Source of the DNA: a virus
Direction: 5' to 3' (one strand)
Length of the DNA: 46,943 nucleotides
Virus record (IMG/VR): IMGVR_UViG_3300008448_000157
Coordinates: 1 to 46,943 of that record
Numbering within the stretch: position 1 is the stretch's first letter; the number at the start of each line of letters is the position of its first letter. This document shows positions 1 through 46,943 of this stretch, piece after piece. The notes under the pieces are model-generated. The model saw only the letters and a program-made list of their open reading frames with translations. It was not told the DNA's origin and ran no database searches. The position numbers and the translations under genes are program-made.

Positions 1-61
1 AAAAAATCCTAAACTTCAAAACTGCATAATGAAGCTTAAAAGAAAATATGGTGACAAATGA
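1..61 (+). CDS. C-terminal end of an upstream gene (partial)
   Basis: An open frame runs in from the left edge and stops at TGA 59-61, overlapping the next gene's ATG (58-60) as ATGA. The visible tail is short and basic, ending KLKRKYGDK. In T4 the portal gene 20 and core gene 67 lie just upstream of the genes seen here, so it may be the end of one of those. Too little is visible to say which, and the frame could be open by chance. Confidence 0.4.
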   Translation, partial: KNPKLQNCIMKLKRKYGDK

Positions 62-459
62 AAGACCTTATCTCCCTATTAGAAGAGATTTCAATTAGTG
101 AAAGAAAAACTGAGAAAGGTAGAGGTTCGAAAGAAGGTCGCCAAGCTATTCAACAGAACAGTCGTGATAAGGCTCATACCACTCCAGGCAAATCTAGAGT
201 TAGAATTTATAACTCAATAACCGACGCTCTTCGTAATGGATACATGGGCCAAATCTTCTCAACCAAAGGTGCTGATCGTCTTTATGTCATTACCAAACAG
301 AAGTGGGGAAAAGACGATGAGCAGATGGTTGCTGGAAGAACAGCTAAAGGATTTACTCCTGGATCAATACCCTCTTCATTTAAAGACGTAAAGAAGTATT
401 CCACTAGAACAATGGTTCGCCATGCTGGGGCAGATAAGCCCAAAAAGGCCAAGAAATAA
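58..459 (+). CDS. Small basic protein before the prohead protease, possible prohead core protein
   Basis: A 133-aa hydrophilic protein rich in Lys, Arg and Ser, with a basic C-terminus (KPKKAKK). No family is recognised from sequence. It sits directly before the gp21-like protease, where T4 carries the small core genes 67 and 68, and its length is close to that of T4 gp68. A prohead core role is therefore a positional inference only. The start is coupled to the preceding frame by an ATGA overlap, and its stop lies 2 nt before the protease ATG. Confidence 0.65.
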   Translation: MKDLISLLEEISISERKTEKGRGSKEGRQAIQQNSRDKAHTTPGKSRVRIYNSITDALRNGYMGQIFSTKGADRLYVITKQKWGKDDEQMVAGRTAKGFTPGSIPSSFKDVKKYSTRTMVRHAGADKPKKAKK

Positions 460-461
460 CT

Positions 462-1241
462 ATGCAACAAATTCAAGACGTATTCATCATCCAGAATTTA
501 AGAGTCCTTAACGAGGGTAAGACTGGTCCACTCAAGGTTCGTGGTATCTTTCAAAGAGCCGATGAGGCTAACAGCAATAGAAGAGTTTACCCTCAGAAAG
601 TTCTTGAGGGTGCAATCAAGTCGCTCAATGAAGCCATCAAAGAGAGAAGACTTGTAGGTGAGTTAGATCACCCAACCTATGACATGGTTAAACTTTCAAA
701 CGCTTCTCACCTTATTACCAATCTTTGGATGGAAGGCAAAGAGGTCATTGGAGAGGCTGAAATCCTCCCAACCCCAGCGGGCAAAGTTGTCCAGGGTCTG
801 ATTGAGGGTGGCGTAAAGATCGGCATCTCAAGCCGTGGTATGGGCACTCTGAGCGAAGGTAAAGGTGACTGCAAGACGGTCAACGAGGACTTCAAGCTCG
901 TTACATTTGATATCGTTGCCGACCCATCAACCAGAGGTGCGTACCCAGCCCTATCTGAATCAAAGCAGATACAAAAAGACAAGAAGATTATTGAGTCTAC
1001 AATTAAAGAGGTTGTAGGCCAAAGATATTTCCTGAAGCTTCTAGAGAAGAAGATTGATCAGAAGCTTGGTAGAGTCGAGGAAGCTAGAGGCGACGCTACC
1101 GTAAGAAGATATGGAGCGAAGCATCCCAAAGGGGAAGAGGGTGCTGAGAAGCGAGCAGGGGAGACTAGCTTTCCCCCCAAAAGAGGTTCAAAGCTAACCC
1201 CAGCCCAAAAGAATATTGTAAAAACTGCTCGCAAAAAATAA
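462..1241 (+). CDS. 21: Prohead core protease, T4 gp21-like
   Basis: A 259-aa serine protease of the T4 prohead type, which matures the capsid by cutting scaffold and shell proteins after assembly. The catalytic His lies in GELDHP (H70) and the Ser in GISSRG (S123/S124), with the typical intervening segment containing GEAEILPTPAGK. After about residue 170 there is a Lys/Arg-rich tail ending TARKK, which may be a self-cleaved extension. It stands immediately before the scaffold and capsid genes in the same order as T4 21-22-23. Family assignment is firm; the role of the tail is unknown. Confidence 0.93.
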   Translation: MQQIQDVFIIQNLRVLNEGKTGPLKVRGIFQRADEANSNRRVYPQKVLEGAIKSLNEAIKERRLVGELDHPTYDMVKLSNASHLITNLWMEGKEVIGEAEILPTPAGKVVQGLIEGGVKIGISSRGMGTLSEGKGDCKTVNEDFKLVTFDIVADPSTRGAYPALSESKQIQKDKKIIESTIKEVVGQRYFLKLLEKKIDQKLGRVEEARGDATVRRYGAKHPKGEEGAEKRAGETSFPPKRGSKLTPAQKNIVKTARKK

Positions 1242-1269
1242 TAAATTTTATTATTTTTAATTAAAGGAG

Positions 1270-1276
1270 ATAAATA
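1270..1276 (+). promoter_or_regulatory. Candidate T4-type late promoter before gp22
   Basis: ATAAATA lies between the protease stop and the scaffold ATG at 1283. It resembles the T4 late -10 box TATAAATA recognised by gp55-bearing RNA polymerase, and a gp55-like gene is present at 12597-12959. A Shine-Dalgarno AAAGGAGA overlaps its 5' side (1263-1270), so the region may simply be a ribosome site in an AT-rich gap. Confidence 0.4.
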
Positions 1277-1282
1277 AGATAT

Positions 1283-1921
1283 ATGAGTAATTCAATGGAT
1301 CAAATAGCTAGCCTCCTCCCAGAGGGTCTAACTGAGGATACGGTCGAGAAGATCGCTACCCTAGTTCACAAGAAGATTGAAGAGGAAGTTAATGCTAAAA
1401 CGGAAGACCTTACCGTAAAGGTTAAGGCTTATTTAAGAGGACAAATCGAGCGTCTTAAGGAGCAAGCTGTTAGAGAGCTAGAGCTTGAGAACGAGACGTT
1501 CCGTAACGCCCAACTGTATGAGTCAGCCAAAGCGTTATTTGTTACGGAGCTTACGCCCGATGACGAGGTTACTGCTGTTAACCTGATGGCTCTAGAGCAG
1601 GACGGTCTTTCAAAGAAGATTGATGTTCTTGCTGGAGAGCTAGACAAGTCATTAAAGGAGAACGTGCAGCTTAAGAATCTACTCAAGGTCCTCTCAGACA
1701 AGAATGAGAAGCTTGAGGAGAATGTTAAGCAAGCTAAGGTTAATTTGGCGGAATCAAGAGCCATCTCGTCGATGAGACTTTCTGATACCGCTGAAGTTGT
1801 TTCGAGAGAGAATTTCCAACGTCAAGGGAAGAAGTTAGAAGAACGCAAGGATAGCGTCAAGCCTGAGACGAATGGTAATAAGTTTTTGACCGAAGAGGTC
1901 ATCAGATTGATGTCTAACTAA
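1283..1921 (+). CDS. 22: Prohead scaffolding protein, T4 gp22-like
   Basis: A 212-aa, strongly charged, mostly helical protein with long coiled-coil stretches (about residues 50-90 and 100-160), rich in Glu, Lys and Leu. Its position between protease and capsid genes and its composition match the T4 gp22 core scaffold, which fills the prohead and is later degraded by gp21. Several LxE-type tripeptides, the kind gp21 cuts after, are scattered through it. The C-terminus (FLTEEVIRLMSN) is a short helix, as expected for capsid contact. An AAAGGAGA ribosome site lies 12 nt before the ATG. Confidence 0.85.
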   Translation: MSNSMDQIASLLPEGLTEDTVEKIATLVHKKIEEEVNAKTEDLTVKVKAYLRGQIERLKEQAVRELELENETFRNAQLYESAKALFVTELTPDDEVTAVNLMALEQDGLSKKIDVLAGELDKSLKENVQLKNLLKVLSDKNEKLEENVKQAKVNLAESRAISSMRLSDTAEVVSRENFQRQGKKLEERKDSVKPETNGNKFLTEEVIRLMSN

Positions 1922-1940
1922 TATTTTCAAGGAGAAAATC

Positions 1941-3542
1941 ATGGACGTTTCAAAAATTGGAGGATCACCTGAGCTTACTCAGAAGTGGTCAAAGGCCCTT
2001 GACGGTATCAAGAATGAATATACCGCTCGGGTTACTGCTCAACTGCTTGAGAACCAAGCGAAGGCTGTTTTAGCCGAGAATCAGAGAGTCCGAGAAGAGA
2101 CTCTAAGCACGGGTGCCACCCAAGTTGGTAACATCGGTGTGTTCCAGAAGTTTGCGTTCCCTCTCGTTCGTAGAGTGTACCCAAACCTCGTGTTCAACTA
2201 CATCGGTGCGACCCAGCCAATGGATGCCCCTGTCAGCCAGATCTTCTATCTTGGCAACAGCAGATGGACTGGATCGAGCCAGCAGACTGTCTATAGCAAG
2301 TTCAACCTAACGTACAATGTTACTGGCACAACCGCCACGTTCCCAATTGATACGACTGGTGCATTAAACGGGAGACTTGCCTATGGTGAGGTTACAGCCC
2401 TTGCTGGTGGAGGAGGATTCAACCTTTCATCAGTCCTAAGCAATACCAGAGGTGCGCCTTCGACCACTTACGGTGGCAAGATTGCGTCATTCCCTGATTC
2501 AACAACTACTCTTGGTTGGACTGTATCAGCGGGTGAGAGACTTGATGGAACAGGAATCCCAGAGGTTCAGTTCCACATCGAGCAGCAGCCAGTTGTTGCG
2601 ACCACTCGCAAGATGCGCGCTCTCTGGACGATTGAGGCTTCACAAGACCTTAAGGCGTACCACAACCTCGACCTAGAGCGTGAGCTTACTGAACTACTCA
2701 GCAAGGAGCTTTCCCTCGAAATCGACCGTGAGCTAATCGAGGATATCCGTATGATTGCCTACGGATTCGCTGGTACAGCCGCTAGCATTGGTGGATGGAA
2801 TGCTAAGTCACTTGACCCCCTCGCCAATTCAAACAACTTTGGTAACAACTACTACGGAAAGACGACTGGAACAACCGGAACACAAGTTTACAACCCAGGT
2901 TCATTTGAGTGGGCTAATAATGGAGCCGCTGGCTTTGTCGATGGCTACCAGACTCAGACTGCTTCAAAGAACATCATTGTCGTTGATCTTGCTAGATTCC
3001 TTGGGTCAGCTTACGCTCCACAGCACGTTGGACACAGATATTCCAATATGCTTGCGGTTCTGAACTTTGCTAGCCAGGACATCTACAAGACCACGATGAG
3101 AGGTCCAGGTACGGTTCTTATCACTTCGCCACTCATCGCTTCAATACTTGAGTCAGCGGCGAAGCTTGAGGGTGGCTTACCAGCAGCCGATGGTCCAAGC
3201 AACATGGGAACCAAGATTGAGTACAAGGGCAAGTTTGCCGGTAAGTACGATCTGATCGTTGACCCCCTCTTCCCAGAGGACGAGATCATAATCGGGTATA
3301 ACGGTGGAAGTCCAATGGACAGCGGATTCGTCTACTGCCCATACATCCCACTCATGCCACTCCCAATGGTAACTGACCCAGGCTCATTCCAGCCAAGAAA
3401 GGGTATCATGACGAGATATGGCAAGACTGCTATCCAACCAGCTAGCAGATTCTACCGTGTCATCAGATTAATCGGAGCTAGCTCTGATTACCTACGTCCT
3501 GACATCCTGACGAACGGTGCGGGTAACCTCACAGTAGTCTGA
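1941..3542 (+). CDS. 23: Major capsid protein, T4 gp23-like
   Basis: The 533-aa shell protein. The segment TGATQVGNIGVFQKFAFPLV followed by RRVYPN and GATQPMDAPVSQIF matches the start of the mature gp23 fold. The N-terminal roughly 50 residues are helical and charged like the T4 delta peptide, and hold two LxE sites (LLE at 35-37, LAE at 44-46) where the gp21-like protease could cut. GC is higher here and codon use more even than in the neck genes downstream, as often seen in the most highly expressed phage gene. AAGGAG lies 6 nt before the ATG. Confidence 0.95.
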   Translation: MDVSKIGGSPELTQKWSKALDGIKNEYTARVTAQLLENQAKAVLAENQRVREETLSTGATQVGNIGVFQKFAFPLVRRVYPNLVFNYIGATQPMDAPVSQIFYLGNSRWTGSSQQTVYSKFNLTYNVTGTTATFPIDTTGALNGRLAYGEVTALAGGGGFNLSSVLSNTRGAPSTTYGGKIASFPDSTTTLGWTVSAGERLDGTGIPEVQFHIEQQPVVATTRKMRALWTIEASQDLKAYHNLDLERELTELLSKELSLEIDRELIEDIRMIAYGFAGTAASIGGWNAKSLDPLANSNNFGNNYYGKTTGTTGTQVYNPGSFEWANNGAAGFVDGYQTQTASKNIIVVDLARFLGSAYAPQHVGHRYSNMLAVLNFASQDIYKTTMRGPGTVLITSPLIASILESAAKLEGGLPAADGPSNMGTKIEYKGKFAGKYDLIVDPLFPEDEIIIGYNGGSPMDSGFVYCPYIPLMPLPMVTDPGSFQPRKGIMTRYGKTAIQPASRFYRVIRLIGASSDYLRPDILTNGAGNLTVV

Positions 3543-3565
3543 TACTAATAGTATCGGATTAAATT

Positions 3566-3598
3566 AAAGCGGGCTTAAAAAGCCCGCTTTTTTCTTTT
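3566..3598 (+). terminator. Rho-independent terminator after capsid gene
   Basis: A perfect 11-bp stem (3566-3576 with 3580-3590, core AAAGCGGGCTT) with an AAA loop is followed by a T-rich run (TTTCTTTT). It ends the protease-scaffold-capsid unit. Just upstream, directly after the capsid stop, a smaller inverted repeat GATACT-AAT-AGTATC lies at 3541-3555. Confidence 0.93.
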
Positions 3599-3607
3599 AT
3601 GGGAGAC

Positions 3608-3614
3608 CTAAATA
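3608..3614 (+). promoter_or_regulatory. Candidate late promoter at gp13 start
   Basis: CTAAATA lies just after the capsid terminator and 7 nt before the gp13 ATG at 3622. T4-type late promoters start transcription a few bases past this box, which would put the RNA 5' end at or next to the start codon. No Shine-Dalgarno is visible. Confidence 0.5.
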
Positions 3615-3621
3615 TTAGTAT

Positions 3622-4485
3622 ATGGTATCTACTCCAACAATAACAAGCTACGGGTCTAGCTACGGACGTTATGGTGGGCAGAGGCTCACAGATTATACTC
3701 TGGCTAACGATATAAACCAAGATAAATTAAATAAAAACTTAGAGGCAGACGGAGTTCAATTTAATTTATTTGAGCAGTCAGTTAATGATTATGTTTTAGC
3801 TCAACTAGGGCATCCTATCGTTGCTGTTGAATTAACTCCATTCCAAGTAAAGACTTGTATTGATGAAGCCGTGTCTAAGTTAGATTACCATGCCCCTCAA
3901 TGGGCTAGTCAATATGCTGTATTTGATGCTAGCTCAATGGAAAACTTATATGAGTTACCTCAATTTCTAGCTAACAACATAAGCTATGTTAATTACAAAA
4001 AAGATATTCTAGGATTAAATTATACACCTGGGTCTTTAGCTTTTGATTTTACATTAGCGTTCTTTAATACCAATAGATTCTTCCAAGGTGGCGGAATAGG
4101 AGACTTCTTCTTAACTCAGCAATATTTAGAGATGACAAGAAGAATACTCTCTAATGAAGGTGGCTGGAACATTGTTAATGGAAAGTATTTACAACTTTAC
4201 CCAGGACCAACTGAAACACCAACTCCGGTCATCATTGAGTATAGAGCGTTAGACTCTAATACAATTCATCATGCTTATCGAAATTGGATTCAACGCTATG
4301 CCACTGCATCCGCTAAGGGAATCTTAGGACGGATTAGAGGCAAGTATAAAACACTTCCTGGCCCAGGAGGAGGATCACAACTTGACGGAGGCATCCTCGT
4401 TCAAGAATCAGCGGAAGAGAAGAAGCAACTTATGGAAGAACTCATGCTTGAGATTCAAGAAGGACCAATGTTTATCGTAGGTTAA
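3622..4485 (+). CDS. 13: Neck protein, T4 gp13-like
   Basis: A 287-aa protein of the gp13 head-completion/neck family, which closes the filled head and helps form the site for tail joining. The signature region LGHPIVAVELTPFQVKTCID (about residues 62-81), followed by a helical EAVSKLDYH segment, is typical. Later come LQLYPGP and IIEYRAL strands, then a helical C-terminal region. It is the first gene after the capsid terminator, followed after 1 nt by gp14 and then gp15, so neck and tail-terminator genes form one unit. The N-terminal 40 residues (Gly/Ser/Tyr-rich) are unlike T4. Confidence 0.82.
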   Translation: MVSTPTITSYGSSYGRYGGQRLTDYTLANDINQDKLNKNLEADGVQFNLFEQSVNDYVLAQLGHPIVAVELTPFQVKTCIDEAVSKLDYHAPQWASQYAVFDASSMENLYELPQFLANNISYVNYKKDILGLNYTPGSLAFDFTLAFFNTNRFFQGGGIGDFFLTQQYLEMTRRILSNEGGWNIVNGKYLQLYPGPTETPTPVIIEYRALDSNTIHHAYRNWIQRYATASAKGILGRIRGKYKTLPGPGGGSQLDGGILVQESAEEKKQLMEELMLEIQEGPMFIVG

Positions 4486-4486
4486 C

Positions 4487-5050
4487 ATGAGTAATTTTGG
4501 AAAATATAAATCAAATATAAATCTTCCAAACTCTGACGAGTACGAAAGTCCGTTTCGTTTATTTAATAAACTAAACGATCAAAATTTATTTAATGTTGTA
4601 GATGAAGAGATTATAAAATTAGGCGGATCACCCTTAATGATTTATAAATATTATCAATCAAAAGATTTTGATAATGTTTATGGCGAGGAGAGAAGTAAGA
4701 CTTTCTCAGTAACTCCCATACGAATTTATGGACATTACGAGCCTAAGCCAATAGAAGAGAATTTAACTCAGTTTGGAATAGAGCTAACAAATGATCAGCA
4801 GTTTACATTTAATAAATCTTACGTTGAGCGAAGGCTAGGAAGACCGCTTATCCCAGGTGATGTAGTAAAGCCTGAATTTCAAAATCTAAAATACGAAGTT
4901 TATGAAGTTCAAGAAGATAGTTTTGAAACTTATGGAGTTTATCATCTTCTATGCAGTGCTAAATTATTAAGAGATTCTGAAGAGGTGCATAATCAACAAG
5001 TTCCAACCTCTGAAAAGATATTACAAAAAGAAATTTTAGAGGATCAGTAA
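4487..5050 (+). CDS. 14: Neck protein, T4 gp14-like head closure
   Basis: A 187-aa protein following gp13. Features shared with gp14 are an early DVYGEE-like turn (here NVYGEE), a strand region IRIYGHYEP, and RPLIPGDVVKPEF followed by YEVYEVQED and YHLLCSAKLL, the pattern of the small beta-barrel that plugs the head vertex. It is shorter than T4 gp14. With gp13 it would make the neck collar that gp15 on the tail docks to. The call rests on both pattern and place. Confidence 0.75.
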   Translation: MSNFGKYKSNINLPNSDEYESPFRLFNKLNDQNLFNVVDEEIIKLGGSPLMIYKYYQSKDFDNVYGEERSKTFSVTPIRIYGHYEPKPIEENLTQFGIELTNDQQFTFNKSYVERRLGRPLIPGDVVKPEFQNLKYEVYEVQEDSFETYGVYHLLCSAKLLRDSEEVHNQQVPTSEKILQKEILEDQ

Positions 5051-5051
5051 T

Positions 5052-5882
5052 ATGCCTAAGCCTCCTGTCAGTACAAAAGTAGTTCAAGAATTAGTTGATA
5101 AAACTCTTGTATCTAAAGGGATGTTTTCTCAAAAAGTATTTAAAGATACTTTAAGATTTTTAATAGATTTTTTTGGCAAAGTTCATTACATCGACAGAAA
5201 TAATAATGTAGTTCAAATTAAATGTTTTCACGCCAACCAAGAGCGTGCGATAGCTAAAACTACAACTGGGGATAATATTACTCTGCCAGTAATAACAATC
5301 AGCGAAGAGTCATCTGAAGATGCCGTTGAGCGTCGTAAATATGGACCAATGCTTCTTCATGAAACTTATTGGCATAAGATAGCTCAAAGGGCAGTTCGGA
5401 CGTTGTGCCTTGTACCAACTCCAGTAACTATAAAATATAATGTAAATATTTGGACGAAATATAAAGAGGATATGGATCAAGTAAGAGAGTATATCCTAAC
5501 AGCTTTTAATCCAGATGTTGAAGTTGATACTAAGTTTAGTAATGTAACTAAAGCTTTTCTAGTTTCTGAATCCCCTACTGAGCAAGATGAGGCTGAGGAT
5601 GCTCAGGACAGGGTTCTTAAAAAGACCATATCTATTAAAGTAGAAACTTATATTCCAAGCCCTAAATTTTTATATACGTCTACTGGAAAGATTGAAAAGT
5701 TAGTATATCAGGTTGGAAAATCTACAATTTCGACTGCCGATGTAGAGGTTCCTGAGCATGATATGATTTGCACTTGTGATGAATGCTTAGTGCCAATAAT
5801 ATTGTACGATGGTCAGGAATCAGGTATCCCTGTAGAGTGCCAATCTATTGAATTTTTAATTGACGATAACCTGGGGTTTTAA
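5052..5882 (+). CDS. 15: Tail terminator/sheath stabiliser, T4 gp15-like
   Basis: A 276-aa protein. The segment YNVNIWTKYKEDMDQVREYI with TAFNPDVEV matches the T4 gp15 core (strand, then helix of the form YEDDMFQIVEQILPYFQP). gp15 caps the finished tail tube and sheath and joins it to the head neck. The adjacent RVLKKTISIKVETYIPSP corresponds to the second core sheet. The last 45 residues hold CTCDEC, a possible metal-binding pair not seen in T4. It follows gp14 after 1 nt. In T4 the terminase genes 16 and 17 come next; they are absent here. Confidence 0.8.
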   Translation: MPKPPVSTKVVQELVDKTLVSKGMFSQKVFKDTLRFLIDFFGKVHYIDRNNNVVQIKCFHANQERAIAKTTTGDNITLPVITISEESSEDAVERRKYGPMLLHETYWHKIAQRAVRTLCLVPTPVTIKYNVNIWTKYKEDMDQVREYILTAFNPDVEVDTKFSNVTKAFLVSESPTEQDEAEDAQDRVLKKTISIKVETYIPSPKFLYTSTGKIEKLVYQVGKSTISTADVEVPEHDMICTCDECLVPIILYDGQESGIPVECQSIEFLIDDNLGF

Positions 5883-5905
5883 TTAAATTAAAAATTTTAA
5901 TTTAA
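5883..5905. repeat. AT-only perfect inverted repeat after gp15
   Basis: An 11-bp palindromic stem made only of A and T (5883-5893 and 5895-5905, one-base spacer) directly follows the gp15 stop. It could form a weak RNA hairpin, a processing site or a protein site. It has no GC, so a strong intrinsic terminator is unlikely. Confidence 0.6.
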
Positions 5906-5922
5906 AATTGGGTGCATAAAGG

Positions 5923-5930
5923 GTAAATAC
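5923..5930 (+). promoter_or_regulatory. Candidate late promoter before small tail-region gene
   Basis: GTAAATAC lies 17 nt before the ATG at 5947 in a short intergenic gap. It resembles the T4 late box and would drive the 66-aa gene, sheath and tube. This is the third TAAATA match in front of a virion gene in this block. Confidence 0.4.
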
Positions 5931-5946
5931 TATTAGAGTTTTTTAT

Positions 5947-6147
5947 ATGCCTACACAAACAGATACGGACAATACAAAAATAATTAAAAATTATTCAGTC
6001 CAAGGACTATATGTAATCCTTAAGACTGAGAATGGTGTAACCCATCAATGGCTAGAGCCAAAGCAGGCTATAAGAGTGCAAGAATCTCAGATAAGCCAGC
6101 AAATTAAAACTCTTCACAGAAGAAGACTCGTTCAAATAAGCAACTAA
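5947..6147 (+). CDS. 66-aa protein between gp15 and tail sheath genes
   Basis: A small protein with strand-like segments (YSVQGLYVILKTENG, HQWLEPKQAIRV) and a helical, basic C-terminus ending RRRLVQISN. No family is recognised. It sits between tail terminator and sheath, where T4 has terminase genes 16/17, and is only 11 nt from the sheath ATG, so it is probably co-expressed with the tail and may be a small virion part. Confidence 0.7.
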   Translation: MPTQTDTDNTKIIKNYSVQGLYVILKTENGVTHQWLEPKQAIRVQESQISQQIKTLHRRRLVQISN

Positions 6148-6158
6148 AGGATATTTAA

Positions 6159-8234
6159 ATGGCCGCAATTCCAGGTAGTCCTGCTGTCGTATTTCTTGAA
6201 AAGGATAACTCAGCTTATCCACCAAACATTGAATCATCAATTGTTGGTATTGTTGGCTATGCTTCAAAAGGTCCAACTAACGAAGCTACTTTAATTACTA
6301 GCCAAGAGAATCTATTAAATACATTTGGTAAGCCTAGCGAGTCGCTCCAGGGGCAGGGTCTTGAGGGTGCTCTAGAAATCCTTGAGACTACTAACCAAAT
6401 TAGATTTGTTAGAGCAGTTCCTGCCACAGCGAAAAATGCCTCAGCTATAGTGTCTTTTGGAGTTTGCCCAGCAATTCAATTTTCTGCAAATCCAAGCAAG
6501 TATGGTGTATCTTCAAATATTTATTTAAGAGTGTCAGTAAGAGATAGTCAGGGAGTTTTAGTTCTTGAAGATCAAGATTACTACATCCCCTCTTCAACAG
6601 CCAACATAAATGCTGGTCTTTCCCAGGCTTCAGCTATAGCAAAAATAATAGGAACCGGAGCGTCAAAGACGGATCATCTCGGAGTCTTCTTTGATACAGC
6701 TACGGAAGGAACTGGATTCCTTGTTGGGGCTTATCCTGGAAAATTAGCTTCCTTAATTGTTAAATCATATTCAACCACAGCCTTCACAGATGGAGTTGGT
6801 TTAACTTCATTTTCTGGTGTTTCAGTATCAGGTGGATTAAATACTTCTGTAGCTTCATCAATAACTGCTTATGGTGCTGATGTAACTACAACATCGCTCT
6901 CCTATGTTGTTCAGTCTCAGTATCCTGGAACAGGTTACAACTTATCAACTGTTCCAATAACAGGTCAGATAGAGGGACTAAGCGTTGAAATCGAAAGCAA
7001 CGGTGGTCCAAAAGCTTTAGTTTCAATAAATAATGAAGGTGCTATTGCAGAAACATTTAATACTTCATTACTAAATGATACAACATTTATTGAAACAGTA
7101 ATAAATATTGGAACAGATAATCCAACATCAGATTATATTAAGGGAGAAATTTATTACGGTGGAATCGCTGTAACGGGAGCTTTATCACCTCTTACCAACT
7201 TTGTAAATGTTATCTCCTCATTAGGTGCGGGAGTTACTGCCATTACGGTTGTAACAAATTCTGAGGCTACTGATGCGGGTGCTCCAAGATTCGTAAAACT
7301 TAAGGATGGAACATATAACTTAGCTGGCGGAACAAATGGTACTATGACATCTAATGGTGTCATAGGTGATACTGCTACTAAGACAGGTATATACGCTTTA
7401 GATGATGATCTATTGAATATTTCAATAGGTATTGTCCCAGGCATATACGATGATTCTGTTCAGAACGCTCTAATTACGCTAGCTGAGACATCGCAAAACT
7501 TTATTGCCGTTGTTTCTCCACCAATGGCTCTTGATACTGTTCAGGATGCTACAGAGTGGATGAATGGCAGAGCCTCTGACCTTAGCAGAACCGCTGCTAT
7601 CAATAGCTCATGGGCCTCTGTGTTCTGGCCTTGGGTGCAAGTATTTGATGTCTTCTCTGCTAAAGACAGATGGTATGATCCAGCTATCTTTGCCGTAAGA
7701 CAAATGGCTTTCACTGATAACGTAGCTGAGACTTGGTTTGCCCCTGCTGGATTCAGAAGAGGCAGATTGACTAAGCCAACTGCTACAGAGATGCCATTGA
7801 ACCAGGGTGATCGTGATGCTCTGTATACAAACAACATTAACCCTGTTGTTAACTTTACACCTGAGGGTATAACAATCTTCGGGCAGAAGACTGCTCAAAG
7901 AGCAGCCACTGCTCTTGATAGAATAAATGTTAGAAGATTGATGATCTTCTTAAGAAAGGTTCTCTTACAAACTGGTCGCCAAGATCTCTTTGAGCCAAAC
8001 GATGCGTTTACTTGGGAGATCGTTAAGGACAAGGCAGAAGCTCTCCTTGCCGATATTCAAGCTAGAAGAGGAATTACAGATTTCAGAGTAATCTGCGATG
8101 AGACTGTAAACACGCCACTTAGAGTTGATAGGAACGAGCTTTGGTGCAAGATTCTGCTCAAGCCAACAAAGACTGCCGAGTGGATTGTATTTGAGGTTAA
8201 CCTTACTAACCAAGCTGCTAAATTTAGTGGATAA
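6159..8234 (+). CDS. 18: Tail sheath protein, T4 gp18-like
   Basis: The 691-aa contractile sheath subunit. The N-terminus (SPAVVFLEKDNS, IVGIVGYASKGP, SQENLLNTFGKPS) is the usual sheath beta domain. The middle holds a long variable Ser/Thr/Gly-rich outer region (about 110-420). The conserved C-terminal core includes MIFLRKVLLQTGRQDLFEPN and FRVICDETVNTPLRVDRNEL, the hallmark segment that links neighbouring subunits. Length is close to T4 gp18. An AAGGA ribosome site precedes the ATG, and the tube gene follows after 5 nt, the standard order. Confidence 0.95.
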   Translation: MAAIPGSPAVVFLEKDNSAYPPNIESSIVGIVGYASKGPTNEATLITSQENLLNTFGKPSESLQGQGLEGALEILETTNQIRFVRAVPATAKNASAIVSFGVCPAIQFSANPSKYGVSSNIYLRVSVRDSQGVLVLEDQDYYIPSSTANINAGLSQASAIAKIIGTGASKTDHLGVFFDTATEGTGFLVGAYPGKLASLIVKSYSTTAFTDGVGLTSFSGVSVSGGLNTSVASSITAYGADVTTTSLSYVVQSQYPGTGYNLSTVPITGQIEGLSVEIESNGGPKALVSINNEGAIAETFNTSLLNDTTFIETVINIGTDNPTSDYIKGEIYYGGIAVTGALSPLTNFVNVISSLGAGVTAITVVTNSEATDAGAPRFVKLKDGTYNLAGGTNGTMTSNGVIGDTATKTGIYALDDDLLNISIGIVPGIYDDSVQNALITLAETSQNFIAVVSPPMALDTVQDATEWMNGRASDLSRTAAINSSWASVFWPWVQVFDVFSAKDRWYDPAIFAVRQMAFTDNVAETWFAPAGFRRGRLTKPTATEMPLNQGDRDALYTNNINPVVNFTPEGITIFGQKTAQRAATALDRINVRRLMIFLRKVLLQTGRQDLFEPNDAFTWEIVKDKAEALLADIQARRGITDFRVICDETVNTPLRVDRNELWCKILLKPTKTAEWIVFEVNLTNQAAKFSG

Positions 8235-8239
8235 TTAAC

Positions 8240-8827
8240 ATGGTTCAAAGCTACTACAAGAATGATTATCGTCCCTTTCGGGCTGGGCAAAATCTCCCTA
8301 AGATTTCAACAGTCCTTGATTCTGTAAGATCGTATCAGTTTGAAGTACAATTTTTTGGACTTCCACCTACGATCAGTGGAGTACAGCAAACTGATTTAAC
8401 TTTGGCTGCTAAACAAGTCGGAGCCGTATCTTACGGAGTAGATGATATTCAAGTGTCGCGTGTTAATGACAAGGTTTACTTCCCAGGAACTCCAACCTTT
8501 GATTCAATCAACGTCACATTTGATAATCTTTACTTAAGAAGAACTTGTTTAAGTTTATGGAGTTGGTTCAAAACTATTTATGATCCACTTTCAGGCAACG
8601 CTACTCAATTAGCTGCCCCAGGGGGTCCAGGCAATAGAACATTCAAGGCTACAAAGATGAGAGTTGTTGAGCTTGATAACACAAGAACACCTCATGCCGC
8701 CATTGAGTTCTATGGAGTGTATCCAAAGACTGTTAGATTCTCAGAAAAGAATTATAACTCAAACGATTTCGCCACCATTGAAGTAGAGTTCCGTTATGAT
8801 TTCCTCGACTACTTCAATTACGCTTAA
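8240..8827 (+). CDS. 19: Tail tube protein, T4 gp19-like
   Basis: A 195-aa inner tube subunit. LPKISTVLDSVRSYQFEVQF near residue 20 and the C-terminal ATIEVEFRYDFLDYFNY are typical of gp19. It is somewhat longer than T4 gp19, with extra residues at the N-terminus and in the middle (PLSGNATQLAAPGGPGN). It is the last gene of the tail unit and is followed by a strong terminator. The paired sheath and tube genes establish a contractile-tailed phage. Confidence 0.93.
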   Translation: MVQSYYKNDYRPFRAGQNLPKISTVLDSVRSYQFEVQFFGLPPTISGVQQTDLTLAAKQVGAVSYGVDDIQVSRVNDKVYFPGTPTFDSINVTFDNLYLRRTCLSLWSWFKTIYDPLSGNATQLAAPGGPGNRTFKATKMRVVELDNTRTPHAAIEFYGVYPKTVRFSEKNYNSNDFATIEVEFRYDFLDYFNYA

Positions 8828-8852
8828 TTTTAATAGTTAGTTTAATTTAAAT

Positions 8853-8881
8853 ATAGCCTACCATTAGGGTAGGCTATTTTT
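8853..8881 (+). terminator. Rho-independent terminator after tail tube gene
   Basis: A perfect 10-bp stem (8853-8862, core ATAGCCTACC, pairing with 8868-8877), a 5-nt loop and a T run at 8877-8881. A TATAAT box begins 2 nt later, so one unit ends and the next begins here with no spacer. Confidence 0.93.
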
Positions 8882-8882
8882 C

Positions 8883-8894
8883 TATAATAATGGC
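8883..8894 (+). promoter_or_regulatory. TATAAT box placed 6 nt before a start codon
   Basis: TATAAT at 8883-8888 is followed by 6 nt and then the ATG at 8895. No Shine-Dalgarno is present. With normal spacing from -10 box to start point, the RNA would begin at the ATG, so a leaderless message is predicted. A -35 box is not clear; its place is taken by the terminator hairpin. Confidence 0.6.
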
Positions 8895-11393
8895 ATGAAG
8901 TATTTTACTGAACTACTTGAGAGCTATTCACGACTTAAGAAAAGAACACTTAAGTTACTTGAAGCGGAGCAGAATAATGAAGGTCCGTCTCAAGAAGCTG
9001 TTGCTAAAGCAAAACAAGCAATAAACCAGTTCAATAGTACTGTAGCAGCAGATCCTAATAAACCTAATATAAAAAGTTATCCATCTAAAAATCAGTTTAG
9101 AAGTAGTCCAGGTACTTATAATGTAAGAATTTTTTCAGGAGAAGATGGTATAAAAAAATATCAATTCGCTACTAGTATAAATGCTATAGATATTTTGCCC
9201 GAAACAGAAATGGACCCTGGTTGGAATAAATTTGTAAGTTATTTTGAAACAGATTTAAGCAAACGATTCGGAGGAGAGGGGGTAGGAACCACCGCTCCAA
9301 TTGAAAAACCTTCTAAACAAAAAACAAATTTAATTTCCTGGTGGGATGTAACAGGATTTGCATCAAAATTAAAGCAAGCTGTCTTAGATAGAATTGCAAG
9401 CAAGTTAGATTCTAAAAGAAAAGAAAAGTTTTTAAATTATATTTCAAAAGCTTTCTCAGGCAATAGAGCAGAAGGGTCTATTGCAAGAATGATTGATGAA
9501 AATACAAGTATCGCACTAGACGATAATGGCAATATTAATTTTGAAGATTCCGAAGAAGGTGCAGATCAAGAATTAAAAAATCAAGTTCAAGATACAATGA
9601 AAAAGTGTCTTGATATTTTTTCTAAAGATAAAATAACAGGTAGCGAATGTTCATTTTTAAAACAAAGTTTAGTTAAAGTTAAGGGTGGTCAGTTTGTAGT
9701 TAAGGATGCTATAAGTGGAGGGAGAGGCTTAGTATTTAACGACAGGAGCAAACACATTAGAGACTTGTTTGATACTGGTGCATCTATTCACGACTGCAAA
9801 TTAAATGAGATAAGCATGAGCCAGTTAGTTGGAGGTGGAAATCTCCGTGGTAACTACATGGAAATTGATGCAGTGGTGGCACACTTAGCTTTTGCCTGCG
9901 CCGATCCAGAAAAAAGAGCTAAGTACTCTAACTGTGAGGGAGCTAAAGAAGAACTTATTCAAGAAATGATTAATAATAGAGAAGGACTGAACAAAGCTTT
10001 CCAAGCATTAAAAGCTAAGGCTGAGGCAATGGATGGCGAGTTTGCAATTCCAACTGATGATGAAACTGCGTTAGCCATGGTGGAGCTTAGAAGAATATTT
10101 GGTGATAATGCTGACGTAGAAGTTGTTAGGAAGATTGCTCAAATGACGGCTTACGAATACAGAATAAGAAGACCAGATTTCATTCTTAGAGTCGGCGGAA
10201 CAACTAGGGGTGGAAGAAGAGCAGACACCCTAGAACTATATGAAACACGAGAAGCTGCTGTGAATGCAATGAAGCGTCAAGGCTTCAGCCCAGAAGATGC
10301 CGAGTCACTTGTAAAAGAAATGGACATTTCGGATATTTGTGGACAGGATGAAAGAATAGGTAAGACTTGCCCCAAAGATACTAGCAGATCGTACTATGGC
10401 GTTAATATTAGTATGAAAAACTATTTGAATATTGACGAGGGTATATCATTAGGGACAGTTTCTGAGAACACATCTAAAGCTGTTCTTACTGGAAGAGACT
10501 GTCCTAAGGGCGAAGAGGAGACTTGCTCACCGGAAGAAAGAGAATTAATTAATAGATTTAGAGTAAAAGCAAAAGAACATTTTAAATTGTCTGATTTAGA
10601 TGTGAGAGGCGTAAAAAAATTAGAAGAAAGATTATCTGAAATTGATGACAAAATTGATAGCTTAAATGATGCTAATGTCAGAGTTAAAGGTGGAGATAGA
10701 ATATCTGTTAAGCAATTAAAAACTTATGCTAAAACTCTGTCAAGCCAGATAATGAAAGACTTAGGTTACGAAGGTGCAACCGAGGATGGACTTTATAGAA
10801 AATTACAAGAATTCTACGAAGCTTCTGAAGGTGACCCTGAACAGCTTAAAGGATTAATAAAGTGCTTCGTTAGAGATCAAGAACTAAAAAAAATGATAAA
10901 CACTTCACAAGGGAGAAAAACAGTTAATGCACATAGAGCTATGACTGCATTCCTTGCGGGAGGATCTACTGACGATTCAGTTTTATCAGCTAGAGCTTTG
11001 CAAACTGGCGAGGCTTTTGTATCTCAGCAAAATAGTATGTTTGAAATGTATAGAGATGTGCTGGAGAAGGGTGATGATAGTGAGTATGAAATTGTATCAT
11101 CTGAGAGCGGTAGATCTGTAACTATTCAACATAAAGATGAAAATAAAAGAAAACAGACTGGGCATTCTATGAAAGTTTCTACTGATGTTAAGAAAAGCGG
11201 TAGACTGGACATGAAGGCTCACGCTAGTAGAAACCTTGTAAGATCAAAATCTAGAAAAGTTATAAAGAAGAGAGGAGAAGAGGGAACTACCCCTATCGCT
11301 CAGAACTCAAGCAATGAAATTATAAAAATGGGTATAACTATCTCAGAGATGCTTTTAAAGTATTCAAAAACTCTTAAGCAACTTGAAGACTAA
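8895..11393 (+). CDS. 832-aa protein of unknown function, likely virion or packaging related
   Basis: No family recognised. A charged helical N-terminus (to about residue 60) is followed by mixed alpha/beta regions. Residues near 430-460 read RRPDFILRVGGTTRGGRRAD then TLELYE, a Gly/Arg-rich strand-turn-strand. Cys pairs occur at CADPEKRAKYSNC, CGQDERIGKTC and CPKGEEETC, which could bind metal or form disulfides. The C-terminal 90 residues are very basic, and the protein ends in a helix (MLLKYSKTLKQLED). It has its own promoter after the tail terminator and a convergent nuclease gene overlapping its stop. Position after gp19 suggests a late role, but no function can be assigned. Confidence 0.85.
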   Translation: MKYFTELLESYSRLKKRTLKLLEAEQNNEGPSQEAVAKAKQAINQFNSTVAADPNKPNIKSYPSKNQFRSSPGTYNVRIFSGEDGIKKYQFATSINAIDILPETEMDPGWNKFVSYFETDLSKRFGGEGVGTTAPIEKPSKQKTNLISWWDVTGFASKLKQAVLDRIASKLDSKRKEKFLNYISKAFSGNRAEGSIARMIDENTSIALDDNGNINFEDSEEGADQELKNQVQDTMKKCLDIFSKDKITGSECSFLKQSLVKVKGGQFVVKDAISGGRGLVFNDRSKHIRDLFDTGASIHDCKLNEISMSQLVGGGNLRGNYMEIDAVVAHLAFACADPEKRAKYSNCEGAKEELIQEMINNREGLNKAFQALKAKAEAMDGEFAIPTDDETALAMVELRRIFGDNADVEVVRKIAQMTAYEYRIRRPDFILRVGGTTRGGRRADTLELYETREAAVNAMKRQGFSPEDAESLVKEMDISDICGQDERIGKTCPKDTSRSYYGVNISMKNYLNIDEGISLGTVSENTSKAVLTGRDCPKGEEETCSPEERELINRFRVKAKEHFKLSDLDVRGVKKLEERLSEIDDKIDSLNDANVRVKGGDRISVKQLKTYAKTLSSQIMKDLGYEGATEDGLYRKLQEFYEASEGDPEQLKGLIKCFVRDQELKKMINTSQGRKTVNAHRAMTAFLAGGSTDDSVLSARALQTGEAFVSQQNSMFEMYRDVLEKGDDSEYEIVSSESGRSVTIQHKDENKRKQTGHSMKVSTDVKKSGRLDMKAHASRNLVRSKSRKVIKKRGEEGTTPIAQNSSNEIIKMGITISEMLLKYSKTLKQLED

Positions 11394-11938
11394 ATCCAAA
11401 GATGCTTGGCGTTATACTTACGAGTCTCGTCAAGTAGATCTTCCAGCCTGCATATAATATAGTCTCCGTGCTTAAGATGCAAATAAATGTGATCTCTGTT
11501 TTCAGCGTATGTAGCTAAAGCTAGGGATTTCTTTTCATTGATCAGGCAAAGTATTTCTTTTCTGTCTTGCTGCATGATCAGCAGAAAGTTTTTATTTATT
11601 TTCGCTGAATCTTTTTCAGCTTGATCTATAAATGAGATCAAATCTGATCTTGGATTAAATATAGATCCAAGGTTTTCTTTGTTATATCCTTTCTTACACT
11701 CAATAGTGTACTTAAATGTTCTAGGTGTTATTAGATCTCCACTAAACTTTAAATGTTCTGGTAGGTTGTGAGTTGTTGAGAAAGCACCCGAGCCTGGAGA
11801 TCTAATAAACTCTGTGGTCTCAAAGAATTCGTTTAGAATCTTGCAAACCTTGCGTTCAAAAGTATTACCTTTTGTTCTGCTATTCTTACGCTTCTTCTTT
11901 GAACTCACCAGATTTTTTAAATCAAAATTGTCTTCCAT
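11390..11938 (-). CDS. PD-(D/E)xK family endonuclease
   Basis: A 182-aa protein with the restriction-endonuclease-like core: KGNTFERKVCKILNEFF (E28) on the first helix, SGDLI (D68) and TIECKKG (E80, K82), giving the E...D...ExK catalytic set. The segment RSPGSGAFSTTHNLP before the Asp resembles small Holliday-junction resolvase and nickase-type enzymes. It probably cuts branched or damaged DNA during phage recombination, but the substrate is inferred. It is on the minus strand, overlaps the end of the 832-aa gene by 4 nt tail to tail, and is divergent from the next gene across a 30-nt gap. Confidence 0.7.
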   Translation of the reverse strand: MEDNFDLKNLVSSKKKRKNSRTKGNTFERKVCKILNEFFETTEFIRSPGSGAFSTTHNLPEHLKFSGDLITPRTFKYTIECKKGYNKENLGSIFNPRSDLISFIDQAEKDSAKINKNFLLIMQQDRKEILCLINEKKSLALATYAENRDHIYLHLKHGDYIICRLEDLLDETRKYNAKHLWI

Positions 11939-11954
11939 TTTTAATACCTCAAAC

Positions 11955-11968
11955 TATTATAGCCAAGG
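11955..11968 (+). promoter_or_regulatory. TATTAT box in the nuclease / 101-aa gene divergent gap
   Basis: TATTAT at 11955-11960 lies 8 nt before the ATG at 11969. An AAGG run touches the ATG directly and is too close to act as a ribosome site. The arrangement again suggests a message starting at or very near the start codon. Confidence 0.45.
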
Positions 11969-12274
11969 ATGACTAAAATCAAACTTCAAAGTTCCGATTG
12001 GACAATTAAAACAACAGAAAGGAGTAGAGGACGTATGAAATTAACTATTAAGCTAAGTAAAGATGAAGCGCAAGGTTTTAAGAACTGGACTTCAGTTGTA
12101 AAGCCTGACCAAGTTGCGGAGGAAGACTTTCTAAAGCAAATCTTTTTTAACGGCATTGAACACCTCAATGACAAGCTTCAGAAGATCTCTGAAGAGGTTA
12201 TGAAGGATGCCGCGTTGAAGGAGAAGCTTGCAGCGTCAGGAATCAACATTCAACCTGTTATTGAAACCCCATGA
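11969..12274 (+). CDS. Conserved-looking 101-aa protein, unknown
   Basis: A short Lys/Glu-rich protein. After a basic start (to residue 22) there is a strand (MKLTIKLSKDEAQGFKNW) and then helices (EEDFLKQIFFNGIEHLNDKL). A second possible start is the ATG at 12036, which would remove the first strand. No function can be assigned. It overlaps the next gene by ATGA, so the two are probably translated together. Confidence 0.65.
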   Translation: MTKIKLQSSDWTIKTTERSRGRMKLTIKLSKDEAQGFKNWTSVVKPDQVAEEDFLKQIFFNGIEHLNDKLQKISEEVMKDAALKEKLAASGINIQPVIETP

Positions 12275-12624
12275 TTCAGATTCCTCGCAGTATAAATACT
12301 TGGGATAAGCTTCAATACTTCATCCGTTGCATTGACGAGATGATACTTAGCAACGTCCCATTTAATATTCCTGTTGTGGCCTATAGCCCTTGGGATAAGG
12401 CTTCAAAGAAGGTTAAGAACTACGGTGCTAGGGTTAACCTATTTGAAGTGCCAGAGGCGTATCACATCTTGGCCGAGTATTACAAAGTAGACACACCGCT
12501 AAACTATGTACCTACTCTTATTCGTTTTACCAACGAAAAAGTAGATAAGGGTATGCTAAAGTTTTCAGTGACTGTGAACGACAACGCTACCGCTATTCAG
12601 CACGAACTTGCGTCTGGCGGGTGA
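12271..12624 (+). CDS. 117-aa protein, unknown
   Basis: A mixed helix and strand protein (YFIRCIDEMILSNVPF, VVAYSPWDKASKKVK, YVPTLIRFTNEKV). No recognised domain. It starts inside the previous stop (ATGA). Its last 28 nt overlap tail to tail with the gp55-like gene on the other strand. A TATAAATA string at 12291-12298 lies inside its coding region and is probably chance. Confidence 0.6.
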   Translation: MIQIPRSINTWDKLQYFIRCIDEMILSNVPFNIPVVAYSPWDKASKKVKNYGARVNLFEVPEAYHILAEYYKVDTPLNYVPTLIRFTNEKVDKGMLKFSVTVNDNATAIQHELASGG

Positions 12625-12959
12625 GCTTGGATTCCGTACTTAAATTCAAAGTACGATTCCAATTTTAATCTATGACGCTTGATTTTTGTTGCAATCAGCT
12701 TAAGATTGTTTACGATGATCGTCGTAAAGTAATTAAAAGCTGACCCGTGCTGCGGATTAAAGTTGCGTAAAGTCTTAAGTATAAGGAGGAAGCAATCTTG
12801 TTTTGCATCCTCCTTATCTACTTTAAAGTGGAATGCATCTATGATGTTCCCGATGAGAATGTCAAAGCACCCCATTAGCTCGTCTTGAAATTCGTAATTT
12901 CCCGAGCAGTGCAGCTTAATCAATTGTTCAAAGCGTTTGTTATTTAGATATTCCGACAC
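12597..12959 (-). CDS. 55: Late-transcription sigma factor, T4 gp55-like
   Basis: A roughly 120-aa small sigma factor that would direct host RNA polymerase to TAAATA-type late promoters. The N-terminus SEYLNNKRFEQLIKLH matches the start of gp55 proteins. The core EDAKQDCFLLILKTLRNFNP with SAFNYFTTIIVNNLK is sigma-70 region 2 and parallels the T4 FDPEKSxNPFAYFTQII segment. I chose the GTG at 12959 because the frame upstream of it (to 13064) has no gp55-like sequence and overlaps the polymerase gene. It is shorter than T4 gp55. It is divergent from the UDG-exonuclease gene with only 13 nt between the starts. Confidence 0.75.
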   Translation of the reverse strand: MSEYLNNKRFEQLIKLHCSGNYEFQDELMGCFDILIGNIIDAFHFKVDKEDAKQDCFLLILKTLRNFNPQHGSAFNYFTTIIVNNLKLIATKIKRHRLKLESYFEFKYGIQAHPPDASSC

Positions 12960-12972
12960 AAAATATAATAGT

Positions 12973-13998
12973 ATGAGAATACTACCAGATCCATTTAAAA
13001 GTGAAAATAGTGGTTGCAAAGGCTGCACTATTCTTGAAAAGCCTAAGATGTGCCACTCGATCATGGATCACGAGGAGGAGGCTTTTAATAAGGATTGCCA
13101 TATCCTCTTTGTGTCGGAGTCCTTTAAGGTAGAGTTTGGCGAGATCACCCCCTTCGTAACGAAGGAGCAAGATCTTATCGAGTCTATCTTAATGTCGCTG
13201 GGCTACGCAGATCTTATCCCTCATGTCGAATACACCGCTGCGGTTAAGTGTCTCAGCGTTAAAGATAAGGACATGAACAAGGATGATAAAGATATCTGTC
13301 GAGCACACATTGCGAAGACTATCAAGGCGTGTAAGCCTAAGTTAATCTTCGTATGTGGCAACCTCCCGCTCGTGATGCTAACCAAGAAGAGCGGCATCAT
13401 GGACAAGCGTGGGAAGACGTTTGAGTACGATGGTATTCCTGTAGTGCCGTTGTACCATCCTTTCCAGGTCATCGTGGAACCACAGAACGAGTATCTGTTC
13501 AAGTTGGATATTCAGAATGGTATCGACGCTCACTACAAGCAGAAGGGAGCAGACTCTCAGTTCTGTTGGGAGCTTCTGGATACGCTGGAGAAGCTTAAGA
13601 AGTTAGACAGCTTTGTGAAGTGTGACGTAGCTGTTGATATTGAGACCACGGGACTAGACTTTCTCAAGGATGAGATCCAGACCATTGCTCTTAGTTTCGA
13701 CTGTGAGGGCAAGCACAAGACCTTCACGATCCCACTCTTCCACAAGGAGTTCGACCATCCTGAAGGTTGGGCGTTTAAAGTCTGCACAGTCCTAAACAAG
13801 ATTTTCTCATACGAGTATAGCAAGAAGATCTTTCACAAGGCTCAGTTCGATACCAAATTCTTGGCAAGACAAGGGCTACAAAACATCAGAAACATCTATG
13901 ATACCAAGCTGATGCAGCACATGGTAGATGAGAATCTACCCAAGAGCCTTAAGGATCTTGTTTCTTATTACTTCCCAACCGAGCAGAGCATCATTTAA
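12973..13998 (+). CDS. Uracil-DNA-glycosylase-like domain fused to 3'-5' exonuclease, first part of split family A DNA polymerase
   Basis: 341 aa. Residues 1-200 are a family-4/5-type UDG fold with the four iron-sulfur-type Cys (C15, C18, C93, C109), a YTAAVKC strand and YHPF (161-164), but the usual GEAPG motif reads SESFK, so activity is doubtful. Residues 215-341 are a DnaQ-like proofreading domain: motif I DIETTGL (D222, E224) and motif II HKAQFDTKFL. Motif III is missing because the frame stops at TAA 13996-13998, which overlaps the next ATG. UDG-exonuclease-polymerase fusions are known in SPO1-type phages. ATG 12973 is preferred to an upstream TTG at 12937. No ribosome site is visible. 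Confidence 0.85.
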   Translation: MRILPDPFKSENSGCKGCTILEKPKMCHSIMDHEEEAFNKDCHILFVSESFKVEFGEITPFVTKEQDLIESILMSLGYADLIPHVEYTAAVKCLSVKDKDMNKDDKDICRAHIAKTIKACKPKLIFVCGNLPLVMLTKKSGIMDKRGKTFEYDGIPVVPLYHPFQVIVEPQNEYLFKLDIQNGIDAHYKQKGADSQFCWELLDTLEKLKKLDSFVKCDVAVDIETTGLDFLKDEIQTIALSFDCEGKHKTFTIPLFHKEFDHPEGWAFKVCTVLNKIFSYEYSKKIFHKAQFDTKFLARQGLQNIRNIYDTKLMQHMVDENLPKSLKDLVSYYFPTEQSII

Positions 13999-14513
13999 TG
14001 TTAGGCCAAGACGGCAAGAAGACCGACTGGAAGAATATGCCACTAGCCCAGATGGCTCGTGGCAATGCTCTCGATGCTTATTTTACCCTTAAGGTATTCC
14101 ATAAGCTAGAGAAGCGCATTCAGGATCTTAAGATGCAGAACCTTTACGAGAAATTAATGGTTCCTGCGGTGGAATTCTTTAAGGATATGGAGCTTGATGG
14201 TCTGTATATATCGTCGGCAAAGGTAGAGGAGCTAGGCTCCCAGCTTAAGGATGATATTAATGATAAAGAAGACCAACTGTTCTCCTTCTCTCAGGTCAAC
14301 AAGACCTACGAGCTTACATCAACTGATGACCTCGTTAAAGTGCTTTACTCAGCGGATAAAAAGCACAATATTGTCGATGGGGGTTTCGGGTTATACCCAC
14401 CCATTTCATCTGAAAAGACGGGCGCACCCAGCACGAGTGCGGAAGCCCTTGATATATTACTAGAGCAACTAGAAGACGAGATTGATAAGCGAGGACTAAA
14501 TGAACAGGTTTGA
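13998..14513 (+). CDS. Middle part of split family A DNA polymerase (exonuclease motif III and linker)
   Basis: 171 aa. The start ATG overlaps the previous stop (TAATG), in the -1 frame relative to it. ARGNALDAYFTLKVF near residue 30 is the third proofreading motif, which belongs with motifs I and II in the preceding gene. The rest (ELDGLYISSAKVEELGSQLK, then YELTSTDDLVKVL and a PSTSAEAL turn) matches the segment joining the exonuclease domain to the polymerase thumb, where the usual phrase is a PSTS-type turn. It ends at TGA 14511-14513 inside the next gene. It is either a true separate subunit or a frameshifted part of one polymerase. Confidence 0.8.
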   Translation: MLGQDGKKTDWKNMPLAQMARGNALDAYFTLKVFHKLEKRIQDLKMQNLYEKLMVPAVEFFKDMELDGLYISSAKVEELGSQLKDDINDKEDQLFSFSQVNKTYELTSTDDLVKVLYSADKKHNIVDGGFGLYPPISSEKTGAPSTSAEALDILLEQLEDEIDKRGLNEQV

Positions 14514-15588
14514 AAAGCTAGAGCACGATAAGCAGATCTCACGCTCCGTTGTTACTAGCCTGGAAAGCCAGAAACTGATAGGGGCTAGGAACTTTATTAA
14601 GTCGTTGCTAGAGTTCCGACGCTCTCGTAAGCTTTTCGACACCTATATCTCAGGTGTGCGTGAGGCTATGAAGTACAATGGATCAAATAAGATTTACGTT
14701 GAGTATCGTCTTGACGGTACGGTGACCGGACGCCTATCTAATGCGGGCTACGAGGCGGGTGGGAACCGTATGGGGATCTCATTTCATACTCTGCCCCGTG
14801 AATCCAAGTTTAATATCCGTGATTATGTTGTGGCTCCCAAGGGCTACAAGTTCATCACTGCGGATATGAAGAGCATGGAACTAAGAGTCCTTGCTCACCT
14901 AGCCAAAGAGAAGAACATGGCTAAGGCTTTTCATGACCGAGTAGATCTCCATACCTATTCCGCTGCCATGACGTTTGGTAAGAAGATGGAAAAGGTAACC
15001 AAGGAGGAGCGTCAGATTGCCAAGGCTGTTAGCTTCTTGACGGTGTACGGAGGAACCGAGAAGACACTTGCCATGAAGCAAGGCATCAGCTTCAAGAAGG
15101 CCAAGGGCATCATCGACGGATGGATGGCTGCGTTCCCTGGTGTCCCAAGATACATGGAACTTGTTGATCGGTTTATCACAACCAACAAGTATGCCTACAC
15201 GATCTTCGGTCGTAGACGCAATCTACCTAACGCAGGCTCAGAGGCGAAATATATCCGGCAGGAGGCATTCCGCCAAGGACTAAACTTTACAGTGCAATCC
15301 TCAGCTAGCGATACTCTTGTCTGCTGTATGCTTGGTCTTCATAATGAACTTAAGAAGCGTAAGCTAGGATCCAAGATTGTAGCTACCGTACACGACAGCA
15401 TTGAATTGATAGCTCCAGAGAGCGAGGTGGATGAGACCGTCTCATTGCTCAACTACCATATGACCAGCTATCCATATATCAAGGAGAACTTTGGTATCAC
15501 GTTCTCAGTTCCCCTTGAGATTGAGGTTGTGGTAGGAGACTCGTTCGGCTCAGGTGAGGAATACCACCTCAGCAGTCCCACTTCCTGA
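14500..15588 (+). CDS. Family A DNA polymerase, palm/fingers domain (last part of split polymerase)
   Basis: 362 aa with all polymerase motifs: the thumb-end motif DGTVTGRLSN, motif A as ADMKSMELR (D122, E127), the O-helix RQIAKAVSFLTVYG (R171, K175, F179, Y183) and motif C as HDS (298-300). Motif A normally reads DYSQIELR, so the Tyr is replaced by Met and the Gln-Ile by Ser-Met. It overlaps the preceding frame by 14 nt, shifted in phase. T4 relatives normally use a family B polymerase, so this is a replisome substitution. Its 3' end overlaps a minus-strand gene by 20 nt. Confidence 0.93.
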   Translation: MNRFEKLEHDKQISRSVVTSLESQKLIGARNFIKSLLEFRRSRKLFDTYISGVREAMKYNGSNKIYVEYRLDGTVTGRLSNAGYEAGGNRMGISFHTLPRESKFNIRDYVVAPKGYKFITADMKSMELRVLAHLAKEKNMAKAFHDRVDLHTYSAAMTFGKKMEKVTKEERQIAKAVSFLTVYGGTEKTLAMKQGISFKKAKGIIDGWMAAFPGVPRYMELVDRFITTNKYAYTIFGRRRNLPNAGSEAKYIRQEAFRQGLNFTVQSSASDTLVCCMLGLHNELKKRKLGSKIVATVHDSIELIAPESEVDETVSLLNYHMTSYPYIKENFGITFSVPLEIEVVVGDSFGSGEEYHLSSPTS

Positions 15589-15958
15589 GCGACTTATTAA
15601 TTCTTGAGTCTGGGTTACTAGCTGTCTTGCTAGATGTGAGCTTGCTCTTCATACCCTTCATTCTAGCGCAGAAAGACTTTCTACGTCCAGCAGACTTCTT
15701 AGACTTCTTCGCCTGTTCGGCTGAGACAGGTGGCTTTAGATTATGTCCTTGAGCTTTGGCTGATGCTCTGCCCTTGGCATTTAATCCACCCTCTTTGTTC
15801 TGACCCTCGCTTCTTTGCCAAGCGGGTGTCTTAGCCTCTTTCATACAAGAGCCTTTAGCGTAGGGCTTAACACCAGGGGTTGGTTTGTAGCCTTTCCAGC
15901 AACGCTTCTTCTCAACAATTAATTCCGCAATACGGATATAGTGTTCATTTAAGTTCAT
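15569..15958 (-). CDS. DUF6321-like basic protein
   Basis: A 129-aa basic protein with a well-kept C-terminal segment: CWKGYKPTPG, AWQRSEGQNKEGGLNAKGRA, HNLKPPV, RRKSFCARMKGMK and DSRINKSLRKWDC. This pattern matches the DUF6321 proteins common in marine T4-like phages; no function is known. The Cys and conserved Arg/Lys suggest nucleic acid binding. ATG 15958 is chosen over frame-open codons upstream because the upstream gene ends at 15963. It is convergent with the polymerase. Confidence 0.75.
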   Translation of the reverse strand: MNLNEHYIRIAELIVEKKRCWKGYKPTPGVKPYAKGSCMKEAKTPAWQRSEGQNKEGGLNAKGRASAKAQGHNLKPPVSAEQAKKSKKSAGRRKSFCARMKGMKSKLTSSKTASNPDSRINKSLRKWDC

Positions 15959-15962
15959 ACTA

Positions 15963-16532
15963 TTACTTCTTCGATGGATCAATCTTGCTTAATCTATCTG
16001 ACATTGATTGAGCGGCAGCCGCCGTCTTTAAATTAGTACGACTAGCTTGAACATCCCCAGCAGTAAGGCCACCCTTAGTAACTTTCTTGGCACTCTTGCG
16101 AACGCCCATTCTGTTTATTTCGGCGGGGGACTGAGCAGGAGTTTTGGACCCTCTAGCTTGAGCATCAATGTTAGCTTGGTTAGGCTTAGACCCTGGACCC
16201 TTGTGGGTGCTTAGTCTTTTGGCACGCTCAGATTCGGTTGATGGCTTATCACGATCTAACCCCATCTCTTTTCTAGCTAGCTTACCCTTGGCCTTAGCGA
16301 TGCCAGCCTTTCGCTGCTCACCCTTAGGTCCACTGGTTTGCGTCTCGGCCTTAGCCTTATACGATTGTAGAGTTTCTTTGCTTAACTCTTCAATTCTAAA
16401 TTTAACAGCTTCGGCTAGGTAATTTACATAATCCGAAGTGCTGTTAATTTGTGGAGTGTTATCAACTTCCACTATTTTATGCTCATTAAGCTTGTTAGCG
16501 ATGGCATTTTTAATTATTGATTTAATATCCAT
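15963..16532 (-). CDS. Basic, low-complexity protein, unknown
   Basis: 189 aa. The first 80 residues look folded (MDIKSIIKNAIANKL, VNYLAEAVKFRIEELSKETL) and the rest is Lys/Ala/Ser/Gly-rich and probably unfolded, with many KAK, RAK and KS repeats. It stands 4 nt upstream of the DUF6321 gene on the same strand, so both form a minus-strand pair. ATG 16532 is preferred to an upstream codon at 16556. A packaged DNA-binding or head protein is one idea; nothing proves it. Confidence 0.6.
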   Translation of the reverse strand: MDIKSIIKNAIANKLNEHKIVEVDNTPQINSTSDYVNYLAEAVKFRIEELSKETLQSYKAKAETQTSGPKGEQRKAGIAKAKGKLARKEMGLDRDKPSTESERAKRLSTHKGPGSKPNQANIDAQARGSKTPAQSPAEINRMGVRKSAKKVTKGGLTAGDVQASRTNLKTAAAAQSMSDRLSKIDPSKK

Positions 16533-16543
16533 ATGGGTATCCC

Positions 16544-16572
16544 TATAATACAACACTTATATTTAGGTTCAA
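16544..16572 (+). promoter_or_regulatory. Candidate promoter of the ThyX operon
   Basis: TATAAT at 16544-16549 and TATATT at 16558-16563 lie in the 40-nt gap between the divergent minus-strand gene and the ThyX ATG at 16573. Either could serve as a -10 box for the ThyX-gp47-gp46-RNR series. No clear -35 box is seen. Confidence 0.4.
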
Positions 16573-17334
16573 ATGCACACTATTGATTATTTAAAAGATA
16601 ATATTAGTTCAGTTTCCCTGGTAGATCAGATGGAGAAAGATCCGGCTCTTAAGACGGTTAATTCTGCCCGTATAAGTTACAATAAGATTAAGGAAACCTA
16701 CGACGAAAAAGATAAGAAGCTGGCCTCCTTTCTCTGGAACCATGAGCACACTAGCCCATTCCGGCATTCTTACTTTACTTTTCATGTTAAGGCTCCACTT
16801 TTTATCTTCCGCCAACTGATGAAATATCAGGTTGGGAGTGGGTTTAGGACCTACGAAGTAGACGGTAAGGAAGTTAGATTAGAGGTGTTTGATCACTTCT
16901 ACGACACTGACAAGGGGTGCTCCTGGAACGAGATCAGCGGTCGATACACCCAGACCTCAGAGGAGTTCTATGTTCCTGCCGTAGCCAGAGCTAACCCACC
17001 TCACGGTAACAAGCAGGCTTCGGAGGACATCCCACCCGACAGCCGCCTGCATGATATCATGAAGACTGAAATGGGAATCATAGCTACCTCAGCTAAGAAT
17101 ACCTATGATTTCCTAATACGAATGGGTGTGGCGAAAGAGGTAGCCAGAATGATCCTACCTCAAAATATTTATTCAGAAGCCTACTGGACTGTCAGCTTGC
17201 AGTCTATAATACACTTCCTCCATCAGCGGCTGAAGCCAGATGCTCAGTACGAGATTCGCCTGCTCGCAGAAGGGATCTACCAACTGATGGAAGGTACACT
17301 TAACAAACTCGGTATCACAAAGGAGCTACTATGA
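16573..17334 (+). CDS. thyX: Flavin-dependent thymidylate synthase ThyX, variant motif
   Basis: 253 aa. ThyX makes dTMP from dUMP with FAD and methylene-folate. Family features are NHEHTSPFRH (56-65), PLFIFRQLMKY (75-85), SWNEISGRYT (117-126) and the C-terminal LPQNIYSEAYW, HFLHQR and DAQYEIR segments. The usual RHR-x7-S signature is absent: its place reads KYQVG (84-88), followed by about 28 extra residues before the SWNE strand. It leads an operon with gp47, gp46 and RNR (ATGA overlap with the next gene), consistent with a role in dNTP supply. Confidence 0.88.
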   Translation: MHTIDYLKDNISSVSLVDQMEKDPALKTVNSARISYNKIKETYDEKDKKLASFLWNHEHTSPFRHSYFTFHVKAPLFIFRQLMKYQVGSGFRTYEVDGKEVRLEVFDHFYDTDKGCSWNEISGRYTQTSEEFYVPAVARANPPHGNKQASEDIPPDSRLHDIMKTEMGIIATSAKNTYDFLIRMGVAKEVARMILPQNIYSEAYWTVSLQSIIHFLHQRLKPDAQYEIRLLAEGIYQLMEGTLNKLGITKELL

Positions 17335-17672
17335 GTTCAAAGATTGAAGTAACTTTTCTAGATGGGGATGAAATGCCCCCAGTCACTCGTAAGTTCACCG
17401 TCCGTCACTTTAGAAATTACATGAAGACTGGGACTGGTAAAGTCGAGCCATCACCTAATGGTGGATACACCGTACTAGCTACAGAGCAAGGAGAGCTTTA
17501 TGTTGCTAAGTGCAACCCAGTATACGATAAGTTTAGTCGCAGTGCTGGTTTGAAAGAGGTACTTAATAAGTACGTTGAGCGTTGCTATCGTGGGTTCAAG
17601 ATCCTTCGCCTCGAAAACACTACACTAAATGCTTTTAATGTAGTTATCGAAGAGAACTTTGCAGATAGCTGA
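17331..17672 (+). CDS. 113-aa protein, unknown, in nucleotide/recombination operon
   Basis: A strand-rich small protein (KIEVTFLDGDE, GGYTVLATEQGELYVAKCN) with a helical second half (SAGLKEVLNKYVERCYRGFK) and a final strand. No domain is recognised. It overlaps ThyX by ATGA and gp47 by one base, so the three are tightly coupled. Confidence 0.65.
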   Translation: MSSKIEVTFLDGDEMPPVTRKFTVRHFRNYMKTGTGKVEPSPNGGYTVLATEQGELYVAKCNPVYDKFSRSAGLKEVLNKYVERCYRGFKILRLENTTLNAFNVVIEENFADS

Positions 17673-18742
17673 TGCTAAACAAGCTATACAAGGCAGTCGT
17701 AATAGGCGACTGCCACTTTTATAATGCTTACCCAAGCTTTGATTACTTAGGGGAGCAGTTCAAGGCTATCGAAAAGATAGTTAAGACTGAATCCCCTGAG
17801 TATATAATTTTTTTGGGGGATATCTTTCACTTTAGAAAGCCCGACCCAGAAACGATTGTACGGGTAACCAAGTTTATTCTAGGTCTGAAGAACGTAAGTT
17901 CTAATCCAGATCCTAGAATAATATTGATTAGAGGGAATCACGATACGGCTGCAAAGTCGGACACCGCTTCCCTTTGCGTACTTGAGATTCTAGATCACAA
18001 TCTAACTCAAGCTAACATCGACGTAGTTAAGGACTATTACTGCTGTGCATTTAGTAAAGATACAGATTTCCATTTCATCGCGCATTATGACGATGAAAAT
18101 AAGATTAAGGAATATCTCAATAGTTCTAAGCTCACTAAAGCAAATAACTACTTTTTTGGTCACTTTGGATTTAAGGGGTGCATAAATCCTAACGGGGACG
18201 AGGATTCCCCGTTGTCACTGGATGTGTTTACCAATCCTACATTCCTTGGGCATATCCACAAGGCGCAGGACGAAGGAAACGTCCACGTTGTAGGAACTCC
18301 ATACTCTACAGCGTTCGCAGAGTGCGATAACAATCATCGCTATGCTGTAATTTACGGGGATGCCACCTACGAGTTCAAGAAGATCAATCATGGTATTCGC
18401 TACCTTCAATTTGATCTTGGCTCGTTGGAAGCTAACAAGGACCTTATATCAGATCCTAATTACAAGACCATCCTGCGAGTCTATCTAAACCAGATTCTAG
18501 ATCAGAACTCGGTAGATCTTAGAAAGAAGATTATGGAGGAGTACGAGGTATCCTATGTGGATATTAAGTATTTACCTATGTCAGATGAGAAAGAGGAGCA
18601 CAGCACTTACAGACCAAAGAGTATGGTTTTTGAATTAAACGACGATTTAATCACGAACTATATTAATGAGTGCAAGACCGAGATTCCAATTACTATGTTG
18701 TTGGATGGTCTAAAACTACTAAAAGGTAACAATGATTCTTAA
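17672..18742 (+). CDS. 47: Recombination nuclease subunit gp47 (SbcD/Mre11-like)
   Basis: A 356-aa metallophosphoesterase, the nuclease half of the gp46/gp47 pair that resects DNA ends for phage recombination and replication start. Motifs: GDCHFY (D13, H15), FLGDIFHFR (D50), RGNHD (N89, H90), FGHFG (H165) and GHIHKA (194-199), all five metal-site motifs in order. The C-terminal region (YKTILRVYLNQI onward) would bind gp46. It overlaps gp46 by 11 nt in another frame. Length is close to T4 gp47. Confidence 0.93.
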   Translation: MLNKLYKAVVIGDCHFYNAYPSFDYLGEQFKAIEKIVKTESPEYIIFLGDIFHFRKPDPETIVRVTKFILGLKNVSSNPDPRIILIRGNHDTAAKSDTASLCVLEILDHNLTQANIDVVKDYYCCAFSKDTDFHFIAHYDDENKIKEYLNSSKLTKANNYFFGHFGFKGCINPNGDEDSPLSLDVFTNPTFLGHIHKAQDEGNVHVVGTPYSTAFAECDNNHRYAVIYGDATYEFKKINHGIRYLQFDLGSLEANKDLISDPNYKTILRVYLNQILDQNSVDLRKKIMEEYEVSYVDIKYLPMSDEKEEHSTYRPKSMVFELNDDLITNYINECKTEIPITMLLDGLKLLKGNNDS

Positions 18743-20315
18743 GAGACTACGAGCTAAGAACTTCTATAGTTTCAAAAGCTTGGATTTAGATCTGTCTAAG
18801 TTTAAGAATATTGTTTATGTTAAAGGAGTAAACAGAGACTCTGGAGGGAGCAATGGTTCAGGTAAGAGTTCTGTCCTTGAGATGATTACCTTTGCACTCT
18901 TCGGTAAGACTATCAGAAAGTCTACCGAGGATGCCCTCATCAACTGCGACAATAAGAAGAATCTAGAAGTAGAGATTACACTAGAGAAGAAGGGCATCGG
19001 TAAAGCTGTAATCAGTCGAGGCAAGCGTCCCAACATACTGAACTTCTTCTTGGGCGGCGTGGACATGACCCAGGAGAATGCTCTAAAGACGCAAGAGAAG
19101 ATAGAGAAAGAGCTTAGTCTTAGTTATAAGACCTTCGTAGCCTCTATCGTATTTGGTCAGCACGTTGATCTAGAGTTCTTGTCTGCCTCTGCGGATGACA
19201 AGCGAACCATTGTCCGCAACTTCTTAAACCTTGAGGATATCTTTGGCTGGAGAGATAAAATCAAAGAATTAAAGTCGGAATACAGCACCGGAATAAAAAC
19301 GGGAACGACACTTCTCCAAGAATTAACTTTTCAGCGAGATAAGTTAAAGAGTAAGTTAGTTGAGACTGAACCTGTTCAATTAAAAGAGACTATGGAACAG
19401 GTTATGGCACGAGAATCTTTAATTACTAACCGCAAAGAGTTATTAACAGCATTAAAATATGAACGAGACGATCTACAGAATAAACGCTACCCTTTAGAGC
19501 GTCAGCATAAGCTGGGCGTATACGCGCACAAGGACACCTGTAAGACCTGTAAAAAGGTCTACATGAAGAAGCAGACCGAGGGAAATCTCAGGGGCTTATT
19601 TCGGCGTATAGCGGCTATCCAGAACAAAGAGTTAAAATTAAACAATAAGATAGATAAATTAAATAAAGAGGTAGCTCAACTAACTTCTAAGACGAGCCTT
19701 AAGGAATGGGTCTTGCTTAAGCAAAAGCAAGATTTATTTTTATCTCAAGAAAAGATAAAACAGGAGTATAATGAACTCCTTTCTCGTACAAAGGTATTAG
19801 AAGCCGAAAAGCAGAAGCTAGAAGTTAATTACGAAGTTATGAGGTTCTGGGAAAAAGCGTTCTCAGAACAGGGTATAATTAAATACTTTGTAAGAAATAT
19901 TCTAGATTATCTCAATTTTAAGACAAACGAATATCTTTCTCTCCTAACTAATAGTCAGTTCACAATTTCATTCAGCGAGGAACTGGAAGAGACTATCCAT
20001 AATAATGGTAGGAAGCTTTCATATATCTCGTTGAGTGGTGGTGAAAAGAGAAAGATCAATTTGTCTGTCATGTTGGCATTACAGTCACTTCTAACCCATA
20101 CTTCTAAGGAACAGTCGAATATTATATTCTTCGACGAGATTGCTGAGAATATGGACGAGGATGGATGCCAAGGTGTTCACAACCTTTTGAAGAGTCTGAA
20201 AGAAGAAGATAAGACGATATTTTTAATTACCCACAACTCGCACCTTAAAAGCTTATTAGACGGGTGCCAAATTTTAACAATAGAGAAGAGAAACGGCGAA
20301 TCGAGGATTATATGA
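18732..20315 (+). CDS. 46: Recombination ATPase subunit gp46 (SbcC/Rad50-like)
   Basis: A 527-aa SMC-type ATPase. Walker A is GSNGSGKS (39-46), the zinc-hook CKTC (270-273) sits in the middle of long coiled coils, the signature is LSGGEKR (434-440), Walker B is IIFFDE (464-469) and the H-loop is ITHNSH. It works with gp47 to process DNA ends. Length is close to T4 gp46. The stop overlaps the RNR start (ATGA), so recombination and dNTP genes are translated from one message. Confidence 0.95.
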   Translation: MILKRLRAKNFYSFKSLDLDLSKFKNIVYVKGVNRDSGGSNGSGKSSVLEMITFALFGKTIRKSTEDALINCDNKKNLEVEITLEKKGIGKAVISRGKRPNILNFFLGGVDMTQENALKTQEKIEKELSLSYKTFVASIVFGQHVDLEFLSASADDKRTIVRNFLNLEDIFGWRDKIKELKSEYSTGIKTGTTLLQELTFQRDKLKSKLVETEPVQLKETMEQVMARESLITNRKELLTALKYERDDLQNKRYPLERQHKLGVYAHKDTCKTCKKVYMKKQTEGNLRGLFRRIAAIQNKELKLNNKIDKLNKEVAQLTSKTSLKEWVLLKQKQDLFLSQEKIKQEYNELLSRTKVLEAEKQKLEVNYEVMRFWEKAFSEQGIIKYFVRNILDYLNFKTNEYLSLLTNSQFTISFSEELEETIHNNGRKLSYISLSGGEKRKINLSVMLALQSLLTHTSKEQSNIIFFDEIAENMDEDGCQGVHNLLKSLKEEDKTIFLITHNSHLKSLLDGCQILTIEKRNGESRII

Positions 20316-22213
20316 GAGTAAAGCAATTAAATGAGTTAGGTCAGAAGATTTTCGAGCATCGTTACGCTTACCCAGGCGAAACGAAGTATTCAGATCGTTG
20401 CAGAGCTATGGCTAAACACATAGCGTCTGCGGAAAAGGACGAGGATAAGGAGTCATACGAGCGTAGATTCTTTGAGACTCTAGCTGCTGGAGACTTCGTT
20501 CCTGGCGGAAGAATTATCTTCGGCTCAGGACGCTCTCGCCAGAATATGCTTAACTGCTACGTTCTGGAGCCAGAGGATAATGTAGATTCAATCGGTAAGG
20601 TCATTGCCGATATGTACAAGATCTCCTGTGCTGGTGGTGGAATCGGATTTAACTTTAGTAAGATCCGTCCACGCGGAGATGATATCCAAAATATCAAGAA
20701 CTCTGCCCCAGGCGCAGTCTCGGTCATGCGTATGATCAATGAGATTGGAAACCATGTGAGAGCAGGTAAGAATCGTAGAACTGCTCTGATGGCTGAGCTA
20801 AATGTAACTCATCCAGATATCATGGAGTTCCTGAAGGTTAAGCTGGATCTTGGCGAGCTTACTAACTTCAATATCTCGGTTGCTATCACTGATCGCTTTA
20901 TTCAAGCGTGTGAGAATGACGAGGACTGGTACTTTACTTTTAATAACAGAAAGTATTTTGTCTATGAGATGACTCGTGTTTCACCAAATGGAGAGCGAGA
21001 GCAGGTTACTACGGTAGCTCTAGACGAGAATGATGCCGTCGAGAGAGTTAAGCTTCATCAGCTAAAGCACTTCAACGACGTTTTTGAGGACGTTCGTGAA
21101 GTAAAGTATAAGGCTCTTGGTCTGTGGAACAAGATTTGGGAGAACTCAGTTAAGTCTGGTGACCCTGGAATCTTTAATATCGACCTCGCCAACAACTACA
21201 CCAACGTATCGTATTTCGAGCGTATGAATGCCACTAATCCATGTGGCGAGATCACGCTCCCACCCTACGGTAACTGCTGCCTAGGCAATATCAATCTTGC
21301 CAACATGGTTGATAACGGTGAGTTTGATTGGAAGAGATTAGCTCACACCGTTCGCATGGGAGTGCGGTTCCTTGATAACGTTCTTACGGTAAACCACTAT
21401 CCAATCCCAGAGTGTAACGAGGTAGGCCAACGGTCTCGTCGCATCGGTCTTGGAGTTCTCGGACTTCACTATATGTTTATCAAGCTGGGCGTAAAGTATG
21501 GCTCAGAGAAGTCACTTGAATTCCTTGATAGACTTTTTGCCACGATCCGCGACGAGGCTTACAAAACTTCAGTATACCTCGCCAGAGACAAGTCACCATT
21601 CCCTGCGTTCAATGCTAATCTTTATCTACAGGAGAACTTCGCTAAGACTCTCCCTGCTAGAATCAGAATGCTTATCAAGGAGCACGGAATTCGTAACGCT
21701 GTAATGTTAACTGTTCCACCTACGGGAACTATTTCAATGGTTCACGGTGTTTCAAGCGGTATTGAGCCAATCTTTGCCGCGATGTACATGAGACGTTATC
21801 GTGTAGCCAACACCTGGGCTGAGGAAGTCGTGCTTGATCCACTATTCAAGGAATATTTGGAACAAGGAAAGGAATTAGATTTGTTCGTCGGAGCCTATGA
21901 TGTAGCCCCTGAAGAGCACATGAAGGTTCAGGCCACTATCCAACGGTATATCGACAATGCGATTAGTAAGACCATTAATCTCCCTAACAGTGCGGATTGG
22001 CAAGAGATATCAAAGGTTGCGCTTCAGTACGCTCCTTACCTTAAGGGCCTAACGGTGTACAGAGCGGGATCTAAGGGGATGGAGCCGCTTCAAGCCATCG
22101 CTCTAACTCCTGAGAATATTGAGAAGTACGCCAAGCCAGTGATGTCTACTGCCTCTGCCGAAGCTGCTTCAGCCGAGGTATGCAGAATCGGGGATAATAG
22201 CTGCGGAAGCTGA
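20312..22213 (+). CDS. nrdJ: Ribonucleotide reductase, class II (B12-dependent)
   Basis: A roughly 633-aa single-chain reductase that turns ribonucleotides into deoxyribonucleotides using adenosylcobalamin. Evidence: LNCYVLEPED with AGGGIGFNFSKIRPRGDD, the radical-site NPCGEITLPPYGNC, PPTGTISMVHGVSSGIEP, and a C-terminal Cys pair CRIGDNSC that would re-reduce the active site. No second (radical-generating) subunit lies next to it, fitting class II. A 60-residue insert around FVYEMTRVSPNGEREQ follows the NISVAIT strand. ATG 20312 with GAGGA 5 nt before it is preferred to an in-frame codon at 20264. It implies a host that has or takes up B12. Confidence 0.88.
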   Translation: MRVKQLNELGQKIFEHRYAYPGETKYSDRCRAMAKHIASAEKDEDKESYERRFFETLAAGDFVPGGRIIFGSGRSRQNMLNCYVLEPEDNVDSIGKVIADMYKISCAGGGIGFNFSKIRPRGDDIQNIKNSAPGAVSVMRMINEIGNHVRAGKNRRTALMAELNVTHPDIMEFLKVKLDLGELTNFNISVAITDRFIQACENDEDWYFTFNNRKYFVYEMTRVSPNGEREQVTTVALDENDAVERVKLHQLKHFNDVFEDVREVKYKALGLWNKIWENSVKSGDPGIFNIDLANNYTNVSYFERMNATNPCGEITLPPYGNCCLGNINLANMVDNGEFDWKRLAHTVRMGVRFLDNVLTVNHYPIPECNEVGQRSRRIGLGVLGLHYMFIKLGVKYGSEKSLEFLDRLFATIRDEAYKTSVYLARDKSPFPAFNANLYLQENFAKTLPARIRMLIKEHGIRNAVMLTVPPTGTISMVHGVSSGIEPIFAAMYMRRYRVANTWAEEVVLDPLFKEYLEQGKELDLFVGAYDVAPEEHMKVQATIQRYIDNAISKTINLPNSADWQEISKVALQYAPYLKGLTVYRAGSKGMEPLQAIALTPENIEKYAKPVMSTASAEAASAEVCRIGDNSCGS

Positions 22214-22214
22214 T

Positions 22215-22778
22215 ATGGTAATTTATACTATTAAGTTCTCAAAGGGAGAGAGAGTAATCTACGAGGGATCTCGTAGACTCTCTCCCGAAGAGGTGGAGGC
22301 TTACGATAAGAGCCTTGAAGAGCGCAATAAGTATCTTAACATGGTCTGCCCTGCCTGCAATCAGGTGGGGGAGACTACTGCTAAGAAAAATGGTGAGCCG
22401 AGAAATAAGAAGTGCCCCGATTGTGGCGAGAACATGGTAAGAAGCTTTAATATCCTTGTAAAAAAGGATCCATCCCAATTAAAGCGTAAGGTAGAGAAGT
22501 ACAATCGAGATGGAATGGATAAAGAAATGGCTCATAAGTTCTATGAAACGTCTATAGAAGGGTCTAAGAAACGTATTGAAGGTGTGGGAGGAGCATCCCA
22601 TTACAAGGCAGTTGTACCAGACATGGACTATATGGTAAAGACTGGGCAGGCTACAAAAATGTCTGACCTGGATGCTCAACAAGCTCAGAAAGCTAGAAAA
22701 GAAGTTGTATCGAAGCATACCCAGAATAATAAGAAGTTTGCACCCACTAGATCAAATAACTCTCAATCATCAAAATGA
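22215..22778 (+). CDS. Zinc-ribbon protein, unknown
   Basis: 187 aa. An N-terminal strand region (IYTIKFSKGERVIYEG), then a two-Cys-pair zinc ribbon CPAC...CPDC (about residues 45-71), then a Lys/Gln-rich helical tail ending in a Ser/Asn run. The zinc ribbon suggests contact with nucleic acid or a replication protein. It lies 1 nt after RNR and overlaps the helicase by ATGA. No known family is recognised. Confidence 0.7.
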   Translation: MVIYTIKFSKGERVIYEGSRRLSPEEVEAYDKSLEERNKYLNMVCPACNQVGETTAKKNGEPRNKKCPDCGENMVRSFNILVKKDPSQLKRKVEKYNRDGMDKEMAHKFYETSIEGSKKRIEGVGGASHYKAVVPDMDYMVKTGQATKMSDLDAQQAQKARKEVVSKHTQNNKKFAPTRSNNSQSSK

Positions 22779-24094
22779 GCTATTCATTCTCAGATAATAT
22801 CCAGCGTGGTATTCTATACCTTGTAAAGCACGATAAGGATTTCTATTCACAGATCTCAAGCCTAGTAAAGCCTGAGTACTTTGAGTACCCTTCGTATGCT
22901 TTTATCTTTGATCGGGTTAAGACCCACTACGATAAGTACAAGGTAATCCCACCTGACGATATCCTTCTTGAGGACATCAAGAAGAATCTCCCCAAGGGTC
23001 AGAGCTTTTCGGACTTTGAGGAGGACATTCAGCAGATCAATAATATTGACTCATCGGTTCACGATAACCGTGAGTTCGTTCTTGATCTCGTTGAGGACTT
23101 CGCCCGCAAGCAGGCAATTTCTCAAGCTATTAAGGATAGCGTTGTCCTTCTTAAGGAGAATCGTATCTCCGAGATTGAAGAGAAGGTAAGGCAAGCGATG
23201 CTTGTCACCCGAGAGGTAAACGTCGGTCAGGTTTACTTTAACGATATTGATCAGCGTATTCATCGTCTCTTTGATAACAAGGAGAAGAAGAAGTATCGTA
23301 CTGTATTCAATACGTTTAACGATTTCCTCGACGGAGGGTTGAATGCCAAGGAGCTTGCCATAGTCATCGCTCCCCCTGGCGTGGGAAAGTCTCTCTACCT
23401 TGTTAACCAAGGGGCTACGGCATTAAAGGAAAACAAGAAGGTCTTGTACATCTCCTTGGAGATGGCAGAGGACAAGATTGCTCAGAGATTCGATTCAATC
23501 CTTACAATGCTTCCTAACCATAAGCTTAAGGATAAGGCTACCTATCCTCTCCTAAAGGATCGGCTGGCACAGGTCCAGAAGAAGTTCAACGGTGCCCAGC
23601 TAATCATCAAGGAGTTCCCTGTCGGTCAGCTAACAGTTAACCAGATCAGAGCACTCCTTGTTCAGCTTAAGTTGCATCACGACTTTGCCCCAGATATTCT
23701 CGTGGTAGACTATCTAGAGCTTCTGCGCCCAAACCGCAACATGGATGCTGAGTATCAGGCTCAGGAAAGAATCGCTCAGGAGCTTCGTGGTCTAGCCATG
23801 GAGCATAATATCCTAGTTTGGACTGCCACTCAGACCAATAGAATGGGTAAGAAGGTAGCTACCATTACGGATGCGGAGCTAGGCGACAGCTACGGAAAGA
23901 TCCGTCCTGCCGACTGGGCTATCTCTCTTAACCAGACAGAGGAAGAGTACGAGAAGGGTCGGATGCGAGTTTATGTTGTTAAGGCTAGAGATAGTAAGCA
24001 ACACTACCGTATTTCAGCTTCCGTGAATTATACTAACTTAATCATGGAAGAGATCTCTGAGGCAGAGCTTGCCCGCCAGGACGCCTCAGGGTAG
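22775..24094 (+). CDS. 41: Replicative DNA helicase, T4 gp41/DnaB-like
   Basis: 439 aa. An N-terminal helical domain (1-150) is followed by a RecA-fold helicase core: Walker A APPGVGKS (199-206), KVLYISLEMAED, Walker B ILVVDYLELLRP, and ATQTNR sensor. It would unwind DNA 5' to 3' at the phage fork as a hexamer. T4 gp41 pairs with primase gp61, which is not in this window. It ends a run of overlapping genes; a promoter follows in the gap. Confidence 0.92.
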   Translation: MSYSFSDNIQRGILYLVKHDKDFYSQISSLVKPEYFEYPSYAFIFDRVKTHYDKYKVIPPDDILLEDIKKNLPKGQSFSDFEEDIQQINNIDSSVHDNREFVLDLVEDFARKQAISQAIKDSVVLLKENRISEIEEKVRQAMLVTREVNVGQVYFNDIDQRIHRLFDNKEKKKYRTVFNTFNDFLDGGLNAKELAIVIAPPGVGKSLYLVNQGATALKENKKVLYISLEMAEDKIAQRFDSILTMLPNHKLKDKATYPLLKDRLAQVQKKFNGAQLIIKEFPVGQLTVNQIRALLVQLKLHHDFAPDILVVDYLELLRPNRNMDAEYQAQERIAQELRGLAMEHNILVWTATQTNRMGKKVATITDAELGDSYGKIRPADWAISLNQTEEEYEKGRMRVYVVKARDSKQHYRISASVNYTNLIMEEISEAELARQDASG

Positions 24095-24111
24095 GATTTT
24101 AAATTTAATCC

Positions 24112-24139
24112 TTGAAACCCTAGGCTCCTGATCTATTAT
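24112..24139 (+). promoter_or_regulatory. Sigma70-type promoter for UvsY-like and gp32 genes
   Basis: TTGAAA (24112-24117), 16 nt, TATTAT (24134-24139), the best matched -35/-10 pair seen here. The ATG at 24158 lies 18 nt downstream with GAGG at 24148-24151, a normal leader. It gives the single-strand-binding genes their own promoter. Confidence 0.75.
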
Positions 24140-24157
24140 ATCTGACCGAGGCATCTT

Positions 24158-24601
24158 ATGTATTATCTTCCCAAGGACGAGGTACAAAGTCTAGACATAG
24201 ATAAGTATCTTGATATGCACAAGAAGTTATCCTCTATTGACAAGGATAACTTAGCTATGGAGCTTACTAAGCACACGACGATCTACTCTTATTATCACGG
24301 TCTGCTAATTTGGCAGAAGCGTAAGATTGATCTAATGGCTAGTAATAATCAAGCAATGTACTCCCTTATTAAGAATAACGAGCTTATTAGCAATAAAAAT
24401 AAGGGAGGAAAGGCTACAGCTACATACCTGGAAGACTTCGTTCAATCGAGCGAAGACTACATAAAGCTGAAGAATAACCTAATTTACCAAGAAGAAATCT
24501 ACGGATATTTAAAAGCTATTTGCTCTATGTTGGAGCATAAGAAAGACATGATGATCCAACTTAGCGCGAATCTTAGATCTGAAACCAAACTTTACAACTG
24601 A
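24158..24601 (+). CDS. uvsY: Recombination mediator, T4 UvsY-like
   Basis: A 147-aa, all-helical charged protein. The layout matches UvsY: an N-terminal helix, then HTTIYSYYHGLLIWQKRKID, a central KATATYLEDFVQSS turn where UvsY has its short Tyr/Asp segment, and a C-terminal helix (YGYLKAICSMLEHKKDMMIQ) that drives hexamer formation. UvsY loads UvsX on gp32-coated DNA, and here the gene stands directly before gp32. The identification rests on pattern, size and place rather than clear residue identity. Confidence 0.6.
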   Translation: MYYLPKDEVQSLDIDKYLDMHKKLSSIDKDNLAMELTKHTTIYSYYHGLLIWQKRKIDLMASNNQAMYSLIKNNELISNKNKGGKATATYLEDFVQSSEDYIKLKNNLIYQEEIYGYLKAICSMLEHKKDMMIQLSANLRSETKLYN

Positions 24602-24618
24602 TAAAAAGAGAAAAAATT

Positions 24619-25437
24619 ATGAACCTTAACGAACTACGCAAGAAGCACGAAGAACTCCTCAAGGGCAAGTCCGCTAGCAACAGTGAGGGCGGGCTGGATA
24701 AGTACCTCAAGGTCGAGCCGGGAAAGAATACTATCCGCATCCTTCCCTGGAAGGATGATTCAAAGCCTTTCTACGCTGAGGCTATCATTCACCGCTTTGT
24801 GAATGAGGAGGGTAAGCTCCAAAACTACTACTGCCGTAAGACTCAGAACGAGGCTTGCCCAGTTTGTGATTTCTACTTTGAGCTTTGGAAGATGCACAAG
24901 GAGCTTGGTCTCCCACCAAAGGCGAAGTCGAAGTTCGGCGATATGGCTACCAAGATTAAGGGTACGCCACGTTACTACATGAACGTCGTGGATCGTCGCC
25001 AACTGGAGAGCAAGTCAGACGATATTGCTGGTGCCTTGAAGATTCTTTCGACCGGACAGAAGGTCTTTAAGAAGGTTCTCGATGGCGTGTTCAATACGGA
25101 GTTGATGGACGAGAATGATCCAGACAACACTAATGTTCTTTCACTCAAGAAGGGAAATGATTTCGTCCTTGAGCTAGGAAAGAGCGGAGAGTTCAACAAC
25201 TACGATCAGTCAACCTTCCGCATCAAGAAGACTGCGGCTGGTTCGGATCGTGATATCAAGATCTGGATGGAGGTCATGCATGATATTCATGGATCCATCA
25301 AGATCGGAGAGTATGATGAGGGTAAGCGAATTGTTGAGGCTCTTCGTGTTTCCCTAGACACCTCGATGTCGCCAAGTCGGTCAAACGATGACGATGACAT
25401 GGGTGAGAGAAAGTTTAACAAGGAAGTACAAGTATGA
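24619..25437 (+). CDS. 32: Single-stranded DNA-binding protein, T4 gp32-like
   Basis: 272 aa. The basic N-terminus (LRKKHEELLKGKSAS) matches the LAST-like motif used for cooperative binding. The core has the gp32 zinc site H58...C72...C80-x2-C83, close in spacing to T4's His-Cys-Cys-Cys, then OB-fold strands (GTPRYYMNVVDRR). The acidic C-terminus (NDDDDMGER) would contact other replication proteins. It coats single-stranded DNA at forks and in recombination. Stop and next start overlap as ATGA. Confidence 0.93.
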   Translation: MNLNELRKKHEELLKGKSASNSEGGLDKYLKVEPGKNTIRILPWKDDSKPFYAEAIIHRFVNEEGKLQNYYCRKTQNEACPVCDFYFELWKMHKELGLPPKAKSKFGDMATKIKGTPRYYMNVVDRRQLESKSDDIAGALKILSTGQKVFKKVLDGVFNTELMDENDPDNTNVLSLKKGNDFVLELGKSGEFNNYDQSTFRIKKTAAGSDRDIKIWMEVMHDIHGSIKIGEYDEGKRIVEALRVSLDTSMSPSRSNDDDDMGERKFNKEVQV

Positions 25438-25982
25438 AGAAGTTAATGTTTGCATTCCTGGCTTTAGCCCTGCTGGTTACTCCAGCTTGCCAGAATCTTG
25501 AGGGCCTGAGTGTTGCTACGACGGATTGTCTAATCAATCCTGAGGATATCAGCAGCGACAAGGTTCTAGTTATCCCATCAGAAGATCTTCCAAGAGAGAT
25601 CGCTGAGAGTGAGAAGCTAGAGGGGAAGAAGGTAATTATTGCTCCAACGGAGATTCTTAAGCCAGAGTGTGTAAAGGTAGAGATCCCAAATCCAAGCACT
25701 GATTTATGGGGATGGCTGCTTGGAACTCTTGGAGTCGCTGCGGGAGTGGCATCAATTTGGATTCCAAAGCTAGCTCTGCTAGAGGGATTCTTTGCTCTGC
25801 TGTCCCGTAGAAAGAGAGAGCACTATGTTGCTGCTGCTAAGGCTGTCGTGCCTTACGATGGAAATGTTGATATGAAGAGTGCAGTTTCTAGTTTAGCAAA
25901 AGCGTTGGGTATACTCCATACCAATACGGCTACAACGAAGCCAACGGATGGAGGCGGGAGCACTCCACAAGCTGCTGCCTAG
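25434..25982 (+). CDS. Predicted lipoprotein with a later membrane segment
   Basis: 182 aa. A signal peptide MKKLMFAFLALALLVTPAC ends in a lipobox-like TPAC (C19), predicting a lipid-anchored protein. A second hydrophobic stretch WLLGTLGVAAGVASIWI lies near residues 93-112, and the C-terminus is Thr/Gly/Ala-rich. It is coupled to gp32 by ATGA, an odd neighbour for an envelope protein. Possible roles are a lysis protein, a superinfection block or surface alteration; none is shown. A strong terminator follows. Confidence 0.75.
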   Translation: MKKLMFAFLALALLVTPACQNLEGLSVATTDCLINPEDISSDKVLVIPSEDLPREIAESEKLEGKKVIIAPTEILKPECVKVEIPNPSTDLWGWLLGTLGVAAGVASIWIPKLALLEGFFALLSRRKREHYVAAAKAVVPYDGNVDMKSAVSSLAKALGILHTNTATTKPTDGGGSTPQAAA

Positions 25983-26002
25983 TTAATCTAGCTTGAGCTT
26001 TT

Positions 26003-26040
26003 ACCCCTCTGCGACTTCGGAGCGCAGAGGGGTTTTTTTA
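26003..26040 (+). terminator. Rho-independent terminator after lipoprotein gene
   Basis: A perfect 11-bp GC-rich stem (26003-26013, core ACCCCTCTGCG, with 26023-26033), a 9-nt loop holding CTTCGG, and a T run. It closes the replication operon before the glycan island. Confidence 0.96.
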
Positions 26041-26075
26041 TTTATATTACGAATCATTTAACTATAATGATTCGT
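26041..26075 (+). promoter_or_regulatory. Promoter of glycan island with TATAAT 7 nt before the start
   Basis: TATAAT (26063-26068) ends 7 nt before the ATG at 26076, with a weak TTTATA -35 at 26041-26046 (16-nt spacer). No Shine-Dalgarno. This would give a leaderless or nearly leaderless message. It directly follows the terminator. Confidence 0.6.
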
Positions 26076-27266
26076 ATGTCAGACAAACTAAAAATATTAG
26101 TATTTCACCCCAATACAGGCGGATGTGCATATTACAGAAGCCTAATGCCCTACCATAAATTACTTGAACTTTATCCAGATAAAGTAGAAATTAGGTTTGA
26201 TGATAATCCACTTAAATTAAATTTAAAAACTGGCAAGTTTGATTATCCAGGTGCAGAGCTTGATGAGGCTCCTGAATGCATAAAGTGGGCGCACGTTGTA
26301 TTGATTAATAACATAAGTAACTTTGGGGGAGGTTATACAGCTAGAGTTCAGGGTCTAGCATTAAAAGCTAAGAAGTTTGTCCACTTCGACACAGATGATC
26401 TCCTGACCGAGCTTTACGAAGAACATCATCTTATAGATGTGTACAAAAATCAAGGCTTGAGTGATCTAACAAAGCACCTGTACCAGAACTCTCACCTAGT
26501 AACGGTCACTCAGATAAAGTTTGCGGAAAGAATAAAGCCATTCTGTCGTAATATTTTAGCTGTAGTAAAGAACGCTATTGACTACAACTTACCTTGCTGG
26601 AATCATCAGAAAACTAAATCAAAGGCAGTTAGAGTTGGATGGGCAGGGGGTATTCATCACAACCCAGACGTTAAAGTATTCTCGTCTGTGCCTCATCTAG
26701 TTAATCAGAAGGTCGGAAGAGAAAACGTATTCTGGGATTTTTACGGGATGCCACCTCCACCACAGAATGAGAAAGAGAAAGAGGATTGGCAGAATAAAGT
26801 ATGGGACAAGTACAAGGCTGAACTGTTAAAAGGTTTTAAGGGTCAGCGTAACTGGAATACTCATTATGCTGTAGGGCCACATGAATATGGCGTGTTCTAT
26901 TCAAACATGGATATAGCTATAGCTCCTTTGAAGATGAATACATTCAACGACTCCAAGTCAGATATCAAGGTAGCTGAGGCAGGCAGATACAAAGTTCCTC
27001 TAATAGCGTCGAACGTAGGCTGCTACAGCGACACCATAGTCAATGGTAAGACCGGATATCTCCTCGACCCAGATGCACCTAAAACTGAATGGGTGAGAAT
27101 CTTATCTAAGGTCGCAACGGATCACAAGTTACGGCAGGAGATGGGCGAGAACTTGCACGCCATAACAGAGGAACTGTTTAACATAAACAAAGTAGTTAAG
27201 TACCGTTTAGATGTTTATGAGCAGTGCTTTAAGGCTTTTGGAATGGATCCAAGGAGTAAACAATGA
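26076..27266 (+). CDS. Glycosyltransferase, GT4-like
   Basis: 396 aa with a GT-B fold layout: N-terminal Rossmann half starting KILVFHPNTGGCAYYR, and a C-terminal half with VRVGWAGGIHHNPD, then SNMDIAIAPLK and DIKVAEAGRYKVPLIASNVG followed by NGKTGYLLDPD, the sugar-nucleotide binding region of GT4 enzymes. It probably adds a sugar to a growing glycan; donor and acceptor are unknown. ATG 26076 is preferred to 26067 because it fits the TATAAT spacing; both are in frame. Base composition here is still like the genome core, unlike the AT-rich genes downstream. Confidence 0.82.
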   Translation: MSDKLKILVFHPNTGGCAYYRSLMPYHKLLELYPDKVEIRFDDNPLKLNLKTGKFDYPGAELDEAPECIKWAHVVLINNISNFGGGYTARVQGLALKAKKFVHFDTDDLLTELYEEHHLIDVYKNQGLSDLTKHLYQNSHLVTVTQIKFAERIKPFCRNILAVVKNAIDYNLPCWNHQKTKSKAVRVGWAGGIHHNPDVKVFSSVPHLVNQKVGRENVFWDFYGMPPPPQNEKEKEDWQNKVWDKYKAELLKGFKGQRNWNTHYAVGPHEYGVFYSNMDIAIAPLKMNTFNDSKSDIKVAEAGRYKVPLIASNVGCYSDTIVNGKTGYLLDPDAPKTEWVRILSKVATDHKLRQEMGENLHAITEELFNINKVVKYRLDVYEQCFKAFGMDPRSKQ

Positions 27267-28051
27267 TTAAAATATTAACAGGTTATTCAAATGTTGGGGG
27301 ATCGACAACAGCGTTAGCTGCTTTGTGCAACCTATTTAATGATAATAAAATGCCATGTGAACTTTACGGACCCACAGATTGGGTTAAAAGTAAACTAAAC
27401 GGTAATTACTACAAACCATTAAATTCAGCACAATTTAATAAAGAAGATACTGTAATTTATCACTTTTTAGGCGTAACCCAGCGATTAGAGGTTAAAAAGT
27501 TAATTTTGTCATGCCATGAAACAAATGTTTTCCCAATTAAAGAAGTTAAACCAGCATATGATGCTCTTCATTTTGTTTCTAAATTTCAAAAAGACTGGCA
27601 AGGGGTTGACGGTGTAGTTATTCCGAATGTAATTACAAAGTACAAAAAATCACAAAAAAGAACTACTAATAAAGTAGCAGGGATAGTAGGAAGTATTGAC
27701 CCTCATAAACAAACTCATTTATCTATAAAAAGAGCTTTGGAAGATAAGAACATATCAAAAATAGAGTTGTGGGGGCAAATAACAACTTTTGAATATTTTT
27801 GGAATGAAGTATATCCTTTATTAAATGAAAATATTTCTTATCACGGAGCTTCAAAAGATATGCAGAAAGTATATGACAGATTAGACGTTGTATTTTCTTC
27901 ATCGCTTCGTGAGTGTCTACCAATGATTCAAGCTGAGTGCCATTTAGCTGGGGTAGAATTCCGAGGACTTCCAGAGAATACTCGCTCACTAGAAGATTAC
28001 ATTTTTGATGATCAGGAGATCTTAAATAAATGGAAAGAGTTATTGTCTTAA
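27263..28051 (+). CDS. Glycosyltransferase-like protein, GT-B fold
   Basis: 262 aa. The start KILTGYSNVGGSTTALAAL is the glycine-rich loop of GT4-type enzymes. The middle has VAGIVGSIDPHKQTHLSIKR, and RLDVVFSSSLRECLPMIQAE near residue 210-229 is the donor-site E-x7-E-like region. It is shorter than usual for GT-B enzymes. It overlaps its upstream neighbour by ATGA and the next gene by 22 nt. It is strongly AT-rich, unlike the replication genes. Confidence 0.7.
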   Translation: MIKILTGYSNVGGSTTALAALCNLFNDNKMPCELYGPTDWVKSKLNGNYYKPLNSAQFNKEDTVIYHFLGVTQRLEVKKLILSCHETNVFPIKEVKPAYDALHFVSKFQKDWQGVDGVVIPNVITKYKKSQKRTTNKVAGIVGSIDPHKQTHLSIKRALEDKNISKIELWGQITTFEYFWNEVYPLLNENISYHGASKDMQKVYDRLDVVFSSSLRECLPMIQAECHLAGVEFRGLPENTRSLEDYIFDDQEILNKWKELLS

Positions 28052-28746
28052 CTACTATTTACAATTGCGATAAGTATTTATCAAAGTGCCTAGAAAGTAT
28101 AAAAAATCAAACTTATACAAACTGGGTATGTTATTTACTAAATGATTTATCTACAGATAATTCTAAGCAAATAGCCGAAGAGTATTGCTCTTCGGATTCA
28201 AGATTTGTACTGATTAATAATGATAAAAAGTATTATCAACCTGGGAACTATGATCAAATATTGAGATCAGACTTAGCTCAAAACGAAGATATCATAATTG
28301 AAGTAGATGGTGACGATTGGCTAGCGACTAAGGAAGCTTTTCAAAAAGTAATAAATGAACATCGAAAAGGATATTTGATCACTCATGGTAGTTTTAAATA
28401 TTCTGATGGTAGGCTAGGATTCTCTAAACCTTTAACAGTCAATCAACTTAGAACATCTATAGCTAATGCGACTCATTTACGAAGCTGGAGAGCCAAGCTT
28501 TGGAAGGCTATTAATAAAGAAGATCTTTTTGTGAATGGTTGGTACGCGGAGACAGCCGGGGATGTCTTTTTCATGCTCCCTATGCTTGAAATGGCAGGGG
28601 ATAATAAAATTATTCACATGAAGGATATTCTTTATATTTATAATGAAACAAATCCTATAAATGATCACAAAGTTAATATCTTAAAACAATTAAGATATGC
28701 TTCTTTAGGAAGATCATATAATTCATACAAAAAAATCTATAATTAA
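28030..28746 (+). CDS. Glycosyltransferase, GT2 family
   Basis: 238 aa, GT-A fold. VIVLTTIYNCDKYLSKCLES then TYTNWVCYLLNDLSTDNS is the GT2 N-terminal domain, and EVDGDDWL (about residues 92-99) carries the DxD-type metal site. Such enzymes transfer sugars from nucleotide-sugar donors; the specific sugar cannot be told. It starts within the preceding gene. Confidence 0.85.
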   Translation: MERVIVLTTIYNCDKYLSKCLESIKNQTYTNWVCYLLNDLSTDNSKQIAEEYCSSDSRFVLINNDKKYYQPGNYDQILRSDLAQNEDIIIEVDGDDWLATKEAFQKVINEHRKGYLITHGSFKYSDGRLGFSKPLTVNQLRTSIANATHLRSWRAKLWKAINKEDLFVNGWYAETAGDVFFMLPMLEMAGDNKIIHMKDILYIYNETNPINDHKVNILKQLRYASLGRSYNSYKKIYN

Positions 28747-28748
28747 AA

Positions 28749-29489
28749 ATGATTTCATCGTTTATACAGGGTGGCCTTGGTAATCAATTATTTCAGATTG
28801 CTGCTGGAGCTTCGTTAGCTAAAGATTTATCAACAGATTTTTTTTTGAATGACGGGCAACATTTTTTACCATTTCAAGGCAGTAGAGTAGAAACATATAA
28901 AGATAACATATTAAAAAACATAAAATTTAAAAATTTAAATAATCAAATTTTTGATTCTATTTATCATTACGAAGATTTAAAATACTTAGAAATACCAAAA
29001 AAAGATAATTTGGTTTTAGTTGGTTACTTTCAATCAGAAAAATATTTTTTACATAATGAAAAGTATATAACTTCTTTATTTAATCTAAATTTTATAGATT
29101 TACCTAAAAAATCTGTTTCTATTCATATTAGAAGAGGGGACTATTTAAATAATCCAGATGTACATCCTGCGCTCTCTGCTGATTATTACTATAAAGCATT
29201 AGAAGTCATAAATGATTATTCAAACATTTATGTTTTAACAGACTCAGATCTTCCAAAAAATTTTAATATAAAAAATATGCAAATTATAAAACATGGGAAA
29301 GACTATGATGACCTAGCTTTTATGGCTAGTTGTGACAATAATATAATTGCTAATTCTACTTTTAGTTGGTGGGCAGCATACCTTAATAGAAACAAAAACA
29401 AAAAAATTGTTGCTCCTAAGAATTGGTTTGGGCCAAAAGGCCCAAAAAATTGGGAAGATATTTATTGCAAAGATTGGGAGGTAATATGA
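28749..29489 (+). CDS. Alpha-1,2-fucosyltransferase, GT11
   Basis: 246 aa with GT11 motifs: IQGGLGNQLFQIAAG at the start, SIHIRRGDYL in the middle (GDP-fucose binding), and NSTFSWWAAYL near the C-terminus. It would move fucose from GDP-fucose onto a galactose-type acceptor. GDP-fucose can be made by the two enzymes encoded 5 kb downstream. Very AT-rich. The stop overlaps the next ATG (ATGA). Confidence 0.9.
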   Translation: MISSFIQGGLGNQLFQIAAGASLAKDLSTDFFLNDGQHFLPFQGSRVETYKDNILKNIKFKNLNNQIFDSIYHYEDLKYLEIPKKDNLVLVGYFQSEKYFLHNEKYITSLFNLNFIDLPKKSVSIHIRRGDYLNNPDVHPALSADYYYKALEVINDYSNIYVLTDSDLPKNFNIKNMQIIKHGKDYDDLAFMASCDNNIIANSTFSWWAAYLNRNKNKKIVAPKNWFGPKGPKNWEDIYCKDWEVI

Positions 29490-30796
29490 ATTTTTTTTCA
29501 GTGGCGATCCCAGCGTATGAAATGCATGGCAAAGGATCTGATTTTTTAGAATTTAGTTTCTCTAAACTTGAGTTTCAGTCTTTTAAAGATTTTGAAGTAG
29601 TAGTCTCTGATCATTCTTTAAATAATGATATAAAATTACTTTGTGAAAGATGGAAAGATAAATTAAATATAAAATATGTTCTAAATACAGAAAACAGAGG
29701 CAACTCTTCCGCAAATTTAAACAATGCAATCAAGCATTGTTCTGGATCTTGGATAAAAATTTTATTTCAAGATGATTTTCTTTATTGTGAAAATTCACTT
29801 AATACAATTTATGAATCAATAAAAGATTCAGATTTTTGGGTTGTTAATGGAAGTATACACTCTACTGATCAATTAAACTTTTTTAATAAATTTACTCCAA
29901 GTTGGAGTGATAACCTACATTTGGGAATTAATACAATAAGTTCTCCTAGTGTTGTTTGTTTTAAAAATTTAAAAAACAATATAATTTTTGACTCAAGTTT
30001 AATATGGATGATGGATATTGATTATTATTTAAGAATGAATGATAGATTTGGGAATCCTAAGATTATAACTAGCACTATAACTGTCAACAGGCTGTGGGAA
30101 AACCAACTTTCAAATACGATTACTCAGGAAACAAAGAAAAAAGAAACTGATATTGTGACTTATAAAAATGAAATAAGAAAAAATTTAGAAACTGTTTTCA
30201 ATAATTTAATTAATAAAAATTTACCAAATGAACTTTTGTTTGGATTGGGTATTGTTGACATTAATGAACATTTACAAACTTTAAAATCCTTAGCGTCGGA
30301 GTGTACTTTAGTTACAGAGTTAGGGACAAGATTTGCCATATCTACGATGGCTTTGCTAATGGGAAGACCCTCTAAAGTTATTTCTGTTGATCTTAATTAT
30401 CATTTTTTTAAACCTCATGAGAAAAGAATTTTAGATTTTGCAAAAGCGTGCGGTGTAGATTTCTCATTTATTGAAGCGGACGATTTGGCTATTGAACTAG
30501 AGAATACTGATTTATTATTTATAGATACATTACACACTTACGATCAGTTGACAAAAGAACTTGAAAAGCATTCTAGTAAAGTTAATAAGTACATAGTTTT
30601 GCATGACACGGAAACTTTTAAAAATGTTGATGAAGCTTTTTATCAAAATGGTAAAGTTTCTACAGAAGTAAAAAAAGGGGATAAACAAGGCTTATGGCCT
30701 GCTGTAGAATATTTTTTAAATTGTAATTTAAATTGGGGGGTTTATCGGCATTATTCAAACAACAACGGACTAACAATTTTAAAAAGAAAAAAATGA
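29486..30796 (+). CDS. Fusion of GT2-type glycosyltransferase and SAM-type methyltransferase-like domain
   Basis: 436 aa. Residues 1-230 are GT2-like (SVAIPAYEMHGKG, FEVVVSDHS, FQDDFLY as metal site). From about 250, a Rossmann methyltransferase-type domain follows: VTELGTRFAISTMALLMGRP (SAM loop), VISVDLN, LLFIDTLHTYDQLTKELEKH and YIVLHDTETF, as in Methyltransf_24/cephalosporin-hydroxylase-like proteins. One chain could add a sugar and methylate it. ATG 29486 (ATGA overlap) is preferred to an upstream codon at 29423. Confidence 0.78.
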   Translation: MNFFSVAIPAYEMHGKGSDFLEFSFSKLEFQSFKDFEVVVSDHSLNNDIKLLCERWKDKLNIKYVLNTENRGNSSANLNNAIKHCSGSWIKILFQDDFLYCENSLNTIYESIKDSDFWVVNGSIHSTDQLNFFNKFTPSWSDNLHLGINTISSPSVVCFKNLKNNIIFDSSLIWMMDIDYYLRMNDRFGNPKIITSTITVNRLWENQLSNTITQETKKKETDIVTYKNEIRKNLETVFNNLINKNLPNELLFGLGIVDINEHLQTLKSLASECTLVTELGTRFAISTMALLMGRPSKVISVDLNYHFFKPHEKRILDFAKACGVDFSFIEADDLAIELENTDLLFIDTLHTYDQLTKELEKHSSKVNKYIVLHDTETFKNVDEAFYQNGKVSTEVKKGDKQGLWPAVEYFLNCNLNWGVYRHYSNNNGLTILKRKK

Positions 30797-31458
30797 TAAA
30801 TTTAAATCAAGTAACTCTAGCATTAATGACTTCTGTAAATTTAGAAAGATCTATTAAAGCAATTGAATACAGTACTAAAAATATAAATTTTAAACAAGTT
30901 AAATTATTTACAGATAAAAGTATAAATCATAAAACAATAGAGATTGTTCCTGTGCCTAAGATGTCATCAACTGATGATTACAGTTACAATGTAATATATG
31001 AATTGCCAAAACATATAACAACTGACTATGTTTTAATAATACAAGAGGATGGATTCATTATAAATCCTAATCTTTGGCAAAATGAATTTTTAAATTATGA
31101 CTATATTGGAGCACCATTTCCTTTGCCTAGAGACCATTTCTCTTACAGAGATGCAAAGAGCAATATATTCAGAGTTGGAAATGGTGGATTTTCATTAAGA
31201 AGTAAAAAATTATTAAATATTCCAATTAAATTAAATTTACCTTGGAAGTCTTTTCATGGATTTTACAATGAAGATGGTTTTATTTGTGCAATGAATAGAC
31301 ATATTTATGAAGACAATGGGTGTGTTTTTGCGCCTTTGGATATTGCAATTAAATTTTCTTTTGAACACTCAATTGAAAATAACATTAATGTTAAAACCTT
31401 TGGTTTTCACGGAAAACATAATTTTGCTTATATGAGTTTGTTAGATGATAATAAATGA
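30793..31458 (+). CDS. DUF5672-like putative glycosyltransferase
   Basis: 221 aa. YVLIIQEDGFIINPNLW with YDYIGAPFPL, GNGGFSLRSKKL and FYNEDGFICAMNR are the hallmark segments of the DUF5672 group, a GT-A-like family with EDG as probable metal site. The acceptor is unknown. It overlaps the preceding gene (ATGA) and the next one by 14 nt. AT-rich. Confidence 0.8.
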   Translation: MINLNQVTLALMTSVNLERSIKAIEYSTKNINFKQVKLFTDKSINHKTIEIVPVPKMSSTDDYSYNVIYELPKHITTDYVLIIQEDGFIINPNLWQNEFLNYDYIGAPFPLPRDHFSYRDAKSNIFRVGNGGFSLRSKKLLNIPIKLNLPWKSFHGFYNEDGFICAMNRHIYEDNGCVFAPLDIAIKFSFEHSIENNINVKTFGFHGKHNFAYMSLLDDNK

Positions 31459-32326
31459 AATAAAAAAAGGCCAAGGACTTGGTAATCAGTTATTTTGTTA
31501 TGTATCAACAAGATGTATAGCAAAAGACAATGGGTATGATTTTGGATTTATGGGCACAGAATTTTTAGGAGACGTAAGATATAACTCTGAAGGTTTATAT
31601 TTTATGAACTTAGACATGGGTAAGCCACCAAAAGAAGTTTGTAGTACCTATACGGAACATTCCACCAGAGTAAAGTTTAACACTTGCTACCATGATATGA
31701 TCCATGGATGTGATGTTAGAAGTTACGATAAAGAGTTACATAATGTAAAAGACAATACTTTGATAGATGGTATTATGCAAGATCAAAAATATTTTTATCA
31801 TCATATTAAAGATATAAAAAATTGGTTAAAATTAAAAACTGAATATGATTCTTATGAATTTTACAAAGATAATTTATGCATACTAAATTTTAGAGGCGGG
31901 GAATACACGAATCACCCCGAGTTATTTCTTTCTAGAAATTATTGGGTTAATGCTATGAATAATATGTTGAAATTAAATCCAAATATGGTATTTAAAGTGA
32001 TAACAGATGATGTAACTTCAGCAAAAAGAATGCTTCCAGAGCTAGAATGTTTTCATTTTGATATTGCGAAAGATTACGCATCAATAAAAAATTCTAAGTA
32101 TGTGATATTATCTAATTCAACATTCGCTTGCTTTCCAGTTTTTACAAGTGAAACTATAGAGTGGGTTATAGCACCAAAATACTGGTCTAGACATAATTTA
32201 TCTAACGGGTACTGGGCAACTGAACAAAATCTATATCAAGGCTGGATGTGGCAGGATAGAGAAGGCGAGCTTTATACTTATGATCAATGTGTTGAAGAGC
32301 TTAAGAATTATAACCAGTTTATATAA
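31445..32326 (+). CDS. Second GT11-like fucosyltransferase
   Basis: 293 aa. QGLGNQLFCYVSTR at the N-terminus, LNFRGGEYTNHPELFLS in the middle (compare HxRRGDY in standard GT11) and LSNSTFACFPVFTSE near the end follow the GT11 order. The HIRRGDY motif is changed to NFRGGEY, so donor handling may differ. With the gene at 28749 it makes two fucosyltransferase-type enzymes of different sequence in one cluster. A 113-nt gap follows. Confidence 0.78.
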   Translation: MIINEIKKGQGLGNQLFCYVSTRCIAKDNGYDFGFMGTEFLGDVRYNSEGLYFMNLDMGKPPKEVCSTYTEHSTRVKFNTCYHDMIHGCDVRSYDKELHNVKDNTLIDGIMQDQKYFYHHIKDIKNWLKLKTEYDSYEFYKDNLCILNFRGGEYTNHPELFLSRNYWVNAMNNMLKLNPNMVFKVITDDVTSAKRMLPELECFHFDIAKDYASIKNSKYVILSNSTFACFPVFTSETIEWVIAPKYWSRHNLSNGYWATEQNLYQGWMWQDREGELYTYDQCVEELKNYNQFI

Positions 32327-32439
32327 CTTCTCGCTATAATTAATAAATGGAATAATGTTATGAGAAGATCATTAATAGAGATATGATGATTATTTAATAA
32401 TCATTACTCATAAGATCAACGAGCTTAAGTAAAAATTCA
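32327..32439 (+). promoter_or_regulatory. Intergenic gap inside glycan island: TATAAT box and AT-rich hairpin
   Basis: TATAAT (32335-32340) sits in an AT-rich gap. A perfect 9-bp inverted repeat with a 1-nt loop (32386-32394 with 32396-32404) follows. Several ATGs (32347, 32355, 32360) open frames of 2 to 8 codons only. It likely provides a fresh promoter for the second half of the island. Confidence 0.45.
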
Positions 32440-33264
32440 ATGAGAAAAATATACGATTGTTTTTTGTTTTACAATGAACTTGATTTATTAGATCTGAGGT
32501 TTAAAATTCTTGATGATGTGGTTGATTTTTTTGTAATAGCAGAATCAAATAAAACTTTTTCTAATCAAGATAAAGAATTGATCTTTGAAAAGAATAAAAA
32601 CAGATATTCAAAATTTTTACATAAAATTATTCATGTAAAAATTTTAGATAATCCTAATGAATTTTTAAATTATGACAATAGGGTTGACCGAGAAGCCATA
32701 ATGTCAAAAAAATCTGGGATATTTCATCCTCATGAGCATCAGTGGGGGCGAGAGACCTATCAAAGGGAGTGTATTGCGCGGGGTTTGGTAGGTTGTAAGG
32801 ACGATGATTTTATATTGATATCTGATGTTGATGAGATACCAAATCCAAAACTATTACTCTCCTTGGAGTTAAATAAAAATTATTGTTTCGAACAGAGGAT
32901 GTTTTACTACTACATTAATTGTTTGAAGCAGGAAGCCTGGGCGGGGACGAAGGCAGTTCCCTATAGTTTATTAAAAAATAATCCTGTAAATTTTATAAGA
33001 CAAAATAAGTTTACGGAAATTACTTTACACGAAGGCGGATGGCACTTTTCATTTTTAGGGGATGAAACTTTTATAAAGAATAAAATTAAATCTTATTCTC
33101 ACCAAGAATTTAATAATGATTTTATTTTAAATTCTATAAAATCTAATATAGATGCTTGTAACGATCCGTTTTTTAGAGGAAAATTAATGGTTGTCCCATT
33201 GGATGGATCATTCCCAGACGAGGTTCGTAGAAACTTAAGCAGCTATAAGCACTGGATAAAATGA
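32440..33264 (+). CDS. GT17-like N-acetylglucosaminyltransferase family protein
   Basis: 274 aa. IYDCFLFYNELDLLDLRF, VDFFVIAESNKTFS, FILISDVDEIPNP and GGWHFSFLG give the full motif order of GT17 enzymes (beta-1,4-mannosyl-glycoprotein N-acetylglucosaminyltransferase type), with DVD as metal site. Such genes are frequent in marine phage glycan clusters. The donor sugar is by family only. No Shine-Dalgarno is visible. The stop overlaps the next ATG (ATGA). Confidence 0.85.
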   Translation: MRKIYDCFLFYNELDLLDLRFKILDDVVDFFVIAESNKTFSNQDKELIFEKNKNRYSKFLHKIIHVKILDNPNEFLNYDNRVDREAIMSKKSGIFHPHEHQWGRETYQRECIARGLVGCKDDDFILISDVDEIPNPKLLLSLELNKNYCFEQRMFYYYINCLKQEAWAGTKAVPYSLLKNNPVNFIRQNKFTEITLHEGGWHFSFLGDETFIKNKIKSYSHQEFNNDFILNSIKSNIDACNDPFFRGKLMVVPLDGSFPDEVRRNLSSYKHWIK

Positions 33265-34196
33265 AGATTTATACAATATGCTTTAACAGACCTGAATTTA
33301 TTGAATTACAATTAAAATCAGCAATAAAATTTGTAGAAGATTTTGAGGAATTGATTGTATTAAATAATGCTGTTGATAATTTAGAAAACTACAAAAAGAT
33401 AAACGAAACTTGCCAAGCATTAAATATTAAATGTTACCAAATTCCATTTAAATATGCAGAATATTACAAAGTAAGTAATAGTCACTCCGCAGCATTCTCG
33501 ATGAATTATTTGTTTGAGGAAGTCCTCCAGGATCATGAGAACTGTTGTATAATTCACTCTGATATGTTCTTTATAAAGAGAGTAAACTTACAAGAGTTAC
33601 TATCAGATAATGATATAATTTATTACCCACAATATAGACAGAACTTTGGAATCCATTATTGTTATGATGGATTCTGTATTTTAAATTTAGTAAAAAACAA
33701 AAGTCTGAAAACTATGAAGTGGAATAATGGAGTATTGATCTCAAACACAGAACTTACAGATGCTGGGGGTGCGACTCACTTCTTCTTTGAACAAAATAAA
33801 TCTCTAAAGAAAAATTTTGTTGAAGAGTATTCAATCTACAACTCTTCAATAAATGAATGTGATTTAATAATAAATGGAAATATAAATTACAAAATAAATT
33901 TTGAGAATAATACTATTCAACATACAGGAGGGAATAAATATAAAAACAAGTCATTCCCTTATGAAGATAGCGATGATAATTATTACTCAAATTTAATTTT
34001 AAAATGTAAAAAATTACTAGATAAAATTTTACCATATAATTTTCCAAATCCTATTCATTTTGGGCTTTTAAAGAATATGATGGAGGATGATTATTTTATG
34101 GCACACTACAAAACCGGTTCAAACTATTTAAATTTTTGTAATACTGACTATAATGCTAAAAAATTTCATAGTCTAAAAAACTTTTTGGGAATCTGA
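33261..34196 (+). CDS. Putative glycosyltransferase, GT-A-like
   Basis: 311 aa. IYTICFNRPEFIELQLKSA and EELIVLNNAVD fit the first strands of a GT-A domain, and CIIHSDMFFIKR carries a DxD-like HSDMFF site. AGGATHFFFEQN later is a possible acceptor region. No named family can be assigned. It lies between the GT17 gene and GDP-fucose synthase and is strongly AT-rich, so it clearly belongs to the same cluster. Confidence 0.65.
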   Translation: MKIYTICFNRPEFIELQLKSAIKFVEDFEELIVLNNAVDNLENYKKINETCQALNIKCYQIPFKYAEYYKVSNSHSAAFSMNYLFEEVLQDHENCCIIHSDMFFIKRVNLQELLSDNDIIYYPQYRQNFGIHYCYDGFCILNLVKNKSLKTMKWNNGVLISNTELTDAGGATHFFFEQNKSLKKNFVEEYSIYNSSINECDLIINGNINYKINFENNTIQHTGGNKYKNKSFPYEDSDDNYYSNLILKCKKLLDKILPYNFPNPIHFGLLKNMMEDDYFMAHYKTGSNYLNFCNTDYNAKKFHSLKNFLGI

Positions 34197-34200
34197 ATAT

Positions 34201-35142
34201 ATGGAAAAAATTTTAATTACTGGTAGTTCTGGGTTGGTTGGTAATGCTGTAAGGAAATTACAAAAAAATTTTTTGATACCCAATAGGAATGAGTTGGATT
34301 TGTTAGATAGAAAGAAAGTTTTTGATTACTTAAACAATAACAAAGTTGATTCAGTTATCCATGTCGCTGCTAGGGTAGGAGGAGTTTCGGCAAATACTAA
34401 ATTTGTCGCTGATTTCTACTCTGAAAACATCCAAATGAATACCAACATAATTGATGCTTGTGTATTCTATAAAATAAAAAAATTGTTATGCTGCCTTTCT
34501 ACCTGTGTCTACCCAGATGAAAATAAAGTTACTTGGCCTATAACCGAAGATCAGTTACACAAAGGCGAGCCTCATGCATCGAATTTTGGATATGCATTTG
34601 CGAAAAGAATGGTGGACGTTCACCTTAGAGCAGTTAGGCAACAGTATGGTTTGAACTATATTTCTGTTATTCCAAATAATCTATATGGAGAACACGATAA
34701 TTTTGATCTAAATAACAGCCACGTTCTTCCTGCTTTGATAAGAAAAATTTGGGAAGCTAAAATAAACAATAAACCTTATTTTGAAGTTTGGGGGGATGGT
34801 GAAGTGTATAGAGAATTTACTTATTCAAAAGATATAGCGAATGCAATGATTTTTTGTTTAGATAATTATAAAGATGCATCCCCAATAAATATTGGAAATA
34901 ACGAAGAGTATTTACTAAAGGATGTAATATCAATTCTTAAGAAGCATTTAGACTATGAGGGAGAGATAATTTTCGATACCACAAAGCCGAAAGGGCAAGT
35001 AAGAAAACCAAGCTCCAACAAGAAAATACTTGAAATAGGTTGGAATAAGTCTTGGTATACACCAATAGATGTTGGGTTAAAGAAAACTTGTGATTGGTTT
35101 AAGATTAATTATCCAAAGGTAAGAGGAGTTGAACTAACATGA
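34201..35142 (+). CDS. fcl: GDP-L-fucose synthase
   Basis: A 313-aa short-chain dehydrogenase. NADP-binding loop GSSGLVG (8-14), VIHVAARVGG, catalytic set LSTCVYP (S100, C102) and YAFAK (Y131, K135), plus NLYGEHDNFD and HVLPALI, which are typical of GDP-fucose synthase. It turns GDP-4-keto-6-deoxymannose into GDP-L-fucose. The stop overlaps the gmd start (ATGA), giving the full two-step route side by side. Confidence 0.93.
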   Translation: MEKILITGSSGLVGNAVRKLQKNFLIPNRNELDLLDRKKVFDYLNNNKVDSVIHVAARVGGVSANTKFVADFYSENIQMNTNIIDACVFYKIKKLLCCLSTCVYPDENKVTWPITEDQLHKGEPHASNFGYAFAKRMVDVHLRAVRQQYGLNYISVIPNNLYGEHDNFDLNNSHVLPALIRKIWEAKINNKPYFEVWGDGEVYREFTYSKDIANAMIFCLDNYKDASPINIGNNEEYLLKDVISILKKHLDYEGEIIFDTTKPKGQVRKPSSNKKILEIGWNKSWYTPIDVGLKKTCDWFKINYPKVRGVELT

Positions 35143-36119
35143 AGACTGCTATAATTACAGGAATATCTGGACAAGACGGATCATATCTCGCAGAGTTACT
35201 TTTGACGAAAGGTTACAAGGTGGTTGGAGTTCTTAGAAGACATTCTTCACCTGAGCACCAAACAAATCGTTTGGATGAGTATGGAGTAAAAGATAAAATA
35301 ACTTTAGTGTATGGTGATGTCACTGATCTCCCATCTTTGATTCGTATATTCTCTGAGCACAAACCTGATGAGATATACAATCTTGCTGCTCAAGCCCATG
35401 TAAAGATTAGTTTTGATCAACCTTCTTATACAACAGACTCCATTGTATTTGGAACCTTAAATGTATTAGAAGCTGCTAAAGCTATTTGCCCAAATGCAAG
35501 AATATATCTGGCAGGATCGTCAGAGATGTACGGTAATGAATACGACCCTGACGGATACAGAAGAGAGACTACAAAGATGATTCCAGTCAGTCCGTATGGG
35601 TGTGCAAAGCTATATGGATTCAACCTAGGTAAAGTTTATAGAGAATCTTATGGTATGTTCATCTGCAATGGCATATTGTTTAATCATGAATCCCCAAGAA
35701 GAGGACTGAACTTCGTAACTAATAAAGTTGTGGAGGGTGCAGTTAAAATATCTAAGGGCTTAATTAAAAACTTGGCACTTGGAAATCTTAAAGCGACAAG
35801 AGATTGGGGTCATGCAAAAGATTATGTAAGAGCAATGTGGCTTATGCTACAACAAGACAAACCAGATGATTATGTTTGCTCGACAGGTAAATCAAAATCT
35901 ATTGAAGAATTATGCCAAATTGTTTTCAATAAATTAAATTTAAATTACAAAGATTTTATTGTCGTAGATCCAAAATATTTTAGACCTTATGAACTAGACG
36001 ATCTCAAGGGAGATTGCACTAAGGCTGAAATGCAGCTAGGTTGGGTCAGAGAGTACACTTTTGAGTTTATGATCGAAGAAATGTTGAAATATTGGCAAAA
36101 TAAGTTAAATATTAATTAA
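35139..36119 (+). CDS. gmd: GDP-mannose 4,6-dehydratase
   Basis: 326 aa. GISGQDGSYLAELLL (8-22) NADP loop, NLAAQAHVKISFDQP, the SSEMYG catalytic site (127-132), YGCAK (Y153, K157) and ILFNHESPRRG are textbook Gmd motifs. It makes GDP-4-keto-6-deoxymannose, the substrate of the preceding gene. Slightly less AT-rich than the transferases, and closest in style to cellular Gmd. It ends the glycan island. Confidence 0.95.
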   Translation: MKTAIITGISGQDGSYLAELLLTKGYKVVGVLRRHSSPEHQTNRLDEYGVKDKITLVYGDVTDLPSLIRIFSEHKPDEIYNLAAQAHVKISFDQPSYTTDSIVFGTLNVLEAAKAICPNARIYLAGSSEMYGNEYDPDGYRRETTKMIPVSPYGCAKLYGFNLGKVYRESYGMFICNGILFNHESPRRGLNFVTNKVVEGAVKISKGLIKNLALGNLKATRDWGHAKDYVRAMWLMLQQDKPDDYVCSTGKSKSIEELCQIVFNKLNLNYKDFIVVDPKYFRPYELDDLKGDCTKAEMQLGWVREYTFEFMIEEMLKYWQNKLNIN

Positions 36120-36136
36120 CTTTATTCATAATTAAG

Positions 36137-36165
36137 CGTAGATATATTATGTGGATATATCTACG
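36137..36165. promoter_or_regulatory. Perfect 11-bp inverted repeat upstream of the coiled-coil membrane gene
   Basis: CGTAGATATAT (36137-36147), a 7-nt loop, and ATATATCTACG (36155-36165) end 3 nt before the ATG at 36169. A TATTAT at 36145-36150 lies within. It could be an operator over a -10 box or an RNA hairpin covering the ribosome site. Confidence 0.6.
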
Positions 36166-36168
36166 AAC

Positions 36169-36546
36169 ATGAGCCAAGCAAAAAACATAGACGAATCTCT
36201 TGTTAAAATTGAGGTGCGATTAAGTGAGCTAGAAAAGAGACTGGATAAAACCAGAATAGATAAATTCTTTGAACTAGCTACTAGATTCGCACTTCCGCTT
36301 ATAATTGCCATCGGCTCTGTGGCCTTAAGCCTGCATGATAGGGTAAACTACTTAGAAGCTACGGGATTTACTAAGTACGATTACCAGAAAGACATGAATG
36401 AAGTTAAAATGCAGATAGAAAAGCTTAAGGGAACTGACCCTTTTGTAAGAGATTCTTTTACGAAGTTGGATACTAAGCTTGACGCTCTAAGGGATAACCT
36501 TGATAATGTGAAAGAGCGTGTCATAAAGTTAGAAGGCGCGAAATAA
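36169..36546 (+). CDS. Small coiled-coil membrane protein
   Basis: 125 aa. An N-terminal coiled coil (VKIEVRLSELEKRLDKTR), one membrane segment (FALPLIIAIGSVALSL, about residues 40-55) and a second long coiled coil (MNEVKMQIEKLKG to the end). This build recalls phage tail-tip or lysis-control membrane proteins, but no family is recognised. ATG 36169 is preferred to a GTG at 36151, which lies within the inverted repeat. It is a lone unit between the glycan island and the next promoter. Confidence 0.65.
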   Translation: MSQAKNIDESLVKIEVRLSELEKRLDKTRIDKFFELATRFALPLIIAIGSVALSLHDRVNYLEATGFTKYDYQKDMNEVKMQIEKLKGTDPFVRDSFTKLDTKLDALRDNLDNVKERVIKLEGAK

Positions 36547-36549
36547 TCC

Positions 36550-36583
36550 TTGAATCTGTAGGGGCGTGGTCTATAATGCGGCC
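36550..36583 (+). promoter_or_regulatory. Sigma70-type promoter with start codon 6 nt after -10
   Basis: TTGAAT (36550-36555), 16 nt, TATAAT (36572-36577), then 6 nt to the ATG at 36584. No Shine-Dalgarno. This is the clearest candidate for a leaderless transcript in the window. Confidence 0.72.
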
Positions 36584-37021
36584 ATGCAAACCTTCCTGCC
36601 CTACCCGTCGTTCTACGATTCGCTCAAGGTCTTGGACAACAAGCGTTTAGGCAAGCAGAGGCTTGAAGCCATGCAGCTTGTTAACAGCACGCTGAAGCTC
36701 GCAGCCGATCCCAACGCCAAGGTCGGATGGGCTAACCATCCTGCTCGTACCATGTGGCGGGGCTACCTTGACGCTCTCAAGCTGTACCACAACCTCTCTA
36801 TTAAGGAGTGGGTTAGCCGTGGGTTTAAGAATACCATGAAGCTGTACGAGCTTCCTGAGACCATCAAGCTCCCGCATTGGATTGGCCGGGAGGATGTTCA
36901 TGCCAGCCACCGCTCCAACCTACTGCGTAAGGATTCGATTTGGTATGGGCAGTTTGGTTGGGCAGAACCGAACAATATAGAATACATTTGGCCCACTTCT
37001 GACTATGATTACGCTACCTAA
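36584..37021 (+). CDS. Pyrimidine-dimer DNA glycosylase-like protein (Pyr_excise/MSMEG_6728 type)
   Basis: 145 aa. QTFLPYPSFYDSLKVLDNKR with LGKQRLEAMQLV, WANHPARTMWRGYLDALK and KEWVSRGFKNTM match the family related to T4 endonuclease V (DenV), which cuts the sugar bond at UV-made pyrimidine dimers. The N-terminal Thr/Gln region would hold the catalytic amine. A DNA-repair role is likely but substrate is by family only. ATG 36584 is chosen because it fits the promoter and drops a spurious upstream GTG at 36566. Higher GC than the neighbours on the left. Confidence 0.75.
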   Translation: MQTFLPYPSFYDSLKVLDNKRLGKQRLEAMQLVNSTLKLAADPNAKVGWANHPARTMWRGYLDALKLYHNLSIKEWVSRGFKNTMKLYELPETIKLPHWIGREDVHASHRSNLLRKDSIWYGQFGWAEPNNIEYIWPTSDYDYAT

Positions 37022-37250
37022 TGATGCGTTAGTGTTCCCCAAGTGGGCATCACTAATTCTAATGGCAGTCCCAGCGTACCATTGGTTTGGTACTCTGGCT
37101 GTCTTTTTTGTTATCGGAGTTTGGATGTTTCTAAACTCCATAGTTAACACATATTGCATTTACGTCACGAGTAACTTTTTGATGTTAAATGCAACGCTTG
37201 ATAAAAGGTTGAAGAAAGATGAAAGTAAAGTTGAAAATCTTCACGGATAA
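37005..37250 (+). CDS. Small two-segment membrane protein
   Basis: 81 aa. Two hydrophobic stretches (ALVFPKWASLILMAVPAYHW and TLAVFFVIGVWMFLNSIV) and a basic C-terminal tail. It overlaps the preceding gene by 17 nt and dUTPase by 32 nt. No family recognised; the size would suit a holin-like or envelope protein, which is a guess. Confidence 0.5.
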   Translation: MITLPNDALVFPKWASLILMAVPAYHWFGTLAVFFVIGVWMFLNSIVNTYCIYVTSNFLMLNATLDKRLKKDESKVENLHG

Positions 37251-37740
37251 GGTGTTCCGTAAGCCTGTTCAATCGACCCCAGGTTCCGCTGGTTGGGATA
37301 TCCACTCTAATGAGGATATGATTATCCCTCCAAAAGAGCTTAGGATGATTAAAACTGGATTTGGTATCCAGCTACCCCGTAATTATTATGTGTCTATCCT
37401 ACCGCGAAGTTCCTTCGGGAAGAAAAAAATCATCGTTGCGAACTCTCCAGGAACTATTGATAGTGATTATACTGGGGAAATTATGGTTATGCTCTATAAT
37501 CTTAGTGATGATTTTTTCTATATTAAGGAAGGCGACCGAATTGCCCAGATGGTGCTACAACACTACACTGACATTGATTTCCAAATCGTGGATGAGTTTG
37601 ATAAGACGATGCGGGGTGAAGGGGGATTTGGTAGCACTGGATCCGCTGTCCGTAGCCAAGAATCGACTTCCCAAGGATTCGGATATTACTCCTGCCCAAC
37701 GGATAATGTTAGAGCATCTTTTGAGGAGGAAGGTGATTGA
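37219..37740 (+). CDS. dut: dUTP pyrophosphatase
   Basis: 173 aa, trimeric dUTPase. All five motifs are present: PGSAGWDIHS, PRSSFGKK, NSPGTIDSDYTGEI, GDRIAQMVL and the C-terminal RGEGGFGSTG. It removes dUTP and makes dUMP for ThyX. About 30 residues (SAVRSQESTSQGFGYYS and on) extend beyond motif five. It keeps uracil out of phage DNA, which is of interest next to a UDG-like polymerase domain. Confidence 0.95.
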   Translation: MKVKLKIFTDKVFRKPVQSTPGSAGWDIHSNEDMIIPPKELRMIKTGFGIQLPRNYYVSILPRSSFGKKKIIVANSPGTIDSDYTGEIMVMLYNLSDDFFYIKEGDRIAQMVLQHYTDIDFQIVDEFDKTMRGEGGFGSTGSAVRSQESTSQGFGYYSCPTDNVRASFEEEGD

Positions 37741-37742
37741 CA

Positions 37743-38033
37743 ATGGCATCGGAAAAACAAAAAGGTGAAGGTCTAGCTTACGCAAAAATGTCTGACATTT
37801 TAAGGTCCAGATTAAAAATATTAGCAGAGCTATTAAAAGATGATAAGTCTCCTAAAGAAGCCATACTCATGACAATGACTGAGCTAAACTTCTTTTTAGA
37901 AGAAATTCAGGGGTTAGCTTTTGTAAAAACCAATCTGCCAGACTCTCAAGTTGAAAAGTATTATGATCCTCCAAGAAGCGACGCCAGCGGATCTCTCGGA
38001 CCCGACAATGCTCCTAGCGGCTCGGGAAGCTAA
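37743..38033 (+). CDS. 96-aa protein, unknown
   Basis: A helical protein (MSDILRSRLKILAELLKDDK, EAILMTMTELNFFLEEIQGL) with a Ser/Gly/Pro-rich tail. ATG 37743, with GAGGA upstream, is preferred to a TTG at 37737. It overlaps the deaminase start by 26 nt. No domain recognised. Confidence 0.6.
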   Translation: MASEKQKGEGLAYAKMSDILRSRLKILAELLKDDKSPKEAILMTMTELNFFLEEIQGLAFVKTNLPDSQVEKYYDPPRSDASGSLGPDNAPSGSGS

Positions 38034-38343
38034 TAAGTCTTCTTTGAGATTTCAGCTAGGAGCGGTAATTAAATGCGGAAAAATGAAGGTTTCCGCCTAT
38101 AATATTAACAAGACGCACAGAACATTTGGCTGCGGACGTTACCAAACGCTTCACGCAGAAAGCTACTGTATCCTAAAGGCAATCAAACGTGGTATTGATC
38201 TTAGCTCAAGTGTTCTATATGTTTTCCGTATGCACGGTCTTAACTCGCGTCCATGCAAAGATTGCCAAACTCTCATTAAGAGATTTAGAATCAAAAAGGT
38301 AATTTATACTAATGTTAAATCAGGAGATTCTGGGGAAGCTTAA
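38008..38343 (+). CDS. Cytidine/deoxycytidylate deaminase-like protein
   Basis: 111 aa. Zinc and catalytic motifs LHAES (H49, A50, E51) and RPCKDC (C83, C86) define the CDA fold. It probably deaminates a free cytidine or dCMP to feed ThyX with dUMP, but it is shorter than T4 dCMP deaminase and the substrate is not certain. ATG 38008 is chosen; the open frame extends to 37951 over the previous gene. It overlaps UvsX by 32 nt. Confidence 0.75.
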   Translation: MLLAAREANKSSLRFQLGAVIKCGKMKVSAYNINKTHRTFGCGRYQTLHAESYCILKAIKRGIDLSSSVLYVFRMHGLNSRPCKDCQTLIKRFRIKKVIYTNVKSGDSGEA

Positions 38344-39295
38344 GAACCCGCAGACTTTAGAGAAAGCGGATACCAGCTTTGGATTCATTTCCACAGGCTG
38401 CTTGGCTCTCAACAAGATCATCAGTGGTAACTACTCTGATGGTATCCCTGTCGGTGCTATTACTCAACTTAGAGGTGATAGCTCGACTGGCAAGACTCTG
38501 TTTCTCACTTCAATCTTAATTGAAGCGCAGAAGAAAGGGTATTTCACTAAGCTCCTTGACGCAGAGAATGCGTACAACGAGGAGTTTGCTCGTATGCTAG
38601 GGCTTGATCCTAGTCAGCTTCTCTATTCCAGCCCAGAGTGCCTAGAAGATGCATTCGCTGATATTGAGGCTACGATTGAGTCTATCCGTGAGCACGATCA
38701 GGATACGCCTATTGTTATCGGTATTGACAGCCTTGCGGTGCTTGGAACCAGGAAGGAACTAAACACTGAGAACTACGAGCATACGCCTGCGGATGGAGCG
38801 CAGAGAGCGATGGTTACAGGAATGTGCTTCCGTCGTATCAATCCAATCCTACGCAAGAACAAGGTAGCTCTTATCGTAATCAATCAGATCCGATCTAAGA
38901 TCGGTATCATTTACGGTAATCCAGAAACCAATGCCTCAGGTGGCAGAAGCCTGGAATATTACCTTGGTGTAGACCTGAAGACTTTCCGCCGGGAGAAGCT
39001 GAAAGACGATAACGACGCTCCAAGAGGTATTCGTGGCGAGATTGAGTGTACGAAGAATAAGTACTCAATCCCATACAAGAAGTGTGAGTTTGAGCTATTA
39101 TTTAATAAGGGATTGAGCAAATTCCATGGGCTATTGGATGAGTTCGTGGCTGATAATACGATCAGCAAGTCTCCTAACGGGCGTTGCCAATTAGGTGAGA
39201 CTAAGTTCACATCCAAGGATTTTATTAATTTAATTTATGATAAAAATAATCGAGACTTCGATATAATAAGATCGAAGATTGGTTTTACTGACTAA
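38312..39295 (+). CDS. uvsX: Recombinase UvsX/RecA-like
   Basis: 327 aa. Walker A GDSSTGKT (55-62), TKLLDAENAYN, Walker B IVIGIDSLAVL, and NQIRSKIG with SGGRSLEYYLGVDLK. It forms filaments on single-stranded DNA and makes joint molecules, helped by the UvsY-like and gp32 proteins. It is shorter than T4 UvsX. It overlaps the deaminase, so repair and nucleotide genes are again coupled. Confidence 0.93.
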   Translation: MLNQEILGKLKNPQTLEKADTSFGFISTGCLALNKIISGNYSDGIPVGAITQLRGDSSTGKTLFLTSILIEAQKKGYFTKLLDAENAYNEEFARMLGLDPSQLLYSSPECLEDAFADIEATIESIREHDQDTPIVIGIDSLAVLGTRKELNTENYEHTPADGAQRAMVTGMCFRRINPILRKNKVALIVINQIRSKIGIIYGNPETNASGGRSLEYYLGVDLKTFRREKLKDDNDAPRGIRGEIECTKNKYSIPYKKCEFELLFNKGLSKFHGLLDEFVADNTISKSPNGRCQLGETKFTSKDFINLIYDKNNRDFDIIRSKIGFTD

Positions 39296-39312
39296 AAACT
39301 TAAAGGTGACTT

Positions 39313-39528
39313 ATGACTAACGTGAATGATAAGCTTGAACAAATTGTTAATGATGCGATGACCCGTCAACTTCGGGGTAATGATAAGAATCAGCCTGCTC
39401 CTCAGTTTGAGAGCATTGAGCATTACACCAAGATGACTGGTAAGCGGTTCCGTATGACGAAGGAGCAGAAGACCCGCAATATGAGCCGTGAGGAAGCCTT
39501 CCAGGAGTTCCTTCGGCAGGGTAGCTGA
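39313..39528 (+). CDS. 71-aa hydrophilic protein, unknown
   Basis: Charged helical protein (NDKLEQIVNDAMTRQLRG, MSREEAFQEFLRQGS). AAGGTGA lies before the ATG. It ends one base into the following ATG (TGATG). No function assigned. Confidence 0.6.
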   Translation: MTNVNDKLEQIVNDAMTRQLRGNDKNQPAPQFESIEHYTKMTGKRFRMTKEQKTRNMSREEAFQEFLRQGS

Positions 39529-39722
39529 TGTCTGAGTACATCAGATTTATGATCTTTTTCTTTCTTGGTATCTGGGAGAACATAATTAACTTTATGTTCT
39601 CCCTTATCAGGGTTTACCCAGCAATCGACATCCAATTTAAATATTGGGGCTGGACTATGGAGAAATCCAAGAAGAAGTTCCTGAATAAACTTAAGAAGAC
39701 AGATGGGAAAAACATTTCGTAG
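39528..39722 (+). CDS. Small membrane protein
   Basis: 64 aa. One long hydrophobic stretch (FMIFFFLGIWENIINFMFSL), then a basic tail (KSKKKFLNKLKKTDGKN). The start shares a base with the previous stop, and its end overlaps the next gene by 20 nt. A single-pass inner-membrane peptide; role unknown. Confidence 0.5.
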   Translation: MSEYIRFMIFFFLGIWENIINFMFSLIRVYPAIDIQFKYWGWTMEKSKKKFLNKLKKTDGKNIS

Positions 39723-39906
39723 AGAAAAAACTCTGGATCGCCAGAGAAAGAAGCTAAATAAGAATAGAAAGCCTCCGAAACCTCCAAAGTTTCGAGACTT
39801 TAATATCGACCCGATTGTAGATGAAGATTTAGGAGAGTCCAATGCCGAAGAAATACATTCTGAGCAAACAATACATAAGCAAGGACCACCTAAATCGACT
39901 GGTTAA
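39703..39906 (+). CDS. Small basic Pro/Lys-rich protein
   Basis: 67 aa starting MGKTFRREKTLDRQRKK then NRKPPKPPKFRD, a style common to small T4-like marine-phage proteins. Overlaps the next gene by 65 nt, so only the first 45 residues are outside it. Possibly an RNA- or DNA-binding peptide. Confidence 0.5.
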   Translation: MGKTFRREKTLDRQRKKLNKNRKPPKPPKFRDFNIDPIVDEDLGESNAEEIHSEQTIHKQGPPKSTG

Positions 39907-40204
39907 GCAGGTAATTGATAATACCAAGACCGATAGAGAGCAGGCACTAAATTTATTCACCGATCTCCATGCTCGACTTGGCAGTGCTGAAACTAATTTA
40001 GTGTATGCCGAGATGGTTAAAACTGCGATACCTCTCCTGAAACAAGTTCAGGACGTTAATTCTACACTTTTAAAAGCTATGGATCTCATCCAGAACTTTC
40101 TTATCAAACATAATACAGGTAAGAGAGGCGCAAATGAGGCTGTGGATCTTTTTGAAGGCTTATCAAAGCTAACGGGAGTCGAAGATGGTAAAGAAGACGA
40201 TTAA
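39842..40204 (+). CDS. 120-aa helical protein, unknown
   Basis: A helical protein (QALNLFTDLHARLGSAETNL, AIPLLKQVQDVNSTLLKAMD). AGGAG lies 6-7 nt before the ATG. It overlaps the Clp-like gene by 20 nt and may be its partner or adaptor by position only. Confidence 0.65.
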   Translation: MPKKYILSKQYISKDHLNRLVKQVIDNTKTDREQALNLFTDLHARLGSAETNLVYAEMVKTAIPLLKQVQDVNSTLLKAMDLIQNFLIKHNTGKRGANEAVDLFEGLSKLTGVEDGKEDD

Positions 40205-41606
40205 GAAGGGTACGGATAACTACTATCGGTCGCCATGTCCTGCGATTGATCAGATTCTTTTAATCAAGAAGTTGACCTCTGACGAGGCTTTAGGTCTTTA
40301 CAATCAACTCAAGACGATTGTTTCGACCCTTCCCCGTGAGGGAGCAATCATTGCATACATGAAGATCCTTATCAAGGAGCTTTTGTATGACCCAGACGTT
40401 CTTACTCCTTACTTGGACGAGGATACGCTGGTTGTGGTGCTGAAGGAAGTCTATGAATGCATCGTAGACATTTACATCTCTTTCAGGATTGAGGTTATCT
40501 GCTCAGACATCAATAACCTACAACCACTCAGCCCTTTTGATCCGATAAACGTCAAGGACTTTGATTATCTCAAGCCCCTTGACCCAGACCAAGAAGCCCC
40601 GCCAGCGGACAGTCTTGTGAGCGCACTAAACCAACGTACAGCGGCTACCCCCGCTAAGAAGCCTAAGAAGGCTTCAACCACTATGACCATGAAGGACATT
40701 AGTGGTATTGAGGCACACATCAAGAGGAGCGTCATTGGGCAAGATGAGGCTGTTGAGAAGCTAGTGCAGCGAATTAAGTTGATTGCTGTTGGCTTCGACA
40801 AGCGTGCTAACTTCTTCTTTGTTGGTCGTACAGGTGTCGGCAAGACTGAGCTTGCAAGATCATTTGGCAAGAAGTATTGTAATAACTTTGCAAAGATAAA
40901 CTGTGGTGAGTTTACCAACGGACATGAGGTAGCCAAGCTCATTGGTGCTCCCCCAGGATACATTGGGTCTAACCATAAATCCTTCTTTCAGGAGAAGGCT
41001 GAGGTTTCCAATCGCTGGGTATTTCTCTTTGACGAGGTAGAGAAGGCTCATGAGAAGCTGTATCACCTCTTGCTATCGCTCCTAGACGATGGGACGGTGA
41101 CAGACAGTAATGGGAATACTCTTGATTTTTCTAATAGTATTTTTATCTTTACCTCAAACCAGGGTATATCGGAGATCAAGGAAATCTCGGTAGGCTTTGG
41201 TGGCAAAGGGCACAACTCTGAAGCGGCAGCGGCTGTCATCAAGGCTTCCCTTGATAAGCAGTTCTCACCAGAGTTCCGTAATCGTATTGACGAGTTTATA
41301 TTCTTCAACGAGCTTACGACTGAGAACGTAAAGGATATCACGAAGCTCAATCTGAAGACTTACCCTGTGGCGCAAACGGAAGAACTGTTAGACTTCATTG
41401 TTTCTAAGGCTTACTCCAAGGAGTTTGGCGTTAGAGAAATCAAGCGGTTTATCAAGAATTCTGTTGCGCTTCCTGTGGCAGAGGCTATATTGGACAATCA
41501 ATTCCCTATTGACGGGAGCGGCAAGTACACCTTCACCATTAAGGATGGTAAGGCAGTTGTCGATAACGTCAAGAAGGTTCCCGTAAAAGCCGTAAACCAC
41601 AGATAA
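40185..41606 (+). CDS. Clp-type AAA+ ATPase with phage-specific N-terminal domain
   Basis: 473 aa. Residues 1-165 are a helical domain plus a Pro-rich linker not found in host Clp proteins. Residues 170-473 are one AAA+ module like the second module of ClpA/ClpC: Walker A GRTGVGKT (214-221), pore loop GYIG (258-261), Walker B VFLFDEVEKAH (279-289), sensor TSNQ (N325), Arg finger in SPEFRNRIDE and GVRE in sensor 2. SVGFGG (335-340) occupies the place of the ClpP-binding IGL/VGF loop of ClpA/ClpC. It may feed chosen proteins to host ClpP or act as an unfoldase alone. Confidence 0.9.
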   Translation: MVKKTIKKGTDNYYRSPCPAIDQILLIKKLTSDEALGLYNQLKTIVSTLPREGAIIAYMKILIKELLYDPDVLTPYLDEDTLVVVLKEVYECIVDIYISFRIEVICSDINNLQPLSPFDPINVKDFDYLKPLDPDQEAPPADSLVSALNQRTAATPAKKPKKASTTMTMKDISGIEAHIKRSVIGQDEAVEKLVQRIKLIAVGFDKRANFFFVGRTGVGKTELARSFGKKYCNNFAKINCGEFTNGHEVAKLIGAPPGYIGSNHKSFFQEKAEVSNRWVFLFDEVEKAHEKLYHLLLSLLDDGTVTDSNGNTLDFSNSIFIFTSNQGISEIKEISVGFGGKGHNSEAAAAVIKASLDKQFSPEFRNRIDEFIFFNELTTENVKDITKLNLKTYPVAQTEELLDFIVSKAYSKEFGVREIKRFIKNSVALPVAEAILDNQFPIDGSGKYTFTIKDGKAVVDNVKKVPVKAVNHR

Positions 41607-41611
41607 GTTAA

Positions 41612-41884
41612 ATGCAGTTATCCGCCGCTACCGAAACCCTCAAGTATCTTAGGGAGACTAAGGGTGTTATCAATCAGCTTGCCAACCACGCCGCGCAGCG
41701 TAATAAAACATTAAAAATTATCGCTTGCGTTTCTACGCTCAAGCTATTATTGATGAGAATAGAAGCAGCGTTGAGTGCTAGCATTTCTGGAGCCGGGGAC
41801 GATTTGTCCGCTGGCTCCGTTATCATTCAGAAGAGCATCTACGATCCCGTCTTGGAGTATTGGATTAAAGAGTTAACCACATGA
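41612..41884 (+). CDS. 90-aa helical protein, unknown
   Basis: All-helical (TETLKYLRETKGVINQLANH, TLKIIACVSTLKLLLMRIEA). It is 5 nt after the Clp-like gene and overlaps the next gene by ATGA. No domain recognised. Confidence 0.6.
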   Translation: MQLSAATETLKYLRETKGVINQLANHAAQRNKTLKIIACVSTLKLLLMRIEAALSASISGAGDDLSAGSVIIQKSIYDPVLEYWIKELTT

Positions 41885-42111
41885 TACCTGAAAGCATTAA
41901 CTTAATTTGGTATAATCTAGAACGTAACTTTCTAGAGATGCAGGTTAAGTGCGATATGATAGATCTTAGTATTGAGACGCTGCAAAAATATAAGGAATCT
42001 TTGGAGAGGAGTTTGGAGCTTATGAAAGGCAACCTGACTGCTCTCATGAAGATGCATGGTGGCCCAGATGGAGCGTCAACTACTAACAAACAACCTCAAC
42101 AGAAGATGTGA
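41881..42111 (+). CDS. 76-aa coiled-coil protein, unknown
   Basis: A single long helix (LERNFLEMQVKCDMIDLSIE on to LTALMKMH) and a short Asn/Gln-rich tail. Its 3' third overlaps the next zinc-binding frame by 56 nt. It shares ATGA with the preceding gene. Role unknown. Confidence 0.55.
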   Translation: MIPESINLIWYNLERNFLEMQVKCDMIDLSIETLQKYKESLERSLELMKGNLTALMKMHGGPDGASTTNKQPQQKM

Positions 42112-42295
42112 TTCTTGTGGGGACATGAATAGCTGCACGAAATATAACAATGCTTATGTTTGTATTTCGTGTTACAGAATGGATAACAGAGGCATCCCAA
42201 GAGACAACCAGGGCAGGATAATCTCCAGCACTCAGGATCAAGTCTTAATTGTAAAGCCGGATGCCAACAGAAAGAAATACAGGAGAAAGAAGTGA
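42056..42295 (+). CDS. Small zinc-finger-like protein
   Basis: 79 aa with CDSCGDMNSC and YVCISCYR, two Cys pairs spaced to bind one zinc, and a basic tail (RKKYRRKK). A start at 42068 is also possible. Likely binds nucleic acid or protein. ATGA-type overlap (4 nt) with the next gene. Confidence 0.6.
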   Translation: MVAQMERQLLTNNLNRRCDSCGDMNSCTKYNNAYVCISCYRMDNRGIPRDNQGRIISSTQDQVLIVKPDANRKKYRRKK

Positions 42296-42630
42296 AGATC
42301 GACTACGAAAAGTTAGGTAAAAACATTGGCTCTCTCATAACTGAGAAGCAAAAGAGCTATGGGGATTCATTCCATAAGTCGGGAGAGGTAATGAAACAAC
42401 TCTTCCCTAATGGTATTCCACAAGAAAGTTATGTGGATGCCCTGGCTCTGGTCAGGATTGTCGATAAAATGTTTAGACTGGCTACCGATCCCAACTACGG
42501 AGGGGAGAATAGCTGGGGGGATATCGCGGGCTATGCGTTACTGCGTCTTGGAGATGTAGAGGCCCGCAAGAAGAGAGTACGGCTAAATCCGGCCCAGTCT
42601 GATCCGAACGAGCCTGTACCGTTTGAATAG
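42292..42630 (+). CDS. Nmad1/DUF1599-like protein
   Basis: 112 aa. EKQKSYGDSFHKSGEVMKQL, ALALVRIVDKMFRLATD and ENSWGDIAGYALLRLGD match the order of the nucleotide-modification-associated domain 1 (DUF1599), an all-alpha, MazG-like fold with acidic metal ligands. In phages such proteins go with altered or cleaned-up nucleotide pools. Enzymatic role here is not proven. It is the last gene before the tRNA cluster. Confidence 0.65.
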   Translation: MKIDYEKLGKNIGSLITEKQKSYGDSFHKSGEVMKQLFPNGIPQESYVDALALVRIVDKMFRLATDPNYGGENSWGDIAGYALLRLGDVEARKKRVRLNPAQSDPNEPVPFE

Positions 42631-42637
42631 TTTTTAT

Positions 42638-42739
42638 GCCATATTCGTCCAATTGGTAGGACACCCTGTCTGATACCGTCATATCGGCCTAAATACCTTA
42701 GGTTTGAGGGAGATGTAGGTTCAAGTCCTACATATGGCA
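42638..42739 (+). tRNA. tRNA-like gene with about 30 extra nt in the anticodon region
   Basis: A perfect acceptor stem (GCCATAT 42638-42644 with ATATGGC 42732-42738), D-arm GTCC-AATTGGTA-GGAC, and T-arm GTAGG-TTCAAGT-CCTAC (42715-42731) are all present. Between 42664 and 42714 there are 51 nt rather than the usual 21-22. CCCT/AGGG can close a 4-bp anticodon stem around a 37-nt loop holding two small hairpins. No anticodon can be read and no CCA is encoded. It may be a decayed tRNA, or hold an intron or a long variable arm. Confidence 0.6.
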
Positions 42740-42748
42740 TATTTTTAC

Positions 42749-42822
42749 GCCGCATTAGTATAATGGCATTACAGTGGTTTTGTAAACCTCTAACGTGGGT
42801 TCGATTCCCTCATGCGGCTCCA
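42749..42822 (+). tRNA. tRNA-Thr (TGT)
   Basis: Acceptor GCCGCAT / ATGCGGC, a short D-arm, anticodon loop TTTGTAA with TGT, T-loop TTCGATT, discriminator T and encoded CCA. The second pair of the anticodon stem and of the T-stem are both U-U mismatches. Reads ACA codons. Confidence 0.85.
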
Positions 42823-42826
42823 ATAT

Positions 42827-42902
42827 GCGTTTATAGCTCAGTCGGTAGAGCAGATGACTGTTAATCATCTTGTCGTAGGTTCGATTCCTACTAAACGCGC
42901 CA
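42827..42902 (+). tRNA. tRNA-Asn (GTT)
   Basis: Clean cloverleaf: acceptor GCGTTTA / TAAACGC, D-arm GCTC...GAGC, anticodon stem GATGA / TCATC with loop CTGTTAA (GTT), T-arm GTAGG-TTCGATT-CCTAC, discriminator G, encoded CCA. Only 4 nt from the Thr tRNA, so both are probably cut from one transcript. Asn codons are common in the AT-rich glycan genes. Confidence 0.96.
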
Positions 42903-42982
42903 ATAACTTATGGACGAAGAGCAAGTAGTTTACGAGCAGCCTATAGAGGACCTGTCAGATTAATAACTGCCTAGAGAAGCAA

Positions 42983-43000
42983 GGTCTATTATAGACCTAT
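42983..43000 (+). promoter_or_regulatory. Palindrome over a TATTAT box before sigma-like gene
   Basis: GGTCTA-TTA-TAGACC (42983-42997) is a perfect 6-bp inverted repeat that contains TATTAT (42987-42992). The ATG at 43001 lies 8 nt past the box, with no Shine-Dalgarno. A repressor covering the -10 box is one reading. Confidence 0.5.
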
Positions 43001-43579
43001 ATGTTAAATTTAACTTCAGACCAATGGGATCTGTACCACAAAAAGTATAATAAACTTATGTGGAAGATTGCCCATCGCATATCAGGAGATACGATGTTAG
43101 CCTCTTTGGAGGACAACTATTCGGATCTCTCTATCGCTGCCATAGAATCCATCAATGGCTTTCATAAGAAGACTGGTAAATCGTTCGATGAAATGATTAC
43201 CATGAAGCTCTTCGATCAATACACTAAGACTTGCTTGTGGACTGCCAAGGCAAGAAAAGGTATAAAGCTTACAGAGCGAATGCCATTTAGAAACAAGCAC
43301 GTTTCAATTGATGCACTGCGGGATGACCCAGATGTATCTTTTGATGTGCCAGATGCATCCGCATTAACGAGATATACAAGAGTAGAAGCAATGGATACCT
43401 ACAAGAGCTACGACTCTGGCGTTAAGAAGCTGGTGCGTGTTCTTTCAGAGAATCCAGAGATGATGACTGAGACGGGCAAGCTTAAGGTTAATCCAATAGC
43501 CAAGAAGATGAACCTGTCTATTGCAAAGGTTGAAAACCTTATCAAGATTATGGAGACTACAAATGACCCAAACAAATGA
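43001..43579 (+). CDS. Second sigma-factor-like protein
   Basis: 192 aa. YNKLMWKIAHRISGDTM, then SLEDNYSDLSIAAIESINGF and GKSFDEMI resemble sigma-70 region 2 (helix, DL-turn, core helix). Near the C-terminus NPIAKKMNLSIAKVENLIKI is a helix-turn-helix like region 4. It would be a polymerase-binding or DNA-reading factor apart from the gp55-like protein. It lacks clear -10 reading residues, so a sigma role is an inference. Its end overlaps the next gene by 17 nt. Confidence 0.55.
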   Translation: MLNLTSDQWDLYHKKYNKLMWKIAHRISGDTMLASLEDNYSDLSIAAIESINGFHKKTGKSFDEMITMKLFDQYTKTCLWTAKARKGIKLTERMPFRNKHVSIDALRDDPDVSFDVPDASALTRYTRVEAMDTYKSYDSGVKKLVRVLSENPEMMTETGKLKVNPIAKKMNLSIAKVENLIKIMETTNDPNK

Positions 43580-43832
43580 AGACTTTCTGAATCGAGTTAC
43601 TAAGAAAGTAGTACCTACCGGAAAAGAGATCCCAGACGATATGAATCACCCAGACTTTGCCAAGCGAGTTATCGAGAACGCTCCCAATACTGTTCCTGCA
43701 TACTTTGAGTATGACGCGAATAAGGCTATTAAAGACTTTCTCTTTGAACAGACTGATATCGCCAAGCAGCTTAGAAAGCTGATTGATCAAATTGATAAAA
43801 GAGGAATAGGTCATGAACGGAAAGGGGAGTAA
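43563..43832 (+). CDS. 89-aa protein, unknown
   Basis: A helical, charged protein (DFLNRVTKKVVPTGKEIPDD, FAKRVIENAPNTVPAYFEYD). ATG 43563 fits better than an upstream in-frame codon at 43521. It overlaps the following tiny gene by 20 nt. No family recognised. Confidence 0.6.
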   Translation: MTQTNEDFLNRVTKKVVPTGKEIPDDMNHPDFAKRVIENAPNTVPAYFEYDANKAIKDFLFEQTDIAKQLRKLIDQIDKRGIGHERKGE

Positions 43833-43947
43833 GCCGAGACCTGTAGACGAGCAGAAGTTTAATCACAACTTCGACAAAATATTCGGAGAGCTTAAATTAA
43901 AGGCTATTGCATCCGATAAGAAGCCAAAGAAGAAGGATAAAAAATGA
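43813..43947 (+). CDS. 44-aa basic peptide of a type common in T4-like marine phages
   Basis: A short frame reading MNGKGSKPRPVDEQKFNHNF then DKIFGELKLK and a Lys-rich tail (KKPKKKDKK). The NGKGxKxRP start and DxIFG step recur in tiny phage proteins of unknown role. It begins inside the preceding frame and its stop makes ATGA with the next gene, which supports its being real. Confidence 0.6.
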   Translation: MNGKGSKPRPVDEQKFNHNFDKIFGELKLKAIASDKKPKKKDKK

Positions 43948-45983
43948 ATATTAAACTGCAAAACCTTTCTACCCTGCATTCCCAAAGTAATTGGATCACT
44001 ATGGGAATCCCGCCTAAGACCTTTGTAGAATCAGGCGAAATGGATATTACAACTCAAGATGGGAGATCGTTTAGAGTTGTAAATGATGATTCTACGGAAC
44101 TCTTTGTAAGAGGAACTTTACAGCCAAACGAGACTTTAGAGCTAGACCTCTCTGAATTTGGAGGGCTTGATGCACCTGAGTTTCAATTCTCAACCTGGGT
44201 GACTGACGAGATACATAAAATTATCCCTCAGTTCATGCTAGACTTAGAAGATGGGACTACGCTACTTTCTGAGCCTATGGAGCTTTATCTTGGTGAAGAA
44301 CATCTCAGGCCAAGGAACTATATTGCCCCAGACAAGCAAAGCTCAGTAAGAAAGCGTTTTTATTTCATAACTGAAATCAAAGCTGCCCCAATGCATATTG
44401 AGGGTTGGATTGATATTTTTGATCGTCAGGAAGTTGTACCTATTATTATCCGTTGCTCATTCGGTGACGTAGGGAGCGAGAGGGTCCTCAACAAGAGATT
44501 TGGCTCTCTTAAGATGATTACTGGAGAGAAGGCTGTAATCGACTTCCGCAAACCAAAAGGACTGCGAGAGCCTGCTTATATTAATGGCAAGTGGGATACT
44601 GAGATTGTAAGCCCACGACTTTGGTGGAAGGCTAGAACCATTGAAGTATTCGGTGCATTGCTTTGTATGCCCCCCTATGAAAGCATTGGACAGGAAGTAG
44701 GTCTTCCTGGGTTTGTAGAAAAGATAACTAACCTTCTTGCTAGAGAAGAGGCTCCTGGCGTAGGCATTTACTCTAATTGGCATGGAAATTGGATGACTTG
44801 CAAATCAGCACCAGAAGCACCTGAGAACATGGCTCAGGCTATTGTAACAGCCAAAAATGCCTTCTACAGCAGAATTAATACTTTTGGTGACGAGTATGAT
44901 CAAAGAGCTTATGCACAGCCAAGAAACTCTGCTCAGACAGGGAATCAGCCAGACTTTGGAGTTGCGCGTGGTGAACTTGTAGTCACTGCTCATCAACCAT
45001 GGGCATTGTTTGATTATCGGTTTAGTGTTCAGGCTTGGATGCTACGCCCATATTCACACAAGGAAGCTAATGGTGATCCAGTAAAGGCTGCCAATCACCC
45101 TAACACCAAGCTATACAATCTTTCGATTGATACTAGATTTGGATCAGATTTCCTGGGATTCCCAAATCCAGTTCCCTACAGTGAATTCTGGACTGGCAGT
45201 GATGCACAGCACAGATCAGATAATTTATTGTATGCCATGTATGCTCTCACCAGAGATCCAAGCATCAAGGCTACGATTGATGATCTAATTCAATGCTCTT
45301 TGATGGAGATTAAAACTTATCAACAATATGGTCTACCGAACAGTATTGAATCCCCAAGAGGATGGGGTAGACCACTTCTCGCCATGGCTCATGCTTGCTC
45401 CATGGGATTCAATGATATTAGAGCGAACATGGTTGAGATGGCTGATGTGATGCATGATTGTGCCTCCATGAATAAGATTGTGCAGGACGATAAGCACACT
45501 GTCAGAACTCTTTCTAACAACGGATCCAAGTATGGATGGGTAGATGCCTCAGGTCGCCCGATCAGAGCCTTGGTATGCTGGGAAGAGGCTATAGGGGCTA
45601 TTGGACTATGGGCTACGTTCATGGTTACTGGCGATTATAAGTATCGTCAGACTGCACTTGAAATCGCTAGAACCATTGTACGCCACGCATTCTTTAAGAC
45701 TTCTGATGGGAAGTGGTATACCTGTTATGCTGTACGTTGGAATACAGATGATCCAGGCGTCCCACTACCAGATTCAAGCTACAGACTAACTGCTCGCCCA
45801 GAAGATAACAAGGATGTATTCGTATTCGGTATGCAGCAGTGGATGCTACCCTGTGTCGATATGGTTTATTTCTACGATGAGAAATCTGCCGAGGATAAGA
45901 CTATAATCAGCAAAGCTAAGGCTATCAAGGATTACTTTGGAGCACCAAAGACTTTTGATGACTCAGCTTGGCTTGCGATATGA
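43944..45983 (+). CDS. 679-aa protein, possible carbohydrate-binding/processing virion protein
   Basis: No family is certain. Residues 1-230 are strand-rich (SNWITMGIPPKTFVESGEMD, LFVRGTLQPNETLELDLSEF). From about 270 on the protein is Trp/Tyr/His-rich and helical, with repeated helix pairs (HRSDNLLYAMYALTRD, SIESPRGWGRPLLAMAHA, KYRQTALEIARTIVRHAFFK) as in (alpha/alpha) barrel sugar-acting enzymes. The layout, beta domains then helical toroid, recalls exo-rhamnogalacturonan-lyase-like (PcRGLX/YetA) proteins; that is a guess. It could be a surface protein that handles host polysaccharide. No signal peptide. Confidence 0.8.
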   Translation: MNIKLQNLSTLHSQSNWITMGIPPKTFVESGEMDITTQDGRSFRVVNDDSTELFVRGTLQPNETLELDLSEFGGLDAPEFQFSTWVTDEIHKIIPQFMLDLEDGTTLLSEPMELYLGEEHLRPRNYIAPDKQSSVRKRFYFITEIKAAPMHIEGWIDIFDRQEVVPIIIRCSFGDVGSERVLNKRFGSLKMITGEKAVIDFRKPKGLREPAYINGKWDTEIVSPRLWWKARTIEVFGALLCMPPYESIGQEVGLPGFVEKITNLLAREEAPGVGIYSNWHGNWMTCKSAPEAPENMAQAIVTAKNAFYSRINTFGDEYDQRAYAQPRNSAQTGNQPDFGVARGELVVTAHQPWALFDYRFSVQAWMLRPYSHKEANGDPVKAANHPNTKLYNLSIDTRFGSDFLGFPNPVPYSEFWTGSDAQHRSDNLLYAMYALTRDPSIKATIDDLIQCSLMEIKTYQQYGLPNSIESPRGWGRPLLAMAHACSMGFNDIRANMVEMADVMHDCASMNKIVQDDKHTVRTLSNNGSKYGWVDASGRPIRALVCWEEAIGAIGLWATFMVTGDYKYRQTALEIARTIVRHAFFKTSDGKWYTCYAVRWNTDDPGVPLPDSSYRLTARPEDNKDVFVFGMQQWMLPCVDMVYFYDEKSAEDKTIISKAKAIKDYFGAPKTFDDSAWLAI

Positions 45984-46231
45984 AAGTAAAAGAACTTAGA
46001 AAGCTCTTGAAGAACTTCGATGATAATCTTATAGTTATCTTCGGAGAGGATTGTAGGGCGGGTGGAAGAATCTTCAGCAAAGAATACACAGACATCAAGA
46101 AAGGTAATCTAAAAGCTGAAGAAACTCTCATTGGCCCTTACATTCGATTTAAGGAAGACGATGATGGTCCGTATCTTCTAATAGATTTCACTAACTCAAG
46201 AATCTACACAATAGACGATTTCCAAAAATGA
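45980..46231 (+). CDS. 83-aa protein, unknown
   Basis: Begins KVKELRKLLKNFDDNLIVIF, the short helix-loop-strand start found in many small phage proteins, then GPYIRFKEDDDGPYLLIDF. ATGA overlap with both neighbours; ATG 45980 is preferred to an upstream codon at 45968. No function assigned. Confidence 0.65.
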   Translation: MKVKELRKLLKNFDDNLIVIFGEDCRAGGRIFSKEYTDIKKGNLKAEETLIGPYIRFKEDDDGPYLLIDFTNSRIYTIDDFQK

Positions 46232-46497
46232 TTGAAGTTGTACAAAACTACGATGACTTGTTCCGCCTTGTTCGTGACCTTGAGAAGTTGCAGGACAAGG
46301 GTATGACCAGATTCAACATCCACGGGTATCAAAAGCATGGGGATGAAACCATGGATGTACCCGAGGATTTTGGATGCTATCACATTGATGAAATGATTTG
46401 GCGTCTTGAGCAAGCTTTGGATAAGGCCATGATGATGGATTACCAGTTAAAGTTTGAGCGAGAGAAGAATAGAAAAGAAGACGAAGATTTATTATGA
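46228..46497 (+). CDS. 89-aa protein, unknown
   Basis: Acidic helical protein (YDDLFRLVRDLEKLQDKG, CYHIDEMIWRLEQALDKA) with a Lys/Glu-rich tail. Coupled by ATGA overlap upstream and downstream. No domain recognised. Confidence 0.65.
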   Translation: MIEVVQNYDDLFRLVRDLEKLQDKGMTRFNIHGYQKHGDETMDVPEDFGCYHIDEMIWRLEQALDKAMMMDYQLKFEREKNRKEDEDLL

Positions 46498-46943
46498 AGA
46501 GTTTTATACCGTTACTTCTAGCAGCTACATTACCAGCGCAGATTCCAACTGTATTGGTAATGAATCAGAGTTCACAGCCTTATGAGGGTGTGAAGAGAGT
46601 CTATCTACACAGAAAGCCACCACATGATGGAGGTTGGCTGCTTGATAGATTTACTCCAGGTGGATATCTGGGATCATTTTATGTTCCTATTGCAGTCTAT
46701 AGTGTAGCCAACATCACACCAGACAATAAGATTGCTGTTGATGTTTATCTAAAACTTAATGCAGGAGAGGTGAGACAGCTAAACTTCTGGACCATGGATC
46801 CAGTTAATGTTCCTGTACCACAACTCCCTCCAGACCTTGGATCTTATTTCCAGGGACTTCCTGTATGCAATGGGGCTTATCTGATGCCCCTAGAAATTGT
46901 TACAGGCTACAACGTAATCAATGGTCAGTCTCATAACGGGGCA
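46494..46943 (+). CDS. Secreted/virion protein, N-terminal 150 residues (partial)
   Basis: The frame runs off the right edge. The start MKSFIPLLLAATLPAQIPTV looks like a signal peptide or a hydrophobic tip. It is then strand-rich with Pro/Gly/Tyr (RKPPHDGGWLLDRFTPGGYL, VPVPQLPPDLGSYFQGLPV, TGYNVINGQSHNG). DVYLKLNAGEVRQLN resembles RGTLQPNETLELDL in the 679-aa protein, so the two may share a beta domain. Probably part of a surface or fibre gene group that continues beyond the window. Confidence 0.75.
   Translation, partial: MKSFIPLLLAATLPAQIPTVLVMNQSSQPYEGVKRVYLHRKPPHDGGWLLDRFTPGGYLGSFYVPIAVYSVANITPDNKIAVDVYLKLNAGEVRQLNFWTMDPVNVPVPQLPPDLGSYFQGLPVCNGAYLMPLEIVTGYNVINGQSHNGA

What the first reader, a model, noticed from the sequence alone, without database searches (positions are those of the whole stretch)
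12973..15588. UDG-exonuclease-polymerase divided over three overlapping frames, with the proofreading site itself split
Exonuclease motifs I and II (D222/E224 and HKAQFDTKFL) sit in the first gene, but motif III (ALDAYF) is in the second, and the polymerase motifs are in the third. The joints are a TAATG overlap and a 14-nt overlap, each with an ATG in the new frame. If real, the proofreading active site must be rebuilt from two chains, or ribosomes must shift frame twice. Splits of family A polymerases are known in phages, but a cut between exonuclease motifs is unusual.
Basis: partly seen in the sequence, partly recalled or inferred. Interest (0 to 1): 0.75.

Follow-up and report, generated by a model that had tools for sequence, protein, structure and literature searches.

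The report
Phage DNA polymerase in three pieces
A large group of mostly marine, T4-like viruses of bacteria makes its DNA-copying enzyme as three separate proteins instead of one, so that even the small pocket that removes copying errors must be put together from two of them; this is an inherited feature of the whole group and not a sequencing mistake.

Summary
At 12973-15588 one UDG-like / 3'-5' exonuclease / family A polymerase is encoded by three overlapping ORFs. Exonuclease motifs I and II are in p1, motif III is in p2, and the polymerase motifs are in p3. It is not an assembly error: 142 loci (92 clusters at 95% nt identity, p1 identity down to about 35%), plus a contig from a Prochlorococcus single-cell genome, show the same layout. 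No locus has p1 and p2 in one frame. Frameshifting is excluded as the general rule: the frame relation at each joint varies, some members have a stop plus spacer, 24 clusters carry inserts at joint 1 (some antisense genes), and one carries a gene at joint 2. p3 has a Shine-Dalgarno site in 92% of clusters. All four DEDD metal ligands, on two chains, are invariant. Best reading: three separately translated subunits, coupled by stop-start overlaps, assembling into one Klenow-like enzyme whose proofreading site is built from two chains. Additions: the exonuclease Tyr (Klenow Y497) is Gly in all 91 p2 sequences; Vibrio phage D69 is cut at about the same place. Split phage polymerases are known; this group-wide three-way split was not found described. 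New variant of a known kind.

The parts
12973..13998 (+). p1: UDG-like Fe-S domain + N-terminal part of the 3'-5' exonuclease (motifs I and II), 341 aa
   Evidence: Pfam PF03167 and PF01612 positions 10-129; family-4 UDG and Klenow/apPol exo in PDB profile search
13015..13299 (+). four [4Fe-4S]-type cysteines C15, C18, C93, C109 of p1 (from first to last)
   Evidence: Cys in 93 of 93 rows
13636..13644 (+). exonuclease motif I, D222/E224
   Evidence: invariant in 93 of 93 rows
13849..13851 (+). exonuclease motif II, D293
   Evidence: invariant in 93 of 93 rows
13996..14000 (+). joint 1: TAATG, stop of p1 overlapping start of p2 by one base
   Evidence: sequence; same 1-base overlap in 59 of 92 clusters; inserts of 151-1038 nt here in 24 clusters
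13998..14513 (+). p2: C-terminal part of the exonuclease (motif III) + first part of the thumb, 171 aa
   Evidence: PF01612 positions 139-172; phrog_17 DNA polymerase 4e-11; continuous fold with p1 in a model of the L008 homologue
14073..14075 (+). exonuclease motif III, D26 of p2 (G22 stands where Klenow has Y497)
   Evidence: Asp in 91 of 91, Gly at the Tyr position in 91 of 91
14491..14495 (+). Shine-Dalgarno-like GAGGA before p3
   Evidence: duplex energy -8.4 kcal/mol; 92% of 88 clusters reach -5 against 16% of control sites
14500..14513 (+). joint 2: 14-nt overlap of p2 and p3
   Evidence: sequence; overlap of 1-44 nt in relatives, one 577-nt gap holding a gene (L166), one re-fusion (L108)
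14500..15588 (+). p3: rest of the thumb, palm and fingers of a family A DNA polymerase, 362 aa
   Evidence: PF00476 1.3e-72; AlphaFold model matches Bst Pol I large fragment, E 4e-23
14863..14880 (+). polymerase motif A, D122 to E127 (Klenow D705 to E710)
15391..15399 (+). polymerase motif C, H298-D299-S300 (Klenow H881-D882-E883; Ser instead of Glu)
   Evidence: Ser in all 84 rows that cover it

Best explanation
The phage encodes a heteromeric family A replicase. p1 (UDG-like domain + exonuclease core with motifs I/II), p2 (exonuclease motif III helix + first part of the thumb) and p3 (rest of the thumb, palm, fingers) are translated separately from one operon: p2 by termination-reinitiation at the TAATG overlap, p3 from its own ribosome-binding site inside the end of p2. 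The three chains then associate without covalent joining into one Klenow-like enzyme. The cuts fall in a loop between exonuclease motifs II and III and in the thumb, so the DEDD proofreading site takes three acidic ligands from p1 and the fourth from p2. The split was probably inherited from a common ancestor of a large group of phages; joint 1 later served as a landing site for cargo genes, including an HNH endonuclease. Shown: three ORFs, conservation of both joints, inserted genes, invariant catalytic residues, purifying selection, the sampled split p3 sequences on one side of a branch. Inferred: association of the chains, activity, reinitiation as the translation mechanism, single origin.
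For: Domain assignment. Same layout in 142 loci / 92 clusters, never p1+p2 in one ORF, and in a Prochlorococcus single-cell contig. Unsplit homologues MW202455, Agrobacterium JP1 and Gordonia Yarn run through both joints in one ORF. p2 start ATG 88, GTG 3, ATC 1; Leu at residue 2 in 92/92; motif III Asp always at residue 26-27, p1 always ends 3-10 residues after its last Phe-Pro. Inserts at joint 1 in 24 clusters and at joint 2 in L166: HNH endonuclease, 2OG-Fe(II) oxygenase and DUF6445, antisense genes. SD before p3 in 92% of clusters. dN/dS 0.035, 0.066, 0.040 for p1, p2, p3 against L008. AlphaFold of the L008 homologue read through its two stops: motif III helix at block pLDDT 91-95; whole DEDD nucleases (NrnC, diDNase) match with TM up to 0.76 of the target. 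L108 re-fuses p2 and p3. Sampled split p3 sequences form one side of a branch, support 100/99. Literature: split NrdA of phage Aeh1 is active and split gp43A/43B of phage 25 co-purify with polymerase activity (PMC2988022).
Against: No protein or biochemical data. p2 has a strong SD in only about half of the clusters without inserts and not in the window (-2.2 kcal/mol), so its translation level is uncertain. Where an antisense gene sits at joint 1 it is unclear how p2 is expressed. The Tyr of motif III is Gly in all members, so the rebuilt site may be weak or inactive although the metal ligands are kept. The structure models are linked or single-chain, not complexes; no co-fold was possible.
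Confidence: 0.85

Rival explanations
1. Two compensating indel errors (or recent mutations) in this assembly; the real gene is one ORF.
For: p1 and p3 share a frame and p2 is shifted, as two opposite single-base errors would give.
Against: 142 loci / 92 clusters with both joints, p1 identity down to about 35%; whole genes at the joints; a single-cell assembly shows it too.
Confidence: 0.01
2. Programmed ribosomal frameshifting at both joints yields some or all of the product as one chain.
For: Short overlaps in most members; joint 2 mostly keeps a +1 relation (73 of 89 clusters).
Against: Joint 1 frame relation is -1, 0 or +1; joint 2 is +1 in 73, +2 in 14, 0 in 2. L002/L008 have two in-frame stops before p2. 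Inserts of up to 1038 nt. No conserved slippery codons before joint 1.
Confidence: 0.03
3. The split gene is restored by RNA or protein splicing (group I intron, split intein).
For: SPO1 polA carries an intron, and a split intein is reported in a phage PolB (PMC6892783).
Against: No Rfam intron match in the window at gathering score, nor in five insert-bearing or divergent loci. 59 clusters have nothing to splice out, p1 ends 3-10 residues after the fold element and p2 begins at once, leaving no room for intein halves. Same-strand inserts are largely filled by their ORF.
Confidence: 0.02
4. Only p3 (with p2) is the replicative polymerase; p1 has become an independent UDG-like/nuclease protein and no longer forms a proofreading site with p2.
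For: Motif III Tyr is Gly in 91/91; UDG motif 1 (GEAPG) is replaced; p1 can be separated from p2 by about 1 kb of other genes.
Against: Motif III Asp and p1's D/E/D are all invariant, the p1 end and the p2 start are held within a few residues of the shared fold, and p1 by itself lacks the motif III helix of the DEDD fold.
Confidence: 0.09

Closest known systems
Single-chain UDG-exo-PolA of phages (SPO1 gp31, Gordonia phage Yarn gp40, Myoviridae sp. MW202455)
   Same: Same domain order and homologous sequence; p1, p2, p3 profiles match in order
   Different: There one ORF (SPO1 interrupted only by a later intron with homing endonuclease); motif III Tyr and GEAPG kept in MW202455
Split PolB gp43A/gp43B of Aeromonas phages 25 and 44RR (PMC2988022)
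   Same: Replicative phage polymerase in separate genes, homing endonuclease or spacer at the joint, products of phage 25 co-purify and are active
   Different: Family B and two pieces; here family A, three pieces, a cut through the exonuclease site, and a whole phage group
Genes-in-pieces NrdA of phage Aeh1 (mobE insertion; PMC2988022)
   Same: Enzyme rebuilt from two polypeptides after an HNH gene split the reading frame
   Different: There the insertion is the cause; here an old split, with the HNH gene present only in one nested lineage (L058/L116/L160)
Split PolA of OM43 phages MEP401/MEP402 (PMC10580990)
   Same: Marine phages, family A polymerase in two ORFs with a small ORF between
   Different: Cut inside the polymerase domain (PF00476), two pieces
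Vibrio phage D69 PolA (OZ195729, VPHD69_0209/0208/0207)
   Same: First piece ends after exo motif II, an ORF of 181 aa follows, next piece starts before motif III
   Different: Only distantly similar (p3 31.5%), motif III keeps Tyr, no cut at joint 2 but another near the O helix; probably independent
Rhodothermus phage RM378 (Far-T4) polymerase genes
   Same: T4-like phage in which, as I recall, exonuclease and polymerase are separate genes
   Different: Its annotated DNA polymerase gene reads by eye as a family B type exonuclease; no match to p1, p2 or p3 in the first 50 kb searched

Membership tests
DNA polymerase family A (PF00476) | Motifs A, B and C with R668, D705, E710, K758, F762, Y766, H881, D882 | tested here: met
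   All kept in every covering row of p3; E883 is Ser in 84/84
DNA polymerase family A (PF00476) | Thumb, palm and fingers in one chain | tested here: not met
   First part of the thumb lies in p2
DEDDy 3'-5' exonuclease (PF01612) | Four acidic metal ligands D, E, D, D | tested here: met
   D222, E224, D293 of p1 and D26 of p2, all invariant
DEDDy 3'-5' exonuclease (PF01612) | Tyr four residues before the last Asp | tested here: not met
   Gly in 91/91; Tyr in unsplit MW202455 and Yarn
Family 4 uracil-DNA glycosylase | Four Fe-S cysteines and the HP motif | tested here: met
   C15, C18, C93, C109 in 93/93; His of HP in 89/93
Family 4 uracil-DNA glycosylase | Motif 1 GEAPG | tested here: not met
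   Replaced by sequences such as SDSFK or SESFK in the commonest rows listed; kept in MW202455
Gene split by a homing endonuclease (Aeh1 NrdA type) | Endonuclease gene at the joint | tested here: inconclusive
   HNH_3 gene exactly at joint 1 in L058/L116/L160 only, nested in the tree, so it may have invaded an older split
Gene split by a homing endonuclease (Aeh1 NrdA type) | Pieces reassemble to an active enzyme | not testable with these tools
   Needs co-expression and assay
Programmed ribosomal frameshifting | Constant frame relation and conserved slippery site at the joint | tested here: not met
Group I intron or intein at the joint | Ribozyme or intein sequence between the pieces | tested here: not met
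   No Rfam intron match; in most members the pieces abut
T4-like myovirus (genome context) | gp23-type capsid protein, prohead protease, tail sheath, UvsX, SbcCD-like pair, NrdA | tested here: met
   PHROG matches

The most novel reading that the evidence does not exclude
An obligate three-subunit family A replicase in which proofreading can be switched: p1, made upstream and easily uncoupled from p2/p3, completes the exonuclease site only when it docks, so the phage can run its polymerase with or without proofreading (with the UDG-like Fe-S domain as a template sensor rather than a glycosylase); the Tyr-to-Gly change in motif III would be part of this altered exonuclease.
Probability: 0.15. 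Interest if true: 0.85.

Novelty: new variant of a known kind. Interest (0 to 1): 0.64.

Why it matters
Proofreading sites of replicative polymerases are thought of as one folded domain. Here a whole group of aquatic phages has kept, through protein divergence down to about 35% identity, a proofreading site whose metal ligands lie on two chains and a polymerase cut again in the thumb. It offers naturally evolved split points for family A polymerases and a test of whether fidelity can be tuned by subunit docking. It also warns annotation pipelines, which see three ORFs (p2 scores below Pfam's cut-off) and may call the gene broken.

Tried and rejected
Sequencing error and frameshift: rejected by relatives. 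Intron or intein: rejected. RM378, recalled as having separate exonuclease and polymerase genes, was fetched as a possible homologous case: its annotated pieces read as a 5'-3' exonuclease-like and a family B exonuclease-like protein, with no profile match in the 50 kb searched. The HNH gene as the cause of the split: not supported by its nested position. First fold alignments mis-placed p2 fragments and were rebuilt with P0005 as anchor. Some Pfam/PHROG calls failed on coordinates, so the D69 insert was not classified. Literature searches for a three-way split PolA found none; the library holds only open-licence papers.

Full report
Observation. The window is an IMG/VR virus record of 46,943 bases. 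p1 matches the UDG superfamily and positions 10-129 of the DNA_pol_A_exo1 model; p2 matches positions 139-172 of the same model (weakly, below Pfam's cut-off); p3 matches DNA_pol_A. phrog_17, a phage DNA polymerase family, is matched in order by p1 (481-785), p2 (793-922) and p3 (932-1237). The cuts therefore fall between exonuclease motifs II and III and in the thumb.

Not an error. Close relatives (100-62% p3 identity) keep both breaks. Profile searches with p1, p2 and p3 and HMM classification of reading frames gave 142 loci holding p1 and p2, in 92 clusters at 95% nucleotide identity. None has p1 and p2 in one ORF. Joint 1 overlaps by one base in 59 clusters, by 7-17 bases in 6, has a gap of 1-42 bases in 3, and holds an insert of 151-1038 bases in 24. 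Joint 2 is split in all 89 covered clusters but one, L108, where a single-base difference from its near relatives puts p2 and p3 in one ORF. A 130-kb contig of a Prochlorococcus single-cell genome, from a different kind of assembly, has the same three pieces with an insert at joint 1; this may be a phage of that cell, but the association alone does not prove the host.

What sits in the joints. At joint 1: an HNH endonuclease in L058/L116/L160, a 271-aa unknown protein in L040/L080 that tiles TAATG to TAATG, a 2OG-Fe(II) oxygenase in L166, small proteins without a confident family, and in many lineages antisense genes. At joint 2: a DUF6445 protein in L166. In those lineages the pieces must be separate proteins. 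L002/L008 have a stop, a spacer with a second in-frame stop, and then p2. The frame relation varies at both joints, and codons before joint 1 change synonymously with no conserved slippery run. Frameshifting, splicing and inteins are thus rejected as the general mechanism.

Translation. p2 starts with ATG (88), GTG (3) or ATC (1), always followed by Leu. Duplex energy with the 16S tail reaches -5 kcal/mol before p3 in 92% of clusters, before p2 in 47% of clusters without inserts, and before p1 in none, against 16% for control positions. In the window p3 has GAGGA (-8.4), p2 is weak (-2.2). I infer termination-reinitiation for p2 and independent or coupled initiation for p3.

Function kept. Exonuclease D222, E224, D293 (p1) and D26 (p2) are invariant, as are the polymerase residues equivalent to R668, D705, E710, K758, F762, Y766, H881 and D882 and the four Fe-S cysteines. 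dN/dS against L008 is 0.035, 0.066 and 0.040 (p1 dS is near saturation). The distance from p2's start to the motif III Asp is 26 or 27 residues in all 91, and p1 ends 3-10 residues after its last conserved Phe-Pro, as expected if both ends border one fold. Two departures: the Tyr of motif III (Klenow Y497) is Gly in 91/91 while unsplit MW202455 and Yarn keep Tyr, and UDG motif 1 (GEAPG) is replaced. The exonuclease may thus work differently, and the UDG domain is probably not an active glycosylase (inference).

Structure. The L008 homologue, with p1 and p2 read through the two stops of its spacer, gives an AlphaFold model of mean pLDDT 78.3, with the motif III helix mostly at 91-95 and the artificial linker at 41-45. 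Foldseek finds family A polymerases and whole DEDD nucleases (NrnC, diDNase; TM up to 0.76 normalised by the target), and family 4 UDG. p3 alone matches Bst Pol I large fragment. These are single-chain models and do not show that separate chains bind each other.

History. In a p3 tree the 47 thinned split sequences lie on one side of a branch with support 100/99; the unsplit outgroups are on long branches, so a single origin is likely but not proven. The HNH lineage is nested, so the endonuclease may have invaded an older split, as has been considered for gp43 of phage 25 (PMC2988022). Vibrio phages D69/D181/D148 carry a far relative; D69 is cut at about the same exonuclease loop with an ORF of 181 aa between the pieces, which suggests that this loop is a tolerant site.

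Known and new. Split PolB (gp43A/B), split NrdA (both active as pieces; PMC2988022) and two-piece PolA in OM43 phages (PMC10580990) are known. I found no description of a three-piece family A polymerase, nor of a group-wide cut through the proofreading site, in the papers that could be searched. Verdict: real, conserved, a new variant of a known kind.

Noticed in passing
14061-14063 (G22 of p2) and all 91 p2 homologues: The exonuclease motif III Tyr (Klenow Y497) is Gly throughout the split group, although unsplit relatives keep Tyr.
   Followed up: partly
15397-15399: Polymerase motif C reads HDS instead of HDE (Klenow E883 is Ser) in all 84 members that cover it.
   Followed up: partly
L226 (Vibrio phage D69) 704-3447: A named Vibrio phage has its PolA cut at about the same exonuclease loop, with a 181-aa ORF between, and cut again near the O helix; annotated only as two DNA polymerases and hypothetical proteins.
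   Followed up: partly
12964-12975 and upstream of p1 in most relatives: TATAATAGTATG: a TATAAT-like element lies directly before the p1 start, and almost no p1 start has a Shine-Dalgarno site; a similar element precedes p2 where an antisense gene is inserted. Possible leaderless start or divergent promoter.
   Followed up: partly
L166 3265-4977: One phage carries a 2OG-Fe(II) oxygenase gene at joint 1 and a DUF6445 gene at joint 2 of the same polymerase.
   Followed up: yes
L108 9241-10086: Natural re-fusion of p2 and p3 into one ORF by a single-base difference from its near relatives.
   Followed up: yes
L107/L056, p2 start: p2 apparently starts with the rare codon ATC after a strong GAGGAGGA sequence.
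   Followed up: no
L230 (Prochlorococcus sp. AG-409-P03, QCKN01000003.1): A 130-kb contig in a single-cell genome carries the same three-piece polymerase: a lead to the host of this phage group.
   Followed up: partly
26067-36119: A run of glycosyltransferase and nucleotide-sugar epimerase genes between the replication genes and uvsX.
   Followed up: no
42638-42899: Three tRNA genes in a row.
   Followed up: no

Follow-up and report, generated by a model that had tools for sequence, protein, structure and literature searches.

The T4-like myovirus record of IMG/VR analysed here (46,943 bp in all, hereafter the window) encodes a single-module AAA+ ATPase which, to judge from its sequence, is quite probably a phage-specific, single-ring Clp unfoldase that docks on the ClpP peptidase of the host and delivers to it targets chosen by its own N-terminal domain (N-domain). 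The affiliation of the record is apparent from a gp21-type prohead protease, a gp23-type major head protein, a head-tail adaptor, and tail sheath and tube proteins, and it also carries genes for SbcCD, a ribonucleotide reductase, a DnaB-type helicase and UvsX. The features of the ATPase gene and of its immediate neighbors are collected in Table 1.

Table 1. Coordinates in the window of the phage ATPase gene, its domains and motifs, and neighboring genes.
Feature	Position	Strand	Remarks
UvsX/RecA recombinase gene	38312..39295	+	conserved neighbor
Overlapping upstream ORF	39842..40204	+	120 aa; candidate partner/adaptor
Single-module Clp/Hsp100-type AAA+ unfoldase gene	40185..41606	+	ATG start, 473 aa
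Phage-specific N-domain	40224..40523	+	residues about 14-113; then variable linker to about residue 172
AAA+ large domain (AAA_2)	40800..41294	+	most like ClpA/ClpC D2
Walker A GRTGVGKT	40824..40847	+	residues 214-221
Pore-1 loop GYIG	40956..40967	+	residues 258-261
Walker B FLFDE	41022..41036	+	residues 280-284
Docking-type loop motif SVGFGG	41187..41204	+	residues 335-340; V336 G337 F338 = 41190-41198
PEFRNRID with arginine finger	41268..41291	+	R367
D2-small-like C-terminal domain	41346..41507	+	sensor 2 = GVR, residues 415-417

The protein consists of a new N-domain followed by one AAA+ module. Residues 206-370 correspond to the Pfam domain AAA_2 (4.9e-36), which is matched once only in the whole record, and residues 388-441 to ClpB_D2-small; no D1 module is present. 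The closest relatives of solved structure are ClpC (8.9e-49) and ClpA, both through their second modules, and among NCBIfam models ClpA scores best (221 bits, as compared with 196 for ClpB). Because the first module is missing, the score remains far under the cut-off of 993 bits of the ClpA equivalog model TIGR02639, of which positions 429-720 of 734 are covered. These three kinds of matches agree with the preliminary description, in which the module was likened to the second module of ClpA/ClpC. The characteristic domains and motifs of a Clp/Hsp100 unfoldase can be recognized, namely AAA_2 and D2-small domains, Walker A and B motifs, sensor 1, arginine finger, sensor 2 and an aromatic pore loop.

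The central piece of evidence is the tripeptide VGF, which had been proposed to form a ClpP-docking loop. In ClpA, the IGL/F motif of the second nucleotide-binding domain (NBD2) is needed for assembly with ClpP, ClpB and Hsp104 have no such motif, and grafting the IGL/F loop onto either of the latter enables delivery to ClpP (review, PMC5540906). Profile and MAFFT alignments place the VGF of the phage protein after sensor 1 (TSNQG) and ahead of PEFRNRID, within the insertion that separates the two. The loop was positioned by sequence alignment with ClpA, ClpB, ClpX and HslU of E. coli MG1655, and in the resulting columns V336-G337-F338 coincides with IGL of ClpA, IGF of ClpX and the GF motif of ClpC; ClpB has no motif at this column, and HslU is devoid of the whole loop. 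The possibility that VGF lies outside the docking loop, which would have been fatal to the proposal, is not borne out by these alignments. The pattern [LIV]-G-[FL] in the loop that follows sensor 1 and precedes the PEFxNRID segment, taken as the mark of a ClpP partner, is thus present. In bacterial controls drawn from GTDB genomes, [LIVM]GF is found in the loop of ClpA/ClpC-like proteins and not in that of ClpB-type proteins, with the exception of two ClpA/ClpC-like proteins with PGF or YGF and of one loop that could not be parsed. Since [LIVM]G[FLY] arises 4.2% of the time when the loop is shuffled at constant composition, a single sequence on its own is merely suggestive.

The family to which the protein belongs is more telling. 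A direct scan of IMG/VR with the ATPase as single query yielded no close relative; relatives were reached through a search with the major head protein, followed by a search with a family alignment of the ATPase. The ATPase was found in 5 of the 46 head-protein-derived records searched, including all three that exceed 100 kb, and the family alignment then retrieved about 80 related loci from IMG/VR, corresponding to 62 distinct sequences. All but one of the latter have [VLMI]G[FY] at the docking column (VGF in 32, LGF in 17, MGF in 8, IGF in 3 and VGY in 1). Among 39 representatives less than 85% identical to one another, the glycine is found in 38 and an aromatic F/Y residue in 39, with column entropies of 0.17 bits each at G and F, as compared with mostly 2-3.4 bits at neighboring loop columns. 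Likewise, mean pairwise identity reaches 95% for the GF pair, with values of 21% for the loop flanks, 33% for the N-domain and 59% for the whole module, and the motif follows the sensor-1 segment at a distance of 8-10 residues across the family. A fixed GF in an otherwise variable loop is the pattern that would be expected of selection on a docking tripeptide within a flexible loop. Thus, the assignment of SVGFGG to the docking loop stands, with a VGF that aligns with the ClpA IGL and ClpX IGF motifs and is strongly constrained in the family, and we strongly infer that the phage ATPase docks to ClpP. The sole exception in the family is the nearest relative of the window protein (L078:7986-9353, 56-58% identical), which has LSF in place of LGF or VGF.

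In a tree of 54 modules, the single-module phage proteins make up one clade with a long stem (100/100), and the two-module Clps of jumbo phages are scattered outside it, among the ClpA, ClpC and ClpB proteins of bacteria. By these sequence comparisons, the single-module phage unfoldases form a distinct family, widespread in T4-like viruses. A scan of genome contigs yielded ordinary ClpA, ClpC and ClpB proteins; the few short ones among them seem to be fragments, broken or located at contig ends, and were not counted as single-module proteins.

Comparison with known systems sets the family apart. The D2 modules of bacterial ClpA and ClpC are closest to the phage module, with which they share the [LIV]G[FL] docking loop, the GYVG pore-1 loop and the D2-small domain, whereas the phage protein has neither D1 nor a recognizable Clp N-domain, belongs to its own 100/100 clade, and has a small domain that falls short of that of ClpA/ClpB by about 13 residues. 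It resembles ClpX in its single AAA+ ring architecture, accessory N-domain and IGF-type loop. In contrast, its module is of the ClpA-D2 type, with no match to ClpX at E 0.001 and none to the zinc domain, so that the defining traits of ClpX, an N-terminal zinc-binding domain and a ClpX-type module, are both missing from the window protein. The phage ATPase departs equally from ClpB/Hsp104, which are defined by two modules and the absence of a ClpP loop, and from HslU, defined by a long I-domain insertion in the AAA module and no GF loop. Jumbo phages have been reported to encode ClpA, ClpX, ClpS or ClpP (PMC7824862). Their ClpA/ClpC-like proteins (PHROG 4871; e.g., RaK2 ORF069, Vibrio phage 2.275.O) are similarly phage-encoded, and some have an IG- or VGF-type loop motif, but those examined, from RaK2, Vibrio 2.275.O and four huge uncultured phages, are two-module proteins of 648-769 aa that fall outside the single-module clade; according to their annotation, the Clp genes of qdvp001, P018-4 and SCTP-2, of about 2.2 kb, are also long enough for two complete modules. 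The ClpS adaptors and ClpP reported in jumbo phages (PMC7824862) resemble the present case in that an infecting phage would direct Clp proteolysis, but here a whole ATPase is supplied, and the small protein encoded upstream does not resemble ClpS in sequence. In a targeted search of the open-licence literature, we found no account of a single-module, ClpA-D2-type phage family, nor any phage unfoldase shown to use host ClpP. To our knowledge, viruses are known to exploit bacterial Clp proteolysis mostly by means of adaptors and inhibitors, or through Clp genes copied from cells.

The N-domain, of about 100 residues, is conserved in the family, with the consensus YRVVC..LN.VL.VK.L...EE..LY ... 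YK..IV..FL.D ... YPPF.LEFIC.DLN. No significant match to it was found in Pfam, PHROGs or 50,697 phage records, the PHROG matches being to scattered single members, down to 2.4e-4, and inconsistent. As far as these searches reach, the N-terminal part is phage-specific, as had been supposed; looked for in other phages, it recurs across the IMG/VR family alongside the AAA module and was only ever found fused to it (28 phage records). A relationship with Clp N-domains was not supported, as the best PDB profile match, to the ClpV N-domain (3zri), has an E value of 0.012 over the entire chain and of 0.099 over the best-matching stretch, and comparison with the N-domain of ClpA revealed no similarity; hhalign similarly found nothing in common with the T4 baseplate proteins gp26, gp51 and gp28. 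By analogy with Clp N-domains, the most likely role of this domain is the binding of substrates or adaptors.

An ORF located upstream (100-135 aa, generally about 111 aa) overlaps or abuts the start of the ATPase gene in 45 of 46 representative loci, the overlap being 8 nt in most of them and 20 nt in the window, and each of the 36 loci that extend far enough has uvsX upstream. In E. coli, the gene of the adaptor ClpS is directly upstream of clpA, and therefore an adaptor role for the product of the upstream ORF is an attractive guess; by that analogy, it might be an adaptor or a small partner of the ATPase. No match to the upstream protein was found in PHROGs or the PDB, and no relation between it and the N-domain was detected. 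Single-sequence comparisons, which leave room for distant kinship, revealed no similarity to ClpS and gave no support for a small terminase (T4 gp16, HTVC008M gp077). Downstream of the ATPase gene, a 192-aa ORF (43001-43579) is conserved in 15 loci; it has no NCBIfam match and may correspond to a T4 gp55-type late sigma factor.

Elsewhere in the window, the family B DNA polymerase (12937-15588) is divided into three consecutive ORFs that correspond to positions 480-785, 793-922 and 932-1237 of PHROG 17. Because the third piece is a frame of its own, of about 363-385 aa, in almost every related record in which it was matched, the split, at least as regards this piece, appears to be a property of the lineage rather than the result of faulty sequencing. 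A block of glycosyltransferase and nucleotide-sugar epimerase genes (26067-36119) is found between the replication genes and the dUTPase/UvsX genes, and two long ORFs, at 8895-11393 (832 aa) and 43944-45983 (679 aa), have no PHROG match.

How such a protein might work can be outlined from its conserved features. Walker A, Walker B, sensor 1, the PEFxNRID arginine finger and sensor 2 are conserved across the family, and the pore-1 loop is GYVG, GYIG or GFIG in 38 of the 39 representatives. With its ATPase and pore residues intact, the AAA+ module would assemble into a hexameric ring, through the pore of which proteins would be threaded at the expense of ATP. The position of the [VLMI]GF loops and the selection on them suggest that, on the distal face of the ring, they would dock in the hydrophobic pockets of host ClpP, and the N-domain, possibly together with the upstream ~111-aa protein, would pick the substrates. 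During infection, the hybrid protease made of phage ATPase and host ClpP would then degrade proteins selected by the phage, be they those of the host or its own. Candidate targets are host proteins, in the context of takeover or counter-defence, or phage proteins to be removed or remodelled around recombination, and both would fit the uvsX operon. The docking model assumes that the host has ClpP.

The main rival reading, to which we give a low probability, is that the protein is a ClpP-independent remodelling chaperone, akin to ClpB or ClpX, for recombination, replication or assembly complexes, and that GF is kept for structural reasons or for another partner. ClpX can remodel assemblies without ClpP, and the conserved neighborhood of the gene, with uvsX and the overlapping 111-aa ORF, would suit a chaperone, as would the proposal that jumbo-phage ClpA/ClpX aid virion assembly (PMC7824862). 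However, the motif is absent from ClpB, which works without a protease partner, and in the phage family G and F are fixed while the other loop positions vary freely. Less probable still is a decoy or plug that docks on ClpP to displace ClpX, ClpA or ClpC, sparing phage proteins with little delivery of substrates. The docking motif by itself would suffice for that, but the conserved Walker motifs, arginine finger, sensor 2 and aromatic pore loop would be superfluous in an inert scaffold or decoy, and their maintenance points to active threading.

Docking on a peptidase of the phage's own, either a divergent ClpP or the gp21-type prohead protease, appears the most improbable of all. The preliminary description had stated that no protease gene is nearby, which holds for ClpP (PF00574), found in none of 45 phage records with a model that was positive in 13 of 14 cellular genomes, but not for proteases at large, as the window carries the T4 gp21-type prohead protease gene at 462-1241. 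HslV/proteasome-type peptidases (PF00227) were similarly absent from 18 phage records. Since most phage records are fragments and none is known to be complete, the absence of ClpP is provisional, which leaves some room for an unrecognized phage peptidase; on the other hand, no gene of the ClpP or proteasome type was detected in the records searched, five of which are of 98-131 kb. We know of no gp21-type protease that docks Clp rings. That no phage ClpP was detected, together with the family-specific N-domain, fits the proposal that host ClpP is steered to targets chosen by the phage, which is thus supported by the sequence data. Rather than as an 'adaptor swap', the earlier notion, the arrangement is better described as the swap of a whole unfoldase, with its own motor and recognition domain and perhaps a small partner translated along with it.

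Taken as a whole, the family may well represent an undescribed, lineage-wide class of phage ClpP unfoldases that combine a single D2-type ring with a recognition domain of their own and a small, co-translated partner, and whose retargeting of host ClpP would be a routine part of the infection cycle of T4-like phages from the environment; we consider this broader proposition somewhat less secure than docking and delivery by the window protein, though still favored. The conserved GF loop makes a two-residue change enough for testing, and the LSF of L078 is a useful natural variant for ClpP binding. If true, viruses would here take over host protein disposal in an unusually direct manner, with only the hook for ClpP kept and the recognition end replaced. 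Such proteins would offer a compact, natural single-ring ClpP partner for targeted-degradation studies and a starting point for finding out which proteins these phages must have destroyed.
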